Source: Streptococcus oralis (GTDB lineage: Bacteria > Bacillota > Bacilli > Lactobacillales > Streptococcaceae). Taken from it: 64,000 nt of DNA. Location of the stretch: assembly GCF_001983955.1 (NCBI RefSeq), contig NZ_CP019562.1:992001-1056000 (forward strand), given 5' to 3'. The notes under the pieces are model-generated. The model had not been told where the DNA came from. It did no database searches and saw only the letters and a program-made list of their open reading frames with translations. The position numbers and the translations under genes were made by a program. Of the stretch, positions 1 through 64,000 are shown piece after piece (positions within the stretch are counted from its first letter, which is position 1; each line of letters opens with the position of its first letter).

Positions 1-93
1 CTCTTCACTTAGCTGAGAAATTAAGAGATTAAGTTTTTCATAGTTTTCCTTAGAGGCTAACACTAGCTCCTCTTTCGTTCTCGGTCTAGGCAT
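1..93 (-). CDS. ClbS/DfsB-family (DUF1706) protein, N-terminal part only
   Basis: The gene runs leftward out of the window, so only about 31 N-terminal residues are visible. They begin MPRPRTKEELV and continue into a Lys/Glu-rich helix. This opening is typical of ClbS/DfsB four-helix-bundle proteins (DUF1706, DinB-like fold), some of which protect against DNA-damaging metabolites. The start at 93 is preceded by a GGGAG ribosome site. The function is inferred from the N-terminus alone and the rest cannot be checked here. Confidence 0.55.
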   Translation of the reverse strand, partial: MPRPRTKEELVLASKENYEKLNLLISQLSEE

Positions 94-156
94 AGGAGTT
101 CTCCCTTCATTTTCAACTAGAATAAGCTATTTTCTTACTTCATTATACCATAATCA

Positions 157-191
157 AAAAGCAGTTCTTCATTTTACGAACAACTGCTTTT
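157..191 (-). terminator. Hairpin, probable terminator of the BtrH-like gene
   Basis: AAAAGCAGTT (157-166) pairs with AACTGCTTTT (182-191) around a 15-base loop. It lies just beyond the stop of the leftward gene that ends at 220. The A/T flanks would give a short U-tract on the minus strand. Confidence 0.5.
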
Positions 192-219
192 ACTAACTAT
201 TTTTTTATTCTTATAGTCA

Positions 220-1134
220 CTAGTTTACATATAAATCTCTAAAGCGACCATCCACTTCTGCTATCTGATAGAGCAAGTGGGATAGTTCTTGGTAATCTTC
301 TTTTAAACATGAAAGATGAGCTTGACCAAATAGAGATGCCAATTCCTCTTTTAATCTTGCCCCTTCCGGATCATACGCTTTTAAGAATTTACTGAGATAG
401 AGATTTCGAACAGCTGCAAGTTTAAAGCTGAAATACTGATGCAATTGTTTTTGCTCGGTATTTAAGCCGTTTTCAGCAACTGCTTTTGCATAGCATTTCA
501 AAACACCGTTTTGACCATTCAGATATCGGGACTTTATAATCTTTGCTGTTTCCTGATAGATTTCAGTCTGACTAGGACTCTTGATCTTCTTAAAATTTCC
601 CCACATAGAGTATGCTCCGCGCTTATAGTCAATAGCCTCTGCCTTCCAGGCTTCTAAGATATCATTAAAAGCAACCTTCATACAGGCAAAACCAGCTGGA
701 TCATGCAAATAGAGATACTGACCATCAAGAGCATACACGGTTACAAAGTGATCCACACCATAAAGGATTGTGTGATTGGGATTGTAGGTCAGATGGCCCA
801 TATCAAGAGGTCCCAGTACGACAGGTCCATTGGACAGAAAGGTTTCCAACTTTCTTCTAATCTCTTCCAAATCTACTTCCGCTCCATCCTTTAGATAGAA
901 GTCCTCATAGTCAAATCCAAGTATTTTTAAAGAATGAGAGATAGAAAGATCTGGCATTCCATTGTCAAAGAATATTAGAGGGTGTCGTTCATCTTCCTTT
1001 ACAATACTAGCGCCATTTCCCATCACCATAATTGCCTCTAAAAACTCTGCTTTAAAGTCATAACCATAGGCATCCAGTGCCATAGCCAATGAATAGCTAT
1101 AGCAAAGTGACACATCTCCAAAATACATCTGCAT
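220..1134 (-). CDS. BtrH N-terminal domain / C39-like cysteine peptidase-fold protein
   Basis: This 304-residue protein resembles the BtrH N-terminal domain, a papain-like fold known from butirosin biosynthesis and from many orphan genes. Cys11 lies in a context (GDVSLCYSYSLA) like that of C39-type enzymes. His129 (GVDHFV) and Asp145 (LHDPAG) could complete a Cys-His-Asp triad. The C-terminal 130 residues are helical and uncharacterised. There is no signal peptide or membrane segment, so it should be cytoplasmic. The start is supported by AAGGAGG seven bases upstream. It stands alone between terminators with no biosynthetic neighbours, so the substrate is unknown. It could be an acyltransferase or a peptidase. 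Confidence 0.6.
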   Translation of the reverse strand: MQMYFGDVSLCYSYSLAMALDAYGYDFKAEFLEAIMVMGNGASIVKEDERHPLIFFDNGMPDLSISHSLKILGFDYEDFYLKDGAEVDLEEIRRKLETFLSNGPVVLGPLDMGHLTYNPNHTILYGVDHFVTVYALDGQYLYLHDPAGFACMKVAFNDILEAWKAEAIDYKRGAYSMWGNFKKIKSPSQTEIYQETAKIIKSRYLNGQNGVLKCYAKAVAENGLNTEQKQLHQYFSFKLAAVRNLYLSKFLKAYDPEGARLKEELASLFGQAHLSCLKEDYQELSHLLYQIAEVDGRFRDLYVN

Positions 1135-1253
1135 ATCCCTGCCTCCTTATCTTCTATGGGACTATTATACCGAGAAAACTATTCTCATACCCCATAAAAT
1201 CCAAACAAAAAATATGGTCTGTTTGTTTACAGACATGAATGTCAACAATTAAA

Positions 1254-1282
1254 AACTCTGTAGAGATTCTTTCTACAGAGTT
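1254..1282 (-). terminator. Intrinsic terminator of the AraC/GyrI-like regulator
   Basis: AACTCTGTAGA (1254-1264) pairs perfectly with TCTACAGAGTT (1272-1282) over a 7-base loop. Five U residues follow on the minus strand. It lies about 35 bases past the stop of the leftward gene. Confidence 0.85.
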
Positions 1283-1316
1283 CGATTTGCATCTTTATAA
1301 AAAGTCAGAAAATGAT

Positions 1317-2153
1317 TTAGTCCCTGATGACTGGTATCCAGAGTTCCATTTGGTAGTCTGAGGACGACATATCTCCTTTGAAATAAACTTCAAAGTCTGG
1401 GGCTCCTGAATGGCGATAACCAGTTTCCGGGAAAAAGACTTCTAAGACGTATTTCCAAGTATGGTGGATACTAGCTGGTATAGCCCCCTTGACTGGTACG
1501 ATAGCATATTCAGCTGCTGGGATGTCTTTGATTGACAAACCCAATTCTTCTGCTTTTACTTTATCCGTCACATCGTAAGCGGCCATATAGTCGATAATTT
1601 CACCTTCTTTGACATCCGAGCAGACGCCAAAGGATTGGCCGCTACCCAAACCTTCTAGGCTTTCAAAACTGTGAGTTGCATAGAGTTGCTCCCAAGCAGA
1701 TGGGCATTTGCTATTGTCAATAGCTTCCAATAGGACACCTGCAACGGTAAATGCAGGCTTCTTTTGAATCTTGATATCCATGTTCTTTCCTCCTGTAATC
1801 TTTAAGGATAATTGAAGTCTAGGAAAGACCCGATAAGGTTTTCCATTTCGAACTTCTGAGGGAGTTGCACCATGGAATTTCTTAAAGGCCGCACTAAAAG
1901 CATCCGCAGAGTCGTAGCCATATTTCAGTGCTATATCGATGACTTTCTCAGAGTCTTCCCGCAAGTCTGTCACAGCTTCTGACAACCTGCGATTGCGCAA
2001 GTATTCTGCTAATGTCATATCTGCCAGGATAGAAAATAACCTGCTAAAGAGCGGGTAAGAATAGCCCGATAGCTGCTGAAATCTTTTCATATCCACTTCT
2101 CCAGTCAGTTGCTGCTCCAAATAATCCATAGTTTGATTGAATTGATGCATCAT
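1317..2153 (-). CDS. AraC-family regulator with GyrI-like effector-binding domain
   Basis: This 278-residue protein has two parts. Residues about 5-105 form an AraC/XylS double helix-turn-helix, with the second helix around KVIDIALKYGYDSADAFSAA. Residues about 120-278 form a GyrI-like (SHV) small-molecule-binding domain. The order is that of Rob/BmrR-like sensors that bind drugs or metabolites and activate export or resistance genes. Both neighbours on the same strand are separated by terminators, so no target gene is obvious; autoregulation or distant targets are possible. The start at 2153 follows a GGAGG with a long 12-base spacer. Confidence 0.88.
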   Translation of the reverse strand: MMHQFNQTMDYLEQQLTGEVDMKRFQQLSGYSYPLFSRLFSILADMTLAEYLRNRRLSEAVTDLREDSEKVIDIALKYGYDSADAFSAAFKKFHGATPSEVRNGKPYRVFPRLQLSLKITGGKNMDIKIQKKPAFTVAGVLLEAIDNSKCPSAWEQLYATHSFESLEGLGSGQSFGVCSDVKEGEIIDYMAAYDVTDKVKAEELGLSIKDIPAAEYAIVPVKGAIPASIHHTWKYVLEVFFPETGYRHSGAPDFEVYFKGDMSSSDYQMELWIPVIRD

Positions 2154-2346
2154 ATTCTTCTTTTCTTACCTCCATAAGATACAAAGGTCATTAAAAGCAA
2201 AGTGAAAATAGGAAAATTAATGCTGGTTCTAGGTAATTTTTTCTTTTTCGCATAGCTTTTAGTCCGTGTTCAATTCTATCTATATTCTAACAAATACAAG
2301 ATACTTCCACCCTAGAATCTTTGTAAAAGATTTAAAGGGGTAAATT

Positions 2347-2841
2347 CTATAACTTATCTTTTAATTTCTCAACAAAGAGATAGGCTGCTGGGCAGGTCAA
2401 GGTATTCTTAATCGTCAAATGGTTGATTTGATGGATCTTTTTCCGATCTGTATGGGGGAATTCACGACAGGCCTTGGGACGAACATCATAGATGGAGCAG
2501 AGATTGTCTCCTCCTAGAAAGGGGCAAGGCATGGATTTGAAAACTTTATCCCCATCTTCATCCACCTGAAGGAATTCCGCTTCAAAAGCCGGTAATTTCA
2601 TCTTAAAGTACTTAGCGATACGGGTGATATCTGCTTCTTTAAAGTCGGGCCCCAAAGTCTTGCAACAGTTAGCACAGGCAGTACAATCAATCTCAGCAAA
2701 GACTTCTTGGTGAATCTGCTGCGCAATCTTATCTAAGTTTTTAGGAGGTTTTTTCTTTAGATTAGCTAACACTTTGCGGTGCTCCTTCTGCTTTTGCAGT
2801 GCTAGTTGGTGGTAATACTCAATATCAATCTCTTTAGACAT
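2347..2841 (-). CDS. YkgJ-family cysteine-cluster protein
   Basis: This 164-residue protein contains the YkgJ-type cluster C-x2-C-x2-CC (CTACANCC, near residue 54). Further cysteines (PCPF, NLCSIYDVRPKACREFPH, LTCPAA) probably bind Zn or an Fe-S centre. The N-terminal 40 residues are Lys-rich and helical. The molecular role of the family is unknown. The start at 2841 has AGGAAG five bases upstream. It lies downstream of eno on the same strand but beyond the eno terminator, so it is probably expressed separately. Confidence 0.85.
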   Translation of the reverse strand: MSKEIDIEYYHQLALQKQKEHRKVLANLKKKPPKNLDKIAQQIHQEVFAEIDCTACANCCKTLGPDFKEADITRIAKYFKMKLPAFEAEFLQVDEDGDKVFKSMPCPFLGGDNLCSIYDVRPKACREFPHTDRKKIHQINHLTIKNTLTCPAAYLFVEKLKDKL

Positions 2842-2912
2842 AATTTCTTCCTAATACAAGTGTTTTTGTCTATTATACCATAAACACTGCCCCCTTTTTG
2901 CCCCCTGAACAG

Positions 2913-2943
2913 AAAAAAGCCCTTCGGAAAAAATCCGAGGGGC
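2913..2943 (-). terminator. Intrinsic terminator of eno
   Basis: On the minus strand GCCCCTCGGA pairs with TCCGAAGGGC (one mismatch) across a T-rich loop and is followed by TTTTTT. It begins about 26 bases after the eno stop codon. Confidence 0.88.
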
Positions 2944-2968
2944 TTCAAACCTTGTTCACTGAACTAGA

Positions 2969-4276
<1,308 letters not shown>

Positions 4277-4310
4277 TTACTCTCCTTTGAGTTAAATTTT
4301 TTACACCTCT

Positions 4311-4339
4311 ATGATACCTTAAAAATAAGCGTTTTTCAA
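4311..4339 (-). promoter_or_regulatory. eno promoter (-35 TTGAAA, 17 bp, -10 TATCAT)
   Basis: On the minus strand TTGAAA (4334-4339) and TATCAT (4311-4316) are separated by 17 bases. They are followed by a roughly 30-base leader carrying the AAGGAG ribosome site of eno. Spacing and sequence are near consensus. Confidence 0.75.
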
Positions 4340-4381
4340 GAAAAAACGTTATCTTTGTGCAAATTTTCCTTAACTTTATAA

Positions 4382-4395
4382 AGTAATCGCTTTCA
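4382..4395 (-). promoter_or_regulatory. Candidate cre (CcpA) box upstream of the eno promoter
   Basis: TGAAAGCGATTACT on the minus strand matches the cre consensus TGWAANCGNTNWCA at 13 of 14 positions. Its near edge is about 42 bases upstream of the -35. That is the placement of activating cre sites of glycolytic and acetate genes in other Firmicutes. The regulatory effect is inferred. Confidence 0.5.
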
Positions 4396-4596
4396 CAATT
4401 TCCTGTTTATCCACTTAAAATTATCAACTTGTTTGAATATGAAATCGTTATAACCTTTATTAATATTAATCAAAATAATAATTCATTTATGTCGATTAAA
4501 CAAGTTCTACCTTTAATTTTACAAGTAATTTAAAATATATGTCACAAGTGTTAGTATTTTACAATTCCATATCAAATACTTTATTCACTTTAAAAA
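4396..4596. other. Very AT-rich gap between divergent eno and lipoprotein genes
   Basis: The 374-base gap between the two divergent starts holds the eno promoter and cre box at its left and the lipoprotein promoter at its right. The roughly 200 bases between are extremely AT-rich. I find no open frame with a ribosome site and no hairpin of note there. Confidence 0.6.
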
Positions 4597-4625
4597 TTGA
4601 GTTAAATTTGATACTATACTATAAG
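4597..4625 (+). promoter_or_regulatory. Candidate promoter of the small lipoprotein gene
   Basis: TTGAGT (4597-4602) and TATAAG (4620-4625) are 17 bases apart. An overlapping TATACT (4615-4620) is an alternative -10. The leader to the AAGGAG ribosome site would be very short. Confidence 0.4.
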
Positions 4626-4647
4626 AAAAATATTAAGGAGACTAATA

Positions 4648-5118
4648 ATGAAGAAGAAATTCTTATTAATTGCTTTATTTATATCAGTTATTTTACTTAC
4701 TGCCTGTGCTAATAATAATAGTAAGGTTGTAGAGAAGAACAGTGATGGTACTTCAACTATTACTTATACTGATGGTAGTGTAATTGGGACAAACGGTAAA
4801 GATTTTACATTTTTACAAGAAGACGGTTCATCAATTATTTATCTTGACAACGACAAGACCTATCAGTACCATGGTACTGACGGTAGTTTTGTCTCAAAAG
4901 ATAGTGGTGGCTCTTATACCATTCAACTTCCTTCTGATGACAATGTCATCCTCTATGCAAATGGTTCATATTTAATTAATAACGCAGATGGGAGTTCTGA
5001 AACAGGTTCAAGCAAAGAAGAACTTAATAAATACTTGATTTCTAAAAATTTCACTGTATTTTCTGATCTTGATAAAAAGGTTGCAGACATTGTAGATTAC
5101 GTAAAGAAAAATAACTAG
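4648..5118 (+). CDS. Small secreted lipoprotein with degenerate DGS repeats
   Basis: This 156-residue protein has a Lys-rich n-region, a hydrophobic core and the lipobox LTAC with Cys19, so it is predicted to be a surface lipoprotein. The mature part repeats a motif like DGS/NGS followed by an alternating hydrophobic strand about every 10-20 residues (near residues 44, 60, 78, 105 and 113), suggesting a small beta-repeat fold. A short helical tail closes it. AAGGAG precedes the start. It is more AT-rich than its neighbours and is flanked by housekeeping genes. I do not recognise a characterised family, and the function is unknown. Confidence 0.75.
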   Translation: MKKKFLLIALFISVILLTACANNNSKVVEKNSDGTSTITYTDGSVIGTNGKDFTFLQEDGSSIIYLDNDKTYQYHGTDGSFVSKDSGGSYTIQLPSDDNVILYANGSYLINNADGSSETGSSKEELNKYLISKNFTVFSDLDKKVADIVDYVKKNN

Positions 5119-5157
5119 ATCATCTTATCTCTTTCATATTTTGAAGGAGATTTTATT

Positions 5158-5186
5158 TTGGAATTCAACTTGAATTATGGTAAAAT
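5158..5186 (+). promoter_or_regulatory. Promoter of yueI-like gene, leaderless layout
   Basis: TTGGAA (5158-5163), 17 bases, then TAAAAT (5181-5186) with an extended TGG just before it. Only six bases (5187-5192) separate the -10 from the ATG at 5193. The expected transcript start is therefore the start codon itself. No ribosome-binding sequence precedes the ATG. Confidence 0.65.
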
Positions 5187-5192
5187 CAAACT

Positions 5193-5639
5193 ATGACAGA
5201 TTTATCAAAACAACTACTAGAAAAAGCTCATGGTGGGCCGAAAATAAACCCTGACGAACAGCGCCGCTATCTCGGCACTTTCGAGGAAAGAGTTCTTGGC
5301 TACGCGGATATCAGTACTGCCAATAGTTCTGAATTAGAACATGGATTTTTCTCTATTTTAGAGGGTTTTCAAGAAAAGGTAGAGGAACTTTTTGTGAAAA
5401 TCTCACCAAATATCGAGTTTGACAAACAGGTCTTTTACTTAAAACAAGCAAAAGAAAGTAACTGTCAGGCGACTATTGTTTCAGACGATCATATCACTTC
5501 TCCTTTTGGTCTTGTCATTCATACAAACGAACCTGTTCAAGTAGACGAAAAGGACCTTAGACTTGCATTCTCAAGCCTCTGGGAAGAGAAAAAGGCAGAG
5601 CCACCTAAAAAATCCATCTGGAAAAAATGGTTTGGTTAA
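5193..5639 (+). CDS. YueI-family (DUF1694) protein
   Basis: This 148-residue protein has the YueI/DUF1694 N-terminus ([16 protein letters not shown]). The central region resembles an aminoacyl-acceptor-like fold (Q-V-F-Y-L-K-Q). The C-terminal tail ([12 protein letters not shown]) is basic and Trp-rich and could touch membrane. The biochemical role is unknown. There is no signal peptide. Its stop codon overlaps the stop of the convergent glycerate kinase gene by four bases. The upstream promoter implies a leaderless mRNA. Confidence 0.85.
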
Positions 5640-6751
5640 TGATTTCTCATATTTAATAAACGACCAATATTAGTAGCTGTGTGCTCCAAATAGAGACTTG
5701 CGTTTTTCAGACTCTCTTCCAAAGTTTCACTTTTCTCTAAAATGGAAAAGGCTGCTTGTATATTTTCGAATGGTAGGGGAGGCAAATCGTCAGCAAGACT
5801 ACCACAAATAGCAATAACAGGAACTCCGCTAGGGGTTCTTTTTGCTACACCGATAGGAGCTTTTCCAACAAAGCTTTGACTGTCCAGTCTACCTTCTCCA
5901 ACGATAACCAAGTCGGCCCCTGCAACTTTCTTGTCAAAGTCAATCAAATCTAAGCAAGTGTCAATCCCAGATACGATAGTGGCCTCAGCAAAGGCACAGA
6001 GCCCAGCCGCAATCCCACCACCAGCTCCCGCTCCTTTAAGAGATAAGGTTGATGGCGAAAGTTTTTCATAGAACCGCTGTATAGCCAGATCTACTATCTC
6101 AAACAAAGCAGGATCCAAGCCCTTTTGTTTTCCAAATGTATAGGTTGCCCCTTGATGATCACATAGAGGGCTCACGACATCTGCTAAAATGCGGATTTTC
6201 ACATCTTCAGGAATCCTATATAACTCGCTGTCTGAAACTGACTCGAACTCAAGCAAAGTCTGACCACAAGCTGGCAATTCCTTTCCATTCTTATCATAAA
6301 AACGATAACCCAAAGCAGCGGCAATGCCTATCCCACCGTCATTACTTGCCGTACCACCTACACCGATATAGATTTCTTTCATCCCTTGATCAACGAGATG
6401 GCGAATCAACTCTCCGATACCTCTGGTTTGGATGTGAAGAGGGTTTCGTTTCTCCTGCGGAATCTTTCCTAAACCAACCAAGTCAGCAACTTCAAAGAGC
6501 GCTATTTGGCCTTTTTGAAAATAGCGCATTGATTCTTTTAGGCCAAAAGGTCCTGTCACTTGGAACCATTTTTCTTCTAGTTCAAGAGAATGTCGAATAG
6601 CATCTACAGTTCCTTCCCCACCATCACCTACAGGGCAAAGCAGACATTCTACATCTGCTATCGATTTTTGGAAGCCCCTTTTTATAGCTTGAGCGACCTC
6701 TTCTGCCGTCAAACTCTCTTTAAAAGAATCGGGTGCAATTACAATTTTCAT
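5636..6751 (-). CDS. Glycerate kinase (GlxK/GarK type)
   Basis: This 371-residue protein is the usual length of the GlxK/GarK family, which phosphorylates glycerate to a phosphoglycerate with ATP. Marks are [20 protein letters not shown] at the start, [33 protein letters not shown] and the Gly-rich GAGAGGG. The product would enter lower glycolysis next to enolase. It lies nine bases after serB on the same strand, with its GAGAGGG ribosome site in the gap, so the two are probably co-transcribed. The 2- versus 3-phosphoglycerate specificity cannot be read from the sequence. Confidence 0.93.
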
Positions 6752-6760
6752 AGTTCCCTC

Positions 6761-7405
6761 TCATTCTAAGAAATCAATCAAAGGTAGAACTTCTAAAAAA
6801 TCCCTCGTATCTATATGAGAAGCTATCTCTGTTTTTACGACCTCTTTGGCACAAAAGGCTATTCCGTGACCTGCTGACTTCAACATTAATAGGTCATTGG
6901 CACCATCACCTATGGCAATCGTTCTTTCTTTGGAAAGTCCTAATTCCTTTCTCCAAATCTCAAGCGTAGCTTTTTTTACTTGACCTGTCACAATTTCACC
7001 AACTAGTCGACCTGTTAAAAAACCTTCTTTGACTTCTAACTGGTTGGCAGAGAAATAGGAGATACCGAGGGATTTTGCTAATCTCTCAACTATTGGTGTA
7101 AATCCACCAGACACTAGACCGACTAGAATACCATTCTTTTGAAGTATGGAGATAAATTCCTGAGCATTCTTGGACAGATGAATGGATTTGAAAACAGTAT
7201 CAAAGACTGAAATCGGAAGACCTTCTAATAAAGCCACTCTCGCTCGTAAACTTGTTTCAAAGTCCAGTTCACCTCGCATTGCCTGGCTTGTAATCTGCGA
7301 TATTTCTTCTTCACAACCTGCTTCTCTTCCTAAAAGATCAATCACTTCCTCTGCTATCAGGGTGCCATCAACATCCATAATACAAAGTCCCTTTACTTGA
7401 GTCAT
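6761..7405 (-). CDS. serB: Phosphoserine phosphatase
   Basis: This 214-residue HAD-superfamily protein hydrolyses O-phosphoserine to serine. Motif I is DVDGT (Asp11 nucleophile, Asp13 acid/base). Motif II is around LVSGGF and motif III is GDGANDLLML near residue 167. It lacks the ACT domain of longer SerB forms, which is normal in streptococci. GGAG lies five bases before the start. It heads a two-gene unit with glycerate kinase, both acting on metabolites one step from 3-phosphoglycerate. The glgA terminator separates it from the upstream glycogen genes. Confidence 0.93.
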   Translation of the reverse strand: MTQVKGLCIMDVDGTLIAEEVIDLLGREAGCEEEISQITSQAMRGELDFETSLRARVALLEGLPISVFDTVFKSIHLSKNAQEFISILQKNGILVGLVSGGFTPIVERLAKSLGISYFSANQLEVKEGFLTGRLVGEIVTGQVKKATLEIWRKELGLSKERTIAIGDGANDLLMLKSAGHGIAFCAKEVVKTEIASHIDTRDFLEVLPLIDFLE

Positions 7406-7432
7406 CCCTTCTCCTCTTTTCTAAACAGTCCA

Positions 7433-7461
7433 AAAATCGTATGAAAGAATCATACGATTTT
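7433..7461 (-). terminator. Terminator of the glycogen operon
   Basis: AAAATCGTATG (7433-7443) pairs perfectly with CATACGATTTT (7451-7461) around a 7-base loop. A run of U follows on the minus strand. It sits directly after the glgA stop and before the serB start. Confidence 0.85.
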
Positions 7462-7466
7462 ATCTA

Positions 7467-8900
7467 TTAGTTGACTAAACTATGGTACAAGTCCAAGTAA
7501 GATTTGCAGGCTGTATCCCATGAGAAATCGCATTCCATAGCTTGTTTTTGTAGATTTCTCCAAACGTCCGGCTGGTACTTATAAACATCCAAGGCTGTTT
7601 GGAAACTCCAGTTAAGCCAGTATGGTGTTAAATTATCAAAGCTAAATCCAGTACCAGTTCCTTCGATCGGATTGAAGGATTGAACCGTATCACGCAGGCC
7701 ACCCACTTCATGAACCAATGGTAGAGTTCCATAGCGCATCGCCATCATTTGAGACAAGCCACATGGTTCAAAACGACTTGGCATGAGGAAGAGATCACAA
7801 GCTGCGTAGATTTCTTGAGCAAGTTTGACGTCAAAAGTGATATTTGCTGATAGCTTGTCAGGATAGACTTGCGCAAACCATGAGAAGGAATGTTCAAAAG
7901 CTGGGTCACCTGTTCCTAAAAGGACTATTTGAACGTCCTCCTGTAAGAAACGATGCAAGCTTTCTACAACGACATCAAAACCTTTTTGGCGGGTCAAACG
8001 AGAGACAATCCCAACTAGCGGAACATCTGCTCGGACAGGCAACCCAACTCTCTCTTGCAATTTTGCTTTGTTTTGAGCTTTTCCAGACAAATCTTCCTTA
8101 TCAAAATGATAGTCTAAAAGAGCATCTGTCTCTGGATTATAAAGATCTGCGTCAATACCATTGACTATACCTGAAACCTTACCTGACTCCATCCGAAGAA
8201 TCTGGTCCAAACCGCAGCCAAACTGACTGGTCATAATCTCATGTGCATAGCTAGGGGAAACGGTTGTGACACGATCTGCGTAGAGAATACCTGATTTCAT
8301 CCAGTTGAGACAATCATTCCAGCGAAGGGTCCCATCAGCATAGCGTTCAAATCCCACACCGAACAAATCCCACAACATTCCTTCAGAAAATTGACCTTGA
8401 AATTCCAAATTATGAATAGTTAAAACGGTTCTGATTCCTTGATATGCCTGAATCCAATGGTACTTTTCTTTTAACAAGAAGGGAATCATGGCTGTGTGGT
8501 AGTCATGAACATGGAGAAGGTCAGGGATAAAGCGGATGCGCTCCATGGCTTCAAGAGCAGCTAGTTGGAAAAAGGCGAAGCGTTCACCATCGTCAAAATC
8601 ACCGTACACATGACCACGGAAGAAATAATACTGATTATCAATGAAGTAGAAAGTAACCCCATTCAAGACCGTTTTTTTAATACCACAGTATTGTCTACGC
8701 CATCCCACACTAACTTCAAAGTGGAGAACATCCTCTATCTGGTCACCAAACTTAGCTTCTACCATATCATAATAAGGCAAGAAAACTGCAACTTCGTGCC
8801 CCGCTTTTACAAGTGATTTGGGAAGTGCGCCAATAACATCGCCCAAACCACCTGTTTTTGAAAAGGGTGCTCCTTCTGCCGCTACAAATAAAATTTTCAT
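7467..8900 (-). CDS. glgA: Glycogen synthase (ADP-glucose transglucosylase, GT5)
   Basis: This 477-residue bacterial glycogen synthase adds glucose from ADP-glucose to alpha-1,4 chains. The ADP-glucose-binding KTGGLGD motif is at residues 15-21. The C-terminal retaining-GT motif [17 protein letters not shown] holds the two conserved glutamates of the family. The start overlaps the glgD stop by four bases (ATGA), indicating translational coupling. It is the last gene of the glgB-glgC-glgD-glgA unit. No glycogen phosphorylase follows it here. Confidence 0.97.
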
Positions 8901-10036
8901 GAATAAATGTCCTCTGTTACTGTTTCACCCTTCTTCACTACAACTGGATGTTCTGCTGTGCCTCGAATGACAACACCGTCCGCAACCTCAACTCCCTTGT
9001 CCAAGATAGCATATTCAACTTGGGCACCTTGCCCAATCACAACACGAGGGAATAAAATGCTGTCCTTCACCACACTATCTTTGTGAACATAAATGTTACG
9101 AGATAGGACTGACTGAACTACTTCACCCTCAATGATACTACCAGAAGCAAACTGAGAAGTACTTACTTTTGAAGTATTCGCATAGTAGGTTGGTTCTTCA
9201 TTCTTAACTTTTGTATAAATCTTTTGATTTGGTGAGAAAAGAGAGTAGAATTTTTTAGATTCAAGCATATCAATATTTGCTTGATAGTAGGATTGAACAG
9301 AGTGAATATTTGCTAAGTAGCCTGTGTATTCGTATGCAAAAGCACCTTCTTTTACAGCCAAATCGCGAAGAACATAGCGCAACTTTTCAGGATATTCTTT
9401 CTGAGCTTCTTCTTCAAGTCGTTCAATCAACCAAGGAGTATCCACAACAAAGATATCTGTAGACATGTTGAAGAGTTCATCCGTAGATTTGTTATCAAAG
9501 AGTTTGTGCGAACGAACATGGTCAGTCTCATCGATTTCCAGAATAGCATTCACATCAGAAATGTCTTTCTTTGGAAGTTTCTTATATACAACTGTAATCG
9601 GACCTTTTGTTGTATTGTGTAGGTGGAAGACTTGATTCAAGTCAATATTCACCAACACATCGCAGTTAATCGAAACAGTTTGGTTTGAACCTGAACGTCT
9701 CAAGTAGGTAAGAAGTTGTTGGTAATACTCTTTTCCAACTGTACTGCTTTCAACACGAGTATTGTAAATTCCTAGATAGTAGTGACTTAGAAGGGTTGAC
9801 AAGCCCCACTCACGACCTGAACGGATATGGTCGAAAACTGAGCTGATATTATCTTGTTGGAAAATACCAAAGATACTACGAACACCGGCATTTGCAAGAC
9901 TGGAAAGGGGGAAGTCAATCAAACGGTATTTCCCACCGAAAGGCAAGCTAGCTACCGGACGGTGTTCTGTTAACGTTGACATATCATGAAAACCAACTGT
10001 GTTTCCTAAAATGGCTGAATATTTATCAATCTTCAT
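8897..10036 (-). CDS. glgD: GlgD, regulatory subunit of ADP-glucose pyrophosphorylase
   Basis: This 379-residue paralogue of GlgC ends in a left-handed beta-helix domain like its partner. The N-terminal loop that carries the GGxGTRL pyrophosphorylase motif in GlgC is replaced here by [17 protein letters not shown]. The protein is therefore expected to be catalytically weak or inactive, as known for Firmicute GlgD, which combines with GlgC into a more active heterotetramer. It overlaps glgC by 11 bases and glgA by four. Confidence 0.95.
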
Positions 10037-11168
10037 CTGTTGCTACCCCCACTACTTCATTGTATCCTACTACTTGTACTTCGTCAGTTCCGTCAATCTC
10101 TACGCCGTCTGCAATAATGGCACCCTCACCAATAATAGCACGAGTAATCTTTGCTCCATGGCCAATAATAGCCCCACTCATGATAACAGAATCAACGACC
10201 TCAGCACCTTCACGTACTTGTGCTTCTGTTGAAAGAATCGAACGTTTAACAGTTCCATCTACAAAACAACCATCCACGACCAATGAATCCTCAACATGTG
10301 CATGCGCACCAAAGTAGTTTGGTGGTGAGATCAAGTTTCTTGAATAAATTTTCCACTGACGATTGCGGCTATCCAAGGCATTTTCTGGCGAAATGTACTC
10401 CATATTGGCTTCCCAAAGCGACTCAATCGTACCAACGTCTTTCCAGTAGCCATTAAATTCATAAGCATAGACACTTTCACCAGACTCGAGATAGTTAGGG
10501 ATAACGTTCTTACCAAAGTCTGACATATCCACATTGCTCTTTTCAGCAGCAACAAGCATATTGCGAAGTCGTTTCCAGTCAAAAATATAAATCCCCATAG
10601 AAGCCTTTGTAGACTTAGGTTGCGCAGGTTTTTCTTCGAATTCAACGATACGGTTATTGGCATCTGTATTCATGATACCGAAACGGCTAGCTTCTTTGAG
10701 CGGTACGTCTAGGACAGCTACTGTCAAACTGGCATTGTTATCCTTGTGGGACTGAAGCATATCATCGTAGTCCATCTTGTAGATGTGGTCACCAGAAAGA
10801 ATCAAAACATACTCAGGATTAACACTGTCGATGTAGTCAATGTTTTGGTAGATAGCGTGACTAGTCCCTTCAAACCAACGGTTTCCTTCGCTGGCTGAAT
10901 AAGGTTGTAAAATAGAGACACCTGAATTGATACCATCCAATCCCCAGCTAGAGCCATTTCCGATATGGTTATTCAAAGCAAGAGGTTGGTACTGAGTAAT
11001 CACACCAACATTATGGATTCCAGAGTTTGCACAGTTGGAAAGAGCAAAGTCAATGATACGGTAGCGCCCACCGAATTGCACTGCCGGTTTGGCAATGCTT
11101 TGAGTGAGTTTTCCGAGACGTGTTCCTTGCCCACCCGCAAGGATCAAAGCTAGCATTTCATTCTTCAT
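10026..11168 (-). CDS. glgC: Glucose-1-phosphate adenylyltransferase, catalytic subunit
   Basis: This 380-residue enzyme makes ADP-glucose from glucose-1-phosphate and ATP, the committed step of glycogen synthesis. The catalytic loop [13 protein letters not shown] begins near residue 10, followed by [20 protein letters not shown] hexapeptide-repeat beta-helix ([18 protein letters not shown]) fills the C-terminus. AAGGAG precedes the start. A 159-base gap separates it from glgB, and no convincing promoter stands out there. Confidence 0.97.
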
Positions 11169-11327
11169 TTTCTACTCCTTTATAAAGACATGTGAACGTT
11201 AAAATCGAAAGAAGGTCGGAAGTCAAACTTTTTTATAAAAATAATAGGAAATCCATTTCTCTTGTGTTTCAAGTCCAATACAAGTACATCCGTTTTTAAA
11301 ATCTAAAAAATTGTAATCAACAGCCCA

Positions 11328-13223
11328 TTATTCTTTTTTCTTAGCTGGTTTCAAACGACGCTTGATCTTCCAGATGCTTGCTCCCATGGCAGGCAAGGTA
11401 AAGGTCAAAGTCTGCTCATAATCTTTCCATAAGCCTTCTTGAGTCTGAACTGTTTGATTGTGCTCTTTCCACACACCTCCCCATTCTTCTAATTCTGTAT
11501 TCCAAACTTCTTCGTAAATACCTGCAACAGGTAAACCAATCGTAAAGTCCTTACGTTCAACTGGTGCCATATTAAAGACACAGACTAACATTTCGTCCTT
11601 CTTGCCCTTACGAATAAAGGAAAGGACACTCTGATCTCTATTATCAGCATCGATAATCTCTATACCATCATAACTAGTATCAATTTCCCAAAGACATCGA
11701 TGGTCTTTATAGAATTGATTCAGTTGTGAAGTGAAATGCTTCATCTTGGCATTCATTGGATCTTCTAGATTAGACCATTCTAACTGCTCCTCGGACTTCC
11801 ACTCGAGGAATTGTCCGTACTCACTACCCATGAACAAGAGTTTCTTACCTGGATGACAAATTTGATAGGTGTAGAGGTTGCGCAGACCAGCGAACTGATT
11901 GTAGCGATCCCCCCACATCTTATGCATCATACTCTTCTTACCATGAACTACTTCATCATGTGAGAAAGGCAGGAGATAGTTTTCATTGAAAACATACATA
12001 AAGCTGAAAGTCACAAGATTAAAGTCATACTTGCGATAAATCGGATCTTCCTCGTAGAAACGGAGAATGTCGTTCATCCAGCCCATATTCCATTTATAGT
12101 CAAAGCCAAGGCCACCCATTTCTTTCATACCAGTAATCTTTGTCGCTGATGAACTTTCTTCTGCAATCATCATGATATCTGGATGAGCTAACTTAATCAC
12201 TGTGTTCAACCGTTGAAGGAAATAATAACCCTCGTAGTTAAGGTTTCCACCGTCCTTATTTGGAGTCCAAGGAGCATTATCATAATCTAGATACAGCATA
12301 TTGCTCACTGCATCGACCCGGATACCATCTAAGTGGTAAAAATCAATCCAAAATTTAATACTTGAAATCAAGAAAGACTGGACCTCATTTTTCCCAAGGT
12401 CAAAATTCAGCGCACCCCAACCATAGTTATGAGCCTTGTTGTGGTCTTGGTATTCAAAAGTTGGTGTGCCGTCATAATATGCCAAGGCATCATCATTAAT
12501 AGTGAAATGACCTGGAACCCAGTCTACGATAACACCAATGTTATTTATATGACACTCTTCAACGAAATCTTGGAATTCCTCAGGTGTACCATAGGAATGT
12601 TCAAAAGCAAAGTAACCCATAAGTTGATAGCCCCAGCTCAATCCAAGTGGGTGAGCCATTAAAGGCATGAACTCAATATGTGTATAGTTCATCTCAACTA
12701 AGTATGGAATCAACTCGTCTTTCAGTTGCGAAAACGTATAGGGACTACCGTCTGGATTTCTCTTCCAAGAACCTGCATGAGCCTCGTATATATTAACTGG
12801 TCTCTCAAAAAATCCCAGACGTTTGCGACGTGCTAGCCAAAGGCCATCTTTCCATTTCTTTTCACGGATATTGGTCAGAACTGCCCCTGTACCCGGTCTA
12901 GCTTCAAAATAAACTGCCAAAGGATCAATCTTCATAATCTGGTGACCATTTGCACGCGTGATATGATATTTATAAATCTGACCTTCCTGAGCTTGACTCG
13001 TAAAGACTTCCCAAACACCTGCCTCGTTTCTAACCATTGGAATTTGATTCTCAACCCAATCGGTAAAATCACCAACTAGATGAACTGCTTGTGCATTTGG
13101 GGCCCAAACCCTAAAGGTATAGCCTATTTCTCCGTTTTTCTCCTCTCTATGCGCTCCTAAATAATGCTGGAGGTGAAAGTTCTCACCTGTAGTAAAGGTT
13201 CTTAATGCTTCTTGATTATTCAT
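11328..13223 (-). CDS. glgB: 1,4-alpha-glucan branching enzyme (GH13)
   Basis: This 631-residue enzyme introduces alpha-1,6 branches into glycogen. A CBM48 domain spans roughly residues 20-115 ([19 protein letters not shown]). The GH13 barrel follows, with nucleophile Asp304 in [12 protein letters not shown], acid/base glutamate in MIAEESS (355-356) and FSHDE for the third acid. The C-terminus is Lys-rich ([11 protein letters not shown]). It is the first gene of the glycogen operon and has the promoter and candidate cre box just upstream. AAGGGG precedes the ATG. Confidence 0.97.
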
Positions 13224-13239
13224 TCAATCCCCTTTCTTT

Positions 13240-13253
13240 TGTAAGCGTTTTCT
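13240..13253 (-). promoter_or_regulatory. Candidate cre box just downstream of the glgB promoter
   Basis: Read on the plus strand, TGTAAGCGTTTTCT matches TGWAANCGNTNWCA at 13 of 14 positions. It begins a few bases after the predicted transcript start of glgB, a position where bound CcpA would block transcription. Glucose repression of glycogen genes is an inference. Confidence 0.55.
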
Positions 13254-13261
13254 ATAATTCT

Positions 13262-13290
13262 ATTATACACTCTTTTAAGATAACTTTCAA
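13262..13290 (-). promoter_or_regulatory. glgBCDA promoter (-35 TTGAAA, 17 bp, -10 TATAAT)
   Basis: On the minus strand TTGAAA (13285-13290) and a perfect TATAAT (13262-13267) are separated by 17 bases. The cre-like box overlaps the first transcribed bases. Confidence 0.8.
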
Positions 13291-13460
13291 GTAATTTACG
13301 AAGGAAATCATATTTTTTTATGAAAGCCTTCAAAAAATTACCTAGCATTTTAAAAAAGATATCCAGAAAATAGAACACGAAACAATTTCCATATATTTTT
13401 TTATTATAATACCAGAATATTCGTTTTTTATCAATTTTCTACTGTATTATTTTGAAAAAA

Positions 13461-13492
13461 ATAAAATCAGGAAGTTATTTTCCTGATTTTAT
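13461..13492 (-). terminator. Terminator of gapN
   Basis: ATAAAATCAGGAA (13461-13473) pairs with TTCCTGATTTTAT (13480-13492). A long U-rich tract follows on the minus strand (plus 13454-13460 is A-rich). It adjoins the gapN stop. Confidence 0.85.
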
Positions 13493-13495
13493 AAA

Positions 13496-14920
13496 TTATC
13501 TCACATCAAAAACAATGGATTTAACATTTGTCATCGCTTCGATACTATATTTAATTCCTTGCACTCCTGCACCAGAACCTTTTACACCAAGGAAAGGGAA
13601 ATTATCTGGTCCACGTTGTGTTTTATTATTAATATGAACGGTTCCAACTTCAAGTTTTTCAGCAATTTCAAATGCCTTCTTAAAGTCATTTGTAAAGACT
13701 GAAGATTGAAGACCGAATTCTGATTCATTAGCAATTTCTACCGCTTCATTAGCATCTGAAACTCGAATAATTGGAAGAACAGGTCCAAATGGTTCTTCCC
13801 AGGCTAATTTCATATCTCTTGTGACATAATCAAAAAGTCCTGGCCAAATGAGATTATTCTCACGTTTGATTGGGCTGAGCGCTTTGGCTCCTTTTTCCTG
13901 AGCATCTTCAATCAATCCCCAGATGAAATCAGCTGAAGCATTATCAATAACTGGCGTGATATCTGCATTGTCAAATGGATTGCCTACTGTTAGCTTAGCA
14001 ACTTCAGCTTGGAGCAATTCTGCCAATCTGTCTGCTACGTTTTCCACAACCAAAACACGTTTGATGGCAGTACAACGCTGACCAGAGTAGCTAAAAGCTC
14101 CACCTACGATTTGCTTAGCTGCATTTTCTAAATCTGCATCTTCTAAGACAATTGCTGCATCTTTTCCACCAAGTTCAAGCATAATTGGGCGCATACCAGC
14201 TAAACGACCAATACGCTCCCCAATCGGTGTTGAACCTGTAAAGTTAATGAAGTTCACTTCCTTGTGTTCGATGATGTAGTCTCCGATCTCAGAACCACGT
14301 CCAGTGATAGTGTTAAAGACACCTGCTGGGATTCCTGCTTCGTCAAATGCTTTAGCCAACAAAAGACCAGAAATAGATCCTTGTGTTGGTGGTTTAAACA
14401 TAACGACATTTCCTGCAATCAAAGCTGGAGCAATCTTAGATCCAGAAAGGTTGACTGGATAGTTAAATGGTGCAATAGCTAGGACGACCCCAACTGGCTC
14501 ACGACGGACAACAGCTAGTTTATTTTTACTTGCAGCTTCAAAACCGCCACCTTCCATTGCTTGTCCAGTGATACGGAGACCTTCCTCAGCAGCAAAACGA
14601 ATCAATTCTGCTGTACGTACTACTTCTCCAATGGCTGCTTTAATCCCTTTTGCAACCTCTTTGGCAAGAATGGTACCAATTTTTTCTTTATCACGTTCCA
14701 AAATGTCTGCTGTCTTATGCAAATATGCTGCACGCTCAACGGGTGCTAAATCACGCCATGCTGGGAGAGCTGCACGCGCTGCTTTCATAGCCTCATCTAC
14801 TTCAGCCTGACTCATAGCAGGTACTGTACCCAGCTTTTCTTGATTGATGGGAGAATAGATGGCAATTTCATTCTCTGATGATTTCCATTTTCCATTCACT
14901 AAATTCTGATAATGTGTCAA
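13496..14920 (-). CDS. gapN: NADP-dependent non-phosphorylating glyceraldehyde-3-phosphate dehydrogenase
   Basis: This 474-residue aldehyde dehydrogenase oxidises glyceraldehyde-3-phosphate directly to 3-phosphoglycerate and yields NADPH. It is a major NADPH source in streptococci. Glu249 (IMLELGGKD) and nucleophile Cys283 (YSGQRCTAIK) are in the expected places. The start appears to be TTG at 14918-14920, with a perfect AGGAGG eight bases upstream and no in-frame ATG nearby that fits the family N-terminus. It is monocistronic, with its own promoter and terminator. Confidence 0.96.
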   Translation of the reverse strand: MTHYQNLVNGKWKSSENEIAIYSPINQEKLGTVPAMSQAEVDEAMKAARAALPAWRDLAPVERAAYLHKTADILERDKEKIGTILAKEVAKGIKAAIGEVVRTAELIRFAAEEGLRITGQAMEGGGFEAASKNKLAVVRREPVGVVLAIAPFNYPVNLSGSKIAPALIAGNVVMFKPPTQGSISGLLLAKAFDEAGIPAGVFNTITGRGSEIGDYIIEHKEVNFINFTGSTPIGERIGRLAGMRPIMLELGGKDAAIVLEDADLENAAKQIVGGAFSYSGQRCTAIKRVLVVENVADRLAELLQAEVAKLTVGNPFDNADITPVIDNASADFIWGLIEDAQEKGAKALSPIKRENNLIWPGLFDYVTRDMKLAWEEPFGPVLPIIRVSDANEAVEIANESEFGLQSSVFTNDFKKAFEIAEKLEVGTVHINNKTQRGPDNFPFLGVKGSGAGVQGIKYSIEAMTNVKSIVFDVR

Positions 14921-14951
14921 ATTCTCTTCCTCCTGAAAATGATTAAAACTT

Positions 14952-14979
14952 ATTTTATCAAATTTTCAGAAAATTACAA
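14952..14979 (-). promoter_or_regulatory. Candidate gapN promoter
   Basis: On the minus strand TTGTAA (14974-14979), 16 bases, then TAAAAT (14952-14957) with an extended TGA. The leader of about 25 bases contains AGGAGG. Confidence 0.6.
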
Positions 14980-15080
14980 CCCCTTTTTGGAAAATATTGA
15001 TATTTTTTTCACAAACTTGATTCTTCAAATTATTTGAAATTTATTCCTATTAGATATTGGTTTTTCAATAAAAATCAAAA

Positions 15081-15107
15081 AAAGGTCTAGATTATCTAAA
15101 CCTTTTT
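15081..15107 (-). terminator. Terminator of pulA
   Basis: On the minus strand AAAGGTTTAG pairs with CTAGACCTTT (one mismatch) across a short loop and runs into a T-rich tract (TTTTTTTGATTTTT). It lies about 10 bases past the pulA stop. Confidence 0.7.
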
Positions 15108-15117
15108 GTGGTATTTA

Positions 15118-17403
15118 CTATGAAAGTACCTTCAAGACCGCAACGCTGATATCATCAATCACATTAGACTCTTTAGAACGACTATTTGTCACAAGCATTT
15201 CTAGATTCCCTGCATTTTCAAAGTAGAAGGAAGTTCCCTTGGCATTGAATACCACCAATAAGTGCTCTAATCCACCGTGAATTTCGTAAACAATCCACCC
15301 ACTATTTTCAGCAGCTGTATGGACGAAGACATGACGATAAACTTCTTCGTATGTTGGATAAGAAAAGGCGCTAGTCTGTGTTTTTAGACGAATAATCTGA
15401 CGGACAAAGTCAATGCTTTCTTGTCTTTCATTGATCAAATTCCAGTTTATTTGGTTGACACTTTCAGGAGCGTTGTAACTATTCATAGCACGTTCTCGGT
15501 CTGCTGGAGTGAGTTGTCCATCTTCACCTGTCGGAATCAACTTGGTTCGACCAAATTCTTGGCCAATTTCCATAAAGGACATTCCTTGCATAAGAATGCT
15601 CATCGCTGTTGCTGTCTCAACCTGTCGCATAATCTTATCTGAACTGTGATCTGGATGAAGGGTTACTAACAAATCATGCAAGTTGTAATTATCGTGGGCT
15701 TCCACGTAGTTAAGAACTTGGTTTGGACTAAGATATGAGCCCAACTCTCGGCTACCAAGAATAGCTTTGGCTACAATCGGTTCTGTAGCTGCACCGCTAA
15801 CAAATCCTGCCTTGATTGAGCCATAAACTTCTCCTCCTTTGATGGCATCACGCTGATCATCATTGAAGAATCCAATATTTGGCATCTGGTAAGCATTGTC
15901 CTTCTTGGCCTTGTCATAAGGTGCAAGACCAGTCCCCATATCCCAACCTTCTCCATAAGTGATAATACGAGGATCAACTTCATCCAGTGCCCAACGAATT
16001 GCCTGCATGGTTTTGATATCGTGAATTCCCATCAAGTCGAAACGGAAACCGTCAATATTGTATTCTTTTACCCAATAAAGGAGTGAGTCAATCATATACT
16101 TGCGGTACATTTCGTGTTCGCTTGCGGTTTCATTTCCTACACCAGTGCCGTTTTGGAAGGTTCCATCTGGATTCATACGATAGTAATAATCAGGAACAGT
16201 TGTTTGGAAAGGTGCATCGACCGTTGAAAAGGTATGGTTGTAAACGACATCCATAATGACACCGATTCCTGCATCATGATAAGCCTGAATCATGGTCTTG
16301 AGGTCTCGAATAACCTGTCCAGGATCATCTGGATTACTAGAGAAACTTGGTTCTGGCGCATTGTAGTTTTGAGGGTCATAACCCCAGTTATAGGTTACAT
16401 TTCCATCCTCGTCATATTCCTTATGGCGATCAAAGATTGGTTGGAGCTGAACATAATTACAGCCGAGTTCTTTGATATAGTCAAAGGCAGTTGCTTGACC
16501 ATACTGGTTAACTGTTCCAGTCTGGGCAGCCCCAAGGAAGGTCCCTCGAAGGTTTTCTGGAACTCCAGATGTCGGTGATTTTGTAAAATCACGAATGTGC
16601 ATCTCGCAGATAACGGCTTTACATGGGTTTTCCAAACGCCAAGGAGCATCTGTCCCATGTTTGACTTCGAATCCTTCTACTTGTCTCTCTTTGTGTGAGA
16701 GAATAACAGAACGTTTTCCGTCAGGACTTGTTGCAATTGTATAAGGATCTCTTGTCAAACTCTTGTGATGAGGGAATTCAATCTGATACTGATAAGCCTT
16801 GCCAGCAAGATTTTCATCCAGGTCTACACTCCAAACACCAATGGTATTGTACTTATGACTATATGAATAGCTATTCCCACGCTTTAGATTAAGGGTTTTC
16901 CAAATCGGCGCGTCGTTACTTGTATTTTCATAAACGACCACTTGGACTGCTGTAGCTGTTGGAGCCCAAAGTTTAAAGCTTGTCTGGTAGTCTGAAATAC
17001 TATAACCTAACTCTCCTTGGTATCCCCAATGATGATCAAAGCTTTCACTGTGAAAGGCTTTATCAAAAGCAAAGGGATTTCGATCTTTATAGTAAGGACT
17101 TGCAATGGCAGGATTTTCAGAATAATAAACCGTCTCATCACCATCTAATATCCAAACCTCAGTCAACAGTGGATAATAGTTAAACCGTAGGAGATAGTCT
17201 TTTGTCTTTCCATCTATTTCGACAGAAAAGGTTAAAGTATTGAGTCTTTCTTCACTTGTGACTGTAAAGGAGAATTTTGCTCCAAAATAGTCATTTTCAT
17301 AATACAAATTTTCTTTAACATCTGCTTGTTTTCTACTGAATGAACAAGCATCATAATCCCCATTTTTTCGGTGAAAATGGATGACTACAGGGTAACTATA
17401 CAT
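15118..17403 (-). CDS. pulA: Type I pullulanase (glycogen/pullulan debranching, GH13)
   Basis: This 761-residue enzyme has no signal peptide, so it should be a cytoplasmic debranching enzyme cutting alpha-1,6 links of glycogen or imported maltooligosaccharides. The type I signature YNWGYDP is at 338-344. GH13 region I is DVVYNH (385-390), nucleophile Asp456 is in GFRFDLMG, acid/base Glu485 in YGEGWD and Asp570 in VEAHDN. An N-terminal beta domain and a CBM48-like module (about 130-230) precede the barrel. It lies 148 bases after ligA on the same strand and complements the glg operon nearby. Confidence 0.95.
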   Translation of the reverse strand: MYSYPVVIHFHRKNGDYDACSFSRKQADVKENLYYENDYFGAKFSFTVTSEERLNTLTFSVEIDGKTKDYLLRFNYYPLLTEVWILDGDETVYYSENPAIASPYYKDRNPFAFDKAFHSESFDHHWGYQGELGYSISDYQTSFKLWAPTATAVQVVVYENTSNDAPIWKTLNLKRGNSYSYSHKYNTIGVWSVDLDENLAGKAYQYQIEFPHHKSLTRDPYTIATSPDGKRSVILSHKERQVEGFEVKHGTDAPWRLENPCKAVICEMHIRDFTKSPTSGVPENLRGTFLGAAQTGTVNQYGQATAFDYIKELGCNYVQLQPIFDRHKEYDEDGNVTYNWGYDPQNYNAPEPSFSSNPDDPGQVIRDLKTMIQAYHDAGIGVIMDVVYNHTFSTVDAPFQTTVPDYYYRMNPDGTFQNGTGVGNETASEHEMYRKYMIDSLLYWVKEYNIDGFRFDLMGIHDIKTMQAIRWALDEVDPRIITYGEGWDMGTGLAPYDKAKKDNAYQMPNIGFFNDDQRDAIKGGEVYGSIKAGFVSGAATEPIVAKAILGSRELGSYLSPNQVLNYVEAHDNYNLHDLLVTLHPDHSSDKIMRQVETATAMSILMQGMSFMEIGQEFGRTKLIPTGEDGQLTPADRERAMNSYNAPESVNQINWNLINERQESIDFVRQIIRLKTQTSAFSYPTYEEVYRHVFVHTAAENSGWIVYEIHGGLEHLLVVFNAKGTSFYFENAGNLEMLVTNSRSKESNVIDDISVAVLKVLS

Positions 17404-17551
17404 TTCTTTTCCTAATTCCTAATTTTAATTTTTAAGTCATGCTGAAGAATTTAGCGGGAATTTCAGCACAATAGAGAATAGTTTAATAAATATAAAAACA
17501 CATCGGGAGAGATAGTTCCAGACTATCTAACATCTAGTTTTCAACTATTCT

Positions 17552-19546
<1,995 letters not shown>

Positions 19547-19599
19547 TAGAGAAGGGCTGAAAAATGGTTTGTAGTGTAATATTTTCTTAAAAAGAGAAA

Positions 19600-20778
19600 T
19601 TATAACTCTTTATCAAAATGACCTCGCACATAAACGAGGGAGAAACAAGACAGGATGATAACACCGCTGCCAATTATCAGAAAAGAAGAGAGATGGACAC
19701 TTGGTAGCACCGTCATAAAGCCTTTTGCAATCGGCATAAATAGGATGGCTAAGGTAAAAATTGTGCTTAGTACTCTTCCCAAGTATTCCCCCTCAACCTT
19801 GGTTTGAACCTGAGTAAAAAAGTGAATGTTAAATATCGTCATAAACAGTTCACAAACTAAATTTCCAGAAAAGGAAAGAAAAGTTGGCAATGGTAACCCC
19901 ATCATAAAAACCCCAACTCCAGTCAAGGCCAATAGAATCAAAAGATTATAAACACCTGCCTTTATTTTGCTAGCTAGAAGAGCTCCGATAATCGAACCAA
20001 TAGCGCCCATAGTTAAAATAGTTGCATAAGCTCCTTCTACCCCGTATAGTCGATTTGAAAAGGGGAGGAGAAATTCAAAAGCTGCAAAAAAGAAATTAAC
20101 ACTGGAAGCTACTACCAAAAGGAAAAAGATCTCTTGCTGGCGCCAAATATAGCGAATCCCTTCTTTCATATCAGCAAAAATATTTTTCCAGCTGAAAGTC
20201 TTTTTCTCTTGTTCCTGAGTCTCTTTTTGGGGGAGAAAAGCTACTAAAGTAAATGCGATGAAAAAGCTAATGGCATCTAAAACAAGCGTCATATGGAGAC
20301 TGGCAAATTGTAAAACGAGAAAAGAAAGTACAGGGGAGCTAACACCTACAACCTGAAAAACGAGCTCTAAGCGAGCATTATAGGTCACAATCTCTTCTTT
20401 TTCTACAACTTCAGTTATAATGGCTTTGTTGGCTGTACGAGAAAATGCAAAGGCAACTGCCTGAACAATATTGGCAAAAATCAAGGCAGCAATCATCAAG
20501 CTATCATTTCTGATGAAAGAAATAGCTAAACAGAGAACGCCACAAATCAAGTCTGTCGTCATCAAAATTTTGCGACGCGAAAAGCGGTCTGAAATCACTC
20601 CTCCAAAGGGATTGACCAGAATCGATGTGACGAGTTCAGAAATTTGATAAATCCCAAGAACAGTCTGCCCTATCGTTCCCATTGATGCCAACCAAACACT
20701 GTTTCCATAATCATAGAGCATATTTCCTATTTTATTAATAGCACCACGACTAATCAACTGGATTGCATGTCGATTCAT
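19600..20778 (-). CDS. MFS transporter (macrolide-efflux MefA/enterobactin-exporter like)
   Basis: This is a 392-residue, roughly 12-helix major facilitator permease with the loop DRFSRRKILM between helices 2 and 3, as in the family motif. It resembles exporters of the MefA/EntS group, but its substrate cannot be read. I chose ATG 20776-20778. A TTG six codons upstream would place the GAGAGGAG ribosome site inside the coding region, while it is perfectly spaced for the ATG. It lies immediately downstream of the Rgg gene on the same strand and has its own extended -10 promoter, so Rgg may control it. Confidence 0.85.
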   Translation of the reverse strand: MNRHAIQLISRGAINKIGNMLYDYGNSVWLASMGTIGQTVLGIYQISELVTSILVNPFGGVISDRFSRRKILMTTDLICGVLCLAISFIRNDSLMIAALIFANIVQAVAFAFSRTANKAIITEVVEKEEIVTYNARLELVFQVVGVSSPVLSFLVLQFASLHMTLVLDAISFFIAFTLVAFLPQKETQEQEKKTFSWKNIFADMKEGIRYIWRQQEIFFLLVVASSVNFFFAAFEFLLPFSNRLYGVEGAYATILTMGAIGSIIGALLASKIKAGVYNLLILLALTGVGVFMMGLPLPTFLSFSGNLVCELFMTIFNIHFFTQVQTKVEGEYLGRVLSTIFTLAILFMPIAKGFMTVLPSVHLSSFLIIGSGVIILSCFSLVYVRGHFDKEL

Positions 20779-20807
20779 ATAAAAAGCTCCTCTCAAATTT
20801 TGAAACT

Positions 20808-20816
20808 ATTGTATCA
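20808..20816 (-). promoter_or_regulatory. Extended -10 promoter of the MFS gene
   Basis: On the minus strand TGATACAAT gives an extended -10 (TGN plus TACAAT). No good -35 stands 17 bases upstream, so an activator could be needed. The leader is about 25 bases and carries GAGAGGAG. Confidence 0.5.
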
Positions 20817-20839
20817 AAACTGAAAGGAGTCTCTTTATT

Positions 20840-20857
20840 TTTCCCTTATTTGGGAAA
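20840..20857. repeat. Inverted repeat between rgg and the MFS gene
   Basis: TTTCCC-TTATTT-GGGAAA is a perfect 6-base inverted repeat touching the rgg stop and about 25 bases upstream of the MFS -10. No U-tract follows on the minus strand, so it is not a terminator in the gene direction. It is placed where an operator for the MFS promoter could lie. Confidence 0.5.
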
Positions 20858-20858
20858 T

Positions 20859-21722
20859 TTAAGCATTTACAAATTTTTCATAATGTTCCTGATAGTAAGC
20901 CACTTGCTCTGGAAGCCCAAGCACATCAAAAATATGCATAGCCTCCTGCATCTGACTACAACCCTCTTCTTTCAAGTCTCTCTGGTAGAGGGCGAAACCT
21001 TTGAGATAATGGAAGATATTGCGCTCATAAAGCTTGATACCATTTCCAATCAACTTCTCCACATAGCCCTCAAAATAGTCCGCATCCGCAAAGGAACGGT
21101 TTTCCAAACAATGCTGGTAACAGTTAAGAGCTAAAATCAAAACGAGTTTACGATGCCGACCAATTTCCTTGTAGTACTCTTCCCTCTCCATAACTTCTCT
21201 GCCAATCCGAGCCACATAGTCCACATTGTAGAAAGTATAGAGATTACCGAAAAGAATCAACTCATACATAGTCCATTCTTCTGTTTGAAAAAGATAATCT
21301 GCTACCTTTTCCAAATCACTCTGCCTCATCGTGTAATGAGCATCTCTTTGACAAATCAGTCCTTGTAGCAGAATCCAATTCAGCTCAAAATAGAGGGGAT
21401 TGGTCGAACTCTTTGCTTTCTCAAGCTGTTCCTTTTGTAGCTTTTGAAAACCTGCAATATTATTTGAGTAGTAAAGCGGAATAATCTGTGCCATCAAGGC
21501 AACATGTTCATGATTTTGAAAATCTCTAGCCTTGTCCATGAAATTTTCAATAGTCACATGAATATTGTCCAAAATCTCAAAGAAACGAGAAACTGCTAGA
21601 TCAGACTCCCCAAGCTCGAAGCGAGATAACTGAGAGGTTGAACATGATTCACCTGCCGCCTCTTTTAAGGAGTACTTCCCACTTGTTCGAAATTCACGAA
21701 ATACCTTTCCAAGATGTTCCAT
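20859..21722 (-). CDS. Rgg/GadR/MutR-family transcriptional regulator
   Basis: This 287-residue protein has an N-terminal XRE-type helix-turn-helix (about residues 5-60, with CSTSQLSRFELGESDLAVSRF). A long helical repeat domain follows, as in Rgg regulators, many of which bind short hydrophobic peptides. The start is four bases after the ABC-F stop, with AGGTG upstream, so it can be expressed from that promoter. I searched both sides by eye for an SHP-type peptide gene and found none. The adjacent MFS gene is the most likely target. Confidence 0.9.
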   Translation of the reverse strand: MEHLGKVFREFRTSGKYSLKEAAGESCSTSQLSRFELGESDLAVSRFFEILDNIHVTIENFMDKARDFQNHEHVALMAQIIPLYYSNNIAGFQKLQKEQLEKAKSSTNPLYFELNWILLQGLICQRDAHYTMRQSDLEKVADYLFQTEEWTMYELILFGNLYTFYNVDYVARIGREVMEREEYYKEIGRHRKLVLILALNCYQHCLENRSFADADYFEGYVEKLIGNGIKLYERNIFHYLKGFALYQRDLKEEGCSQMQEAMHIFDVLGLPEQVAYYQEHYEKFVNA

Positions 21723-21725
21723 TTC

Positions 21726-23627
21726 TTACACCTGCTCTGATAATTCTTCCCACTCAAGCATAGCTTCTTCTTGACGATGGCTAATTTTGTCCAGTTCAGC
21801 CTGCAATTCCATGAGCTTTTCAGCATCGTTGGTTTCCAGCATTTGTTCAGAAATGGCTTGACTTTGAGTTTCTAACTCTTCAATTTCAGCTTCTAGATTT
21901 TCGATTTGTCGCATGAGCTTACGGGCTTCTTTCTGACTTTCTTTCTGAGCTTGGTAGTCATTAACTGGACTTGTTTCTTTTGCTTGATTACTAGTTGAAG
22001 CTTCTTTTGTCTGAGTCATTTCTACTTCTGCTTTCTTTTCAACATAGTAGTCATAATCTCCAAGGTAGAGGGTTGAACCACTCTCGGACAATTCCAAAAC
22101 ATGAGTGGCTACACGATTGATAAAGTAACGGTCGTGACTGACAAAGAGCAAGGTCCCATCAAAGTCAATCAAGGCATTTTCCAACACTTCCTTGCTATCA
22201 ATATCCAAGTGGTTGGTTGGCTCATCCAAAATCAAGAAGTTATTGTTTTCCATTGAAAGTTTGGCAAGAAGCAAACGAGCTTTCTCACCCCCAGACAGCA
22301 TGCCTACTGATTTCTTAACATCATCACCAGAGAAGAGGAAGGCACCAAGGCGGTTGCGGATTTCAACTTCTGGTGTTAATTTAAAGTCATTCCAGAGTTC
22401 ATCCAGAACACTATTACTAGGTGTTAACTTGCTTTGAGTCTGGTCATAGTAACCAACCTTGACATTTGCTCCAAAACGCTTCTCTCCTTTGATAAGAGGA
22501 ATCTGGTCTACTATTGACTTGATAAAGGTTGACTTCCCAATGCCGTTTGGTCCAACGATAGCAACAGCATTCATCTTGCGAAGGTCTAGGTTGATAGGTT
22601 CTGACAATATTTCCCCATCATAGCCAATAGCTGCATTTTCAACTGTCAGGACAACATTACCAGATGTTTTTTCAGACTGGAAGGTCATATTGGCTGATTT
22701 CTTCCCAGATTCAGGCTTATCTATACGCTCCATTTTTTCTAGTTGTTTACGGCGAGATTGGGCACGCTTGGTCGTTGAAGCTCGGACTAGATTGCGATTG
22801 ACAAAGTCTTCTAGAGCAGCGATTTCCTTTTGTTGCTTTTCATAGTTTTTTGCCTCAGTAGCTAGCTTTTGCTCCTTCAACTCAACAAAACGAGAATAAT
22901 TGCCCACATAACGATCCAAGGAATGCTTGGTCAAATCCAGTGTAACCGTCGCAACCTTATCCAAAAAGTAACGGTCGTGACTGACAATAATGAGGGCGCC
23001 GCTATAGTTCACCAAGTAATTCTCTAGCCAGGCTATGGTTTCGATATCCAAGTGGTTGGTAGGCTCGTCCAAGACCAAGAGATTTGGCTTTTCAAGGAGC
23101 ATTTTAGCCAGTGCCAGACGGGTATTTTGACCACCTGAAAGCTCAGCAATTTTCATCTGCCTCATAGACTCATCAAACTTGAATCCATTTAAAATCGCTC
23201 GAATGTCTGCTTCGTAGGTGAAGCCACCTGCTTGACGGAAATTTTCTGACAAACGGTCATAATCCGCCATCAGTTTATCCAACTCAGCACCAGACTTTTC
23301 ACCCATCTCCAACTCCATCTGACGCAGTTGTGTCTCTGTACTCCGTAGATCATCGAAGACATGGAGCATTTCGTCGTAAATGGTATTTTCAGACTCAAAT
23401 CGGCTGTCTTGGGCTAGGTAGGAAAGAGAGATGTCTTTTTTCTTATTGATTTCCCCTCTAGTTGGCTCCTCTTCTCCAACTAAAATCTTCAAAAGTGTGG
23501 ACTTTCCTGCCCCATTTTTTCCAACGAGGGCAATCCGATCCCGTTCATCTACTTGCAGGTTGATATGTTCAAAGAGAACCTCACCAGCAAAAGATCGTTC
23601 AATTTTATTAGCTTGTAAAATAATCAT
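21726..23627 (-). CDS. ABC-F family ATPase (Uup/YdiF-like)
   Basis: This 633-residue protein has two nucleotide-binding domains and no membrane segments. Walker A motifs are GKNGAGKST (37-45) and GPNGIGKST. Signatures are LSGGQNTRLALAK and LSGGEKARLLLAK. A linker of about 70 residues lies between them, and a Glu-rich coiled coil forms the C-terminal 90 residues. ABC-F proteins act on ribosomes, either as translation factors or as antibiotic-resistance proteins; the C-terminal coiled coil fits the Uup/YdiF group. The ATG has no ribosome site and stands six bases after a -10, implying a leaderless mRNA. rgg follows three bases after its stop. Confidence 0.93.
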   Translation of the reverse strand: MIILQANKIERSFAGEVLFEHINLQVDERDRIALVGKNGAGKSTLLKILVGEEEPTRGEINKKKDISLSYLAQDSRFESENTIYDEMLHVFDDLRSTETQLRQMELEMGEKSGAELDKLMADYDRLSENFRQAGGFTYEADIRAILNGFKFDESMRQMKIAELSGGQNTRLALAKMLLEKPNLLVLDEPTNHLDIETIAWLENYLVNYSGALIIVSHDRYFLDKVATVTLDLTKHSLDRYVGNYSRFVELKEQKLATEAKNYEKQQKEIAALEDFVNRNLVRASTTKRAQSRRKQLEKMERIDKPESGKKSANMTFQSEKTSGNVVLTVENAAIGYDGEILSEPINLDLRKMNAVAIVGPNGIGKSTFIKSIVDQIPLIKGEKRFGANVKVGYYDQTQSKLTPSNSVLDELWNDFKLTPEVEIRNRLGAFLFSGDDVKKSVGMLSGGEKARLLLAKLSMENNNFLILDEPTNHLDIDSKEVLENALIDFDGTLLFVSHDRYFINRVATHVLELSESGSTLYLGDYDYYVEKKAEVEMTQTKEASTSNQAKETSPVNDYQAQKESQKEARKLMRQIENLEAEIEELETQSQAISEQMLETNDAEKLMELQAELDKISHRQEEAMLEWEELSEQV

Positions 23628-23633
23628 GATTCT

Positions 23634-23662
23634 ATTTTACTATCTTTTTCACTTTTAGACAA
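23634..23662 (-). promoter_or_regulatory. Promoter of the ABC-F gene, leaderless layout
   Basis: On the minus strand TTGTCT (23657-23662), 17 bases, then TAAAAT (23634-23639). Six bases (23628-23633) separate it from the ATG. No purine-rich ribosome site is present. Confidence 0.65.
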
Positions 23663-23672
23663 TTGCAATGAA

Positions 23673-23700
23673 AAAAGTTCGAGTTAACACTCGAACTTTT
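23673..23700 (-). terminator. Terminator of the DUF5105 lipoprotein gene
   Basis: AAAAGTTCGAGT (23673-23684) pairs perfectly with ACTCGAACTTTT (23689-23700) over a 4-base loop, with U-rich sequence on both sides. It abuts the stop of the leftward lipoprotein gene. Confidence 0.88.
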
Positions 23701-23704
23701 TAGC

Positions 23705-24859
23705 TTAATATCCAATGCCTCCACGGAATGTGCGAGCCATATCGTTTAAGTCGTAATTCTTAGAAGAGGTATCAATGGTCCATTTACCATCTTTCTTCGT
23801 CATTTTGATTTCATATCCCTCTTTTCTCATACTATCACTAGTATCTAGAGGAGTAGATTCAAATTGGCTTGGTGCGTTTTCTAAGATGTACTTCTCACCG
23901 GCTTTCATAGCCTCTGAGTAGCTGCTGTACTTACCTTTGTTTTCGTCATAGAATTTACTGCTCAATTCATAGACATTCAAGTTGTCCAAGTCAATCGTTT
24001 CAGGTCTTACATAGATAACAGCGTAATCAGGCAAGTATGTTTTAACTTTGTAATCAATTTTTGCTCGTTTAGAGTTTGCTTTGATATACGCCTCAGCAAA
24101 TGTACGAAGCTCGGCATCTGAAGGTTTGTAGTTATAGAAACCTTTTCCGAATGATTCTACAAATTTCTTGATGAATTCTTCTCTATCAGCCTTCACATCG
24201 TTTGTAAATTCAGCATTACCATCAGAAGATTTTTTATCATCAGCAAGTGATACGACTTGAGCCTTGTTATCAGATGTGCTTAGGTTTGTTCCGCCACCTG
24301 AGCTTTCTCCATTAAGGTAAACAGCATCAACATATTTTTTCATTACTTCTTTAGCTTCATCAATGTGATCCTCATATTGGCTTGGATCAACTTTGATAGC
24401 TACGTCGTTATTCTTTTTAGAGTTTTCTTTGATATCATCGTAGAAGCTAGGTGCAAAATGAAGCTCATATTTAGCATCTTTGTCTACTTCATAAACAACA
24501 TAACCAGCTACACTCTTACCTTTAGAGATGCTATCTCCATATGACATGAATTTAGTCTTGCTGTCGCTTTCATAAATTTGAATTGGTTCTAATTTTTCAT
24601 CCTTTTCATTGTAAAGGGTGATATCGCGGCTAGTGAAACTGAACTGTTTGTCACGGTTGTTTTTGATTTCTACTTGAAGAGCAAGGTAGCTTGAAGATGA
24701 ATCTTCATCTTTAGGCAATACAAACATCCCATCTTTAACAGATACTTCAAAGTTGGAGTTTGAGGCAGTACCGTTGTCGCTTGCCTTCTTTGTTGATCCA
24801 CAAGCAACAAGTGCTAAAGCTGATACCAGCAAAGCAGAATGCTTAAGAATTTTTTTCAT
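23705..24859 (-). CDS. DUF5105-type surface lipoprotein
   Basis: This 384-residue precursor has a type II signal peptide with lipobox LVAC and Cys20. The N-terminal half (about 38-140) looks like an immunoglobulin-like DUF4352/DUF5105 domain (LALQVEIKNNRDKQFSFTSRDITLYN). A Ser/Lys-rich stretch leads to a helical C-terminal domain (about 220-384). The function is unknown, but such lipoproteins sit on the outer face of the membrane. AAGGAG precedes the start. It is a single-gene unit with a strong terminator. Confidence 0.85.
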   Translation of the reverse strand: MKKILKHSALLVSALALVACGSTKKASDNGTASNSNFEVSVKDGMFVLPKDEDSSSSYLALQVEIKNNRDKQFSFTSRDITLYNEKDEKLEPIQIYESDSKTKFMSYGDSISKGKSVAGYVVYEVDKDAKYELHFAPSFYDDIKENSKKNNDVAIKVDPSQYEDHIDEAKEVMKKYVDAVYLNGESSGGGTNLSTSDNKAQVVSLADDKKSSDGNAEFTNDVKADREEFIKKFVESFGKGFYNYKPSDAELRTFAEAYIKANSKRAKIDYKVKTYLPDYAVIYVRPETIDLDNLNVYELSSKFYDENKGKYSSYSEAMKAGEKYILENAPSQFESTPLDTSDSMRKEGYEIKMTKKDGKWTIDTSSKNYDLNDMARTFRGGIGY

Positions 24860-25175
24860 AATAGAATATCTCCTTTTATTATTTACTATATTCTACCATA
24901 GCGATAATAAAATTCAAAATAGAAACCGAACCTTTTAAAAAAAACTTAAAATTTTAGAATAATAGCTTAAAATTTTCCAAAAAATTATTTTAAGTATAGA
25001 AGCATCATCTTAGAGAATCAATACGAAGTCACGTTTTTCCTTTGAAAACTTTTTCTATATATTTTTCTAAATTTATTAGGAATTCAATCTGAAACCGTTT
25101 AGTTATAAACTCTTGTTTATCCTTTTTAGGGAAATGAAAAAAGCTCGATTCGAGCAATAACAACTATGCTACCGT
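24860..25175. other. AT-rich gap between divergent lipoprotein gene and pgm
   Basis: The 384-base gap between the two divergent starts ends with the pgm promoter. In the rest I see no coding frame with a ribosome site. The one structure is GCTCGATTCGAGC (25143-25155), a short hairpin with six A on its left. Read leftward this looks like a weak terminator, yet no leftward gene ends there. It may be a relic. Confidence 0.5.
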
Positions 25176-25204
25176 TTTACTAAAATCCTAAATCATGGTA
25201 TAAT
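25176..25204 (+). promoter_or_regulatory. pgm promoter (-35 TTTACT, 17 bp, extended -10 TATAAT)
   Basis: TTTACT (25176-25181) and a perfect TATAAT (25199-25204) are 17 bases apart, with TGG directly before the -10. AAAGGAG precedes the pgm ATG. Confidence 0.85.
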
Positions 25205-25243
25205 GAAACCGATTAAAACAATTTACAACAAAGGAGACACTCT

Positions 25244-26962
25244 ATGACTTACCAAGAAAATTATCAAAAATGGCTCGATTTCGCTGATCTTCCAGACTAC
25301 CTTCGTCAAGATTTGGAAAATATGGACGAAAAAACAAAGGAAGATGCCTTTTATACCAATCTTGAATTTGGTACTGCTGGTATGCGTGGTTTGATTGGTG
25401 CTGGTACAAACCGCATCAACATCTACGTTGTTCGTCAAGCTACCGAAGGTTTGGCTCGTTTGATTGAATCAAAAGGTGGAAATGAAAAAGAACGTGGTGT
25501 GGCAATTGCCTACGATAGCCGTCACTTCTCACCTGAGTTTGCCTTTGAATCTGCTGCAGTTCTTGCTAAACACGGTATCAAATCTTACGTATTTGAAAGC
25601 CTTCGTCCAACTCCAGAACTGTCATTTGCAGTTCGTCACCTCAACTGTTTCGCAGGTATCATGATTACTGCCAGCCATAACCCTGCTCCATTTAACGGTT
25701 ACAAGGTTTACGGTGAAGACGGTGGGCAAATGCCTCCACACGATGCAGACGCTTTGACTACTTACATTCGTGCTATCGAAAATCCATTCGCTGTGGAAGT
25801 TGCTGATGTCGAAGCTGAAAAAGCTTCTGGTTTGATTGAAGTTATCGGCGAAGCTGTTGATGCAGAATACCTTAAAGAAGTTAAGGACGTAAACATCAAC
25901 CCAGCCTTGATCGAAGAATTCGGTAAAGACATGAAGATTGTCTACACACCACTTCATGGTACGGGTGAAATGTTGGCTCGTCGTGCTCTTGCCCAAGCAG
26001 GATTTGACTCTGTTCAAGTCGTTGAAGCGCAAGCAACTGCTGACCCTGACTTCTCAACTGTAAAATCTCCAAACCCAGAAAGCCAAGCAGCCTTCGCCCT
26101 TGCTGAAGAACTTGGTCGTCAAGTTGGTGCAGATGTGCTTGTTGCAACTGACCCTGACGCTGACCGTGTTGGTGTTGAAGTTCTTCAAAAAGATGGAAGC
26201 TACCTCAACCTTTCAGGTAACCAAATTGGTGCCATCATGGCTAAATACATCTTGGAAGCCCACAAAAATGCTGGAACTCTTCCTGAAAATGCAGCCCTAT
26301 GTAAATCTATCGTATCAACTGACTTGGTAACCAAGATTGCTGAAAGCTACGGGGCAACCATGTTCAACGTTTTGACTGGTTTCAAATTTATCGCAGAGAA
26401 AATCCAAGAATTCGAAGAAAAACACAATCACACTTACATGATGGGATTTGAAGAAAGCTTCGGTTACTTGATTAAACCATTCGTACGTGATAAAGACGCC
26501 ATCCAAGCCGTTCTAGTCGTTGCTGAGCTTGCTGCCTACTACCGTTCACGCGGTTTGACACTTGCTGACGGTATCGAAGAAATCTACAAAGAATACGGCT
26601 ACTACGCTGAAAAGACTATCTCTGTTACCCTTTCTGGTGTTGATGGTGCAGAACAAATCAAGGAAATCATGGCTAAGTTCCGTAACAATGCTCCAAAAGA
26701 ATGGAATGCAACAGCTATCACTGTCGTAGAAGACTTCAAGGCTCAAACTGCTACTGCTGCTGATGGTACTGTTACAAACTTGACAACTCCTCCAAGTGAT
26801 GTGTTGAAATATACACTTGCTGACGGTTCATGGATTGCAGTTCGCCCTTCAGGTACAGAACCAAAAATCAAATTCTACATTGCTGTTGTGGGTGAAAGCA
26901 ATGAAGATTCACAAGCTAAGATTGCCAACATCGAAGCAGAAATCAATGCCTTTGTTAAATAA
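25244..26962 (+). CDS. pgm: Phosphoglucomutase / phosphomannomutase
   Basis: This 572-residue alpha-D-phosphohexomutase interconverts glucose-6-phosphate and glucose-1-phosphate. It supplies UDP-glucose for capsule, teichoic acids and glycolipids, and ADP-glucose for glycogen. The phosphoserine loop is ITASHNPAPFNGYKVYG (serine near residue 144). The Mg-binding loop is ATDPDADRVGVE, the sugar-binding loop is around GFEESFGYL and the phosphate-binding loop is RPSGTEPKIKFY. Codon use is strongly biased like eno. It is monocistronic, with a near-consensus promoter and a terminator at 26971. Confidence 0.97.
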   Translation: MTYQENYQKWLDFADLPDYLRQDLENMDEKTKEDAFYTNLEFGTAGMRGLIGAGTNRINIYVVRQATEGLARLIESKGGNEKERGVAIAYDSRHFSPEFAFESAAVLAKHGIKSYVFESLRPTPELSFAVRHLNCFAGIMITASHNPAPFNGYKVYGEDGGQMPPHDADALTTYIRAIENPFAVEVADVEAEKASGLIEVIGEAVDAEYLKEVKDVNINPALIEEFGKDMKIVYTPLHGTGEMLARRALAQAGFDSVQVVEAQATADPDFSTVKSPNPESQAAFALAEELGRQVGADVLVATDPDADRVGVEVLQKDGSYLNLSGNQIGAIMAKYILEAHKNAGTLPENAALCKSIVSTDLVTKIAESYGATMFNVLTGFKFIAEKIQEFEEKHNHTYMMGFEESFGYLIKPFVRDKDAIQAVLVVAELAAYYRSRGLTLADGIEEIYKEYGYYAEKTISVTLSGVDGAEQIKEIMAKFRNNAPKEWNATAITVVEDFKAQTATAADGTVTNLTTPPSDVLKYTLADGSWIAVRPSGTEPKIKFYIAVVGESNEDSQAKIANIEAEINAFVK

Positions 26963-26970
26963 GAAATTAT

Positions 26971-27003
26971 AAAAGATGAGACCAACCAATCTCATCTTTT
27001 TTT
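26971..27003 (+). terminator. Terminator of pgm
   Basis: AAAAGATGAGA pairs with TCTCATCTTTT around an 8-base loop and is followed by further T residues. Confidence 0.92.
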
Positions 27004-27073
27004 CGTATCAAATCTAAGCATTTTTAGAAACTTTATGGCATACTAGACTTATCAATGAAAGCGAGGTAATCTC

Positions 27074-27421
27074 ATGGAACAATTTTTAGAAAACATCAAA
27101 GACCTTGAAGTCACTACAGTTGCGCGTGCGCAAGAAGCTCTTGATAAGAAAGAAACTGCAACCTTCTTTATTGGTCGTAAAACTTGCCCTTACTGCCGTA
27201 AATTCGCAGGTACCTTGGCAGGTGTCGTAGCTGAAACTAAAGCTCACATCTACTTCATCAACAGTGAAGAACCAAGCCAACTCAATGAGTTACAAGAATT
27301 CCGTTCACGCTATGGAATTCCAACTGTACCAGGATTTGTTCACATTGCAGATGGCCAAATCAAGGTCCGTTGCGACTCTTCTATGTCTGCACAAGAAATC
27401 AAGGAATTTGCTGGATTGTAA
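27074..27421 (+). CDS. Thioredoxin-fold protein (PedC/BrcD, bacteriocin-accessory type)
   Basis: This 115-residue cytoplasmic thioredoxin-like protein has a CPYC redox motif near residues 38-41 and the cis-proline region GIPTVPGF. Relatives are annotated as bacteriocin transport accessory or PedC/BrcD-like disulfide isomerases because one member sits in a bacteriocin operon. Here there is no bacteriocin gene nearby, so a general thiol-redox role is equally likely. A GCGAGG ribosome site precedes the ATG. Confidence 0.85.
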   Translation: MEQFLENIKDLEVTTVARAQEALDKKETATFFIGRKTCPYCRKFAGTLAGVVAETKAHIYFINSEEPSQLNELQEFRSRYGIPTVPGFVHIADGQIKVRCDSSMSAQEIKEFAGL

Positions 27422-27426
27422 AAAAG

Positions 27427-27446
27427 CCACTCGTCGAGTGGTTTTT
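27427..27446 (+). terminator. Terminator of the thioredoxin-like gene
   Basis: CCACTC-GTC-GAGTGG (27427-27441) followed by TTTTT. The A-run before it lets it act weakly in the other direction for the convergent channel gene. Confidence 0.85.
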
Positions 27447-27458
27447 GTATGGTCTAAA

Positions 27459-28232
27459 TTACTTTTTTTCAAGCAAGTCTTGTATCATTCTATGCAGTTC
27501 TTCTATCTTTTCAGATTGTTTCTCTAGTAAGATCCTTTGACTCCGTAATTCGTCTTGGAGGTTATCAAGTTTTATCTGCTCATCTGGATTATCCTTTACA
27601 AAAATGTTTGTCAAGGCACTCGTTAACATCCCTATTGTGCCAATACCAACAAGCATTAGTAAAACAGCTAACCACTTCCCAAAAATCGACGCAGGAACAA
27701 TATCTCCATAACCAACAGTCGTTACAGTCACAAGCGCCCACCAAAGACTATCTGAGAATGATTTTTCTTTAACAACAGATAAAATTGAACTACCTACCAG
27801 TACAATAAAGGAATTGAGATAGAAAATATAAAGTAAGCCATTTGTTCGTAAGAGTTTTCCAACCTTCTTTTCCAACTTGCCAGTCAAGCCAACGACTCTT
27901 AAAAGACGAGTTAGTTTCAGTAATTTTGTCAGCCTTGCTAAACGGAAGATACGCCCTAAGCGAAATACTGTAAAAATAGCATTCAAAGGAAGAATAGCTA
28001 GCAAGTCGAAGATATTTTCAAATATAAATCTCCATTTTTCTTTACTTGAAAAGAAACGCCAGCCATAATCCACCACAAAAACAAACCAAAGTAGTAAGTC
28101 AATAATACTATAGGGTGGATTATCCAAATCAATTATCTCAGCAAATCCAAGCAAAACAAGGACAACGGATATCAATGCAAGTATGATAATCGTTGTGTCA
28201 TAGTAATCCTTTAATAGCCATTTTCTCTTCAC
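27459..28232 (-). CDS. Voltage-gated-like potassium channel (6TM, VIC superfamily)
   Basis: This 257-residue membrane protein has about six helices and the potassium selectivity filter TTVGYGD at 171-177. The fourth segment (residues 91-112) carries Arg or Lys at every third position: R91, R94, R97, R100, K103, K106, R109 and R112. This is a textbook S4 voltage sensor. The C-terminal 35 residues form a coiled coil (LQDELRSQRILLEKQSEK) that may tetramerise the channel. It probably starts at GTG 28232, which has AAAGGAG seven bases upstream. It is convergent with the thioredoxin-like gene. Confidence 0.92.
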   Translation of the reverse strand: MKRKWLLKDYYDTTIIILALISVVLVLLGFAEIIDLDNPPYSIIDLLLWFVFVVDYGWRFFSSKEKWRFIFENIFDLLAILPLNAIFTVFRLGRIFRLARLTKLLKLTRLLRVVGLTGKLEKKVGKLLRTNGLLYIFYLNSFIVLVGSSILSVVKEKSFSDSLWWALVTVTTVGYGDIVPASIFGKWLAVLLMLVGIGTIGMLTSALTNIFVKDNPDEQIKLDNLQDELRSQRILLEKQSEKIEELHRMIQDLLEKK

Positions 28233-28296
28233 ACTGCTGCTCCTTTAGTTATTTTTATCATTATACCACACTAAAACCCTGACAAAGTACAAAACA

Positions 28297-28318
28297 AAAG
28301 AAGGCACTCGCCTTCTTT
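28297..28318 (-). terminator. Terminator of the vicRKX operon
   Basis: AAAGAAGGC (28297-28305) pairs with GCCTTCTTT (28310-28318) over ACTC. The minus strand continues as a U-rich tract. It adjoins the vicX stop. Confidence 0.85.
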
Positions 28319-28319
28319 T

Positions 28320-29129
28320 TTATATATCTGTCAATGGTGTTGCAGTATCTGGTGAGGTATTATAAACTTTAAAGTCTACTCCGACTCCCAGATCAGCTTG
28401 GGCTAGCTGATTGACCATGGTCATATGAGCCAGCTCCTTGATATTGTTTTCTTTGGATAAATGCCCAAGATAGATTTTCTTTGTGCGATTTCCCATGGCA
28501 CGAATCATGGCCTCAGCACCGTCTTCGTTAGAGAGGTGACCGAGATCCGACAGGATTCGCTGTTTGAGACGCCAAGCATAAGAACCTGCTCGTAAGATTT
28601 CCACGTCGTGGTTGGACTCGATGAGATAACCGTCAGCATTCTCAACAATTCCTGCCATACGATCACTAACATAACCTGTGTCAGTCAGCATGACAAAACT
28701 CTTGTCGTCTTTCATAAATCGGTAAAACTGTGGTGCTGCCGCATCATGGCTGACTCCAAAACTCTCAATGTCGATATCGCCAAAGGTTTTGGTTTTGCCC
28801 ATTTCAAAGATATGCTTCTGCGAAGAGTCTACCTTGCCAAGATACTTACTATTTTCCATAGCCTGCCAGGTCTTTTCATTGGCGTAAAGGTCCATGCCAT
28901 ATTTGCGAGCCAAGACACCGACTCCATGAATATGGTCTGAATGCTCATGCGTAATCAAAATCGCATCCAAATCTTCAGGTTTGCGATTGATTTCACTCAA
29001 AAGACTGGTAATTTTCTTACCAGACAAGCCTGCATCCACTAAAATTTTCTTTTTTGGGGTTTCCAGATAAAAGGAATTTCCACTGGAACCTGATGCTAAA
29101 ATACTGTATTTAAAGCCTATTTCACTCAT
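28320..29129 (-). CDS. vicX: WalJ/VicX metallo-beta-lactamase-fold hydrolase
   Basis: This 269-residue MBL-fold protein (YycJ/WalJ) has the metal-binding motif THEHSDHIHG near residue 60 and further ligands downstream (VSHDA, LSDLGHLSNEDG, LGHLSKENN). It has a role linked to the WalRK cell-wall system and has been tied to DNA replication and repair exonuclease activity in related bacteria. It starts one base after vicK ends and is the last gene of vicR-vicK-vicX. Confidence 0.95.
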   Translation of the reverse strand: MSEIGFKYSILASGSSGNSFYLETPKKKILVDAGLSGKKITSLLSEINRKPEDLDAILITHEHSDHIHGVGVLARKYGMDLYANEKTWQAMENSKYLGKVDSSQKHIFEMGKTKTFGDIDIESFGVSHDAAAPQFYRFMKDDKSFVMLTDTGYVSDRMAGIVENADGYLIESNHDVEILRAGSYAWRLKQRILSDLGHLSNEDGAEAMIRAMGNRTKKIYLGHLSKENNIKELAHMTMVNQLAQADLGVGVDFKVYNTSPDTATPLTDI

Positions 29130-29130
29130 T

Positions 29131-30480
29131 CTAGTCTTCTATTTCGTCCTCCCATATTTCTTCTTTTACGGCATCCTTATCATAAGGGAGCACTATGGTA
29201 AAGGTCGATCCCTTACCGTATTCACTTTTGGCCCAAATAAAGCCATTGTGTTGTTTAATGATTTCTTTTGCGATAGCCAGACCTAGACCAGTTCCACCTT
29301 GAGCCCGGCTTCTTGCACGATCCACACGGTAGAAGCGGTCAAAGATCTTCGGCAAATCTTGCTTTGGAATACCTAGACCTTGGTCTTTGATGGATAAAAT
29401 CATCTGGTCGTCAGTGGTTTTCATGCTGACAGTGATTTTCCCACCATCTGGTGAGTACTTAATGGCATTGTTAAGAATGTTATCAATCACTTGAGTCATC
29501 TTATCGGTATCAATCTCGATCCAAACTGAATTAATAGGGTAATCTCTAACAAGTTCATATTTTTTCTCGTCATCTTGACTTCTCATCTTATCAAAGCGGT
29601 TGAGAATAAATGTGATGAAAGCTGTAAAATTAATCAGTTCCACATCTAGCTGACTTGTCGTATTATCAATACGAGAGAGATGCAAGAGATCTGTCACCAT
29701 CCGCATCATACGGTTGGTTTCATCGAGTGAAACCTTGATAAAATCAGGGGCAATGGGATCATACAAGGCTCCCTCGTCCAAGGCTTCAAGATAAGATTTT
29801 ACACTGGTCAAAGGAGTTCTTAACTCATGACTTACGTTTGAAACGAAGAGTCTCCGCTCACGTTCTTCCTTCTCCTGCTCGGTCGTATCATGTAAAACGG
29901 CAACCAAACCAGAGATGAAACCTGACTCACGGCGAACCAGAGCAAAACGGACACGAAGGCTTAGGTATTCCCCATTTACATCCTGGGAGTCAATCGTCAA
30001 CTCAGGAATCTGTGTAATCAGATCACGCAGCTCATACTCATCTTCTATCTTAAGCAATTCGAGGATGCTTTTATTCAGAACATCTTCTTTCTGCACACCG
30101 AGCTGTTTCTTTGCCATATCGTTAATCATAATAATCTGACCACGGCGATTAGTCGCAAGAACGCCATCTGTCATGTAAGAAAGAATACTGTTCAATCGTT
30201 TACTCTCTTGTTCCAGATTTTCTTGGGTCAAACGAATAACTTCTGACAAATCGTTCAGATTATTGGTGATATTGGTGATTTCTGTACTTCCTTGCAAGTC
30301 CAAAACTTGAGAATAATCACCTGCAATCAAGTCCTTAACCTTTTGATTTATCTCCTTCAGACGGATATTATCCCGACGATTTTCCAGTAACAGCAAGGTC
30401 ACCACCAGGATAAAGCCAAGTAAAATCAAGATAAAGATAAAATCGCTGGTCAGAATAGTTTGTCTAATATCTTCAATCAT
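29131..30480 (-). CDS. vicK: WalK/VicK sensor histidine kinase
   Basis: This 449-residue kinase has a single membrane helix (about 13-33), a HAMP linker, a PAS domain (about 95-200), the phospho-acceptor His218 in [14 protein letters not shown] and an ATPase domain with [15 protein letters not shown] and [12 protein letters not shown]. The single membrane pass without an extracellular domain is the streptococcal form. The Bacillus and Staphylococcus WalK have two passes. It controls cell-wall hydrolases and lipid metabolism together with VicR. It overlaps vicR by eight bases. Confidence 0.97.
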
Positions 30481-31180
30481 TATTTCTCATATAGTATCCA
30501 ACACCACGACGTGTGAGAATGTACTCTGGACGACTTGGAGTATCTTCTATTTTCTCACGCAAGCGTCTAATGGTCACGTCCACTGTACGAACATCACCAA
30601 AATAGTCATAACCCCATACAGTCTCAAGCAAGTGTTCACGCGTAATCACTTGACCAATATGAGATGCCAAGTGATACAAGAGTTCAAACTCGCGGTGGGT
30701 CAAATCTAACTCCTCACCATATTTCTTAGCCACGTAAGCATCTGGAACGATTTCCAAATCACCAATTTGTAAAGGCTGCGTCTTCTTCTCATCAGACTCT
30801 TGGCTATCCACAGAAACCAGGTCTGTACGACGAAGCAGGGCCTTGACACGAGCCTGCAATTCACGGTTTGAGAAAGGTTTTGTAACATAATCATCTGCAC
30901 CTAACTCTAAACCAATAACCTTGTCAAACTCGCTATCCTTAGCTGATAGCATGATAATCGGCACGCTACTAGTCTTACGAATAGCTTTAGCAACTTCTAA
31001 ACCATCAATTTCAGGTAGCATCAAGTCGAGGATAATAATATCTGGTTGCTCTGCTTCAAATAGGTCGATTGCCTCACGACCATTGAAGGCTGTCACGACT
31101 TCATAACCTTCCTTGGCCATATTAAACTTAATAATATCTGAGATTGGTTTCTCATCATCTACAATTAATATTTTTTTCAT
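30473..31180 (-). CDS. vicR: WalR/VicR response regulator
   Basis: This 235-residue OmpR-type regulator has phospho-acceptor Asp52 ([12 protein letters not shown]), conserved Lys in [10 protein letters not shown], and a winged-helix DNA-binding domain (about 135-233, [14 protein letters not shown]). The response regulator of this system is essential in pneumococci and regulates peptidoglycan hydrolases such as PcsB. GGTG lies just before the ATG. The operon has its own extended -10 promoter, downstream of mutY. Confidence 0.98.
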
Positions 31181-31201
31181 TTTATCACCTTTTCTCTATC
31201 T

Positions 31202-31210
31202 ATTATAACA
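31202..31210 (-). promoter_or_regulatory. Extended -10 promoter of vicRKX
   Basis: On the minus strand TGTTATAAT gives TGN plus a perfect TATAAT (31202-31207). The -35 region is poor, which the extended -10 can offset. The leader to vicR is about 15 bases. Confidence 0.65.
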
Positions 31211-31236
31211 AAAAAATGCAAAGAAGGCACAAATGG

Positions 31237-32415
31237 CTACTGTAGGCCTTCATCTTCAAAACTTGTTTTATAAGCCTGCCAAATTTTTTGTTGAGGCTTC
31301 GCAAGTGGATAATCAGAAAACTCCTGAGGAGAAACCCAGCGAATTTCTCTGTCCGAAAACTGTTTTGTTTCCAACACTTGACCAGCTAGGATTTGAATGT
31401 GCCATTTCCGATGACTAAATACATGCTTGACCTGGTCAAATACTTGCTGGGACCAATTCACTTCTAAATCATAATCCTGCTCAAAGTTTTCTTGAGGGCT
31501 TGGTCCAAATGCTCTGCTTTCCTCTTTGACTTGTGAAAAGAGATCTAGCTGATCGTCATCACTTGAGAAATCATCAACTTCGATCAAGGGGAAGTGCCAA
31601 AAACCGGCTAGTAGTTTCTCGCTTTCATTTTTCTCAAGTAGATATTGACCACGGTCATTGCGTACAACTAAAGCCTTGAGATAAATTGGGAGAGGTTTTT
31701 TCTTGGGTTCTTTAATCGGATATACATCCATAGTTCCGTTCTGATAGGCTGCGCTAAAGTCCTTAACAGGGCTTTCTTCTGGTCGAGGGTTAACCGGAGA
31801 CTCTATATCAGAACCTAAATCCATCAGAGCTTGGTTAAAATCACCTGGTCGTTTCGGGTCAATCAAGATTTCCATCATAGCTTGGAAAATCTTTCGATTG
31901 CTGGGAACTCCGATATCATGGTTAACTTCAAACAAGCGTGCCAAAACTCGCATGACATTACCATCGACCGCTGGCTCAGGCAGGTTAAAAGCGATACTGG
32001 AAATAGCTCCCGCAGTGTATGGGCCAATCCCTTTCAGAATAGAAATTCCTTCATAGGTGTTTGGAAATTGCCCCCCAAAGTCAGTCATAATCTGCTGAGC
32101 TGCAGCCTGCATATTGCGCACTCGAGAATAATAACCCAAACCTTCCCAAGCCTTCAGCAGACGCTCTTCAGGGGCATTCGCCAGACTTTCAACAGTTGGA
32201 AACCAGTCCAAGAATCGTTCGTAGTATGGGATAACTGTATCAACTCTAGTCTGCTGAAGCATGATTTCAGATACCCAGATATGATAAGGATTTTTACTTC
32301 TACGCCAGGGTAAATCTCTTTTGTTTTCATCATACCAAGTGAGAAGTTTCTCACGGAAAGAAATAATCTTCTCCTCTGGCCACATGACGATACCGTATTC
32401 TTTCAAATCTAACAT
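31237..32415 (-). CDS. mutY: A/G-specific adenine glycosylase, Fe-S-clusterless form
   Basis: This 392-residue repair enzyme removes adenine mispaired with 8-oxoguanine. It has catalytic Glu50 (WVSEIMLQQTRV), the helix-hairpin-helix LKGIGPYTAGAIS and Asp151 (AVDGNVMRVLAR). A Nudix-like C-terminal domain recognises 8-oxoG. The four cysteines that bind the 4Fe-4S cluster in most MutY proteins (C-x6-C-x2-C-x5-C) align with residues 205, 212, 215 and 221. Here these are Glu, Pro, Ser and Ser. The start at 32415 lacks a ribosome site and follows a -10 by six bases. Confidence 0.95.
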   Translation of the reverse strand: MLDLKEYGIVMWPEEKIISFREKLLTWYDENKRDLPWRRSKNPYHIWVSEIMLQQTRVDTVIPYYERFLDWFPTVESLANAPEERLLKAWEGLGYYSRVRNMQAAAQQIMTDFGGQFPNTYEGISILKGIGPYTAGAISSIAFNLPEPAVDGNVMRVLARLFEVNHDIGVPSNRKIFQAMMEILIDPKRPGDFNQALMDLGSDIESPVNPRPEESPVKDFSAAYQNGTMDVYPIKEPKKKPLPIYLKALVVRNDRGQYLLEKNESEKLLAGFWHFPLIEVDDFSSDDDQLDLFSQVKEESRAFGPSPQENFEQDYDLEVNWSQQVFDQVKHVFSHRKWHIQILAGQVLETKQFSDREIRWVSPQEFSDYPLAKPQQKIWQAYKTSFEDEGLQ

Positions 32416-32421
32416 ATATCT

Positions 32422-32450
32422 AGTATAACATAGAAGCTTCTAACTGTCCT
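32422..32450 (-). promoter_or_regulatory. mutY promoter, leaderless layout
   Basis: On the minus strand an extended -10 TGTTATACT (TATACT at 32422-32427) is followed by six bases (32416-32421) and the ATG. The -35 (AGGACA, 32445-32450, 17-base spacer) is weak. There is no ribosome site before either candidate ATG. Confidence 0.6.
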
Positions 32451-32462
32451 TTTCTCAGTACT

Positions 32463-32491
32463 AAAAAGCCTCTTCCCATGGGAAAGAGGAC
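32463..32491 (-). terminator. Terminator of pta
   Basis: On the minus strand CCTCTTTCCC pairs with GGGAAGAGG (one bulge) across AT, followed by CTTTTT. It lies just after the pta stop. Confidence 0.8.
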
Positions 32492-32497
32492 TAAATC

Positions 32498-33472
32498 TTA
32501 TTGATGAACTGCTTGAGCTGCTGTGATAAGGGTCAACTTGTACACATCATCTGCATTACATCCACGAGAAAGGTCGTTAACTGGTTTGTTCAATCCTTGC
32601 AAAACAGGTCCGACAGCCGCAAAACCACCGAGACGTTCAGCCATCTTATAACCAATATTTCCTGCTTCGATACCTGGGAAGACAAAGACATTTGCTTGAC
32701 CAGCTACATTACTTCCTGGAGCTTTAAGAGCTGCAGTTTCAGGAACAAAGGCCGCATCAAATTGCAACTCACCATCAATCTCAAGGTCAGGACGCAAGTC
32801 GTGAGCAATTTTAGTAGCCTCCACTACCTTATCAACACTTTCACCAAAACCTGAACCTTTAGTAGAATAGCTTAGCATAGCAATTTTAGGTTCAATACCA
32901 AACATCTTAGCTGTGATTGCTGAGTTGATCGCAATTTCAGCCAAGGCTTCTGCATCTGGATTGATGTTAATGGCACAGTCTCCAAATAGGTAACGTTCTG
33001 TACCACGAACCATGAGAAAGGCACCTGAAGTACGCGTTACATTTGGACGAGTTTTAATGATTTGAAGGGCTGGGCGAACTGTTGAAGCAGTTGAGTGAAT
33101 CGCACCAGATACCATACCGTCAATCAAGCCCAAGTAGACTAGCATCACACCAAAGTAGTTGACATCATCAACCAAAACTTTGCGCGCTTCTTCTTCAGTC
33201 ATTTTGCCCTTACGACGCTCTACTAAAGCAGCAACCATTTCTTCAAATCGAGGATAGTGTTGAGGGTCGATGACTTCATAACCATCCATGATCCCTTCGA
33301 TTTCAAGATAAATTTTAATTTTTTCAGGGTTTCCGAGCAAAACAGGAATTACTTCTGTTTCTTTTACCAAGCGTTTTGTCGCTTGAAGAATACGAGGTTC
33401 TTCCCCTTCAGGGAGAACGATACGAGCATTTTTGCCAACTAGGTTGGCTTTGAGACTTTCAAAAACTTCCAT
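32498..33472 (-). CDS. pta: Phosphate acetyltransferase
   Basis: This 324-residue Pta converts acetyl-CoA and phosphate to acetyl-phosphate, for ATP formation through acetate kinase. The length is typical of the short single-domain form. Marks are GMVSGAIHSTASTVRPALQII, GDCAININPDAEALAEIA, MLSYSTKGSG and the C-terminal VFPGIEAGNIGYKMAERLGG. AAAGGAG precedes the start. It follows rluD by 43 bases in the relQ-nadK-rluD-pta series. Confidence 0.97.
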   Translation of the reverse strand: MEVFESLKANLVGKNARIVLPEGEEPRILQATKRLVKETEVIPVLLGNPEKIKIYLEIEGIMDGYEVIDPQHYPRFEEMVAALVERRKGKMTEEEARKVLVDDVNYFGVMLVYLGLIDGMVSGAIHSTASTVRPALQIIKTRPNVTRTSGAFLMVRGTERYLFGDCAININPDAEALAEIAINSAITAKMFGIEPKIAMLSYSTKGSGFGESVDKVVEATKIAHDLRPDLEIDGELQFDAAFVPETAALKAPGSNVAGQANVFVFPGIEAGNIGYKMAERLGGFAAVGPVLQGLNKPVNDLSRGCNADDVYKLTLITAAQAVHQ

Positions 33473-33515
33473 TAGTTTTCTCCTTTAAGAAAATAAATTA
33501 TACTCCAGATAGATT

Positions 33516-34412
33516 TTAAAGAGTATTAGTTGATAACTGAGTAATAAGATTGCTGAAATCATCCGGTAAGGGGCTTTCTAATTGCAAATCTTGCTCAAGA
33601 AAAGGATGATAAAAAGATAAATAATGACAATGCAGAGCCTGACGTTGGATACCATCATCCAAACTACCACCATACAAATCATCTCCCAACAAAGGAAAGC
33701 CGATGTGAGAAAAATGCACTCGTATCTGATGAGTTCGTCCAGTATGCAGATGAATATCGACTAGGTGAATATTTCCATAAGACGCTACAACTTTGTAAGA
33801 TGTATGGGCGTATTTCCCACCTTTTGCAACCCGTCTCGTGATAATGGAATCTTCATCACGCGCAATCGGGGCGATAATCTCTCCTTCTGGCTCCAAGACA
33901 CCATCTCCTTTAACCAGTGCAAAATACCTTTTTTCGATAGACTTTCGTTGCAGTTGCTTGTCCAACCGTGCATGAGCATAGCCGTGCTTGGCAAAGAGCA
34001 TCAAACCAGAAGTATCTCTATCAAGCCTAGTCACGATGTGAACTTGCTGGTTTTCATAGTTTTGCTTGACATAGTAGCCCTTGATAAAATTGGCAATGGT
34101 ATTGGAATGATTGACACTGGGGATGGAAGCTATTCCATAGGGCTTGTTCAAAACTAGAAAATGGTCATCCTCATAGAGAATATCCAGTGGACGATCGATG
34201 GCCTCCAAGGTTTCAAATCCTTCCTCTGCTGGAATGTCAATAGTCACCCTGTCTCCAATATCTAAGAGATAAGTCGCATTTTGAGGTTGGCCATTGACCA
34301 GAATAGCTCCACCTCGAAACTTAATCTTAGCCAAAAGTCCCTTAGAAACCTCATGTTTCTTGAGGAAGGTTTTGACTTTGACGTGCTCATCTGCGAGAAA
34401 TTCGAACCTCAT
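33516..34412 (-). CDS. RluA/RluD-family pseudouridine synthase
   Basis: This 298-residue protein has an N-terminal S4-like RNA-binding stretch (about 12-75) and the RluA catalytic domain. The catalytic aspartate lies in the motif [16 protein letters not shown] near residue 134. It modifies uridines in ribosomal RNA; the exact site cannot be inferred. The start overlaps the nadK stop by four bases (ATGA), so translation is probably coupled. Confidence 0.92.
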
Positions 34413-35227
34413 TCATCCACCTCTCCGATGAAGGCATCTTTGACACGATTCCAGAAACTAGTGTGGCTTGGAGTCGCTACGAAGTGGATCTTGTGATGGT
34501 CGATTTGATACTCAATCCGTTCGATATTACGGAAGGAATAGACGCTGTTATCGACTGATATCGTGTGGTAATCATTGCGTGTCGGCAAAAGTTCAATCTT
34601 ATCTTTTTTGGGAATAATGATCGATGACCCCAAAGTGCGATAGACTCGGTTGTTAAGACTCGCTATCTCCGTCAACTGCAAGGCTTCAATGGTAGGATGC
34701 AAGACAGCTCCACCCAAGGATTTGTTGTAGGCGGTACTTCCCGTCGGCGTTGAAACAGTCACTCCATCTCCACGAAATCTCTCAAACGGAACGTGGTTAA
34801 TGATGATATCCGCAACCATGGTCCGATCTGATCGACGGATACTGGCTTCATTTAAAGCACGGAAGATTTTCACTTCTCCATTTTCAAGCGTTACCTTGAC
34901 ATTCAAGACTGGATAGGAAACTTTGGCACCAGTATCTAGTAAAAGATTGGTCACCAACTGATCCAGCTCAAAATCACGATAATCTGTGTAAAATCCCAAA
35001 TGCCCTGTATGAACACCTACAAATCGAACCTTGTCTAACTGATTCTCATACTTGTGAAAAGCAGACAAAAGCATCCCGTCGCCACCAATCGAAATGACGA
35101 TGTCGGGATTGGTATCGTTCAGTATAAAATGTTGTTTCTTGAGTTTTTCCCTCAGCTCATGCAAGACCTTCTGACTTTGTGGCTTTCTATTTGCTATGAG
35201 GTCAACTCGTTTACCTGTATTCTTCAT
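34409..35227 (-). CDS. nadK: NAD kinase
   Basis: This is a 272-residue enzyme phosphorylating NAD to NADP. It has the [10 protein letters not shown] nucleotide motif, the [10 protein letters not shown] segment and [15 protein letters not shown] chose ATG 35227 because the product [10 protein letters not shown] matches the family N-terminus. A GTG four codons upstream (35239) has a better ribosome site (AGGA) and would extend overlap with relQ to 29 bases. It is coupled with relQ upstream and rluD downstream. NADP supply fits with GapN and Zwf elsewhere in the window. Confidence 0.94.
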
Positions 35228-35882
35228 CTGTATCGTCACTATTTCCTACACCATCGTTTAGTTTTCTGCTCAATGGATCAAAGAGAGCCTGCGCTTCCTG
35301 GATATCATCACGAATCTTACCCATTTCTTCATCCAGTTGATAGGCTATTTTGGCCGTGATTTCCAGTCTTTTCCTGATTTCTTCTGGAAAATCGCCCTGA
35401 TATTTATAATTGAGCGAGTGTTCAATCGTAGCCCAGAAATTCATGGCTAACGTCCGTATTTGAATCTCCGCCAAAATCGTCTTCGCTCCGTTGATCGTAT
35501 CAACCGTGTACTCGACAACCACGTGATAAGAACGATAGCCCGAAGCCTTACGATGAGTGATATAGTCTCGTTCCTGAACGACTCTCATATCTTGGCGTTT
35601 ACGTAGAATCTCAACTACCTCTTTAACGTCATCAACAAACTGAACCATGACACGTAAACCCGCAATATCTTGCAGATCATGTTCTAGACTTGCATAAGTA
35701 ATTCCTCGACGAGCCATTTTTTCTTTGATACTTTCAATCGGTTTGACACGACCCGTTACAAACTCAATCGGAGAATGCTTGTTTTGCTTACGATACTGTT
35801 TGCGAATTCCCCGAAGTTTAATCTTCAATTCACCAACAGCCTGAATGTAAGGATCTAAAAATTCTTCCCATTCTATGGTCAT
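35211..35882 (-). CDS. relQ: Small alarmone synthetase (GTP pyrophosphokinase, RelQ type)
   Basis: This is a 223-residue single-domain (p)ppGpp synthetase without hydrolase, TGS or ACT domains. The RelA/SpoT synthetase core covers about residues 45-165, with [16 protein letters not shown] and [23 protein letters not shown] start it at 35882, where AAGGGAG stands five bases upstream. An upstream in-frame start adding 26 residues lacks family similarity. It is the first gene of relQ-nadK-rluD-pta, tying alarmone synthesis to NADP and acetate metabolism genes. Confidence 0.93.
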
Positions 35883-36010
35883 ACTTTCTCCCTTGTAATG
35901 TTTGATTGCTCTGTCGAAAATCTTTGATTTTTTCAGTACATTCGTATACAATAAATACATTGTCCATTATACCATAAATCGCTTTCAAAGATATAGAAAA
36001 GGTTGAAAAA

Positions 36011-36580
36011 ATGAAACATTTAGAAATAGAATTGAAAACACTTCTGAAAAAAGAGGAATATGATCATCTAAAAAAACAGTTTTCCCATATCCAACCCGTC
36101 CTTCAGAAAAACTACTACATTGATACACCAGGTTTCCAATTGCGTGAAAAGAAGGTTGCCATGCGCATTCGCACTTTTGCAGATTGGGCGGAATTGACCT
36201 TAAAAGTGCCTCAAACTGTAGGAAATATGGAATACAACCAGAAACTAACTCTTCCAGAAGCTGAATCATACCTAGAAAAACAAAAACTACCTCAAGGGCT
36301 CGTTCTAGAGAAGCTTGCTAAGATTGGTATTGAAAGCCATGAATGGCTTGTTCTAGGCTGCCTTTCCACCCTTCGTTATGAAACGAAAACAGAAATTGGC
36401 TTAATGGCCTTAGATGAAAGTCACTACCTTGACCAGACGGACTATGAACTCGAGCTTGAAGTCACTGACCATGAAAAAGGCAAAGCCGATTTTCAGAGAT
36501 TTTTAGATGAAAATCAGATAACTTATCAGAAAGCTCCATCAAAATTAATTCGTTTTATTAAAAGCATGAAAAAAAGCTGA
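36011..36580 (+). CDS. CYTH-domain protein (triphosphate tunnel metalloenzyme)
   Basis: This 189-residue protein has the CYTH signature E-x-E-x-K at its start (Glu5, Glu7, Lys9). Alternating charged strands (MRIRTF, ELTLKVP, LELEVTDH) form the tunnel fold. Family members hydrolyse inorganic triphosphate, thiamine triphosphate or related substrates; some are adenylate cyclases. It diverges from relQ, a nucleotide-signalling gene, with about 130 bases between. Its stop codon overlaps the -35 of the prs promoter. Confidence 0.9.
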   Translation: MKHLEIELKTLLKKEEYDHLKKQFSHIQPVLQKNYYIDTPGFQLREKKVAMRIRTFADWAELTLKVPQTVGNMEYNQKLTLPEAESYLEKQKLPQGLVLEKLAKIGIESHEWLVLGCLSTLRYETKTEIGLMALDESHYLDQTDYELELEVTDHEKGKADFQRFLDENQITYQKAPSKLIRFIKSMKKS

Positions 36581-36605
36581 AATAATCTCCTTTTTTTGGT
36601 AAAAT
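36577..36605 (+). promoter_or_regulatory. prs promoter
   Basis: CTGAAA (36577-36582), 17 bases, TAAAAT (36600-36605), with TGG right before the -10. Transcription should begin near 36612, about 13 bases before the long hairpin. Confidence 0.6.
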
Positions 36606-36624
36606 AGAAAAGATAAAAATAATA

Positions 36625-36666
36625 GAATCATCATTAGGAAAAAGAGACTTTTCCTAATGATGATTC
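36625..36666 (+). promoter_or_regulatory. 18-bp perfect hairpin in the prs 5' leader
   Basis: GAATCATCATTAGGAAAA (36625-36642) pairs perfectly with its complement at 36649-36666 around the loop AGAGAC. It lies between the predicted prs transcript start and the GAGGA ribosome site. No U-tract follows (the next bases are ACAAAG), so it is not a standard terminator. Confidence 0.7.
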
Positions 36667-36692
36667 ACAAAGTTTACAGAGGACGGTCTATA

Positions 36693-37652
36693 ATGTCAGA
36701 TAGAAACAACATGAAACTTTTCACCCTAAACTCTAACCCAGAAATCGCTCAAAAGATTGCTGATACTGTTGGTGTCCCTCTTGGAAAATTATCTTCACGT
36801 CAATTTTCTGATGGTGAAATCCAAGTCAATATCGAAGAGAGTGTTCGTGGTTATGACGTCTATATCATCCAATCAACAAGCTACCCTGTTAGCAATCACT
36901 TGATGGAACTCTTAATTATGGTTGATGCGTGTGTTCGCGCCAGTGCTCATAGTATCAACGTCGTCCTTCCTTACTTTGGCTATGCGCGTCAAGATCGTAT
37001 CGCTTCTTCCCGTGAACCACTGACAGCTAAATTGGTTTCAAATATGTTAGTAAAAGCTGGGGTTGACCGTGTTCTAACTCTCGATCTCCATGCTGTACAG
37101 GTACAAGGTTTCTTCGACATTCCAGTGGACAATCTTTATACAATTCCTCTTTTTGCCAAACACTACTGTGACAAAGGTCTTCTTGGTTCTGATGTCGTTG
37201 TTGTTAGTCCAAAGAACTCTGGTGTTAAACGTGCTCGTAGCTTAGCTGAATACTTGGATGCTCCAATCGCTATCATAGACTATGCTCAAGACGACTCAGA
37301 ACGCAGTGAAGGCTATATCATCGGGGATGTTGAAGGCAAGAAGGCTATCTTGATTGACGATATCCTAAATACTGGTCGTACTTTCTCTGAAGCAGCCAAA
37401 ATCGTTGAACGTGAAGGCGCAACTGAGATTTATGCAGTTTCTAGTCACGGTTTATTCGTTGAAGGTGCTGCTGAACTTCTAGATGCAACTAACATTAAAG
37501 AAATCCTTGTGACTGACTCAGTAGCAACCAAAGAAAGAACTCCAGAAAATGTATGTTACATTACTGCTAGCGAATTAATCGGAGATGCGATTGTCCGCAT
37601 CCATGAAAGAAAACCAGTCAGCCCGCTCTTTGCTTACAACAAAAAGAAATAA
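36693..37652 (+). CDS. prs: Ribose-phosphate diphosphokinase (PRPP synthetase)
   Basis: This 319-residue enzyme makes PRPP for purine, pyrimidine, NAD, His and Trp synthesis. Marks are [31 protein letters not shown] catalytic loop, [18 protein letters not shown] and the PRPP-binding [14 protein letters not shown] chose ATG 36693 ([10 protein letters not shown]), which matches the family and has GAGGA upstream. A start 36 bases earlier would fall inside the hairpin. It leads a group with a cysteine desulfurase and two DUF genes. Confidence 0.95.
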
Positions 37653-37661
37653 GGTGATTCT

Positions 37662-38777
37662 TTGATTTATTTGGACAATGCTGCTACGACTCCTATGTCA
37701 GCAGTAGCTATTGCAGAAATGACCAAGGTCATGCAAGAAACTCATGGTAATCCTTCTAGTATTCATAGTCATGGTCGGCAGGCTGGCAAACTCTTGCGAG
37801 AGGCTCGTCAGGACTTAGCCCACTTACTAGGAACCAAACCTCAACATATCTTTTTCACGTCTGGCGGTACAGAAAGTAACAATACAGCCATTATTGGCTA
37901 TTGTCTCCGTCATCAAGACAATGGAAAACATATCATTACGACAGCTATTGAACACCATTCTGTGCTTGAGACTATCGATTATTTGGTTCAACATTTTGGT
38001 TTTGAAGCGACCATCATCCAACCAGTAAATCAAGAGATAACTGCCCAGCAAATTCAAGAAGCCTTACGTGACGATACCATTCTCGTTTCCACCATGTATG
38101 CTAATAATGAAACAGGTAGCCTCTTACCTATCGCTGAGATTGGACGTATTTTAAAAGATCATCCTATTGCTTATCATGTAGATGCTGTTCAAGCTATCGG
38201 GAAAATCCCTATCCATCCCGAGGAATTAGGAATTGATTTTCTCAGCGCTTCTGCCCACAAATTCCATGGACCAAAAGGAGTCGGCTTTCTTTATGCTTCT
38301 TCCGTGGACTTTGATTCCTACCTTCACGGTGGGGACCAAGAACAAAAGAAACGGGCTGGAACAGAAAATCTCGCTGCCATTGTAGGCATGGTCGCTGCTC
38401 TCAAAGAAGATTTAAATGACCAAGCTAAGCATTACCAAAAACTAAGTGCACTCAAATCTACTTTTTTAGAAGAAATTGCAGGTCTCGACTACTACCTCAA
38501 TGAAAGTAACCACCAACTGCCTTATGTTTTTAATATCGGTTTTCCTGGTCAGAAAAATGATTTACTTTTACTTCGGTTAGATCTTGAAGGAATTTCAATT
38601 TCTACCGGTTCAGCTTGTGCTGCTGGTATTGTGCAAACCAGTCATGTGCTTGAAGCATTTTATGGACCAGATTCACATCGATTGAAAGAATCTGTCCGTA
38701 TCAGTCTCTCTCCTCTTAACACTGAGGAGGAACTGAAACAACTCGCACAAACCTTAAAAAATATTATTGGAGATTAA
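37662..38777 (+). CDS. Cysteine desulfurase (NifS/IscS family)
   Basis: This 371-residue PLP enzyme transfers sulfur from cysteine. The PLP lysine is in SASAHKFHGPKGVG and the active cysteine in STGSACAAGIV. The N-terminus IYLDNAATTP is classic. The short active-site loop suggests a group I NifS/IscS type, possibly for tRNA thiolation or NAD-related use rather than the SUF pathway. It probably starts with TTG at 37662, with AAGGTG seven bases upstream; it follows prs by nine bases. Confidence 0.93.
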   Translation: MIYLDNAATTPMSAVAIAEMTKVMQETHGNPSSIHSHGRQAGKLLREARQDLAHLLGTKPQHIFFTSGGTESNNTAIIGYCLRHQDNGKHIITTAIEHHSVLETIDYLVQHFGFEATIIQPVNQEITAQQIQEALRDDTILVSTMYANNETGSLLPIAEIGRILKDHPIAYHVDAVQAIGKIPIHPEELGIDFLSASAHKFHGPKGVGFLYASSVDFDSYLHGGDQEQKKRAGTENLAAIVGMVAALKEDLNDQAKHYQKLSALKSTFLEEIAGLDYYLNESNHQLPYVFNIGFPGQKNDLLLLRLDLEGISISTGSACAAGIVQTSHVLEAFYGPDSHRLKESVRISLSPLNTEEELKQLAQTLKNIIGD

Positions 38778-38781
38778 TCTA

Positions 38782-39129
38782 ATGGCATTCGAAAAAACCA
38801 TTAAACTACAAAACTGCCGCTACGACTACACACTTAGCCCAACTGTCAAAAAGTTCACACTGAAAGATAATACTTTCTTTGAAACAAAGGTTGGAAACTA
38901 CGAACTGACTCGTTTGCTTGAGAAAGTACCCAACAGTGGTGAAGGTTTCAAGCTAAAAATCATCATCAACAAAGACCTTACAGGTGCTAAACTCAACATT
39001 ACTGACAAGTCTGGCCTTCGTTTGGTGAATATCTTTAAATCAGAAGACCACCACATTCATCAAGAAAAATTCTACTTCCTCATGGACAGCCTTGTAGAAC
39101 GCGGTATCTTCACTAAAGAAGAAAGATAA
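38782..39129 (+). CDS. DUF1831 protein
   Basis: This 115-residue protein begins MAFEKTIKLQNCRYDYTLSP. It is conserved beside the cysteine desulfurase gene in streptococci and belongs to DUF1831, with no known biochemical role. I chose ATG 38782 because GGAG stands nine bases upstream; an earlier TTG would overlap the desulfurase further. No signal peptide or membrane segment. Co-occurrence suggests a link to sulfur transfer, which is inference only. Confidence 0.8.
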   Translation: MAFEKTIKLQNCRYDYTLSPTVKKFTLKDNTFFETKVGNYELTRLLEKVPNSGEGFKLKIIINKDLTGAKLNITDKSGLRLVNIFKSEDHHIHQEKFYFLMDSLVERGIFTKEER

Positions 39130-39135
39130 TTGACT

Positions 39136-39351
39136 ATGTATCGACTTACCTATCAAGATAACTATCACGTAGAACGTATACTTGAATATAAGGATTACGA
39201 AGAGCTCATGTTATCTCTATCTGGCTGTGTGACCCTACCTGATACTCTCCTAATCAGCTCCTTAACGCTGAATGATAAGGTGATTTATCAAGGATTGGTT
39301 GGCGATCTCTACCGTTTTCTATCACAAGCTCATTTTTCAGATAAAAACTAA
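39136..39351 (+). CDS. DUF4649 small protein
   Basis: This is a 71-residue acidic protein (MYRLTYQDNYHVERILEY) of the DUF4649 type found in streptococci. It starts six bases after the DUF1831 stop, so it is the last gene of the prs-linked series. The ATG at 39136 has a GAAAG ribosome site; a TTG two codons upstream is a weaker alternative. A terminator directly follows. The function is unknown. Confidence 0.75.
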   Translation: MYRLTYQDNYHVERILEYKDYEELMLSLSGCVTLPDTLLISSLTLNDKVIYQGLVGDLYRFLSQAHFSDKN

Positions 39352-39369
39352 GAAATTTCTTAGTTTTTT
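39343..39369 (+). terminator. Terminator of the prs-desulfurase-DUF group
   Basis: AAAAACTAAGAAA (39343-39355) is followed by its exact complement (39356-39368) and a T-run. The stem overlaps the DUF4649 stop codon. Confidence 0.85.
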
Positions 39370-39376
39370 CTTGTTT

Positions 39377-39394
39377 TTGTTGATTTTTTCACAA
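39377..39394 (+). promoter_or_regulatory. Rex-type operator over the rex promoter
   Basis: TTGTTGATTTTTTCACAA fits the Rex palindrome (TTGTGA...TCACAA type): the right half TTCACAA is perfect and the left half is TTGTTGA. It covers the rex -35, so Rex binding should block its own transcription when NADH is low. Confidence 0.65.
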
Positions 39395-39408
39395 TGTTTC
39401 TATAAAAT
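39380..39408 (+). promoter_or_regulatory. rex promoter (-35 TTGATT, 17 bp, -10 TAAAAT)
   Basis: TTGATT (39380-39385) and TAAAAT (39403-39408) are 17 bases apart, and the -35 lies inside the Rex-type palindrome. AAAGG precedes the GTG start. Confidence 0.65.
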
Positions 39409-39433
39409 AGAAGAATAGAAAGGTTGTGATTTT

Positions 39434-40075
39434 GTGAAAGATAAACAGTCTGCTATTCCAAAAGCAACAGCAAAAAGGCTCTCTCTTTACTATCGAATTT
39501 TCAAGAGATTTCATGCAGAAAAAATCGAACGTGCCAACTCCAAGCAAATTGCAGAGGCTATCGGAATCGATTCTGCGACCGTTCGTCGGGATTTTTCCTA
39601 TTTTGGTGAACTAGGTCGTCGTGGTTTTGGTTACGATGTCAAAAAATTGATGAATTTTTTTGCTGATCTCCTAAATGATAACTCCATTACAAATGTTATG
39701 CTGGTTGGGATTGGAAATATGGGCCATGCCCTTCTCCACTACCGCTTCCACGAGCGTAACAAGATGAAAATTATCATGGCCTTTGATCTAGATGACCATC
39801 CAGAAGTTGGAAGCCAGACACCTGATGGAATTCCAATCTATGGTATCTCACAGATCAAAGAAAAAATCAAAGAAGCAGATGTTAAAACTGCTATCCTAAC
39901 TGTTCCAAGTGTTAAATCACAAGAAGTTGCCAATCTTTTGGTTGATGCAGGTATAAAAGGTATTCTCAGTTTTTCCCCTGTTCACCTTCACCTCCCAAAA
40001 GATGTGGTCGTTCAGTATGTCGATTTGACAAGCGAACTCCAAACCCTCCTCTATTTTATGCGTAAAGAGGATTAG
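39434..40075 (+). CDS. rex: Redox-sensing transcriptional repressor Rex
   Basis: This 213-residue NADH/NAD sensor has an N-terminal winged helix (about 1-80, [23 protein letters not shown]) and a Rossmann domain with [13 protein letters not shown] near residue 92. A swapped C-terminal helix completes the fold. Rex represses fermentation genes until NADH rises. The start is GTG at 39434 with AAAGG ten bases upstream. A Rex-like operator at its promoter points to autoregulation. The following gene begins 15 bases later. Confidence 0.96.
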
Positions 40076-40090
40076 AAAGCGAAAACATTT

Positions 40091-40780
40091 ATGAAAAAAC
40101 CAGTTATTGGGATTACAGGAAATGAAAAAGCTCATCCAGATGATGACATCATGATGAGCTATGCAGCAAAAGGCTTTGTTGAAGGAGTCAAGGACGCTGG
40201 CGGAATTCCAATCATCCTACCGATTGGTGATCAAGAAATGGCTGCCTATTACATCAGTATCATTGATAAGCTCATCCTAACGGGTGGGCAAAATGTTGAT
40301 CCAAAATACTATGGTGAACCAAAGGCTATTGATAGTGATGACTACCACCTTCAAAGAGATATTTTTGAACTAGCACTTATCAAAGAAGCGATTAAGCAGA
40401 AGAAGCCAATTTTCTCTGTTTGTCGGGGTACTCAACTTTTCAATGTCGCCATGGGAGGCACGCTTCACCAAGATATCGAGGATCATTGGCAGGACTGTTC
40501 AGCCGAATACACGACACAACGTCTCGTAACGGAACCTGATACCATTCTCCGAGAAATCTATGGAGAAATCTCTCATATCAACTCCTTCCACCACCAGAGT
40601 ATTAAAGATCTAGCTTCAAATCTTAAGGTTGTAGCACATGATCCTAAAGATGGAATCATTGAGGCTGTGACAACTACGGACGACTTTCCTTATCTTGGTG
40701 TCCAATGGCATCCTGAATTTCTCTTTGAAAATCGCCCCAAAGATAAAACTCTATTTGACTATGTTGTTAACGAACTCTAA
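40091..40780 (+). CDS. Class I glutamine-amidotransferase-like hydrolase (PuuD type)
   Basis: This 229-residue protein of the peptidase C26 / gamma-glutamyl-GABA hydrolase family has nucleophile Cys111 in [16 protein letters not shown] and the C-terminal His-x-Glu in QWHPEF. It should hydrolyse gamma-glutamyl amides. No polyamine genes are near, so the substrate is open. It lies 15 bases after rex and is probably co-transcribed. Its stop overlaps that of convergent radC by four bases. Confidence 0.88.
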
Positions 40781-41457
40781 ATCAAATCCGTTTTTTCACG
40801 GTAACTAAAGTAATCCGAGTGAGAGACAATTAAATGATCCAGAAACACAATTCCCATCAGTTCGCAGGCTTCCTTGACTAGCTTAGTGACATGGTCGTCA
40901 TTTCGACTAGGAGATACAGCACCAGATGGATGATTGTGAACGAGAATCACAGAGGTTGCCATATGCTTCAAAGCATAGTGAAGGATTTCCCTTGGTTCAG
41001 CGATGCTGCGTGTCGCAGATCCGATAAAAATGGTCTGTTGATGAATGATTTGATTTTGAGTATTGAGATAGAGCGCCACTAGGTGCTCTTGTTTTTTGTC
41101 GCCAAGTTCCTGTTGCATTTTCTTGGCTAGCTTTTGACTACTGAGAATACTTTCCATCTCAAGGGTTTCATGTTTGTGAATGCGATGTCCCAGTTCAATC
41201 ACCGCTTGTAATTCAATGGCCTTAATCCGTCCAATACCAGACAAACTCTGCAATTCCTGCAGGGTCATTTTTTTCAGATCAGTTAGACTGGTCAAACTAT
41301 TCAAGACTTTCTGAGCGATTTCAAAAACATTGGCCTGACGCGTTCCCGTTCTGAGCAGAATAGCTAGTAATTCTTGATTGCTCAGCGCCTCTACTCCTTC
41401 TTTAACTAGTCTTTCTCTAGGCAAGAGTGAATCTTCTTGGAATGAAATACTGTACAT
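40777..41457 (-). CDS. radC: RadC/YsnA-like JAB-domain protein
   Basis: This 226-residue protein has an N-terminal UPF0758 helix-hairpin-helix region (about 10-95, [19 protein letters not shown]). A JAB metalloprotease-like domain follows with [14 protein letters not shown]. The RadC name is historical; a DNA-repair role is disputed in streptococci. I chose ATG 41457 because AGGAGG is perfectly spaced. A start five codons earlier would overlap the ribosome site. It follows pcrA by 42 bases on the same strand. Confidence 0.93.
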
Positions 41458-41499
41458 AAAAATCCTCCTCACTTTATTATTCGTGAGAAGGATGAAAAA

Positions 41500-43791
41500 T
41501 TAGATTTTTTTCTCAATTGGAGCAACGCTGGCTAAGAGTTTTTTCAGACCGACTTCTGGGAAATTGATTTTCAATTCCTGAGTATCACCGCTACCAGAGA
41601 CTTCCAGAACAGTTCCCTCTCCCCACTTCTTGTGGAGAGCAATATCACCAATAGACCAGCTTGTATCACTAGACGCTGATTTTGCAGCAGTTGCAAACTG
41701 TCCAAACGGAAGACCACTTGACTGGATAGAGCTTGGTGCAGCATTGCGTTTCCGTTCTTGAAGGGCCTGAGCTAAGCTCATACCTTGACCAAAGGCCACT
41801 CCACCACTGCTATAAGAGGCTTTAAAGCTAGTATTCGCTGGACGGGCCAAACCTTGATACTCAAGCAAGTCCGAACTAATTTCATTGATAAAACGAGTTG
41901 GACGGTTATAATTTGTACGACCGAAAAGCAAGCGTGAGTTGGCATTGGTCAGATAGAGGATCTTTTCTGCTCGTGTGATACCGACATAGGCCAAACGGCG
42001 TTCCTCTTCTAGCTCATCTGGATCTTCAGCTGCACGGCTAAGTGGAAAGACATTCTCCTCCATCCCGATGATAAAGACAACTGGGAACTCGAGTCCCTTA
42101 GCAGCGTGCAAGGTCATCAAGGTCACTTCTGATGTCTCCTGACTGCCTGAATCTGTGTCTGCAATCAAAGCCAAGTCATTCAAGAAACGACTGAATTTAT
42201 CTAAACCTGTTTCCTCTTCTTGACTATCAGAATTGTCATCAAAATTCTTGGTAACAGATAGGAACTCTTCGATATTTTCAACCCGCGCCTTACTTTCCAA
42301 GGTTGCCTGAGCATTAAGAATATCGATATAACCTGTTTTTTCTAGAACAACCTCAACCAGCTCGGTGATAGTTAATTGATCCAGTTTTTCTCGCAAATCC
42401 AAGATCATATTGGCAAAGTCCCAAATTGACTGGGCTGCTTTTCCTTTGATGCCAGACAACATGATATTGGCTGAAGCATCCAGCATAGACATGTCTTGCA
42501 TATTCGCAAAGTCGCGAATTTTCTCAACCGTTCCTGGGCCAATTCCACGTTTTGGTTCGTTAATAATGCGCTCAAAACTGATATTGTCACTTAAATTAGC
42601 GATAAGATTAAGGTAGGCGATAATATCACGGATTTCCTTACGGCTGTAGAACTTGGTCCCGCCGACCATAGTATAAGGAATATTGGACTTTAGGAGGGCC
42701 TCCTCAATAGTACGAGATTGAGCATTAGTACGGTAAAGCACTGCAAAGTCTTTGTGAAGGAAGTTTTGACTGCGACCAAGTTCATCGATGGTTTTGGCTA
42801 CAAAAACAGCCTCATCTTGTTCGTCGTTAGCACGATAGTAAATTATCTGCTCCCCATCAGCATTCTGGGTCCAGAGATTCTTAGGACGACGATTTTTATT
42901 GTTTTTGATGACGTCATCGGCGGCTTGGAGAATGGTTTTGGTTGAACGGTAGTTTTCTTCTAACAAAACAACCTTGGCTTTGGGATAGTCTTTCTCAAAA
43001 TCTAAGATATTTTGCATATCAGCCCCACGCCAACCGTAGATGGACTGGTCCGCATCTCCAACTACACAGATATTTTTAAAGCGTGAAGCCAAGAGTTTGA
43101 CCAATTGATACTGGGCATGGTTAGTATCTTGGTACTCATCAACATGAATGTACTGGAACTTCTGCTGATAGTAGGTCAAGACATCAGGATTTTGATCAAA
43201 GAGACGCAGGGTCAGCATAATCAAATCATCAAAGTCAACGGACTCAGACTGACGAAGCTCCTTTTGATAAGCTGTATAACACTGAGCCACGATTTGCGTA
43301 TACATATCACCAGCTTGAGCAGCATAAGCCACATCATCAATTAGGTCATTCTTAGCATTGGAAATGGTTCCCAAAATAGTCCGTTCATTCCATTTTTTCG
43401 GATCTAAGTTTAATTGCTTGAGAATGCGCTTCATAAGTGTTCGCTGTTCTCCTGGATCTACAATAGTGAAATTACGATTGTAGCCAATATGATCCGCATC
43501 ACGACGTAGAATACGAACACACATGGAGTGAAAGGTCGCAATTAGACAGTCCTGGGTTGCTGGATTAAGGCTATAAGCACGCTCCTTCATCTCGCGCGCA
43601 GCCTTGTTGGTAAAGGTAATGGCCAAAATATTCCAAGGATTGACCATTTTTTCATCAATCAAGTAGGCGATTCTGTGAGTTAAAACACGAGTCTTTCCAG
43701 AACCAGCCCCCGCCATAATCAACAAGGGCCCTTCTGTCGTTTGCACCGCCTCAGCTTGACGGTCATTCATTCCATTCAATAATGCGTTCAT
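41500..43791 (-). CDS. pcrA: ATP-dependent DNA helicase PcrA (UvrD/Rep family)
   Basis: This 763-residue superfamily 1 helicase has Walker [12 protein letters not shown], motif II DEYQDTN, motif [16 protein letters not shown], motif [19 protein letters not shown] and YVGITRAEK. The C-terminal tail (about 690-763) ends in a Tudor-like domain ([17 protein letters not shown]) known to contact RNA polymerase. It acts in repair and in clearing replication-transcription conflicts. AGGAAGAG precedes the start. radC lies downstream. Confidence 0.97.
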
Positions 43792-43920
43792 TTTCTCTTC
43801 CTTACTCTTGAAGTCAATGTTTCTATTATATCAAAAATCAGGGAAAATATCTTTACCTAGACTGATTGCGTCTAGAAAGTAACTCTATCATCAGCTGAAG
43901 ACAACTCCTCATATCTAGAT

Positions 43921-43957
43921 AAAAAAATGAGCTTGGATATTATTTCCAAACTCATTT
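43921..43957 (-). terminator. Terminator of fhs
   Basis: On the minus strand AAATGAGTTTGGA pairs with TCCAAGCTCATTT (one mismatch), followed by TTTT. It lies about 17 bases past the fhs stop. Confidence 0.82.
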
Positions 43958-43974
43958 AAATCAATTGCAATTTA

Positions 43975-45645
43975 CTAGAACAAGCCTAAAACGGTTCCAT
44001 CACTTTCAACATCCATATTGAGAGCTGCAGGTCGTTTTGGAAGTCCTGGCATGGTCATGACATCACCAGTCAGGGCAACAATAAAGCCTGCACCTAATTT
44101 TGGTACCAATTCACGAATGGTAATTTCAAAGTTTTCTGGAGCTCCAAGTGCACTTGGGTTGTCAGAGAAACTGTACTGAGTTTTCGCCATACAGATTGGC
44201 AATTTGTCCCATCCGTTTTGAACGATTTGAGCGATTTGCGTTTGGGCTTTCTTCTCAAAGTTCACTTTGCTACCACGGTAGATTTCAGTGACAATTTTTT
44301 CAATCTTTTCTTGGACAGAAAGGTCATTGTCATAAAGACGTGTGTAGTTAGCTGGATTTTCTGAGATTGTATTGACAAGCGTTTCGGCAAGTTTTACACC
44401 ACCTTTTGCCCCATCAGCCCAGACACTTGCTAGTTCAACTGGTACATCAATAGAAGCACAAAGTTCTTTCAAGGCTGCAATTTCAGCTTCTGTATCAGAG
44501 ACAAATTCATTGATAGCTACAACTGCTGGAATACCAAACTTACGGATATTCTCAACGTGGCGTTTCAAGTTAGCAAAACCTGCACGAACTGCTTCTACAT
44601 TTTCCTCTGTAAGAGCGTCTTTAGCCACACCACCATTCATCTTAAGGGCACGAAGGGTTGCGACGATGACTACTGCATCTGGAGAAGTTGGCAAGTTAGG
44701 CGTCTTGATGTCAAGGAATTTCTCAGCGCCAAGGTCCGCACCAAAACCAGCTTCAGTAACTGTGTAGTCCGCTAAGTGAAGGGCTGTAGTCGTTGCCAAA
44801 ACAGAGTTACATCCATGAGCGATATTGGCAAATGGACCACCATGTACAAAGGCAGGTGTACCGTAAATTGTCTGAACCAAGTTCGGTTTGATAGCATCTT
44901 TCAGAATCAATGCTAAAGCCCCCTCAACCTGCAAATCACCAACAGAAACTGGCGTACGATCGTAACGATAGCCGATAACGATATTCGCCAAACGACGTTT
45001 CAAGTCTTCAATATCCGTAGCCAAGCAAAGAATGGCCATGATTTCTGAAGCAACTGTAATATCAAAACCATCCTCACGAGGAATACCGTTTAGAGGACCA
45101 CCAAGTCCAACGGTCACATGACGAAGGGCACGGTCATTCAAGTCCACAACACGTTTCCAAAGAATACGACGTTGATCGATTCCCAGCTCATTTCCTTGGT
45201 GTAAGTGGTTGTCAATCAAGGCAGAAAGGGCATTATTAGCAGTTGTAATGGCATGCATATCCCCCGTAAAGTGAAGGTTGATGTCTTCCATTGGCAACAC
45301 TTGGGCATAACCACCACCGGCTGCACCGCCCTTAATCCCCATGACTGGACCAAGAGATGGTTCGCGGATGGCAATCATGGTTTTCTTACCAATCTTATTC
45401 AAGGCATCCGCCAGACCAATGGTAATGGTTGATTTCCCTTCACCTGCAGGTGTTGGGTTGATGGCAGTAACCAAGATCAATTTCCCAACTGGATTGCTCT
45501 CAACTGCACGAATTTTATCAAAGCTGAGTTTAGCCTTATACTTTCCATATAATTCCAAATCATCGTAAGAAATGCCCAATTTCTCAACAACATCAACGAT
45601 TGGTTTCAATTCAATACTCTGTGCGATTTCAATATCTGTTTTCAT
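43975..45645 (-). CDS. fhs: Formate-tetrahydrofolate ligase
   Basis: This 556-residue enzyme makes 10-formyl-tetrahydrofolate from formate, ATP and THF, feeding purine synthesis and formyl-Met-tRNA. The P-loop-like [20 protein letters not shown] is near residue 65, and [16 protein letters not shown] and the C-terminal [15 protein letters not shown] are family marks. GAGGAG precedes the ATG. It is monocistronic with its own extended -10 promoter and terminator. Confidence 0.97.
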
Positions 45646-45678
45646 TCAAAACTCCTCTAACCTCTAATGTGATAATTC

Positions 45679-45687
45679 ATTATAACA
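45679..45687 (-). promoter_or_regulatory. Extended -10 promoter of fhs
   Basis: On the minus strand TGTTATAAT (TATAAT at 45679-45684) lies about 33 bases before the ATG. The -35 region is poor. Confidence 0.6.
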
Positions 45688-45784
45688 CAAAACAAGATTT
45701 TTAACATCCATAAACTCTCTAAACGTTCGTAAATATCCTGATTTTCAAGATTTTTAGGGCTCTTTTAAAAATTTTATATGGCTT

Positions 45785-45801
45785 TATAGTTATAAACTAT
45801 A
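45785..45801. repeat. Palindrome upstream of the coaB promoter
   Basis: TATAGTT-ATA-AACTATA is a perfect 7-base inverted repeat between the divergent fhs and coaB promoters. It lies about 38 bases before the coaB -35. It could be an operator or may be chance in AT-rich sequence. Confidence 0.35.
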
Positions 45802-45838
45802 GTGTAGCTTTGTTTTAGCAAAATTTTATCGCTTTCAT

Positions 45839-45867
45839 TTTACTTACTGTTTATTTTTGTGTACAAT
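45839..45867 (+). promoter_or_regulatory. coaB promoter, leaderless layout
   Basis: TTTACT (45839-45844), 17 bases, TACAAT (45862-45867), then six bases and the ATG at 45874. No ribosome site precedes the ATG. Confidence 0.65.
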
Positions 45868-45873
45868 AGTCCT

Positions 45874-46563
45874 ATGAAAATTTTAGTCACATCGGGCGGT
45901 ACCAGTGAAGCTATTGATAGTGTCCGCTCTATTACTAACCATTCTACAGGTCGTTTGGGGAAAATCATCACAGAAACCTTGCTTGCTGCGGGGCATGAAG
46001 TTTGTTTGATAACGACAAAACGAGCTTTGAAGCCAGAAGCTCATCCCAACTTAAGCATTCGAGAAATTGACAATACCAACGACCTTCTAGTTGTGATGCA
46101 AGAACTTGTTAAGGAATATCAGGTCTTAATCCACTCAATGGCCGTATCTGATTACACTCCTGTTTATATGACAGGGCTTGAGGAAGTTCAGGCTAGCCCT
46201 AATTTGGAAGAATTTTTAAGCAAGCAGAATCATCAGACTAAGATTTCTTCAACTGATGAGGTTCAGGTCTTATTCCTGAAAAAAACACCCAAAATCATCT
46301 CTCTGGTCAAAGAATGGAATCCTGCCATTCATCTGATTGGGTTTAAATTGCTGGTTGATGTCTCTGAGGATTATCTCATTGAGATCGCACGAAAGAGTCT
46401 TATCAAGAACCAAGCAGACTTAATCATTGCAAATGACCTGACTCAAATTTCAGCAAATCAGCATCGCGCAATCTTTGTTGAGAAAGAGCAACTCCAAACC
46501 GTTCAAACCAAAGAAGAAATCGCAAACCTCCTTCTTGAAAAAATTCAAGCATACGATTCATAG
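45874..46563 (+). CDS. coaB: Phosphopantothenate-cysteine ligase
   Basis: This 229-residue stand-alone CoaB joins 4'-phosphopantothenate and cysteine in coenzyme A synthesis. In most bacteria CoaB is fused to CoaC, but streptococci keep two genes. Marks are MKILVTSGGTSEAIDSVRSITNHSTGRLG near the start and NDLTQI near residue 190. I chose ATG 45874; an upstream non-ATG start would lie inside the promoter. It is the first gene of coaB-coaC-panT, with a probable leaderless mRNA. Confidence 0.94.
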   Translation: MKILVTSGGTSEAIDSVRSITNHSTGRLGKIITETLLAAGHEVCLITTKRALKPEAHPNLSIREIDNTNDLLVVMQELVKEYQVLIHSMAVSDYTPVYMTGLEEVQASPNLEEFLSKQNHQTKISSTDEVQVLFLKKTPKIISLVKEWNPAIHLIGFKLLVDVSEDYLIEIARKSLIKNQADLIIANDLTQISANQHRAIFVEKEQLQTVQTKEEIANLLLEKIQAYDS

Positions 46564-46574
46564 AAAGGAAAGCC

Positions 46575-47126
46575 ATGGCAAATATTCTCATCGCAGTGAC
46601 AGGTTCCATTGCCTCCTATAAATCAGCTGACTTAGTCAGTTCCTTGAAGAAACAAGGCCATCAGATCACTGTCTTAATGACTGAGGCAGCGAGAGAGTTT
46701 ATCCAACCGTTGACACTACAGGTCCTCTCTCAAAATCCTGTCCACCTTGATGTCATGAAGGAACCAGCTCCTGATCAAGTCAATCATATCGAACTAGGCA
46801 AAAGAACTGACCTTTTTATTGTAGCCCCAGCTACTGCTAATACCATTGCAAAGTTAGCACACGGATTTGCTGACAACATGGTGACAAGCACAGCGCTTGC
46901 CCTGCCAAACCACGTCAAAAAGTTAGTCGCACCAGCCATGAATACAAAAATGTATGACCATCCGGCAACTCAGGCTAATCTAAAAATATTAGAGACCTAT
47001 GGTTATCAGATCATCTCTCCAAAAGAATCTCTACTAGCCTGTGGCGATCACGGCAAAGGCGCCCTAGCTGACCTGAATACTATTTTAGAAAGAATAAAGG
47101 AAACCCTCGATGAACAAACACTCTAA
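46575..47126 (+). CDS. coaC: Phosphopantothenoylcysteine decarboxylase
   Basis: This 183-residue flavoprotein decarboxylates phosphopantothenoylcysteine, the step after CoaB. Family marks are VTGSIASYKSADLVSSLKK at the N-terminus, the catalytic-histidine region VNHIELGK, APATANTIAKLAHGFADN, PAMNTKMYDHPA and the substrate cysteine near residue 156 (LACGDHGKGAL). AGAAAGGAA precedes the start, 11 bases after coaB. It overlaps panT by 17 bases. Confidence 0.96.
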   Translation: MANILIAVTGSIASYKSADLVSSLKKQGHQITVLMTEAAREFIQPLTLQVLSQNPVHLDVMKEPAPDQVNHIELGKRTDLFIVAPATANTIAKLAHGFADNMVTSTALALPNHVKKLVAPAMNTKMYDHPATQANLKILETYGYQIISPKESLLACGDHGKGALADLNTILERIKETLDEQTL

Positions 47127-47673
47127 CATTGCACCGATTGCTATCTTTTTTGCAGTTATGCTCGTTATCCACTTTTTGAGTTCTCTCCTATTTAACCTTT
47201 TCCCATTCCCAATCAAACCAACTATCGTTCATATTCCAGTAATCATTGCTAGTATCATCTATGGTCCTCGGGTTGGGGTTACACTTGGTTTTCTTATGGG
47301 ACTATTGAGCTTAACGGTAAACACGATTACCATCCTTCCAACCAGCTACCTCTTCTCACCTTTCGTACCGAACGGAAACATTTACTCTGCGATTATCGCT
47401 ATTGTTCCTCGCATTTTGATTGGTCTGACACCTTACTTGGTTTATAAATTATTAAAAAACAGAACAGGTCTCATCTTTGCTGGTGCTCTCGGTTCCCTTA
47501 CCAACACCGTCTTTGTCCTTGGGGGAATCTTCTTCCTTTTTGGAAATGTCTTCGACGGCAATATTCAAAAACTCCTTGCAACCGTTATTTCTACAAACTC
47601 AATTGCCGAGCTTGTCATTTCTGCCGTTCTAACAGTAGCAATTGTCCCCCGTCTCGAAACCTTGAAGAAATAA
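47110..47673 (+). CDS. panT: ECF transporter S component, probably for pantothenate
   Basis: This 187-residue membrane protein has about six helices and the S-component helix 1 region (ALF-type AVMLVIHFLSSLLFNLFPF). The stretch HIPVIIASIIYGPRVGVTLGFLMG is typical of ECF S components. Its substrate is inferred from position: it overlaps coaC, and pantothenate is the precursor of that pathway. It would use the shared EcfA-EcfA'-EcfT module encoded elsewhere. AAAGGAA precedes the start. Confidence 0.85.
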   Translation: MNKHSNIAPIAIFFAVMLVIHFLSSLLFNLFPFPIKPTIVHIPVIIASIIYGPRVGVTLGFLMGLLSLTVNTITILPTSYLFSPFVPNGNIYSAIIAIVPRILIGLTPYLVYKLLKNRTGLIFAGALGSLTNTVFVLGGIFFLFGNVFDGNIQKLLATVISTNSIAELVISAVLTVAIVPRLETLKK

Positions 47674-47679
47674 AAAATC

Positions 47680-47708
47680 AACTCCACTTTCATTCTGAAG
47701 GTGGAGTT
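47680..47708 (-). terminator. Terminator between convergent panT and DUF3397 genes
   Basis: AACTCCACTTTC (47680-47691) pairs with GAAGGTGGAGTT (47697-47708), with one wobble. The better U-run is on the minus strand (plus 47673-47678 is A-rich), serving the DUF3397 gene. It may act on panT too. Confidence 0.75.
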
Positions 47709-47714
47709 TAGCAT

Positions 47715-48074
47715 TTAAAACATGAGAAACATCAATAGAATGTGAAAGCCAAAGCGCAGGAGCTGATACGAAAGAGGTGTAGGTTGCTGACTTTTCTGGC
47801 TATCCAAATATAGGGTTAGTGATAGAAAAATCAAACCAAATGCAATCACCAATCTGACGAAATAAGCAATTTCGAGTATTGCTGCCATCAAAAGAAAACC
47901 TAATAAAGGAAGGCTAAAGAGTGAAACAGCCAGGCTACTTGCTAATAGAGAGAGTAGCGAAAGGACCAATAAACTATAAACTAGGAAGCGAGTCCAACCT
48001 GAGACTACTTTCCCTTCACTTTTCTGTTTTGACATCATCACGATTACCACTATTAGGTAAACAAAAAGTATCAT
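47715..48074 (-). CDS. DUF3397 membrane protein
   Basis: This 119-residue protein has four predicted membrane helices (about 1-16, 28-50, 50-70 and 75-95). A short polar segment (LDSQKSQQPTPLSYQ) precedes the last hydrophobic stretch. It resembles DUF3397, whose function is unknown. I chose ATG 48074 because GAGGAG stands eight bases upstream; twelve extra codons from an upstream start would cover that site. It is a single gene between panT and niaX. Confidence 0.75.
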   Translation of the reverse strand: MILFVYLIVVIVMMSKQKSEGKVVSGWTRFLVYSLLVLSLLSLLASSLAVSLFSLPLLGFLLMAAILEIAYFVRLVIAFGLIFLSLTLYLDSQKSQQPTPLSYQLLRFGFHILLMFLMF

Positions 48075-48148
48075 CACATTTTCTCCTCGTTTCCTATTAT
48101 TCTTTACCACATTTTAACCAAATTTTCCTGAAAAATCAATAATACTTC

Positions 48149-48177
48149 TTGACTTGATTGGTGATTTATTGTACTAT
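48149..48177 (+). promoter_or_regulatory. niaX-niaR promoter
   Basis: TTGACT (48149-48154), 17 bases, TACTAT (48172-48177), with TATACT (48175-48180) as an overlapping alternative -10. The NiaR-like site begins just after it. Confidence 0.55.
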
Positions 48178-48197
48178 ACTTGTGTATATACAGATAA
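48178..48197 (+). promoter_or_regulatory. NiaR-type operator
   Basis: ACTTGTGTATATACAGATAA is close to the reported NiaR palindrome of the TGTNTATATACA type, centred on GTATATAC. It spans the transcript start of niaX-niaR, so NiaR with niacin should repress the operon. Confidence 0.75.
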
Positions 48198-48209
48198 ATG
48201 GAGGTTCTT

Positions 48210-48737
48210 ATGGATATACGGAAAAAAACGCAGTTTATGACTATGACTGCCCTACTCACTGCAATAGCGATTTTGATTCCAATCATTATGCCTTTTAAAA
48301 TCGTTATCCCACCGGCTTCTTACACCTTGGGGAGTCATATCCCCATCTTTATCGCCATGTTTCTTTCGCCTTTGATGGCTGCTTTTGTGATTATTGCTTC
48401 TAGTCTCGGTTTCCTGATGGCAGGCTACCCTATGGTTATTGTCCTACGCGCCTTTTCTCACATCGTTTTTGGTACTTTGGGGGCTTTGTACTTAAAGAAA
48501 TTCCCTGAAACCTTGGATAAACCAAAGACATCTTGGATTTTTAACTTTGTTTTGGGTGTTGTTCATGCTATCGCTGAAGTAATAGCTTGTATTATCTTCT
48601 ATGCTACTTCAGGGACAAATGTTGAAAATATGTTTTATGTTCTCTTTGTCCTAGTTGGTTTTGGCACAATCGTCCATAGTATGGTAGACTATACATTAGC
48701 ACTAGCTGTCTATAAAGTACTTCGAAAACGTCGCTAA
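48210..48737 (+). CDS. niaX: Niacin ECF transporter S component NiaX
   Basis: This 175-residue, roughly six-helix S component begins MDIRKKTQFMTMTALLTAIAI and contains the Gly/Pro-rich loop PPASYTLGSHIPIFIAMFLSP. NiaX proteins bring in niacin using the shared ECF module. I chose ATG 48210 because GGAGG lies six bases upstream; an ATG four codons earlier would contain it. niaR follows 11 bases later and a NiaR-type site covers the promoter, which supports the substrate. Confidence 0.92.
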   Translation: MDIRKKTQFMTMTALLTAIAILIPIIMPFKIVIPPASYTLGSHIPIFIAMFLSPLMAAFVIIASSLGFLMAGYPMVIVLRAFSHIVFGTLGALYLKKFPETLDKPKTSWIFNFVLGVVHAIAEVIACIIFYATSGTNVENMFYVLFVLVGFGTIVHSMVDYTLALAVYKVLRKRR

Positions 48738-48748
48738 AAGGAAAAACT

Positions 48749-49264
48749 ATGACAAAGGATCGCAAACAAGCTCTTCTCAAACTGTTAAAAGAGGCGCCAA
48801 AAGCTCTCAATGGTCAAACCTTGGCTGAGCACTTCCATGTTACTCGTCAGGTCATTGTACAGGACATCGCTATTCTCCGAGCAGATGGAGCTCCTATCCT
48901 ATCCACCAATCGTGGCTATATCTACAAAGAAAATGATGCCAGCCCCTACGTCCACAAACTCTTTAAAGTGAAACATGAACTGGAAGAAATCGGTCAGGAA
49001 CTACTAGCCATTGTAGATAATGGCGGTCGTGTTCAAAATATCTTAATCGATCATCCCGTTTATGGCGAAATTGAAACCCTACTCAAACTCACTTGCCGCC
49101 GAGATGTCCAGCACTTTCTGGAACAAGTCGAGAATTCAGACTTTAGACCCCTTTCTGAATTGACAGACGGCATCCATTACCACCTTGTTGAAGCAGAAAC
49201 ACAACAAGACCTCCACTATATCGAGGAGGCCTTGGATCAGTTAGGTTATTTGGTAAAAGACTAG
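48749..49264 (+). CDS. niaR: Niacin-responsive repressor NiaR
   Basis: This 171-residue regulator has an N-terminal HTH_11 winged helix (about 1-60, HFHVTRQVIVQDIAILRADGAPI). The C-terminal 3H domain is named for three conserved histidines, seen here as VHKLFKVKH, DHPVYGEIE and HYHLVEAE. It represses niacin uptake and salvage genes when niacin is plentiful. AAAAGGAA precedes the start. Its stop codon overlaps that of the convergent mutX remnant. Confidence 0.94.
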   Translation: MTKDRKQALLKLLKEAPKALNGQTLAEHFHVTRQVIVQDIAILRADGAPILSTNRGYIYKENDASPYVHKLFKVKHELEEIGQELLAIVDNGGRVQNILIDHPVYGEIETLLKLTCRRDVQHFLEQVENSDFRPLSELTDGIHYHLVEAETQQDLHYIEEALDQLGYLVKD

Positions 49265-49411
49265 AAAATTTCTTTCTCCCAGCCGTCCTCTGTACGGTGG
49301 CGATAGAAGAACTCTGACTTGTCAGGTGCTTCCATCATTTCCATCAAAGGCAATATATCATAGGCCAGTTCCAAATTTGGAATCTGGTCTTTTTGCACCC
49401 AAGATACTTCT
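49261..49411 (-). pseudogene. Orphan 3' end of mutX (remnant copy)
   Basis: These 151 bases match the 3' end of the intact mutX at 50506-50656, stop codon included, with about 8 differences in my manual alignment (about 95%). Past 49411 the match fades. There is no start. Its stop overlaps the niaR stop, which looks like the original end of mutX in this chromosome. The methyltransferase gene lies between the remnant and the intact copy. Confidence 0.88.
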
Positions 49412-49526
49412 TCAAATCTAAAAATTTGAGGTTTATATATGGAGAATTAGCTGTAACATGCTCTAAACACTATCCGTTTAATTTTACATTGAAAATTTTC
49501 TCCAAATTTTTTACAATATCGTTCCC

Positions 49527-50300
49527 TTAATTTTCTTTTCGAGCAATAAACATACCATATTCTTTAGGAATGATTAACATACCCTTATGAAAATTCATTT
49601 CTAATCTTTTACGAATGACTTTTTCTTCTAGCGAACCAATTTCTGAAATTCCTTTAAAGGATTGGATGTATTTAACTAGGTCATCTATACTAGTTACCTG
49701 TAACTCATCATCATAGAGTAATGTTTCGACAGAGCCAAAATACATACTCAGTTGGCTTTTGCCATTTTGTAAAGTAAACGTTTTATTTTCCAAATCTTGA
49801 TTGATCTCATCTTTAAATAAACTTGCTAAATAATCTACAACTCCATTTTCACCAAATGTGGCACAGTAAAAAATACCTCCTGTTTTTAAGATTCTATTCA
49901 CCTCGGAGAGAGCTTTAGGAATATCATTTACATGATGTAAAAGCATATTAGCAATAACAATATCAAACGTTTCATTCTCAAAAGAAATCTTTTGAATATC
50001 CATTATTGTATAGTTGACATTGTTCCTATTTCCAATCACTGACTTCGTTGTTTTTACCATATCTTTAGAAAAATCTGTAACAACCAACTGCTTCATTCTA
50101 TCAATAGAATCACTATTACTTTTCCATAGTTCTCCTGTACCACATCCCAATTCTAGGACCTTTACTTCATCAGTGATTTGGTAGTTGAAAAATATCCAAT
50201 TATTAAACCCTAATTTATTTTTTGAATATTTCTTATGTAGTTTTACTCTAATATCAAGATTATCTTGTTTTGCATATTGTTCAATTACCCTATCAGCCAT
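49527..50300 (-). CDS. Class I SAM-dependent methyltransferase
   Basis: This 257-residue enzyme has motif I VLELGCGTGELW (about 48-59), motif II-like VVTDFSKDM and the segment DIVIANMLLHHVNDIPKALSEV of ubiE/Methyltransf_11 proteins. The C-terminal 80 residues probably fix the substrate, which I cannot tell; such orphan genes often modify small molecules or antibiotics. It is AT-rich relative to its neighbours and has its own extended -10 promoter (50329-50337). It lies between the two mutX 3' ends, which marks it as an insertion. Confidence 0.85.
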   Translation of the reverse strand: MADRVIEQYAKQDNLDIRVKLHKKYSKNKLGFNNWIFFNYQITDEVKVLELGCGTGELWKSNSDSIDRMKQLVVTDFSKDMVKTTKSVIGNRNNVNYTIMDIQKISFENETFDIVIANMLLHHVNDIPKALSEVNRILKTGGIFYCATFGENGVVDYLASLFKDEINQDLENKTFTLQNGKSQLSMYFGSVETLLYDDELQVTSIDDLVKYIQSFKGISEIGSLEEKVIRKRLEMNFHKGMLIIPKEYGMFIARKEN

Positions 50301-50328
50301 TTTCTTTTACTTCCTTTCATATCTTAAG

Positions 50329-50337
50329 ATTATACCA
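50329..50337 (-). promoter_or_regulatory. Extended -10 promoter of the methyltransferase gene
   Basis: On the minus strand TGGTATAAT (TATAAT at 50329-50334) lies about 28 bases before the ATG. The -35 is poor. Confidence 0.55.
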
Positions 50338-50505
50338 TAAAATAAAATATCTCCGATTTCAAAATTGAAGGTGGAGATTGTTAAAGATAAAGATAGAAAA
50401 GAAGAATAGGAAATTTTGAAGTATTCAGTTGACATACACCGACATACTTATCCTATATTTAAGTACCAATCATTAAAGGTTAACACCGTTCCAGTAATCA
50501 TACAA

Positions 50506-50656
50506 CTAGAAAATTTCTTTTTCCCAGCCGTCCTCTGTGCGGTGGCGATAGAAGAACTCAGACTTGTCAGGTGCTTCCATCATTTCCATCAGAGGCAACA
50601 TATCATAGGCCAGATCCAAATTTGGAATCTGGTCTTTTGGTACCCAAGATACTTCT
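50506..50656. repeat. Direct repeat: intact partner of the mutX remnant
   Basis: This 3' part of mutX is the counterpart of 49261-49411, in the same orientation and 1,245 bases away. The two copies bracket the methyltransferase gene. Confidence 0.85.
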
Positions 50657-50973
50657 CCTTCATCTGAAGATTGGAGATTCCCAGTAAACTTTGTCGCCTT
50701 ATAACAAAAAACGATGTAGCGCCCACCTGTATCTAAGGGCCAATTTTTAATGCCGACTAGTTGAGGATTTTGAATGGTCAGGCCAGTTTCTTCGTATATT
50801 TCACGAATGACAGACTCGGCAAAGGCCTCGCCATTCTCAACATGTCCTCCTGGAAAGGCATAGCCAGACCAGAGATTGTTTTCAGGAGAGCGATATTGCA
50901 TGACTACTTGCTTGGTTTCAATGTCTTCAATCAGACAGATATTGGTTAAAATAGTTGCTTGGGCACGGGACAT
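50506..50973 (-). CDS. mutX: MutX, 8-oxo-dGTP diphosphatase (Nudix)
   Basis: This 155-residue Nudix hydrolase removes oxidised dGTP from the nucleotide pool. The Nudix box GGHVENGEAFAESVIREIYEETGL begins at about residue 42 and contains the REIYEE core that binds metal. It complements MutY, which acts on 8-oxoG already in DNA. The ribosome site is weak. It follows the four membrane-protein genes on the same strand. The 3' end seems to have been supplied with the insertion. Confidence 0.93.
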   Translation of the reverse strand: MSRAQATILTNICLIEDIETKQVVMQYRSPENNLWSGYAFPGGHVENGEAFAESVIREIYEETGLTIQNPQLVGIKNWPLDTGGRYIVFCYKATKFTGNLQSSDEGEVSWVPKDQIPNLDLAYDMLPLMEMMEAPDKSEFFYRHRTEDGWEKEIF

Positions 50974-50996
50974 AGATTTGCTCGCTTTCTAAGTTG

Positions 50997-51437
50997 TTAT
51001 ATGCTTTTTTCGAACTTGATATCAGATTTCATGATGAATGGATTAATCAACTCGTGATGTTCATAAGTAGTACGGGCCAAAAAACCTCTAACAATGGTGA
51101 TTTCTTTATCTTGTATGTGATAGTCTATATTGATGGGAATGGCTGGATCCGACATAATTGACAAAGCAAAAAATGCTGCAAACCAAAGATAAAGTGCCAC
51201 CAATCCACTAAATATTTGAAAAATAAGGTGGTACCATTGAAAATCTCTTATTCTATAAAAGATTCTCCAGGGATGGATTAAGCAGGTCAAACAAAGAATG
51301 AAAAACCAACTATTCCACAAAATTGGAGTAAAGGATAGACCAAAAACTAACAACACCAAATGAAGAACCATAAAAGTCAGCAAGACCAGATAGAGGTTTT
51401 TAAATGAAAATAACTTAACTAGATTTTCTTTTGTCAT
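50997..51437 (-). CDS. Membrane protein, fourth gene of an overlapping cassette
   Basis: This 146-residue protein has about three hydrophobic helices (roughly 12-35, 38-55 and 72-95) and a soluble C-terminal domain of 50 residues ending DIKFEKSI. It does not share the motifs of the three genes before it. I chose ATG 51437, since AGAGGA lies six bases upstream; seven more codons are possible. It overlaps the previous gene by 23 bases, so translation is probably coupled. I do not recognise a family. Confidence 0.65.
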   Translation of the reverse strand: MTKENLVKLFSFKNLYLVLLTFMVLHLVLLVFGLSFTPILWNSWFFILCLTCLIHPWRIFYRIRDFQWYHLIFQIFSGLVALYLWFAAFFALSIMSDPAIPINIDYHIQDKEITIVRGFLARTTYEHHELINPFIMKSDIKFEKSI

Positions 51438-51972
51438 GATTTTTCCTCTTTTTGCCATTATATTTCAAAATCACTATCACTATCGCTGGAATAAAGAAAA
51501 AGATTAGATAAGTAGCAATTGGAAGCCAGATGTAGCGATAATCAACAGATAATAGGGAAGGAATTTTTTTAACATTTCTCCCTTTCACCCCAACAATTAA
51601 GTGGAGAAGAAAAATAGGTCCATTTATGTATAGAAAAGGTTCTAAAAATTCTTGTACTGAATCCTTATTGCTAAAACCATCTCTAAAAATACCTTGATAG
51701 AGTGTGTGCACCAAAAAGACAAAATTCATAATAATTGGCAAGACATAGGACATTTCCTGATATGGTTTTGGGATAAGTGACGTCCCGAACAACACATACA
51801 TGATACCAAAAATAGAAAATAATATTATGCCACCATCCATAAAAGAAGCAAGCTTTGGATGCCTTCCCATCCACAATTGGACGTGAGCTATCAAAGAATC
51901 CTTTTTATGGATTTTTCTCATTTTTCTGTTCTTTTGTTTGATCTTCTTTGGTTTCTTAATCTTTCGTTCCAT
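51415..51972 (-). CDS. Paralogous membrane protein 3 of the cassette
   Basis: This 185-residue protein has a strongly basic N-terminus (about 20 residues rich in Lys), four or five hydrophobic helices and a basic tail. It shares with the two upstream genes the motif HVQLWMGRHPKLASFMD, an EPFLYING segment, and YIWLPIATYLIFFF near the end. AAGGAGG lies five bases before the ATG. It overlaps gene 2 by 55 bases and gene 4 by 23. No family is recognised. Confidence 0.7.
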   Translation of the reverse strand: MERKIKKPKKIKQKNRKMRKIHKKDSLIAHVQLWMGRHPKLASFMDGGIILFSIFGIMYVLFGTSLIPKPYQEMSYVLPIIMNFVFLVHTLYQGIFRDGFSNKDSVQEFLEPFLYINGPIFLLHLIVGVKGRNVKKIPSLLSVDYRYIWLPIATYLIFFFIPAIVIVILKYNGKKRKNHDKRKSS

Positions 51973-52487
51973 TTTCGCCTCCTTCTTCTCTTTTCTTTCT
52001 GTATAATCAAAAGCAGAATGCCCAGCCCCAAGAAAAAGAAAAAGAGATAACTTACAATAGGAACCCAGACATATGCTGGATCCATAGAAATTATAGGAGG
52101 GAAATTCGTTGACTTACGACGTCCTAGCCAATTCAGACCTACCAAGAGATGAAAGGGAAAAAGAAGACCATTGAACCCAATAAATCCCCATGAAAAGTAA
52201 CGCCATTTCTGAAGTTTATCACTACTAAAACGAAAGACAAGGAAATAGGTTGATAAGATCAGAAGGATAAGATTGAAGCTTAAGGGGGAAAGATAGTTTA
52301 TGTTCGGTAATAGGTAACTAATGTAAGAGGCGGCAAGAAATGATACAAACATAGATCCAAATAATACACTCGTATCCAAAAGTTGACCAATCCTTCTGTG
52401 CCTTTCCATCCAAAGAAAAATCCTTTTAGTCCAAGAAGGCTTTTCTTTTGTCTTGTACTTCATTTGTCTACTCATCTTCATTTTCAT
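51918..52487 (-). CDS. Paralogous membrane protein 2 of the cassette
   Basis: This 189-residue protein has about four helices between basic ends; the last 30 residues are nearly all Arg, Lys and polar. Shared motifs are FLWMERHRRIGQLLD, GFNGLLFPFHLLVG and YVWVPIVSYLFFFF. Three in-frame ATG codons occur in the first five codons. GGAG is only three bases before the first, so the second (52481) may be used. It overlaps genes 1 and 3. The function is unknown. Confidence 0.68.
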   Translation of the reverse strand: MKMKMSRQMKYKTKEKPSWTKRIFLWMERHRRIGQLLDTSVLFGSMFVSFLAASYISYLLPNINYLSPLSFNLILLILSTYFLVFRFSSDKLQKWRYFSWGFIGFNGLLFPFHLLVGLNWLGRRKSTNFPPIISMDPAYVWVPIVSYLFFFFLGLGILLLIIQKEKRRRRRKWNERLRNQRRSNKRTEK

Positions 52488-52971
52488 CTACTCCTTTTTT
52501 TGAACCTTTAGAGAGAAAGAAGATTGCCAAAGTTAACATCAAGACTAGAAGGTAGACGACAATAGGAAACCAGATATAGGATGACTCCAGTGAAAACAAA
52601 GGTGATAGAACAACTCTTCCTCTTTTTCTCACGCCAATCAGTTGAAAAATGAAGCTAAGGATATTGATATAAATAAAGGGTTCACAAAATCTTTTAAGGG
52701 TCCTTTCTTTTTCAGTTTTCACTGACAAAAAGAGAGCATAGAACCTATTACCCAAGATAAAAAGATTCAATTGCAAGGGAAATAGGAGTTCTCTGTACCG
52801 AAAATCAGCTGGAAGGCTTTTGTTTTGTGATGTTGTAAATTCTATAACTAGGAACAATATGATATAAAAGAACATATCAAGCATAAATTTGACAAATCGA
52901 TGCCCTTGTAACCAAAAACGAACAGAATCTAAGCCTGATGACTTCTTATACTTCGTCTCTTTCAAATTCAT
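52468..52971 (-). CDS. Paralogous membrane protein 1 of the cassette
   Basis: This 167-residue protein has about four helices. It shares VRFWLQGHRFVKFMLD, CEPFIYINILSFIFQLIG and YIWFPIVVYLLV with the next two genes. It ends with a charged tail (SKKGVDENEDE) that overlaps the next gene by 20 bases. GAGGGAAG precedes the ATG. As the first gene it should carry the promoter, but I see only an AT-rich candidate. No characterised family is recognised. Confidence 0.68.
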   Translation of the reverse strand: MNLKETKYKKSSGLDSVRFWLQGHRFVKFMLDMFFYIILFLVIEFTTSQNKSLPADFRYRELLFPLQLNLFILGNRFYALFLSVKTEKERTLKRFCEPFIYINILSFIFQLIGVRKRGRVVLSPLFSLESSYIWFPIVVYLLVLMLTLAIFFLSKGSKKGVDENEDE

Positions 52972-53060
52972 AATAACTTCCCTCTATTTATAATATAATC
53001 TAAAACATGATTGTTTGTTCATTGCGTAATCTGAAAACAAAATCGCAATTCTACCAGTAT

Positions 53061-53564
53061 TTAACTCTCAGATTTTGAGGATTTCTTACGTACCATTCTA
53101 ATTTCAGTGATAGGTTTTCCAAGGTCAAGTATTTTTTCTTGCCCATCAAAAGTAAAACCCATTTTTTGATAGAAATCAATGGCTCGCTTATTCTCTTTTA
53201 ATACCCATAAAAATATTTCAGAGAACTGTTCAAGAGTCGTCAGAGCTTCCTTCATTAACTTCTGAGCAATACCTTCTCCATAATAGTCTTTTAAAACATA
53301 TAAGGCAATGATCTCACCAGCTTGGATAGTCTCATCACGAAAGTTTCCATAACTGATAAAACCAACTACCTTCATGCCATCCATCGCGATCAATGTATTT
53401 TCTGGATATTTTTGACTAAAAAATCGACATCTTTCTAATGTCATCGTCTCCTGAAATTCTGCAGGTAAAAGGTCATCATAAGCCTCTCTCCACGTTTGCC
53501 AATGAACGAGAGACTTGCTTTCTATCTCTTCAGGAGTTACCATTTGTTTGATAGTTAGGTTCAT
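53061..53564 (-). CDS. GNAT-family N-acetyltransferase
   Basis: This 167-residue acetyltransferase has the acetyl-CoA loop region IIALYVLKDYYGEGIAQKLM (about 85-104). The C-terminal strand FLWVLKENKRAIDFYQKMGF is typical of GNAT domains. The substrate is unknown. GGAG precedes the start. It overlaps the upstream acetyltransferase gene by 35 bases, so the pair is probably co-translated. Confidence 0.88.
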   Translation of the reverse strand: MNLTIKQMVTPEEIESKSLVHWQTWREAYDDLLPAEFQETMTLERCRFFSQKYPENTLIAMDGMKVVGFISYGNFRDETIQAGEIIALYVLKDYYGEGIAQKLMKEALTTLEQFSEIFLWVLKENKRAIDFYQKMGFTFDGQEKILDLGKPITEIRMVRKKSSKSES

Positions 53565-54093
53565 TTATTTTTCTCCATTCTTCTCTCAGAATACCATATT
53601 TAATACTATCAAAATATTTGCCTTGGTAATAACGAACTTTTGGAATATGAGCTTCTTTTTTCATTCTTAATTTTTCAGCAAGTTTTACCATACCAAGATT
53701 TCCTGACCAAGTTGTCAAACCAAGATGCTCCAACACCAAGTAATCCTTAAATGTCCGATCTATCCATTGTAGCATAGCAGCTTTTCCAATGCCAGAGTTC
53801 CAAAATTTGTTATCATAAATACAAATCCCCAATTCCATCCATCTTGTTTGTTTACATACCCAGTAGCGCGAAACAGTCCCAACTAATTTATCATCAACAA
53901 AAATACCAAGGCGATTTGAGTTGTTTAGAGTAGATTCTGATTTTTGTAGTTTAAATTCTTGAAAATTAGGAAAATGCTGATAATCGTCATAATAGGGAGC
54001 ATCATACTGTTTCCAAATTGGATTAGATTGTGAATAAGCAATTTCCCACAAAGACACCAAATCTTCTTCAATTAGTTTTCTTAAATAAACCAT
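53530..54093 (-). CDS. GNAT-family acetyltransferase (RimJ/RimL-like)
   Basis: This 187-residue protein of the RimJ/RimL-like group has the segment LGICIYDNKFWNSGIGKAAMLQWIDRTF (about 92-119) and LGLTTWSGNLGMVKLAEKLRM, which binds acetyl-CoA and closes the fold. Unlike true RimL there is no ribosomal gene context. AGGA lies six bases before the ATG. It starts eight bases after the oxidoreductase gene and overlaps the next GNAT gene. Confidence 0.85.
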   Translation of the reverse strand: MVYLRKLIEEDLVSLWEIAYSQSNPIWKQYDAPYYDDYQHFPNFQEFKLQKSESTLNNSNRLGIFVDDKLVGTVSRYWVCKQTRWMELGICIYDNKFWNSGIGKAAMLQWIDRTFKDYLVLEHLGLTTWSGNLGMVKLAEKLRMKKEAHIPKVRYYQGKYFDSIKYGILREEWRKINEPNYQTNGNS

Positions 54094-54101
54094 ACTTTTT
54101 C

Positions 54102-54728
54102 CTAATCCAACGCCTTGACTTCCTCAGCAACTTTTTGCAGATATTTTTGTCTTATAGAATTTGTATTCACCTCACGCCCTAACTCACCCAAAATTGAAAC
54201 TTTCTTTGTTTTAATACCGCAGTGATTTAGGACAGCATTCTTTAATACTGATATTCCATAACTGTCTGGGATATTGATAGGACCTGAAAATACTTTGTAC
54301 CACCATGTTGGTGCCATTGATGTTGCGTAAATACTGGCTGTTTTTCCTTTTAGTAACTTTTTAAACTGCTGACCTCTTAAGTAGTTCCAAATAAAACTTC
54401 CTTTATTATTGGCAGAGTAAGCAATTCCTGGCGTGAAAACACGATCGATCCAACCCTTCAATAAACTAGGCATACTACTCCACCAAATTGGATAAACAAA
54501 AATGAAATGATCTGCCCACTGGATTAATTCCTGAGAGCGAAGTATGAAAGAGTCCTCTTCCATCCGTTTTCGATAACCATAACGTAATACGGGATCAAAA
54601 TCTATCTCATTTAGATTAATAGATTCAAGCTCATGATGATTTGAGTCAATATTTTCTACAATCGTTCGAAAAATTTCTTGACAGAAACTTCCCTTGTCAG
54701 GATGTCCATTGATGACTAAAATTTTCAT
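54102..54728 (-). CDS. NAD(P)H-dependent oxidoreductase (flavodoxin fold, KefF/NQO type)
   Basis: This 208-residue flavoprotein begins MKILVINGHPDKGSFCQEI, the FMN-binding loop of the family. Further marks are VYPIWWSSMPSLLKGWIDRVFTPG and GKTASIYATSMAP. It should reduce quinones or similar electrophiles with NAD(P)H. The AGGAG ribosome site overlaps the end of the uvrB remnant, 14 bases upstream. The original order was therefore probably uvrB directly followed by this gene. Confidence 0.9.
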   Translation of the reverse strand: MKILVINGHPDKGSFCQEIFRTIVENIDSNHHELESINLNEIDFDPVLRYGYRKRMEEDSFILRSQELIQWADHFIFVYPIWWSSMPSLLKGWIDRVFTPGIAYSANNKGSFIWNYLRGQQFKKLLKGKTASIYATSMAPTWWYKVFSGPINIPDSYGISVLKNAVLNHCGIKTKKVSILGELGREVNTNSIRQKYLQKVAEEVKALD

Positions 54729-54742
54729 TCATTTTCTCCTAT

Positions 54743-54943
54743 CTAACCCAACGCCTTGACTTCCAGCATCATATCTCGGATCTGAGCTGCTAGTTCAAAG
54801 TCAAGCACTTCGACGGCTTCCTGCATTTGTTTTTCTAGTTTCTTAACAAGTTCTTTACGTTCCTGTTTATTAAGGCTATTAATATCGACTTCCTTGTCCT
54901 CTTCCTTGGCAACTGCCTTAGTCACGGCGATTAGATCACGGAT
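54743..54943 (-). pseudogene. Orphan 3' end of uvrB (remnant copy)
   Basis: These 201 bases match the last 201 bases of intact uvrB (56101-56301) with about 28 differences (about 86%). The encoded UVR domain is almost unchanged, with most changes at third positions. A GTG-started frame of 60 codons exists but is just the C-terminal UvrB fragment. The match stops abruptly at 54943. The acyltransferase gene lies between the remnant and uvrB. Confidence 0.9.
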
Positions 54944-55022
54944 AAGTTCAGTAAACCTTAAGTTCTCAGTGAAGTGTATATTTTAATGCGTCTTGCTCCT
55001 ATTTTAATAAGACAATAAAGTT

Positions 55023-56060
55023 TTAAGTCTGTTTAAGATTTTTAACACTCTTTATTAAAGTAAGAATATACGCCATTAATTTATTTCTAAAATACTCAAT
55101 CATAGCGCCAGAAAAGAACAGGGCCAGTGTCATAACTAGAATCATAATGACAAAAATGGGAAATTCTTGTTCTTCAACTAAAGTATGGATGGTTGGTATA
55201 ATTCTTCTAAAAATAAGAGGATGTACATGAAACAGATAACCCCCCAAAGTTAGTGGAGATATTAAAAGAACTAGTCTCTTAAAAGTTAAGGGAATATCTT
55301 TAATATTCAAGAAGAGTAAAAATATTGCTATTCCTTGCAGTGTGACCGTAGGAGAAATATAACTTCTCCACTGTTCAAAACCAAACCAGCACAATATAAA
55401 AGTTAAACTAGTTAGAAATAAAATGAATCCACTAACATTACGTATTTGAAAACGACTTTCATAATTTGATTTTCTAATTATTGCTCCTATAGTGTACAAA
55501 AGAATCATCCATAATACACTATATCCACCCCACAAGCCCAGAATATCTTGTTTAAATACTGTAGGTATGACAGAAAAGTATATAAATGCTCCACTAACAA
55601 TTGGAAGCAATTGTTCTTTTTTCAATGTCAACACTGCTTGATTCAAAAATGGTGCTATTAAGACTAAACCAAAATAGCAACTCATATACCAATACTGTCC
55701 ATGACTTATTGGAGTTAAAGCTGAAAACCAATCACTTAAGTTAACAGATGATTTTGAAAAAATAGCAAATACAAAAGTAATTGAAATAGTATAGAAAATA
55801 ATCTGTATCCAAAAACTAAACATTTTTTTATAACTAAATTGTGAATAAAGACCGACATACCCACTGATTAAAATATAAATATTTACAGCTGAATATGAGA
55901 AAGCTTCTAAAAAATTGGCAAAAATATAGTAAAAATCTTTTTGACTATCAACTTTCTCCAAAATTCCTCCCATACCCAAAACATGTAAGTTGCAAATCAT
56001 CAACATAGCTAGAATTCTACAACATTCAATGCCTATGTGTTTAGTTTTTTTTGCTGTCAT
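55023..56060 (-). CDS. Acyltransferase 3 family membrane protein
   Basis: This 345-residue protein has about ten helices and the family's first-helix pattern IECCRILAMLMICNLHVLGMGG, with Arg and the catalytic-type His. Members O-acetylate or otherwise acylate sugars, peptidoglycan or antibiotics. The substrate is unknown. It is AT-rich compared with uvrB. It starts 40 bases after the uvrB stop and could be read from the uvrB promoter. It lies between the two uvrB 3' ends, which points to an insertion. Confidence 0.88.
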   Translation of the reverse strand: MTAKKTKHIGIECCRILAMLMICNLHVLGMGGILEKVDSQKDFYYIFANFLEAFSYSAVNIYILISGYVGLYSQFSYKKMFSFWIQIIFYTISITFVFAIFSKSSVNLSDWFSALTPISHGQYWYMSCYFGLVLIAPFLNQAVLTLKKEQLLPIVSGAFIYFSVIPTVFKQDILGLWGGYSVLWMILLYTIGAIIRKSNYESRFQIRNVSGFILFLTSLTFILCWFGFEQWRSYISPTVTLQGIAIFLLFLNIKDIPLTFKRLVLLISPLTLGGYLFHVHPLIFRRIIPTIHTLVEEQEFPIFVIMILVMTLALFFSGAMIEYFRNKLMAYILTLIKSVKNLKQT

Positions 56061-56100
56061 ATTATGTCTCTCTATATATTTCTATTTCTTTATAATTTTT

Positions 56101-56301
56101 TCAGTTTAACGCCTTCACTTCCAACATCATGTCACGTATCTGAGCTGCCAGTTCAAAATCAAGCACTTCGACGGCTTCTTGCATTTGTTTTTTGAGTTTT
56201 TTGACGAGTTCCTTGCGTTCTTGTTTGTTGAGGCTATTGATATCGACTTCCTTGTCCTCTTCCTTGGCAACTGCCTTGGTCACGGCAATAAGATCACGGA
56301 T
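56101..56301. repeat. Direct repeat: intact partner of the uvrB remnant
   Basis: This is the last part of uvrB, matching 54743-54943 in the same orientation, 1,358 bases away. The copies bracket the acyltransferase gene. Confidence 0.88.
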
Positions 56302-58089
56302 TTCTTTCTTAATGGTTTGTGGTACAATACCATGTTCTTCATTATAGGCCATCTGGATTTTCCGACGGCGGGCCGTTTCATCGATGGCACGTTGCATAGA
56401 CTGAGTAATCGTGTCCGCATACATGATGACATGTCCTTCGCTATTACGGGCAGCACGTCCAATGGTCTGGATGAGGCCACGTTCGTTACGAAGGAAACCT
56501 TCCTTGTCAGCATCTAGAATAGCAACCAAACTTACTTCAGGTACGTCAATCCCTTCACGGAGCAAATTGATTCCGACCAAGACATCAAAAACACCCAAGC
56601 GTAGGTCGCGGATAATCTCTGTCCGTTCCAAGGTCTTGATATCCGAGTGCATATACTTGACCTTGATGCCCATTTCTTTGAAGTAGTCAGTCAAGTCTTC
56701 TGCCATCTTCTTGGTCAAGGTTGTGATAAAGGTACGTTCATTCTTTTCAACACGGGCATTGATTTCACCTAGGAGGTCATCAATCTGTCCCATAGTTGGA
56801 CGGACTTCCACTTCAGGGTCCAAAAGACCTGTCGGACGAATAATTTGCTCAATCACTGTCTCGGTCTGTTCATTTTCATAGTCGCCTGGTGTCGCTGAAA
56901 CGTAAACAATCTGATGCACATGACTCTCAAACTCTTCCCGACGAAGAGGACGGTTGTCTAGGGCAGAAGGTAAACGGAAACCATAATTAACTAGCATTTC
57001 CTTACGAGAACGGTCTCCATTATACATGCCCTTGATTTGCCCCATGGTCATGTGACTTTCATCAATCATGATCAAGAAATCATCTGGGAAAAAGTCGAGA
57101 AGCGTATAAGGAGGCTCTCCTTCACTACGACCATCCATGTGGCGTGAGTAGTTCTCAACCCCATTTGTATAACCCATCTCACGTAGCATTTCGATATCAT
57201 ACTCTGTCCGTTGTTTCAAGCGTTGTGCTTCTAGCAGTTTGCCTTCCTTCTCAAAGACAGCTAACTGCTCCTCCAACTCTGCCTGAATCTTGGCAATGGC
57301 AACTTCCATGTGGTCGTCATTGGTCACAAAGTGAGTGGCAGGGAAGATCGCCAAATGATCCACTTCTCCCAATACCTGACCTGTCAAAGCCTCAACCTCA
57401 CGGATACGGTCAATCTCATCTCCGAAAAACTCTACTCGAAAAGCGTGTTCATCACGAGAAGCTGGGAAAATCTCCACCACATCCCCGCGAACGCGAAATC
57501 TTCCCCGTTGGAAATCAATATCATTGCGTTCAAACTGAATATCCACCAAGTCATTCAAGAGTTTGTCACGAGAAATCTCCAGACCTGGACGGAGACTAAC
57601 GACACTATCAGCATATTCCTTTGGCGAACCCAAACCATAGATACAAGAGACAGAAGCCACGACGATGACATCATTGCGCTCCAGAAGGGCTGAAGTCGCT
57701 GAGTGACGGAGCTTGTCAATCTCATCATTGACTGAGCTATCCTTCTCAATATAGGTATCACTCGAAGGAACATAGGCCTCGGGTTGGTAATAATCATAGT
57801 AGGATACGAAGTACTCAACAGCATTTTCAGGGAAAAATTCCTTAAACTCCCCATAGAGCTGACCAGCTAGGGTTTTGTTATGGGCAATGACCAAAGTTGG
57901 TTTATTGACTTTGGAAATGACCTGACTCATGGTATAGGTCTTCCCTGTACCCGTCGCCCCCATCAGAATCTGAGCCTTTTCTCCACCCTCGATATTGTCA
58001 ACCAACTGCTCAATCGCTTGGGGTTGATCTCCTGAAGGTTCATATTTTGATACTAGTTTAAATTTATTATCTGTAATTCTATTAATCAT
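56101..58089 (-). CDS. uvrB: Excinuclease ABC subunit B
   Basis: This is a 662-residue nucleotide-excision repair helicase that loads UvrC at lesions. It has Walker [13 protein letters not shown] near residue 40, [20 protein letters not shown], the motif VI region QTIGRAARN and a C-terminal UVR domain (about 625-660) that binds UvrC. A GAGG ribosome site lies before the ATG. It is leftward and divergent from glnPH. Its last 201 bases recur as a diverged remnant 1.36 kb downstream. Confidence 0.98.
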
Positions 58090-58211
58090 GATTGCCTCAT
58101 CTGCATTTTTCTATCCTTCTATTTTACCATAAATTTACTTTTCAGACTCTTCTCTAGGTTGATGAGAGCAAGGATTCTATGTCACATTTTCTTACATAAA
58201 ATCCATAAAAT

Positions 58212-58240
58212 TTGCCTTTTCATTCATTTTCTGATATAAT
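58212..58240 (+). promoter_or_regulatory. glnPH-glnQ promoter
   Basis: TTGCCT (58212-58217), 17 bases, and a perfect TATAAT (58235-58240) preceded by TGA. AAAGGAG precedes the ATG. Confidence 0.75.
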
Positions 58241-58269
58241 GGGAAAATATTCGGAAAAGGAGACTAAAA

Positions 58270-60432
58270 ATGAAGAAAAAAATACTAGCATGTTTGCTCA
58301 TTTTATTTCCCATTTTCTCACTAGGTATGGCAAAAGCTGATACTGTTAAGATTGTGTCTGATACAGCTTACGCACCTTTTGAGTTTAAAGATTCAGATCA
58401 AACCTATAAAGGGATTGATGTTGATATTATCAATAAAGTCGCAGAAATCAAAGGATGGAATATCCAAATGTCTTATCCTGGCTTTGATGCAGCTGTAAAT
58501 GCAGTGCAGTCAGGTCAAGCAGATGCCATTATGGCAGGTATGACAAAAACAAAAGAACGTGAAAATGTCTTTACCATGTCTGATACCTATTATGATACAA
58601 AAGTTGTCATTGCTACCACAAAGGCAAATAAAATCACCAAATATGAGGAACTCAGCGGGAAAACAGTTGGAGTTAAGAACGCAACTGCCGCTCAACGTTT
58701 CCTCGAAAGTATCAAAGATAAATACGGTTTCTCTATTAAAACCTTTGATACAAGTGATTTGATGAATAACAGTCTAAGTGCTGGTGCTGTGAATGCCATC
58801 ATGGATGACAAACCTGTTATTGAGTATGCGATTAACCAAGGACAAGATCTCAGCATCAATATGGATGGTGAGGCTGTTGGAAGCTTTGCCTTTGGTGTCA
58901 AGAAAGGGAGCAAGTATGAACACTTGGTTACCGAGTTTAACGAAGCCCTAGCCCAAATGAAGAAGGATGGTAGCTTGGAGCAAATCATCCAAAAATGGAC
59001 GGCTTCTAAAACTACTGCAAGCCCAACAACTACTGCTGCTGGACAAAAAGCTACTCCTGTGAAAAGCAAGTACATTATTGCCAGCGACTCATCTTTCGCC
59101 CCATTCGTCTTTCAAAATTCAAGCAATCAATACACCGGTATTGATATGGATCTTATCAAGGCCATTGCCAAAGATCAAGGTTTTGAAATTGAAATTACCA
59201 ACCCAGGATTTGACGCAGCCATCAGTGCTGTTCAAGCAGGACAAGCAGATGGTATCATTGCTGGTGTGTCTGTAACAGATGCCCGTAAGGAAACCTTCGA
59301 CTTCTCAGAATCATACTACACAGCAAATACGATTCTTGGTGTGAAAGAATCAAGCACGATCGCTTCTTATGAGGACCTCAAGGATAAAACTGTCGGTGTT
59401 AAAAACGGAACTGCTTCTCAAACGTTCCTTACTGAAAATCAAAGCAAATACGGTTATAAGATTAAAACCTTTGCTGATGGCGCATCAATGTATGACAGTC
59501 TGAATACTGGAGCTATTGATGCTGTGATGGATGATGAGCCAGTTCTCAAATATTCTATCAGCCAAGGTCAAAAATTGAAAACACCAATCGCTGGAACTCC
59601 AATCGGTGAAACTGCCTTTGCGGTTAAAAAAGGAACAAACCCTGAATTGATCCAGATGTTCAATAACGGACTTGCGAACCTCAAAGCTAACGGTGAATTC
59701 CAAAAGATTCTTGACAAGTATCTAGCTAGCGAAACTTCAACTGACTCTACAAGTACGGTTGACGAAACAACTATCTGGGGCTTGCTTCAAAACAACTACA
59801 AACAACTTCTTAGTGGACTTGGAATCACTCTTGCCTTAGCGCTTATTTCATTTGCAATTGCCATTGTCATCGGGATTATCTTTGGTATGTTTAGTGTTAG
59901 CCCATACAAATCTCTTCGTCTGATTTCTGAGATTTTCGTTGACGTTATTCGAGGAATTCCATTGATGATTCTTGCAGCCTTCATCTTCTGGGGAATACCA
60001 AACTTCATCGAGTCGATTACCGGCCAACAAAGTCCAATCAATGACTTTGTAGCTGGTACTATTGCCCTCTCACTCAATGCAGCTGCTTATATCGCTGAAA
60101 TTGTTCGTGGTGGGATTCAAGCTGTTCCAGTTGGGCAAATGGAGGCCAGTCGCAGTCTTGGTATTTCTTATGGAAAAACCATGCGTAAGATTATCTTGCC
60201 ACAAGCGACTAAATTGATGTTGCCAAACTTCGTCAACCAATTTGTTATCGCTCTTAAAGATACAACCATCGTGTCTGCTATCGGTTTGGTTGAACTCTTC
60301 CAAACTGGTAAGATCATCATTGCCCGTAACTACCAAAGTTTCAAGATGTATGCAATCCTTGCTATCTTCTATCTTGTAATTATCACGCTTTTGACTAGAC
60401 TAGCGAAACGCTTAGAAAAGAGGATTCGTTAA
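58270..60432 (+). CDS. Glutamine/amino-acid ABC transporter, two receptors fused to permease (GlnP type)
   Basis: This 720-residue protein has an N-terminal signal or anchor (1-23) and two SBP_bac_3 receptor domains (about 25-245 and 272-490). These share repeated motifs such as DxAYAPF/SSFAPF, YxGIDxDL and PGFDAA. A permease domain follows (about 505-720) with five or so helices and the EAA-like loop [24 protein letters not shown]. It is the layout of lactococcal GlnP, which takes up glutamine and glutamate/asparagine with two receptors of different affinity. glnQ starts at its stop. Confidence 0.93.
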
Positions 60433-61172
60433 TGGCAAAACTAAAAATTGATGTAAATGATTTGCATAAGTATTATGGAAAAAATGAAGTTTTAAAAGGT
60501 ATTACTACTAAGTTTTATGAAGGAGATGTTGTTTGTATCATCGGTCCTTCTGGTTCTGGTAAATCCACTTTCCTCCGTAGCCTTAACCTTCTCGAGGAGG
60601 TAACGAGTGGCCACATCACAGTAAATGGTTATGATCTGACTGAAAAATCAACCAATGTCGACCATGTTCGTGAAAACGTGGGAATGGTCTTCCAACATTT
60701 CAACCTCTTCCCTCACATGTCCGTCCTAGAAAATATCACTTTTGCACCTATTGAACACAAACGGATGACCAAAGAAGAAGCTGAAAAAATGGGGATGGAG
60801 TTGCTTGAAAAGGTAGGACTAGCAGATAAAGCTAATGCCAACCCAGATAGCCTTTCAGGTGGTCAGAAACAGCGTGTAGCTATCGCTCGTGGACTTGCCA
60901 TGAATCCTGATATCATGCTCTTTGATGAGCCAACTTCCGCTCTTGACCCTGAAATGGTTGGAGATGTACTGAATGTTATGAAGGAATTGGCGGAACAAGG
61001 CATGACCATGATTATCGTAACCCATGAGATGGGATTTGCTCGTCAGGTGGCCAACCGTGTTATCTTTACGGCTGATGGTGAGTTCCTGGAAGATGGAACT
61101 CCAGATCAAATCTTCGATAACCCACAACACCCTCGTCTAAAAGAGTTCTTGGACAAGGTCTTAAATGTATAA
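60432..61172 (+). CDS. glnQ: Amino-acid ABC transporter ATP-binding protein (GlnQ type)
   Basis: This 246-residue ATPase drives the GlnP permease. It has Walker [10 protein letters not shown] near residue 38, signature [16 protein letters not shown], Walker [17 protein letters not shown] and the His switch [10 protein letters not shown]. It starts one base from the end of the permease gene (TTAATGG overlap), with AAGAGGA inside that gene as its ribosome site. A terminator follows. Confidence 0.95.
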
Positions 61173-61175
61173 AAC

Positions 61176-61206
61176 AAAACTGTAAGGTTCTCCTTACAGT
61201 TTTTTA
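61176..61206 (+). terminator. Terminator of glnPH-glnQ
   Basis: AAAACTGTAAGG (61176-61187) pairs with CCTTACAGTTTT (61192-61203) over TTCT, followed by more T residues. Confidence 0.92.
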
Positions 61207-61242
61207 ATTGCGTATTGGATTTTTTGTTTTTTTTGAAAATTA

Positions 61243-61251
61243 TGATAAAAT
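61243..61251 (+). promoter_or_regulatory. Extended -10 promoter of zwf
   Basis: TGATAAAAT (TAAAAT at 61246-61251) in a T-rich region with a poor -35. The leader of about 63 bases contains a small hairpin CCTAGT-CCA-ACTAGG (about 61279-61293) before the AGGTAG ribosome site. Confidence 0.5.
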
Positions 61252-61321
61252 AAAAACTATGATAATGAGGAAATCTCATCCCTAGTCCAACTAGGAAAAA
61301 ATATAGAAATTAGGTAGCTAG

Positions 61322-62809
61322 ATGTCATCAAAGGTTATTGTTACAATTTTCGGTGCGAGTGGAGATTTAGCTAAACGCAAACTCTACCCTTCCCTTTTCA
61401 GACTCTATAAATCAGGCAATCTCTCTGAGCATTTTGCTGTTATCGGAACAGCTCGTAGACCTTGGAGTAAGGAATATTTTGAATCTGTAGTTGTCGAGTC
61501 CATCCTTGATTTGGCAGATAGTACCGAGCAAGCCCAGGAATTTGCTAGCCACTTCTACTATCAAAGCCATGATGTGAATGACACGGAACATTACATTGCT
61601 TTGCGTCAATTACAAGCTGAGCTTAATGAAAAATACCAAGCTGAACACAATAAGCTCTTCTTCTTGTCTATGGCACCACAGTTCTTCGGAACCATTGCCA
61701 AACACCTCAAATCTGAAAACATTGTCGATGGCAAAGGTTTTGAGCGCTTGATCGTTGAAAAACCTTTTGGTACAGACTACGAAACAGCTAGCAAACTCAA
61801 TGAAGATCTCCTTGCGGCCTTTGATGAAGAGCAAATCTACCGTATCGACCATTACCTAGGTAAAGAGATGATTCAGAGTATCTTTGCTGTTCGTTTTGCC
61901 AACATGATCTTTGAGAATGTTTGGAATCGCGAACACATCGATAATGTTCAGATTACCTTTGCAGAACGTTTGGGTGTAGAAGAACGTGGTGGCTACTATG
62001 ATCAATCTGGTGCCCTTCGTGATATGGTGCAAAACCATACACTCCAACTTCTCTCTCTTCTAGCCATGGACAAACCAGCTAGCTTTACAAAAGATGAGAT
62101 TCGCGCTGAAAAGATAAAGGTCTTTAAAAACCTCTATCATCCAACTGAGAAAGAATTGAAAGAACAGTTTATTCGTGGTCAATATCGCTCTGGTAAAATC
62201 GATGGCATGAAATACATTTCCTATCGAAGCGAACCAAATGTCGATCCTGAATCCACAACAGAAACTTTCGCATCTGGCGCCTTCTTTGTAGACAGCGATC
62301 GTTTCCGTGGTGTTCCCTTCTTCTTCCGTACTGGTAAACGCCTGACCGAAAAAGGAACTCATGTCAATATCGTCTTTAAGCAAATGGACTCTATCTTTGG
62401 AGAACCATTAGCACCAAATATCTTGACCATCTATATCCAACCAACTGAAGGATTCTCTCTCAGCCTCAATGGGAAGCGAGTCGGTGAAGAATTTAACCTG
62501 GCACCAAGCTCTCTGGATTACCGTACAGATGCTACTGCTACTGGAGCCTCACCAGACCCATACGAGAAATTAATCTACGATGTCTTGAATAACAACTCTA
62601 CCAACTTTAGCCACTGGGATGAGGTAAGTGCTTCTTGGAAATTGATTGACCGTATCGAAGAGCTCTGGGCTGAAAATGGAGCTCCACTCTACGATTATAA
62701 AGCTGGAAGCATGGGGCCACAAGCTAGCTTTGACTTACTTGTGAAGTATGGAGCTAAATGGACCTGGCAACCAGATATCGCCTATCGTGAAGATGGCCGT
62801 TTAGAATAG
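61322..62809 (+). CDS. zwf: Glucose-6-phosphate 1-dehydrogenase
   Basis: This 495-residue enzyme oxidises glucose-6-phosphate to 6-phosphogluconolactone with NADP, the entry to the oxidative pentose-phosphate path. Marks are the dinucleotide motif FGASGDLAKRKLYPSLF, the active-site RIDHYLGKEMIQ near residue 175 and FRTGKRLTEKGTHV. It feeds NADPH and ribose for Prs. It is monocistronic and convergent with ftsY. Confidence 0.98.
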   Translation: MSSKVIVTIFGASGDLAKRKLYPSLFRLYKSGNLSEHFAVIGTARRPWSKEYFESVVVESILDLADSTEQAQEFASHFYYQSHDVNDTEHYIALRQLQAELNEKYQAEHNKLFFLSMAPQFFGTIAKHLKSENIVDGKGFERLIVEKPFGTDYETASKLNEDLLAAFDEEQIYRIDHYLGKEMIQSIFAVRFANMIFENVWNREHIDNVQITFAERLGVEERGGYYDQSGALRDMVQNHTLQLLSLLAMDKPASFTKDEIRAEKIKVFKNLYHPTEKELKEQFIRGQYRSGKIDGMKYISYRSEPNVDPESTTETFASGAFFVDSDRFRGVPFFFRTGKRLTEKGTHVNIVFKQMDSIFGEPLAPNILTIYIQPTEGFSLSLNGKRVGEEFNLAPSSLDYRTDATATGASPDPYEKLIYDVLNNNSTNFSHWDEVSASWKLIDRIEELWAENGAPLYDYKAGSMGPQASFDLLVKYGAKWTWQPDIAYREDGRLE

Positions 62810-62812
62810 CAA

Positions 62813-62845
62813 AAATATCCTGCAAGATTGACTTGCAGGATATTT
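62813..62845. terminator. Shared terminator between convergent zwf and ftsY
   Basis: AAATATCCTGCAAG (62813-62826) pairs perfectly with CTTGCAGGATATTT (62832-62845) around ATTGA. U-rich flanks on both strands let it serve both genes. Confidence 0.9.
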
Positions 62846-62853
62846 ATTTTGTA

Positions 62854-64000
62854 TTAAATCAAGCCTTCTAAGAGACCCTTCATAAAGTTTTCTGAGTTAA
62901 ATTCCCCAATATCATCGATTTTTTCACCGAAACCAATCAATTTTACAGGGATATTAAGTTCTTCGCGGATAGCTAGTACAACACCACCTCGGGCAGTTCC
63001 ATCAATCTTGGTCAATACAATACCTGTCAATGGAGTGATTTTTGAAAACTCTTTGGCCTGTACAAGAGCGTTTTGACCTGTTGAAGCATCAAGGGCTAAG
63101 AATGTTTCATGGGGTGCCTCTGGAACGACACGCTTGATAATGCGACCAATCTTTTCCAACTCGGCCATAAGGTTGTCCTTGTTTTGCAGACGCCCTGCTG
63201 TATCAATCATAAGGATATCAATCCCTTCAGCTACAGCACGTTGCATCCCATCAAAGACCACGCTTGCTGGATCAGCCTTTTCAGGTCCCGTCACAACAGG
63301 AACATCCACACGACGGCCCCATTCTGCTAGCTGGGCCACAGCACCCGCACGGAAGGTATCTGCCGCAACCAACATGACTTTCTTGCCAGCTTGTTTGTAG
63401 CGATGAGCTAATTTCCCGATAGAAGTTGTTTTCCCAACACCATTGACTCCGACAAAGAGCATGACTGTCAAACCATCTTGGAAATGGATTTGTTCATCGT
63501 AGTTGCCATCCTTCTCATAGAGTTCAACCAATTTCTCGATAATGACACGACGAAGTGCGTCAGGCTTCTTAGCGTTTTCGAGTTTGGCTTCATAGCGTAG
63601 TTCTTCTGTTAAGTTTGAAGCGACCTGAACACCGACGTCACTCATGATGAGCAGTTCTTCCAATTCCTCGAAGAATTCTTCATCGACAGAACGGAAGTTG
63701 GCAAAGAAGGCATTCAAACGAGCTCCGAATCCCGTACGGGTTTTCTTTAGACTGCGGTCATATTTTTCCTGCACGGTTTCTTCAACCTGAGGAAGTTCTT
63801 CTTCTACTACTTCTGACGCTAGTTCTTCTTCAGTTTCTTGGCTCTCTTCTTCTAAAACTTCTTCCGGATCTTGGAATTGTTCCAATTCATCAGATTCTAG
63901 CTCAAGCTCTTCCTGAGCAGTTTCCTCGACTGCTTCTGGTTCAATAACTTCTTCTGTCAAGATCTGAGGGGTTTCTTCTTGAGCAGGTGTTTCTTCCACT
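62854..64000 (-). CDS. ftsY: Signal recognition particle receptor FtsY, N-terminus cut by the window
   Basis: The 381 visible residues cover part of the acidic N-terminal region (first 80 residues, very rich in Glu) and the full NG GTPase domain. G1 is GVNGVGKTTSIGK, G2 DTFRAGA, G3 DTAGRL, G4 TKIDG. FtsY docks ribosome-SRP complexes at the membrane. The coding frame stays open to the right edge, so the true start lies beyond 64000. Confidence 0.97.
   Translation of the reverse strand, partial: VEETPAQEETPQILTEEVIEPEAVEETAQEELELESDELEQFQDPEEVLEEESQETEEELASEVVEEELPQVEETVQEKYDRSLKKTRTGFGARLNAFFANFRSVDEEFFEELEELLIMSDVGVQVASNLTEELRYEAKLENAKKPDALRRVIIEKLVELYEKDGNYDEQIHFQDGLTVMLFVGVNGVGKTTSIGKLAHRYKQAGKKVMLVAADTFRAGAVAQLAEWGRRVDVPVVTGPEKADPASVVFDGMQRAVAEGIDILMIDTAGRLQNKDNLMAELEKIGRIIKRVVPEAPHETFLALDASTGQNALVQAKEFSKITPLTGIVLTKIDGTARGGVVLAIREELNIPVKLIGFGEKIDDIGEFNSENFMKGLLEGLI

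Follow-up and report, generated by a model that had tools for sequence, protein, structure and literature searches.

An acyltransferase gene between intact uvrB and a duplicated uvrB 3' end in Streptococcus oralis: probable insertion with one-sided homology

How did an accessory gene come to stand between uvrB and its former neighbour, together with a second copy of the uvrB 3' end, when no mobility gene accompanies it? The question is raised by a 64,000-nt stretch of Streptococcus oralis DNA (contig NZ_CP019562.1, positions 992,001 to 1,056,000; here called the window, position 1 being its first nucleotide), in which the intact uvrB (56101..58089, minus strand; an open reading frame of 662 aa) matches the TIGR00631 uvrB equivalog with 1112 bits against a cutoff of 750. 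On the minus strand it is followed by 40 nt, an inserted acyltransferase gene (55023..56060, minus strand; 345 aa; PF01757, E 2.3e-25; 29% GC), 79 nt, an orphan uvrB 3' end that carries the UVR motif PF02151 (54743..54943, minus strand), 14 nt, and the former uvrB neighbour, a gene for an oxidoreductase-like protein of the flavodoxin-fold NAD(P)H type (54102..54728, minus strand; PF02525). An earlier note on this DNA had placed the acyltransferase gene between intact uvrB and a 201-base orphan with about 28 differences, and this arrangement is borne out: positions 54750-54943 of the orphan align without gaps to the 194 nt of intact uvrB at 56108-56301 (minus strand; uvrB -201 to -8 counted from the gene end), as a direct repeat of 89% identity (E 6e-67), which excludes chance. 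Over the 192 nt compared, 22 nt differ, and the final 7 nt are unlike (A AAC TGA in intact uvrB, G GGT TAG in the orphan), so that the match ends there; taken together, these account for roughly the 28 differences of the earlier note. The whole insert between the repeat copies, 1164 nt in length (54944..56107, minus strand), takes in the last two codons of intact uvrB (AAC TGA) and holds a single ORF of at least 60 aa, the acyltransferase; no integrase or transposase ORF was found in it, nor, when pairs of 12-20 nt were searched, any long terminal (inverted) repeats of note.

Proteins of the PF01757 family transfer acyl groups, often onto surface sugars. The acyltransferase matches no NCBIfam or PADLOC model, and a protein search at E<=1e-20 returned 81 relatives, of which the four named ones are streptococcal. 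The GC content of the insert, like that of a comparable insert at mutX (see below), is about 29%, against 42-47% in uvrB and mutX, but low values (32-38%) are found as well in the genes that separate the uvrB orphan from mutX. The acyltransferase gene behind uvrB looks foreign.

Relatives without the insert show what the site looks like when it is empty. In 8 of 41 loci uvrB lies directly before the oxidoreductase gene, so that single-copy empty sites, as expected for an insertion with long target duplication, do occur at uvrB. The 14-base link that, according to the earlier note, the orphan keeps to the oxidoreductase gene has the same length in five insert-free genomes (G119, G120, G222, G115 and G230; G numbers denote genomes, G000 being that of the window), is 15 nt long in a sixth (G236) and is replaced by another link in the remaining two (G104 and G107). 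On the main reading set out below, and with the probability given there to that reading as a whole, the orphan would be the former uvrB 3' end of the recipient chromosome.

Among 284 Streptococcus genomes the 201-nt uvrB query found any match in 273 and at least two matches in 13. In 10 of these 13 an orphan lies behind uvrB, always with cargo between, and no empty tandem copy of the uvrB end was seen behind uvrB in any of the 13. The second matches in the other three (G171, G182 and G283) are 22-29 nt long, lie elsewhere and were left out of the orphan count. A close form of the acyltransferase (92-100% identity) is present in seven of the 284 genomes (G000, G206, G130, G005, G114, G225 and G118; S. 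oralis BCC10 and Streptococcus sp. WB01_FAA12 are named records among them), in all seven behind uvrB and with an orphan, which in some of them is degraded; a close acyltransferase (at least 92%) lacking an orphan was not found among the 284. At E<=1e-60 the family extends to 12 of the 284 genomes, that is, to five further, diverged members (69-74%; G213, G233, G204, G102 and G245; named records S. mitis SK564 and Streptococcus spp. HMSC034E03, oral taxon 431 S46, Marseille-Q5986 and HPH0090). All five stand directly behind uvrB without an orphan, and uvrB remnants, looked for behind them, were not found; the adjacency of uvrB and acyltransferase thus exists also without the orphan. The cargo between uvrB and the orphan is an SLFN-group-3 helicase-like gene (PF09848) in G127 and G208, and a DUF2971-like gene in G246 (43% to the DUF2971-like family over 430 aa), a family that in 9 of 41 loci occupies the place directly behind uvrB without an orphan. 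The start of the repeat, recovered by comparing each genome against its own uvrB, varies with the cargo, being -201 for the acyltransferase, -89 for the SLFN-type helicase and -110 (to +2) for the DUF2971-like gene.

The earlier note had seen the same architecture at mutX, and rightly so. Here, intact mutX (50506..50973, minus strand; an ORF with no NCBIfam match at 1e-20, for which the name mutX is taken from the earlier note) is followed by an inserted SAM methyltransferase gene (49527..50300, minus strand; 257 aa; PF08241; 29-30% GC) and by an orphan mutX 3' end (49260..49411, minus strand) that is 95% identical to 50505-50656 over 152 nt, or 91% over 175 columns when extended. The 152-nt mutX query found any match in 112 and at least two matches in 29 of the 284 genomes; an orphan lies behind mutX in 27 of the 61 genomes whose loci were fetched, a proportion that gives no rate because those genomes were partly picked for two copies. 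The methyltransferase is the cargo in 10 of the first 41 loci, with a repeat start at about -151 (to -174 by local alignment). The genes of a ribose operon (rbsR-like, ribokinase, D-ribose pyranase, and RbsA-, RbsC- and RbsB-like) are called in 7 of the first 41, with a start at about -142, and a YSIRK surface protein is found in G107, G168 and G200, with starts from -198 to -271. The same cargo does not always go with the same repeat start, as the ribose operon of G245 has an orphan from -99. A start of -103 in G108 is a further exception. In G103 and G227 cargoes are stacked, in the order mutX, methyltransferase, mutX end, ribose operon, mutX end. The left join falls at +65 in both the ribose and the YSIRK cargoes, which also share about 40 nt past this point; one cargo thus appears to have replaced another behind a single left join. 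A second form of the methyltransferase cargo, in G121 and G201, keeps the usual right join (-151) and has lost its left part, with a left join at +109 past the mutX stop. At this join the uninterrupted region of G206 and the cargo agree at 10 of 12 nt when the cargo version of G127 or G000 is used, and at 9 of 12 with that of G268; of 124,251 pairs of 12-mers from the two regions, 14 (G127) or 4 (G000) reach 10/12. Judged from these alignments, the left join has the look of an illegitimate join at microhomology, probably one event in two genomes, and the second form may represent a re-insertion of the cargo.

The architecture recurs with other cargoes, behind other core genes and in other genomes. 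A sample of 40 stretches of 20 kb from the genome of the window (800 kb, 41%), together with small samples of G103 and of the distant G026 (400 kb each; 1.6 Mb in all), was scanned for duplicated gene ends flanking cargo; the two cases of the window, uvrB and mutX, had prompted the scan and stand outside its counts. Four further 3'-end duplications with cargo were found in the sample of the window's own genome (counted as L113 14216, L121, L138 and L141). A methyltransferase is the cargo between two copies of the end of a ROK kinase gene (90 nt, 93%), and an EcsC-family protein that between two ends of a prepilin peptidase gene (95 nt, 96%). At a glyoxalase gene (167 nt, 91%) the cargo includes a lactococcin-972-type peptide, and at a gene for a CAAX-protease-type protein (253 nt, 83%) it consists of small or broken-looking ORFs. 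The prepilin peptidase site is empty, with a single copy, in G225, G066 and G165. There was no 3'-end duplication with cargo in the 400 kb of G103 and one in the 400 kb of G026 (L180), where a purH-type gene is followed by an AAA/RloB pair and a 233-nt orphan; in S. suis, restriction-modification genes lie beside purH. Duplications of the 5' type with cargo numbered two in the 1.6 Mb, namely L111 (74 nt, 81%) and L113, where a TPP riboswitch leader flanks a presumptive tenA-like gene on both sides. Flagged as 3' and left out were L140, an intergenic repeat over a 99-aa ORF, and L113 943/2042, the TPP riboswitch leader that was put with the 5' type. Neither class received L133, L139 and L166, in which the copies reach a 5' end yet fall within long ORFs on one or both sides, or L195 of G026, in which 178 nt (98%) of a gene 5' end have their other copy downstream. 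The excess of 3' ends (5 against 2 in 1.6 Mb, or 5 against 3 if L195 is admitted) is not statistically shown, and a 3' bias is not proved by it.

Where did the two uvrB ends come from? The intact ends of the seven carriers have a mean identity of 92.6% (194 nt) to those of 16 picked non-carriers, the same value as the non-carriers among themselves (92.6%), and the intact end in the window is nearest to that of a non-carrier (G119, 95.9%), the orphan being the odder copy. The four full orphans are 89.9% identical to non-carriers and 86.7% to each other. In a tree of the 194-nt ends the intact ends of the seven carriers are scattered (4 label changes, counted against the four orphans only; 500 of 500 shuffles were as low), and no donor is identified by them. 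Thus, a foreign origin of the intact 3' end, for which the earlier note had proposed a test of closeness to another species, is not supported; as far as 194 nt can tell, this end does not appear to derive from another species. Of the 22 codons that differ between the two copies in the window, a single one is non-synonymous, where a share of 0.80 would be expected at random (P 4e-14, given independent sites), from which we infer that most of the divergence arose between working uvrB alleles. Going by the codons, the two ends would have acquired most of their differences while both belonged to functional genes, or else recombination refreshed the orphan, while other orphans appear to decay. Amino acid changes account for 6 of 57 codon differences over the four ungapped uvrB pairs (12 of 75 with two G118 orphan pieces, which add 18 codons, 6 of them changing), for 19 of 66 over six pairs at the mutX methyltransferase site and for 63 of 132 over eleven pairs at the mutX ribose site, where several genomes are near-identical and their pairs therefore not independent; gapped rows, G108, G245 and the two G118 pieces are excluded from the counts.

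The best explanation, to which we give a probability of roughly 0.6, is that homology at one end of an incoming fragment was combined with an illegitimate join at its other end, probably in transformation, and that ordinary recombination followed. The donor fragment would have consisted of a uvrB 3' end and then the acyltransferase gene. One end would have recombined homologously inside uvrB, and the non-homologous end would have been joined illegitimately to a site some 200 nt before the uvrB stop, either on the sister chromosome or by circularisation of the fragment and its integration through one crossover. The product would be an insertion-duplication, that is, uvrB with the incoming end, the cargo, and the old end with the old neighbour, and such products would be retained since the genes on both sides stay whole. 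The fragment is likely to have entered by natural transformation, and later on the locus would spread and reshuffle through ordinary homologous exchange while the orphan decays. The accessible part of one study reports frequent recombination for S. oralis (PMC9769543). Repeats of variable length, an absence of mobility genes and adjacency lacking the repeat, all of which this explanation predicts, are seen, as is a join that looks like the microhomology also predicted, although not all of this at uvrB itself. Homology-facilitated illegitimate recombination (HFIR), as published, usually deletes recipient DNA, and a duplication calls for the sister-chromosome or the circle variant. Some observations weigh against one-sided homology with an illegitimate join. 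The orphan-free form may derive from the form with an orphan by loss; the carriers' intact ends (194 nt) bear no donor signature, as would have been predicted, although later recombination could have erased one; and the low share of amino acid changes could reflect later recombination that refreshed the orphan. A common mechanism, as the earlier note had suggested for uvrB and mutX, is plausible in the sense of a class of recombination event, but the duplication lengths differ between cargoes, and a dedicated mechanism for adding genes is not shown.

Alternatively, the locus could belong to a self-mobilising element in which the cargo and a core-gene 3' end circularise between the repeats and enter other chromosomes at the corresponding gene end through one RecA crossover, with no mobility gene of their own. 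Different cargoes at the same gene ends, the stacked cargoes at mutX in G103 and G227, and the left join shared by the ribose and YSIRK cargoes (+65 and roughly 40 nt beyond) are all consistent with such an element. We nevertheless consider it unlikely, as no circle or excision was observed in the sequences, exchange of linear fragments gives the same pattern, and the left join in G121 and G201 resembles an illegitimate event rather than a clean crossover. Equally doubtful, in our view, is a wider proposal, in which the 3' ends of core genes in the mitis group would be shared landing pads for integrase-free cassettes, and end-flanked cargo would leave, travel, re-enter, and stack or swap at the same end in other strains with no help beyond RecA and competence, the intact gene being restored each time.

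Repeat lengths that follow mainly the cargo, together with an insert devoid of integrase, transposase and long terminal repeats, make both a transposon and a fixed att site unlikely. A transposon or IS scar, or a plain tandem duplication into which the cargo arrived later, would account for the direct repeats on both sides of the cargo. Transposon target duplications measure 2-14 nt, whereas the repeats described here measure about 90-340 nt, and the uvrB insert has neither a transposase ORF nor long terminal inverted repeats (pairs of 12-20 nt), which argues, for uvrB, against the transposon scar that the earlier note had named as a contrary explanation for both sites. A tandem duplication is opposed by the 13 of 284 genomes with at least two uvrB-end matches, 10 of which have cargo, while three have a match of 22-29 nt elsewhere; this whole alternative is, in our judgement, very improbable. 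Some prophages and islands target gene 3' ends and bring a replacement end. A site-specific integrative element of this kind, or a remnant of one, would explain an outline of insertion behind an intact core gene with the displaced end downstream. However, the 1164-nt insert has no integrase ORF, positions 46000-62000 contain no tRNA, the cargoes are unrelated, and such an element predicts one repeat start per gene, whereas -201, -110 and -89 are seen at uvrB and about -142, about -151 and -198 to -271 at mutX, so that it is disfavoured and scarcely probable. Retention of the orphan for a function, as a UVR-domain mini-protein or as a terminator or buffer between cargo and neighbour, is also already disfavoured as a general reading and hardly credible, for although the orphan in the window has an open 60-codon frame with the UVR motif and those of G206 and G130 a frame likewise free of stops, an orphan ORF of at least 60 aa is called in just two of the seven acyltransferase carriers (G000 and G130), others are damaged (no GTG start in G206, a 1-nt deletion in G005, a 12-nt gap in G114 and G225, an internal deletion in G118), and the four full orphans diverge more among themselves (86.7%) than do the carriers' intact ends (92.6%).

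The recurring scar behind core genes of related streptococci suggests a simple form of gene gain that leaves old genes unbroken. It preserves a legible trace of a way in which naturally competent bacteria may acquire accessory genes that bring no mobility gene with them, since the orphan marks the site, the cargo and the join, and may help to explain the high variability of the genes just behind uvrB and mutX in oral streptococci. If general, orphan 3' ends would provide a simple genome scan for such events, would show that long target duplication is not confined to restriction-modification genes but takes in ordinary cargo, and would make it possible to ask whether competence is the driver.

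In our literature search we found no paper on uvrB and mutX together in Streptococcus, on microhomology with duplication in S. pneumoniae transformation with foreign DNA, or on the restriction-modification genes at purH in S. suis. Several known systems resemble the locus in part. In S. pneumoniae, interchromatid integration of a fragment during transformation yields merodiploids with duplications, according to the accessible part of PMC3784515; unlike the present case, those duplications span about 100-900 kb between IS repeats and bring no new cargo. In E. coli, as far as the available text of PMC3240628 goes, lacZ duplications of 109-950 bp arose through one crossover with a circle that lacked part of the homologous segment, and a diagnostic PCR product was obtained in 56 of 60 clones, 14 of which were sequenced. 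The product is the same, with the target end on both sides of the insert, but a laboratory plasmid was used there and no circle is known here. HFIR in transformation is said to have been described by Prudhomme et al. in 2002. According to PMC3240628, HFIR combines homology at one end with an illegitimate join at the other, mostly at 3-10 bp of microhomology, and usually deletes recipient DNA. One mutX join (G121 and G201) may fit such microhomology, at 10 of 12 nt with two cargo versions or 9 of 12 with a third, but recipient DNA is duplicated here and not deleted. As to one-sided homology, the uvrB-acyltransferase adjacency occurs in other genomes, but no donor of the present insert was found among them. 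Long target duplication is reportedly treated by the Kobayashi group (Nobusato et al. 2000, Gene 259:99), with empty sites, no transposase, restriction-modification genes as cargo and Helicobacter pylori as the main case. Insertion with a long and variable target duplication is known for restriction-modification genes, as stated in the accessible parts of PMC3031569 and PMC4978471. The uvrB case is close to this type of insertion, sharing with it direct repeats far beyond transposon size (194 nt at uvrB, 152-175 nt at mutX), empty single-copy sites in relatives and a repeat length that differs between events. It departs from long target duplication as first described in its cargo, which at uvrB is a PF01757 acyltransferase and not a restriction-modification system, and which elsewhere at the 3' ends of streptococcal core genes includes methyltransferases, a ribose operon, surface proteins, a bacteriocin operon and defence-like genes.

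The stretch that separates uvrB from mutX varies strongly (window 50997-54728, and the uvrB/mutX loci L040-L079 compared across Streptococcus genomes); GNAT acetyltransferases, small membrane proteins and DUF2971 genes are variably present or absent there, as are SLFN-helicase genes and AAA/PDC-M12-like gene pairs. In Streptococcus genome G246 (L221:3-3969), a DUF2971-like gene represents a third kind of cargo behind uvrB, and the orphan uvrB end measures 112 nt (93%). Behind mutX, cargo can be stacked: in G103 (locus L055) and G227 (L056) the order is mutX, methyltransferase, mutX end, ribose operon and again mutX end, in tandem. Two copies are also found at the prepilin peptidase site of G103 and G236 (L211, L212), with other spacings that perhaps reflect other cargoes.

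Further 3'-end cases occur in sample stretches of the own genome. At L121:8551-10832, a methyltransferase is the cargo behind a ROK kinase gene, whose 90-nt orphan end precedes a convergent rpiR-type gene, and at L113:14216-17937 a glyoxalase gene is followed by cargo with a lactococcin-972-type peptide and ABC genes, beyond which its end recurs as a 167-nt copy. In the distant Streptococcus G026 (L180:11083-15367), AAA_21 and RloB genes lie between a purH-type gene and its orphan 3' end (233 nt, 88%).

The duplicated TPP riboswitch leader at L113:943-2357 is a 5'-type counterpart, its copies (319 nt, 96%) lying on either side of a gene that we take to be tenA-like.
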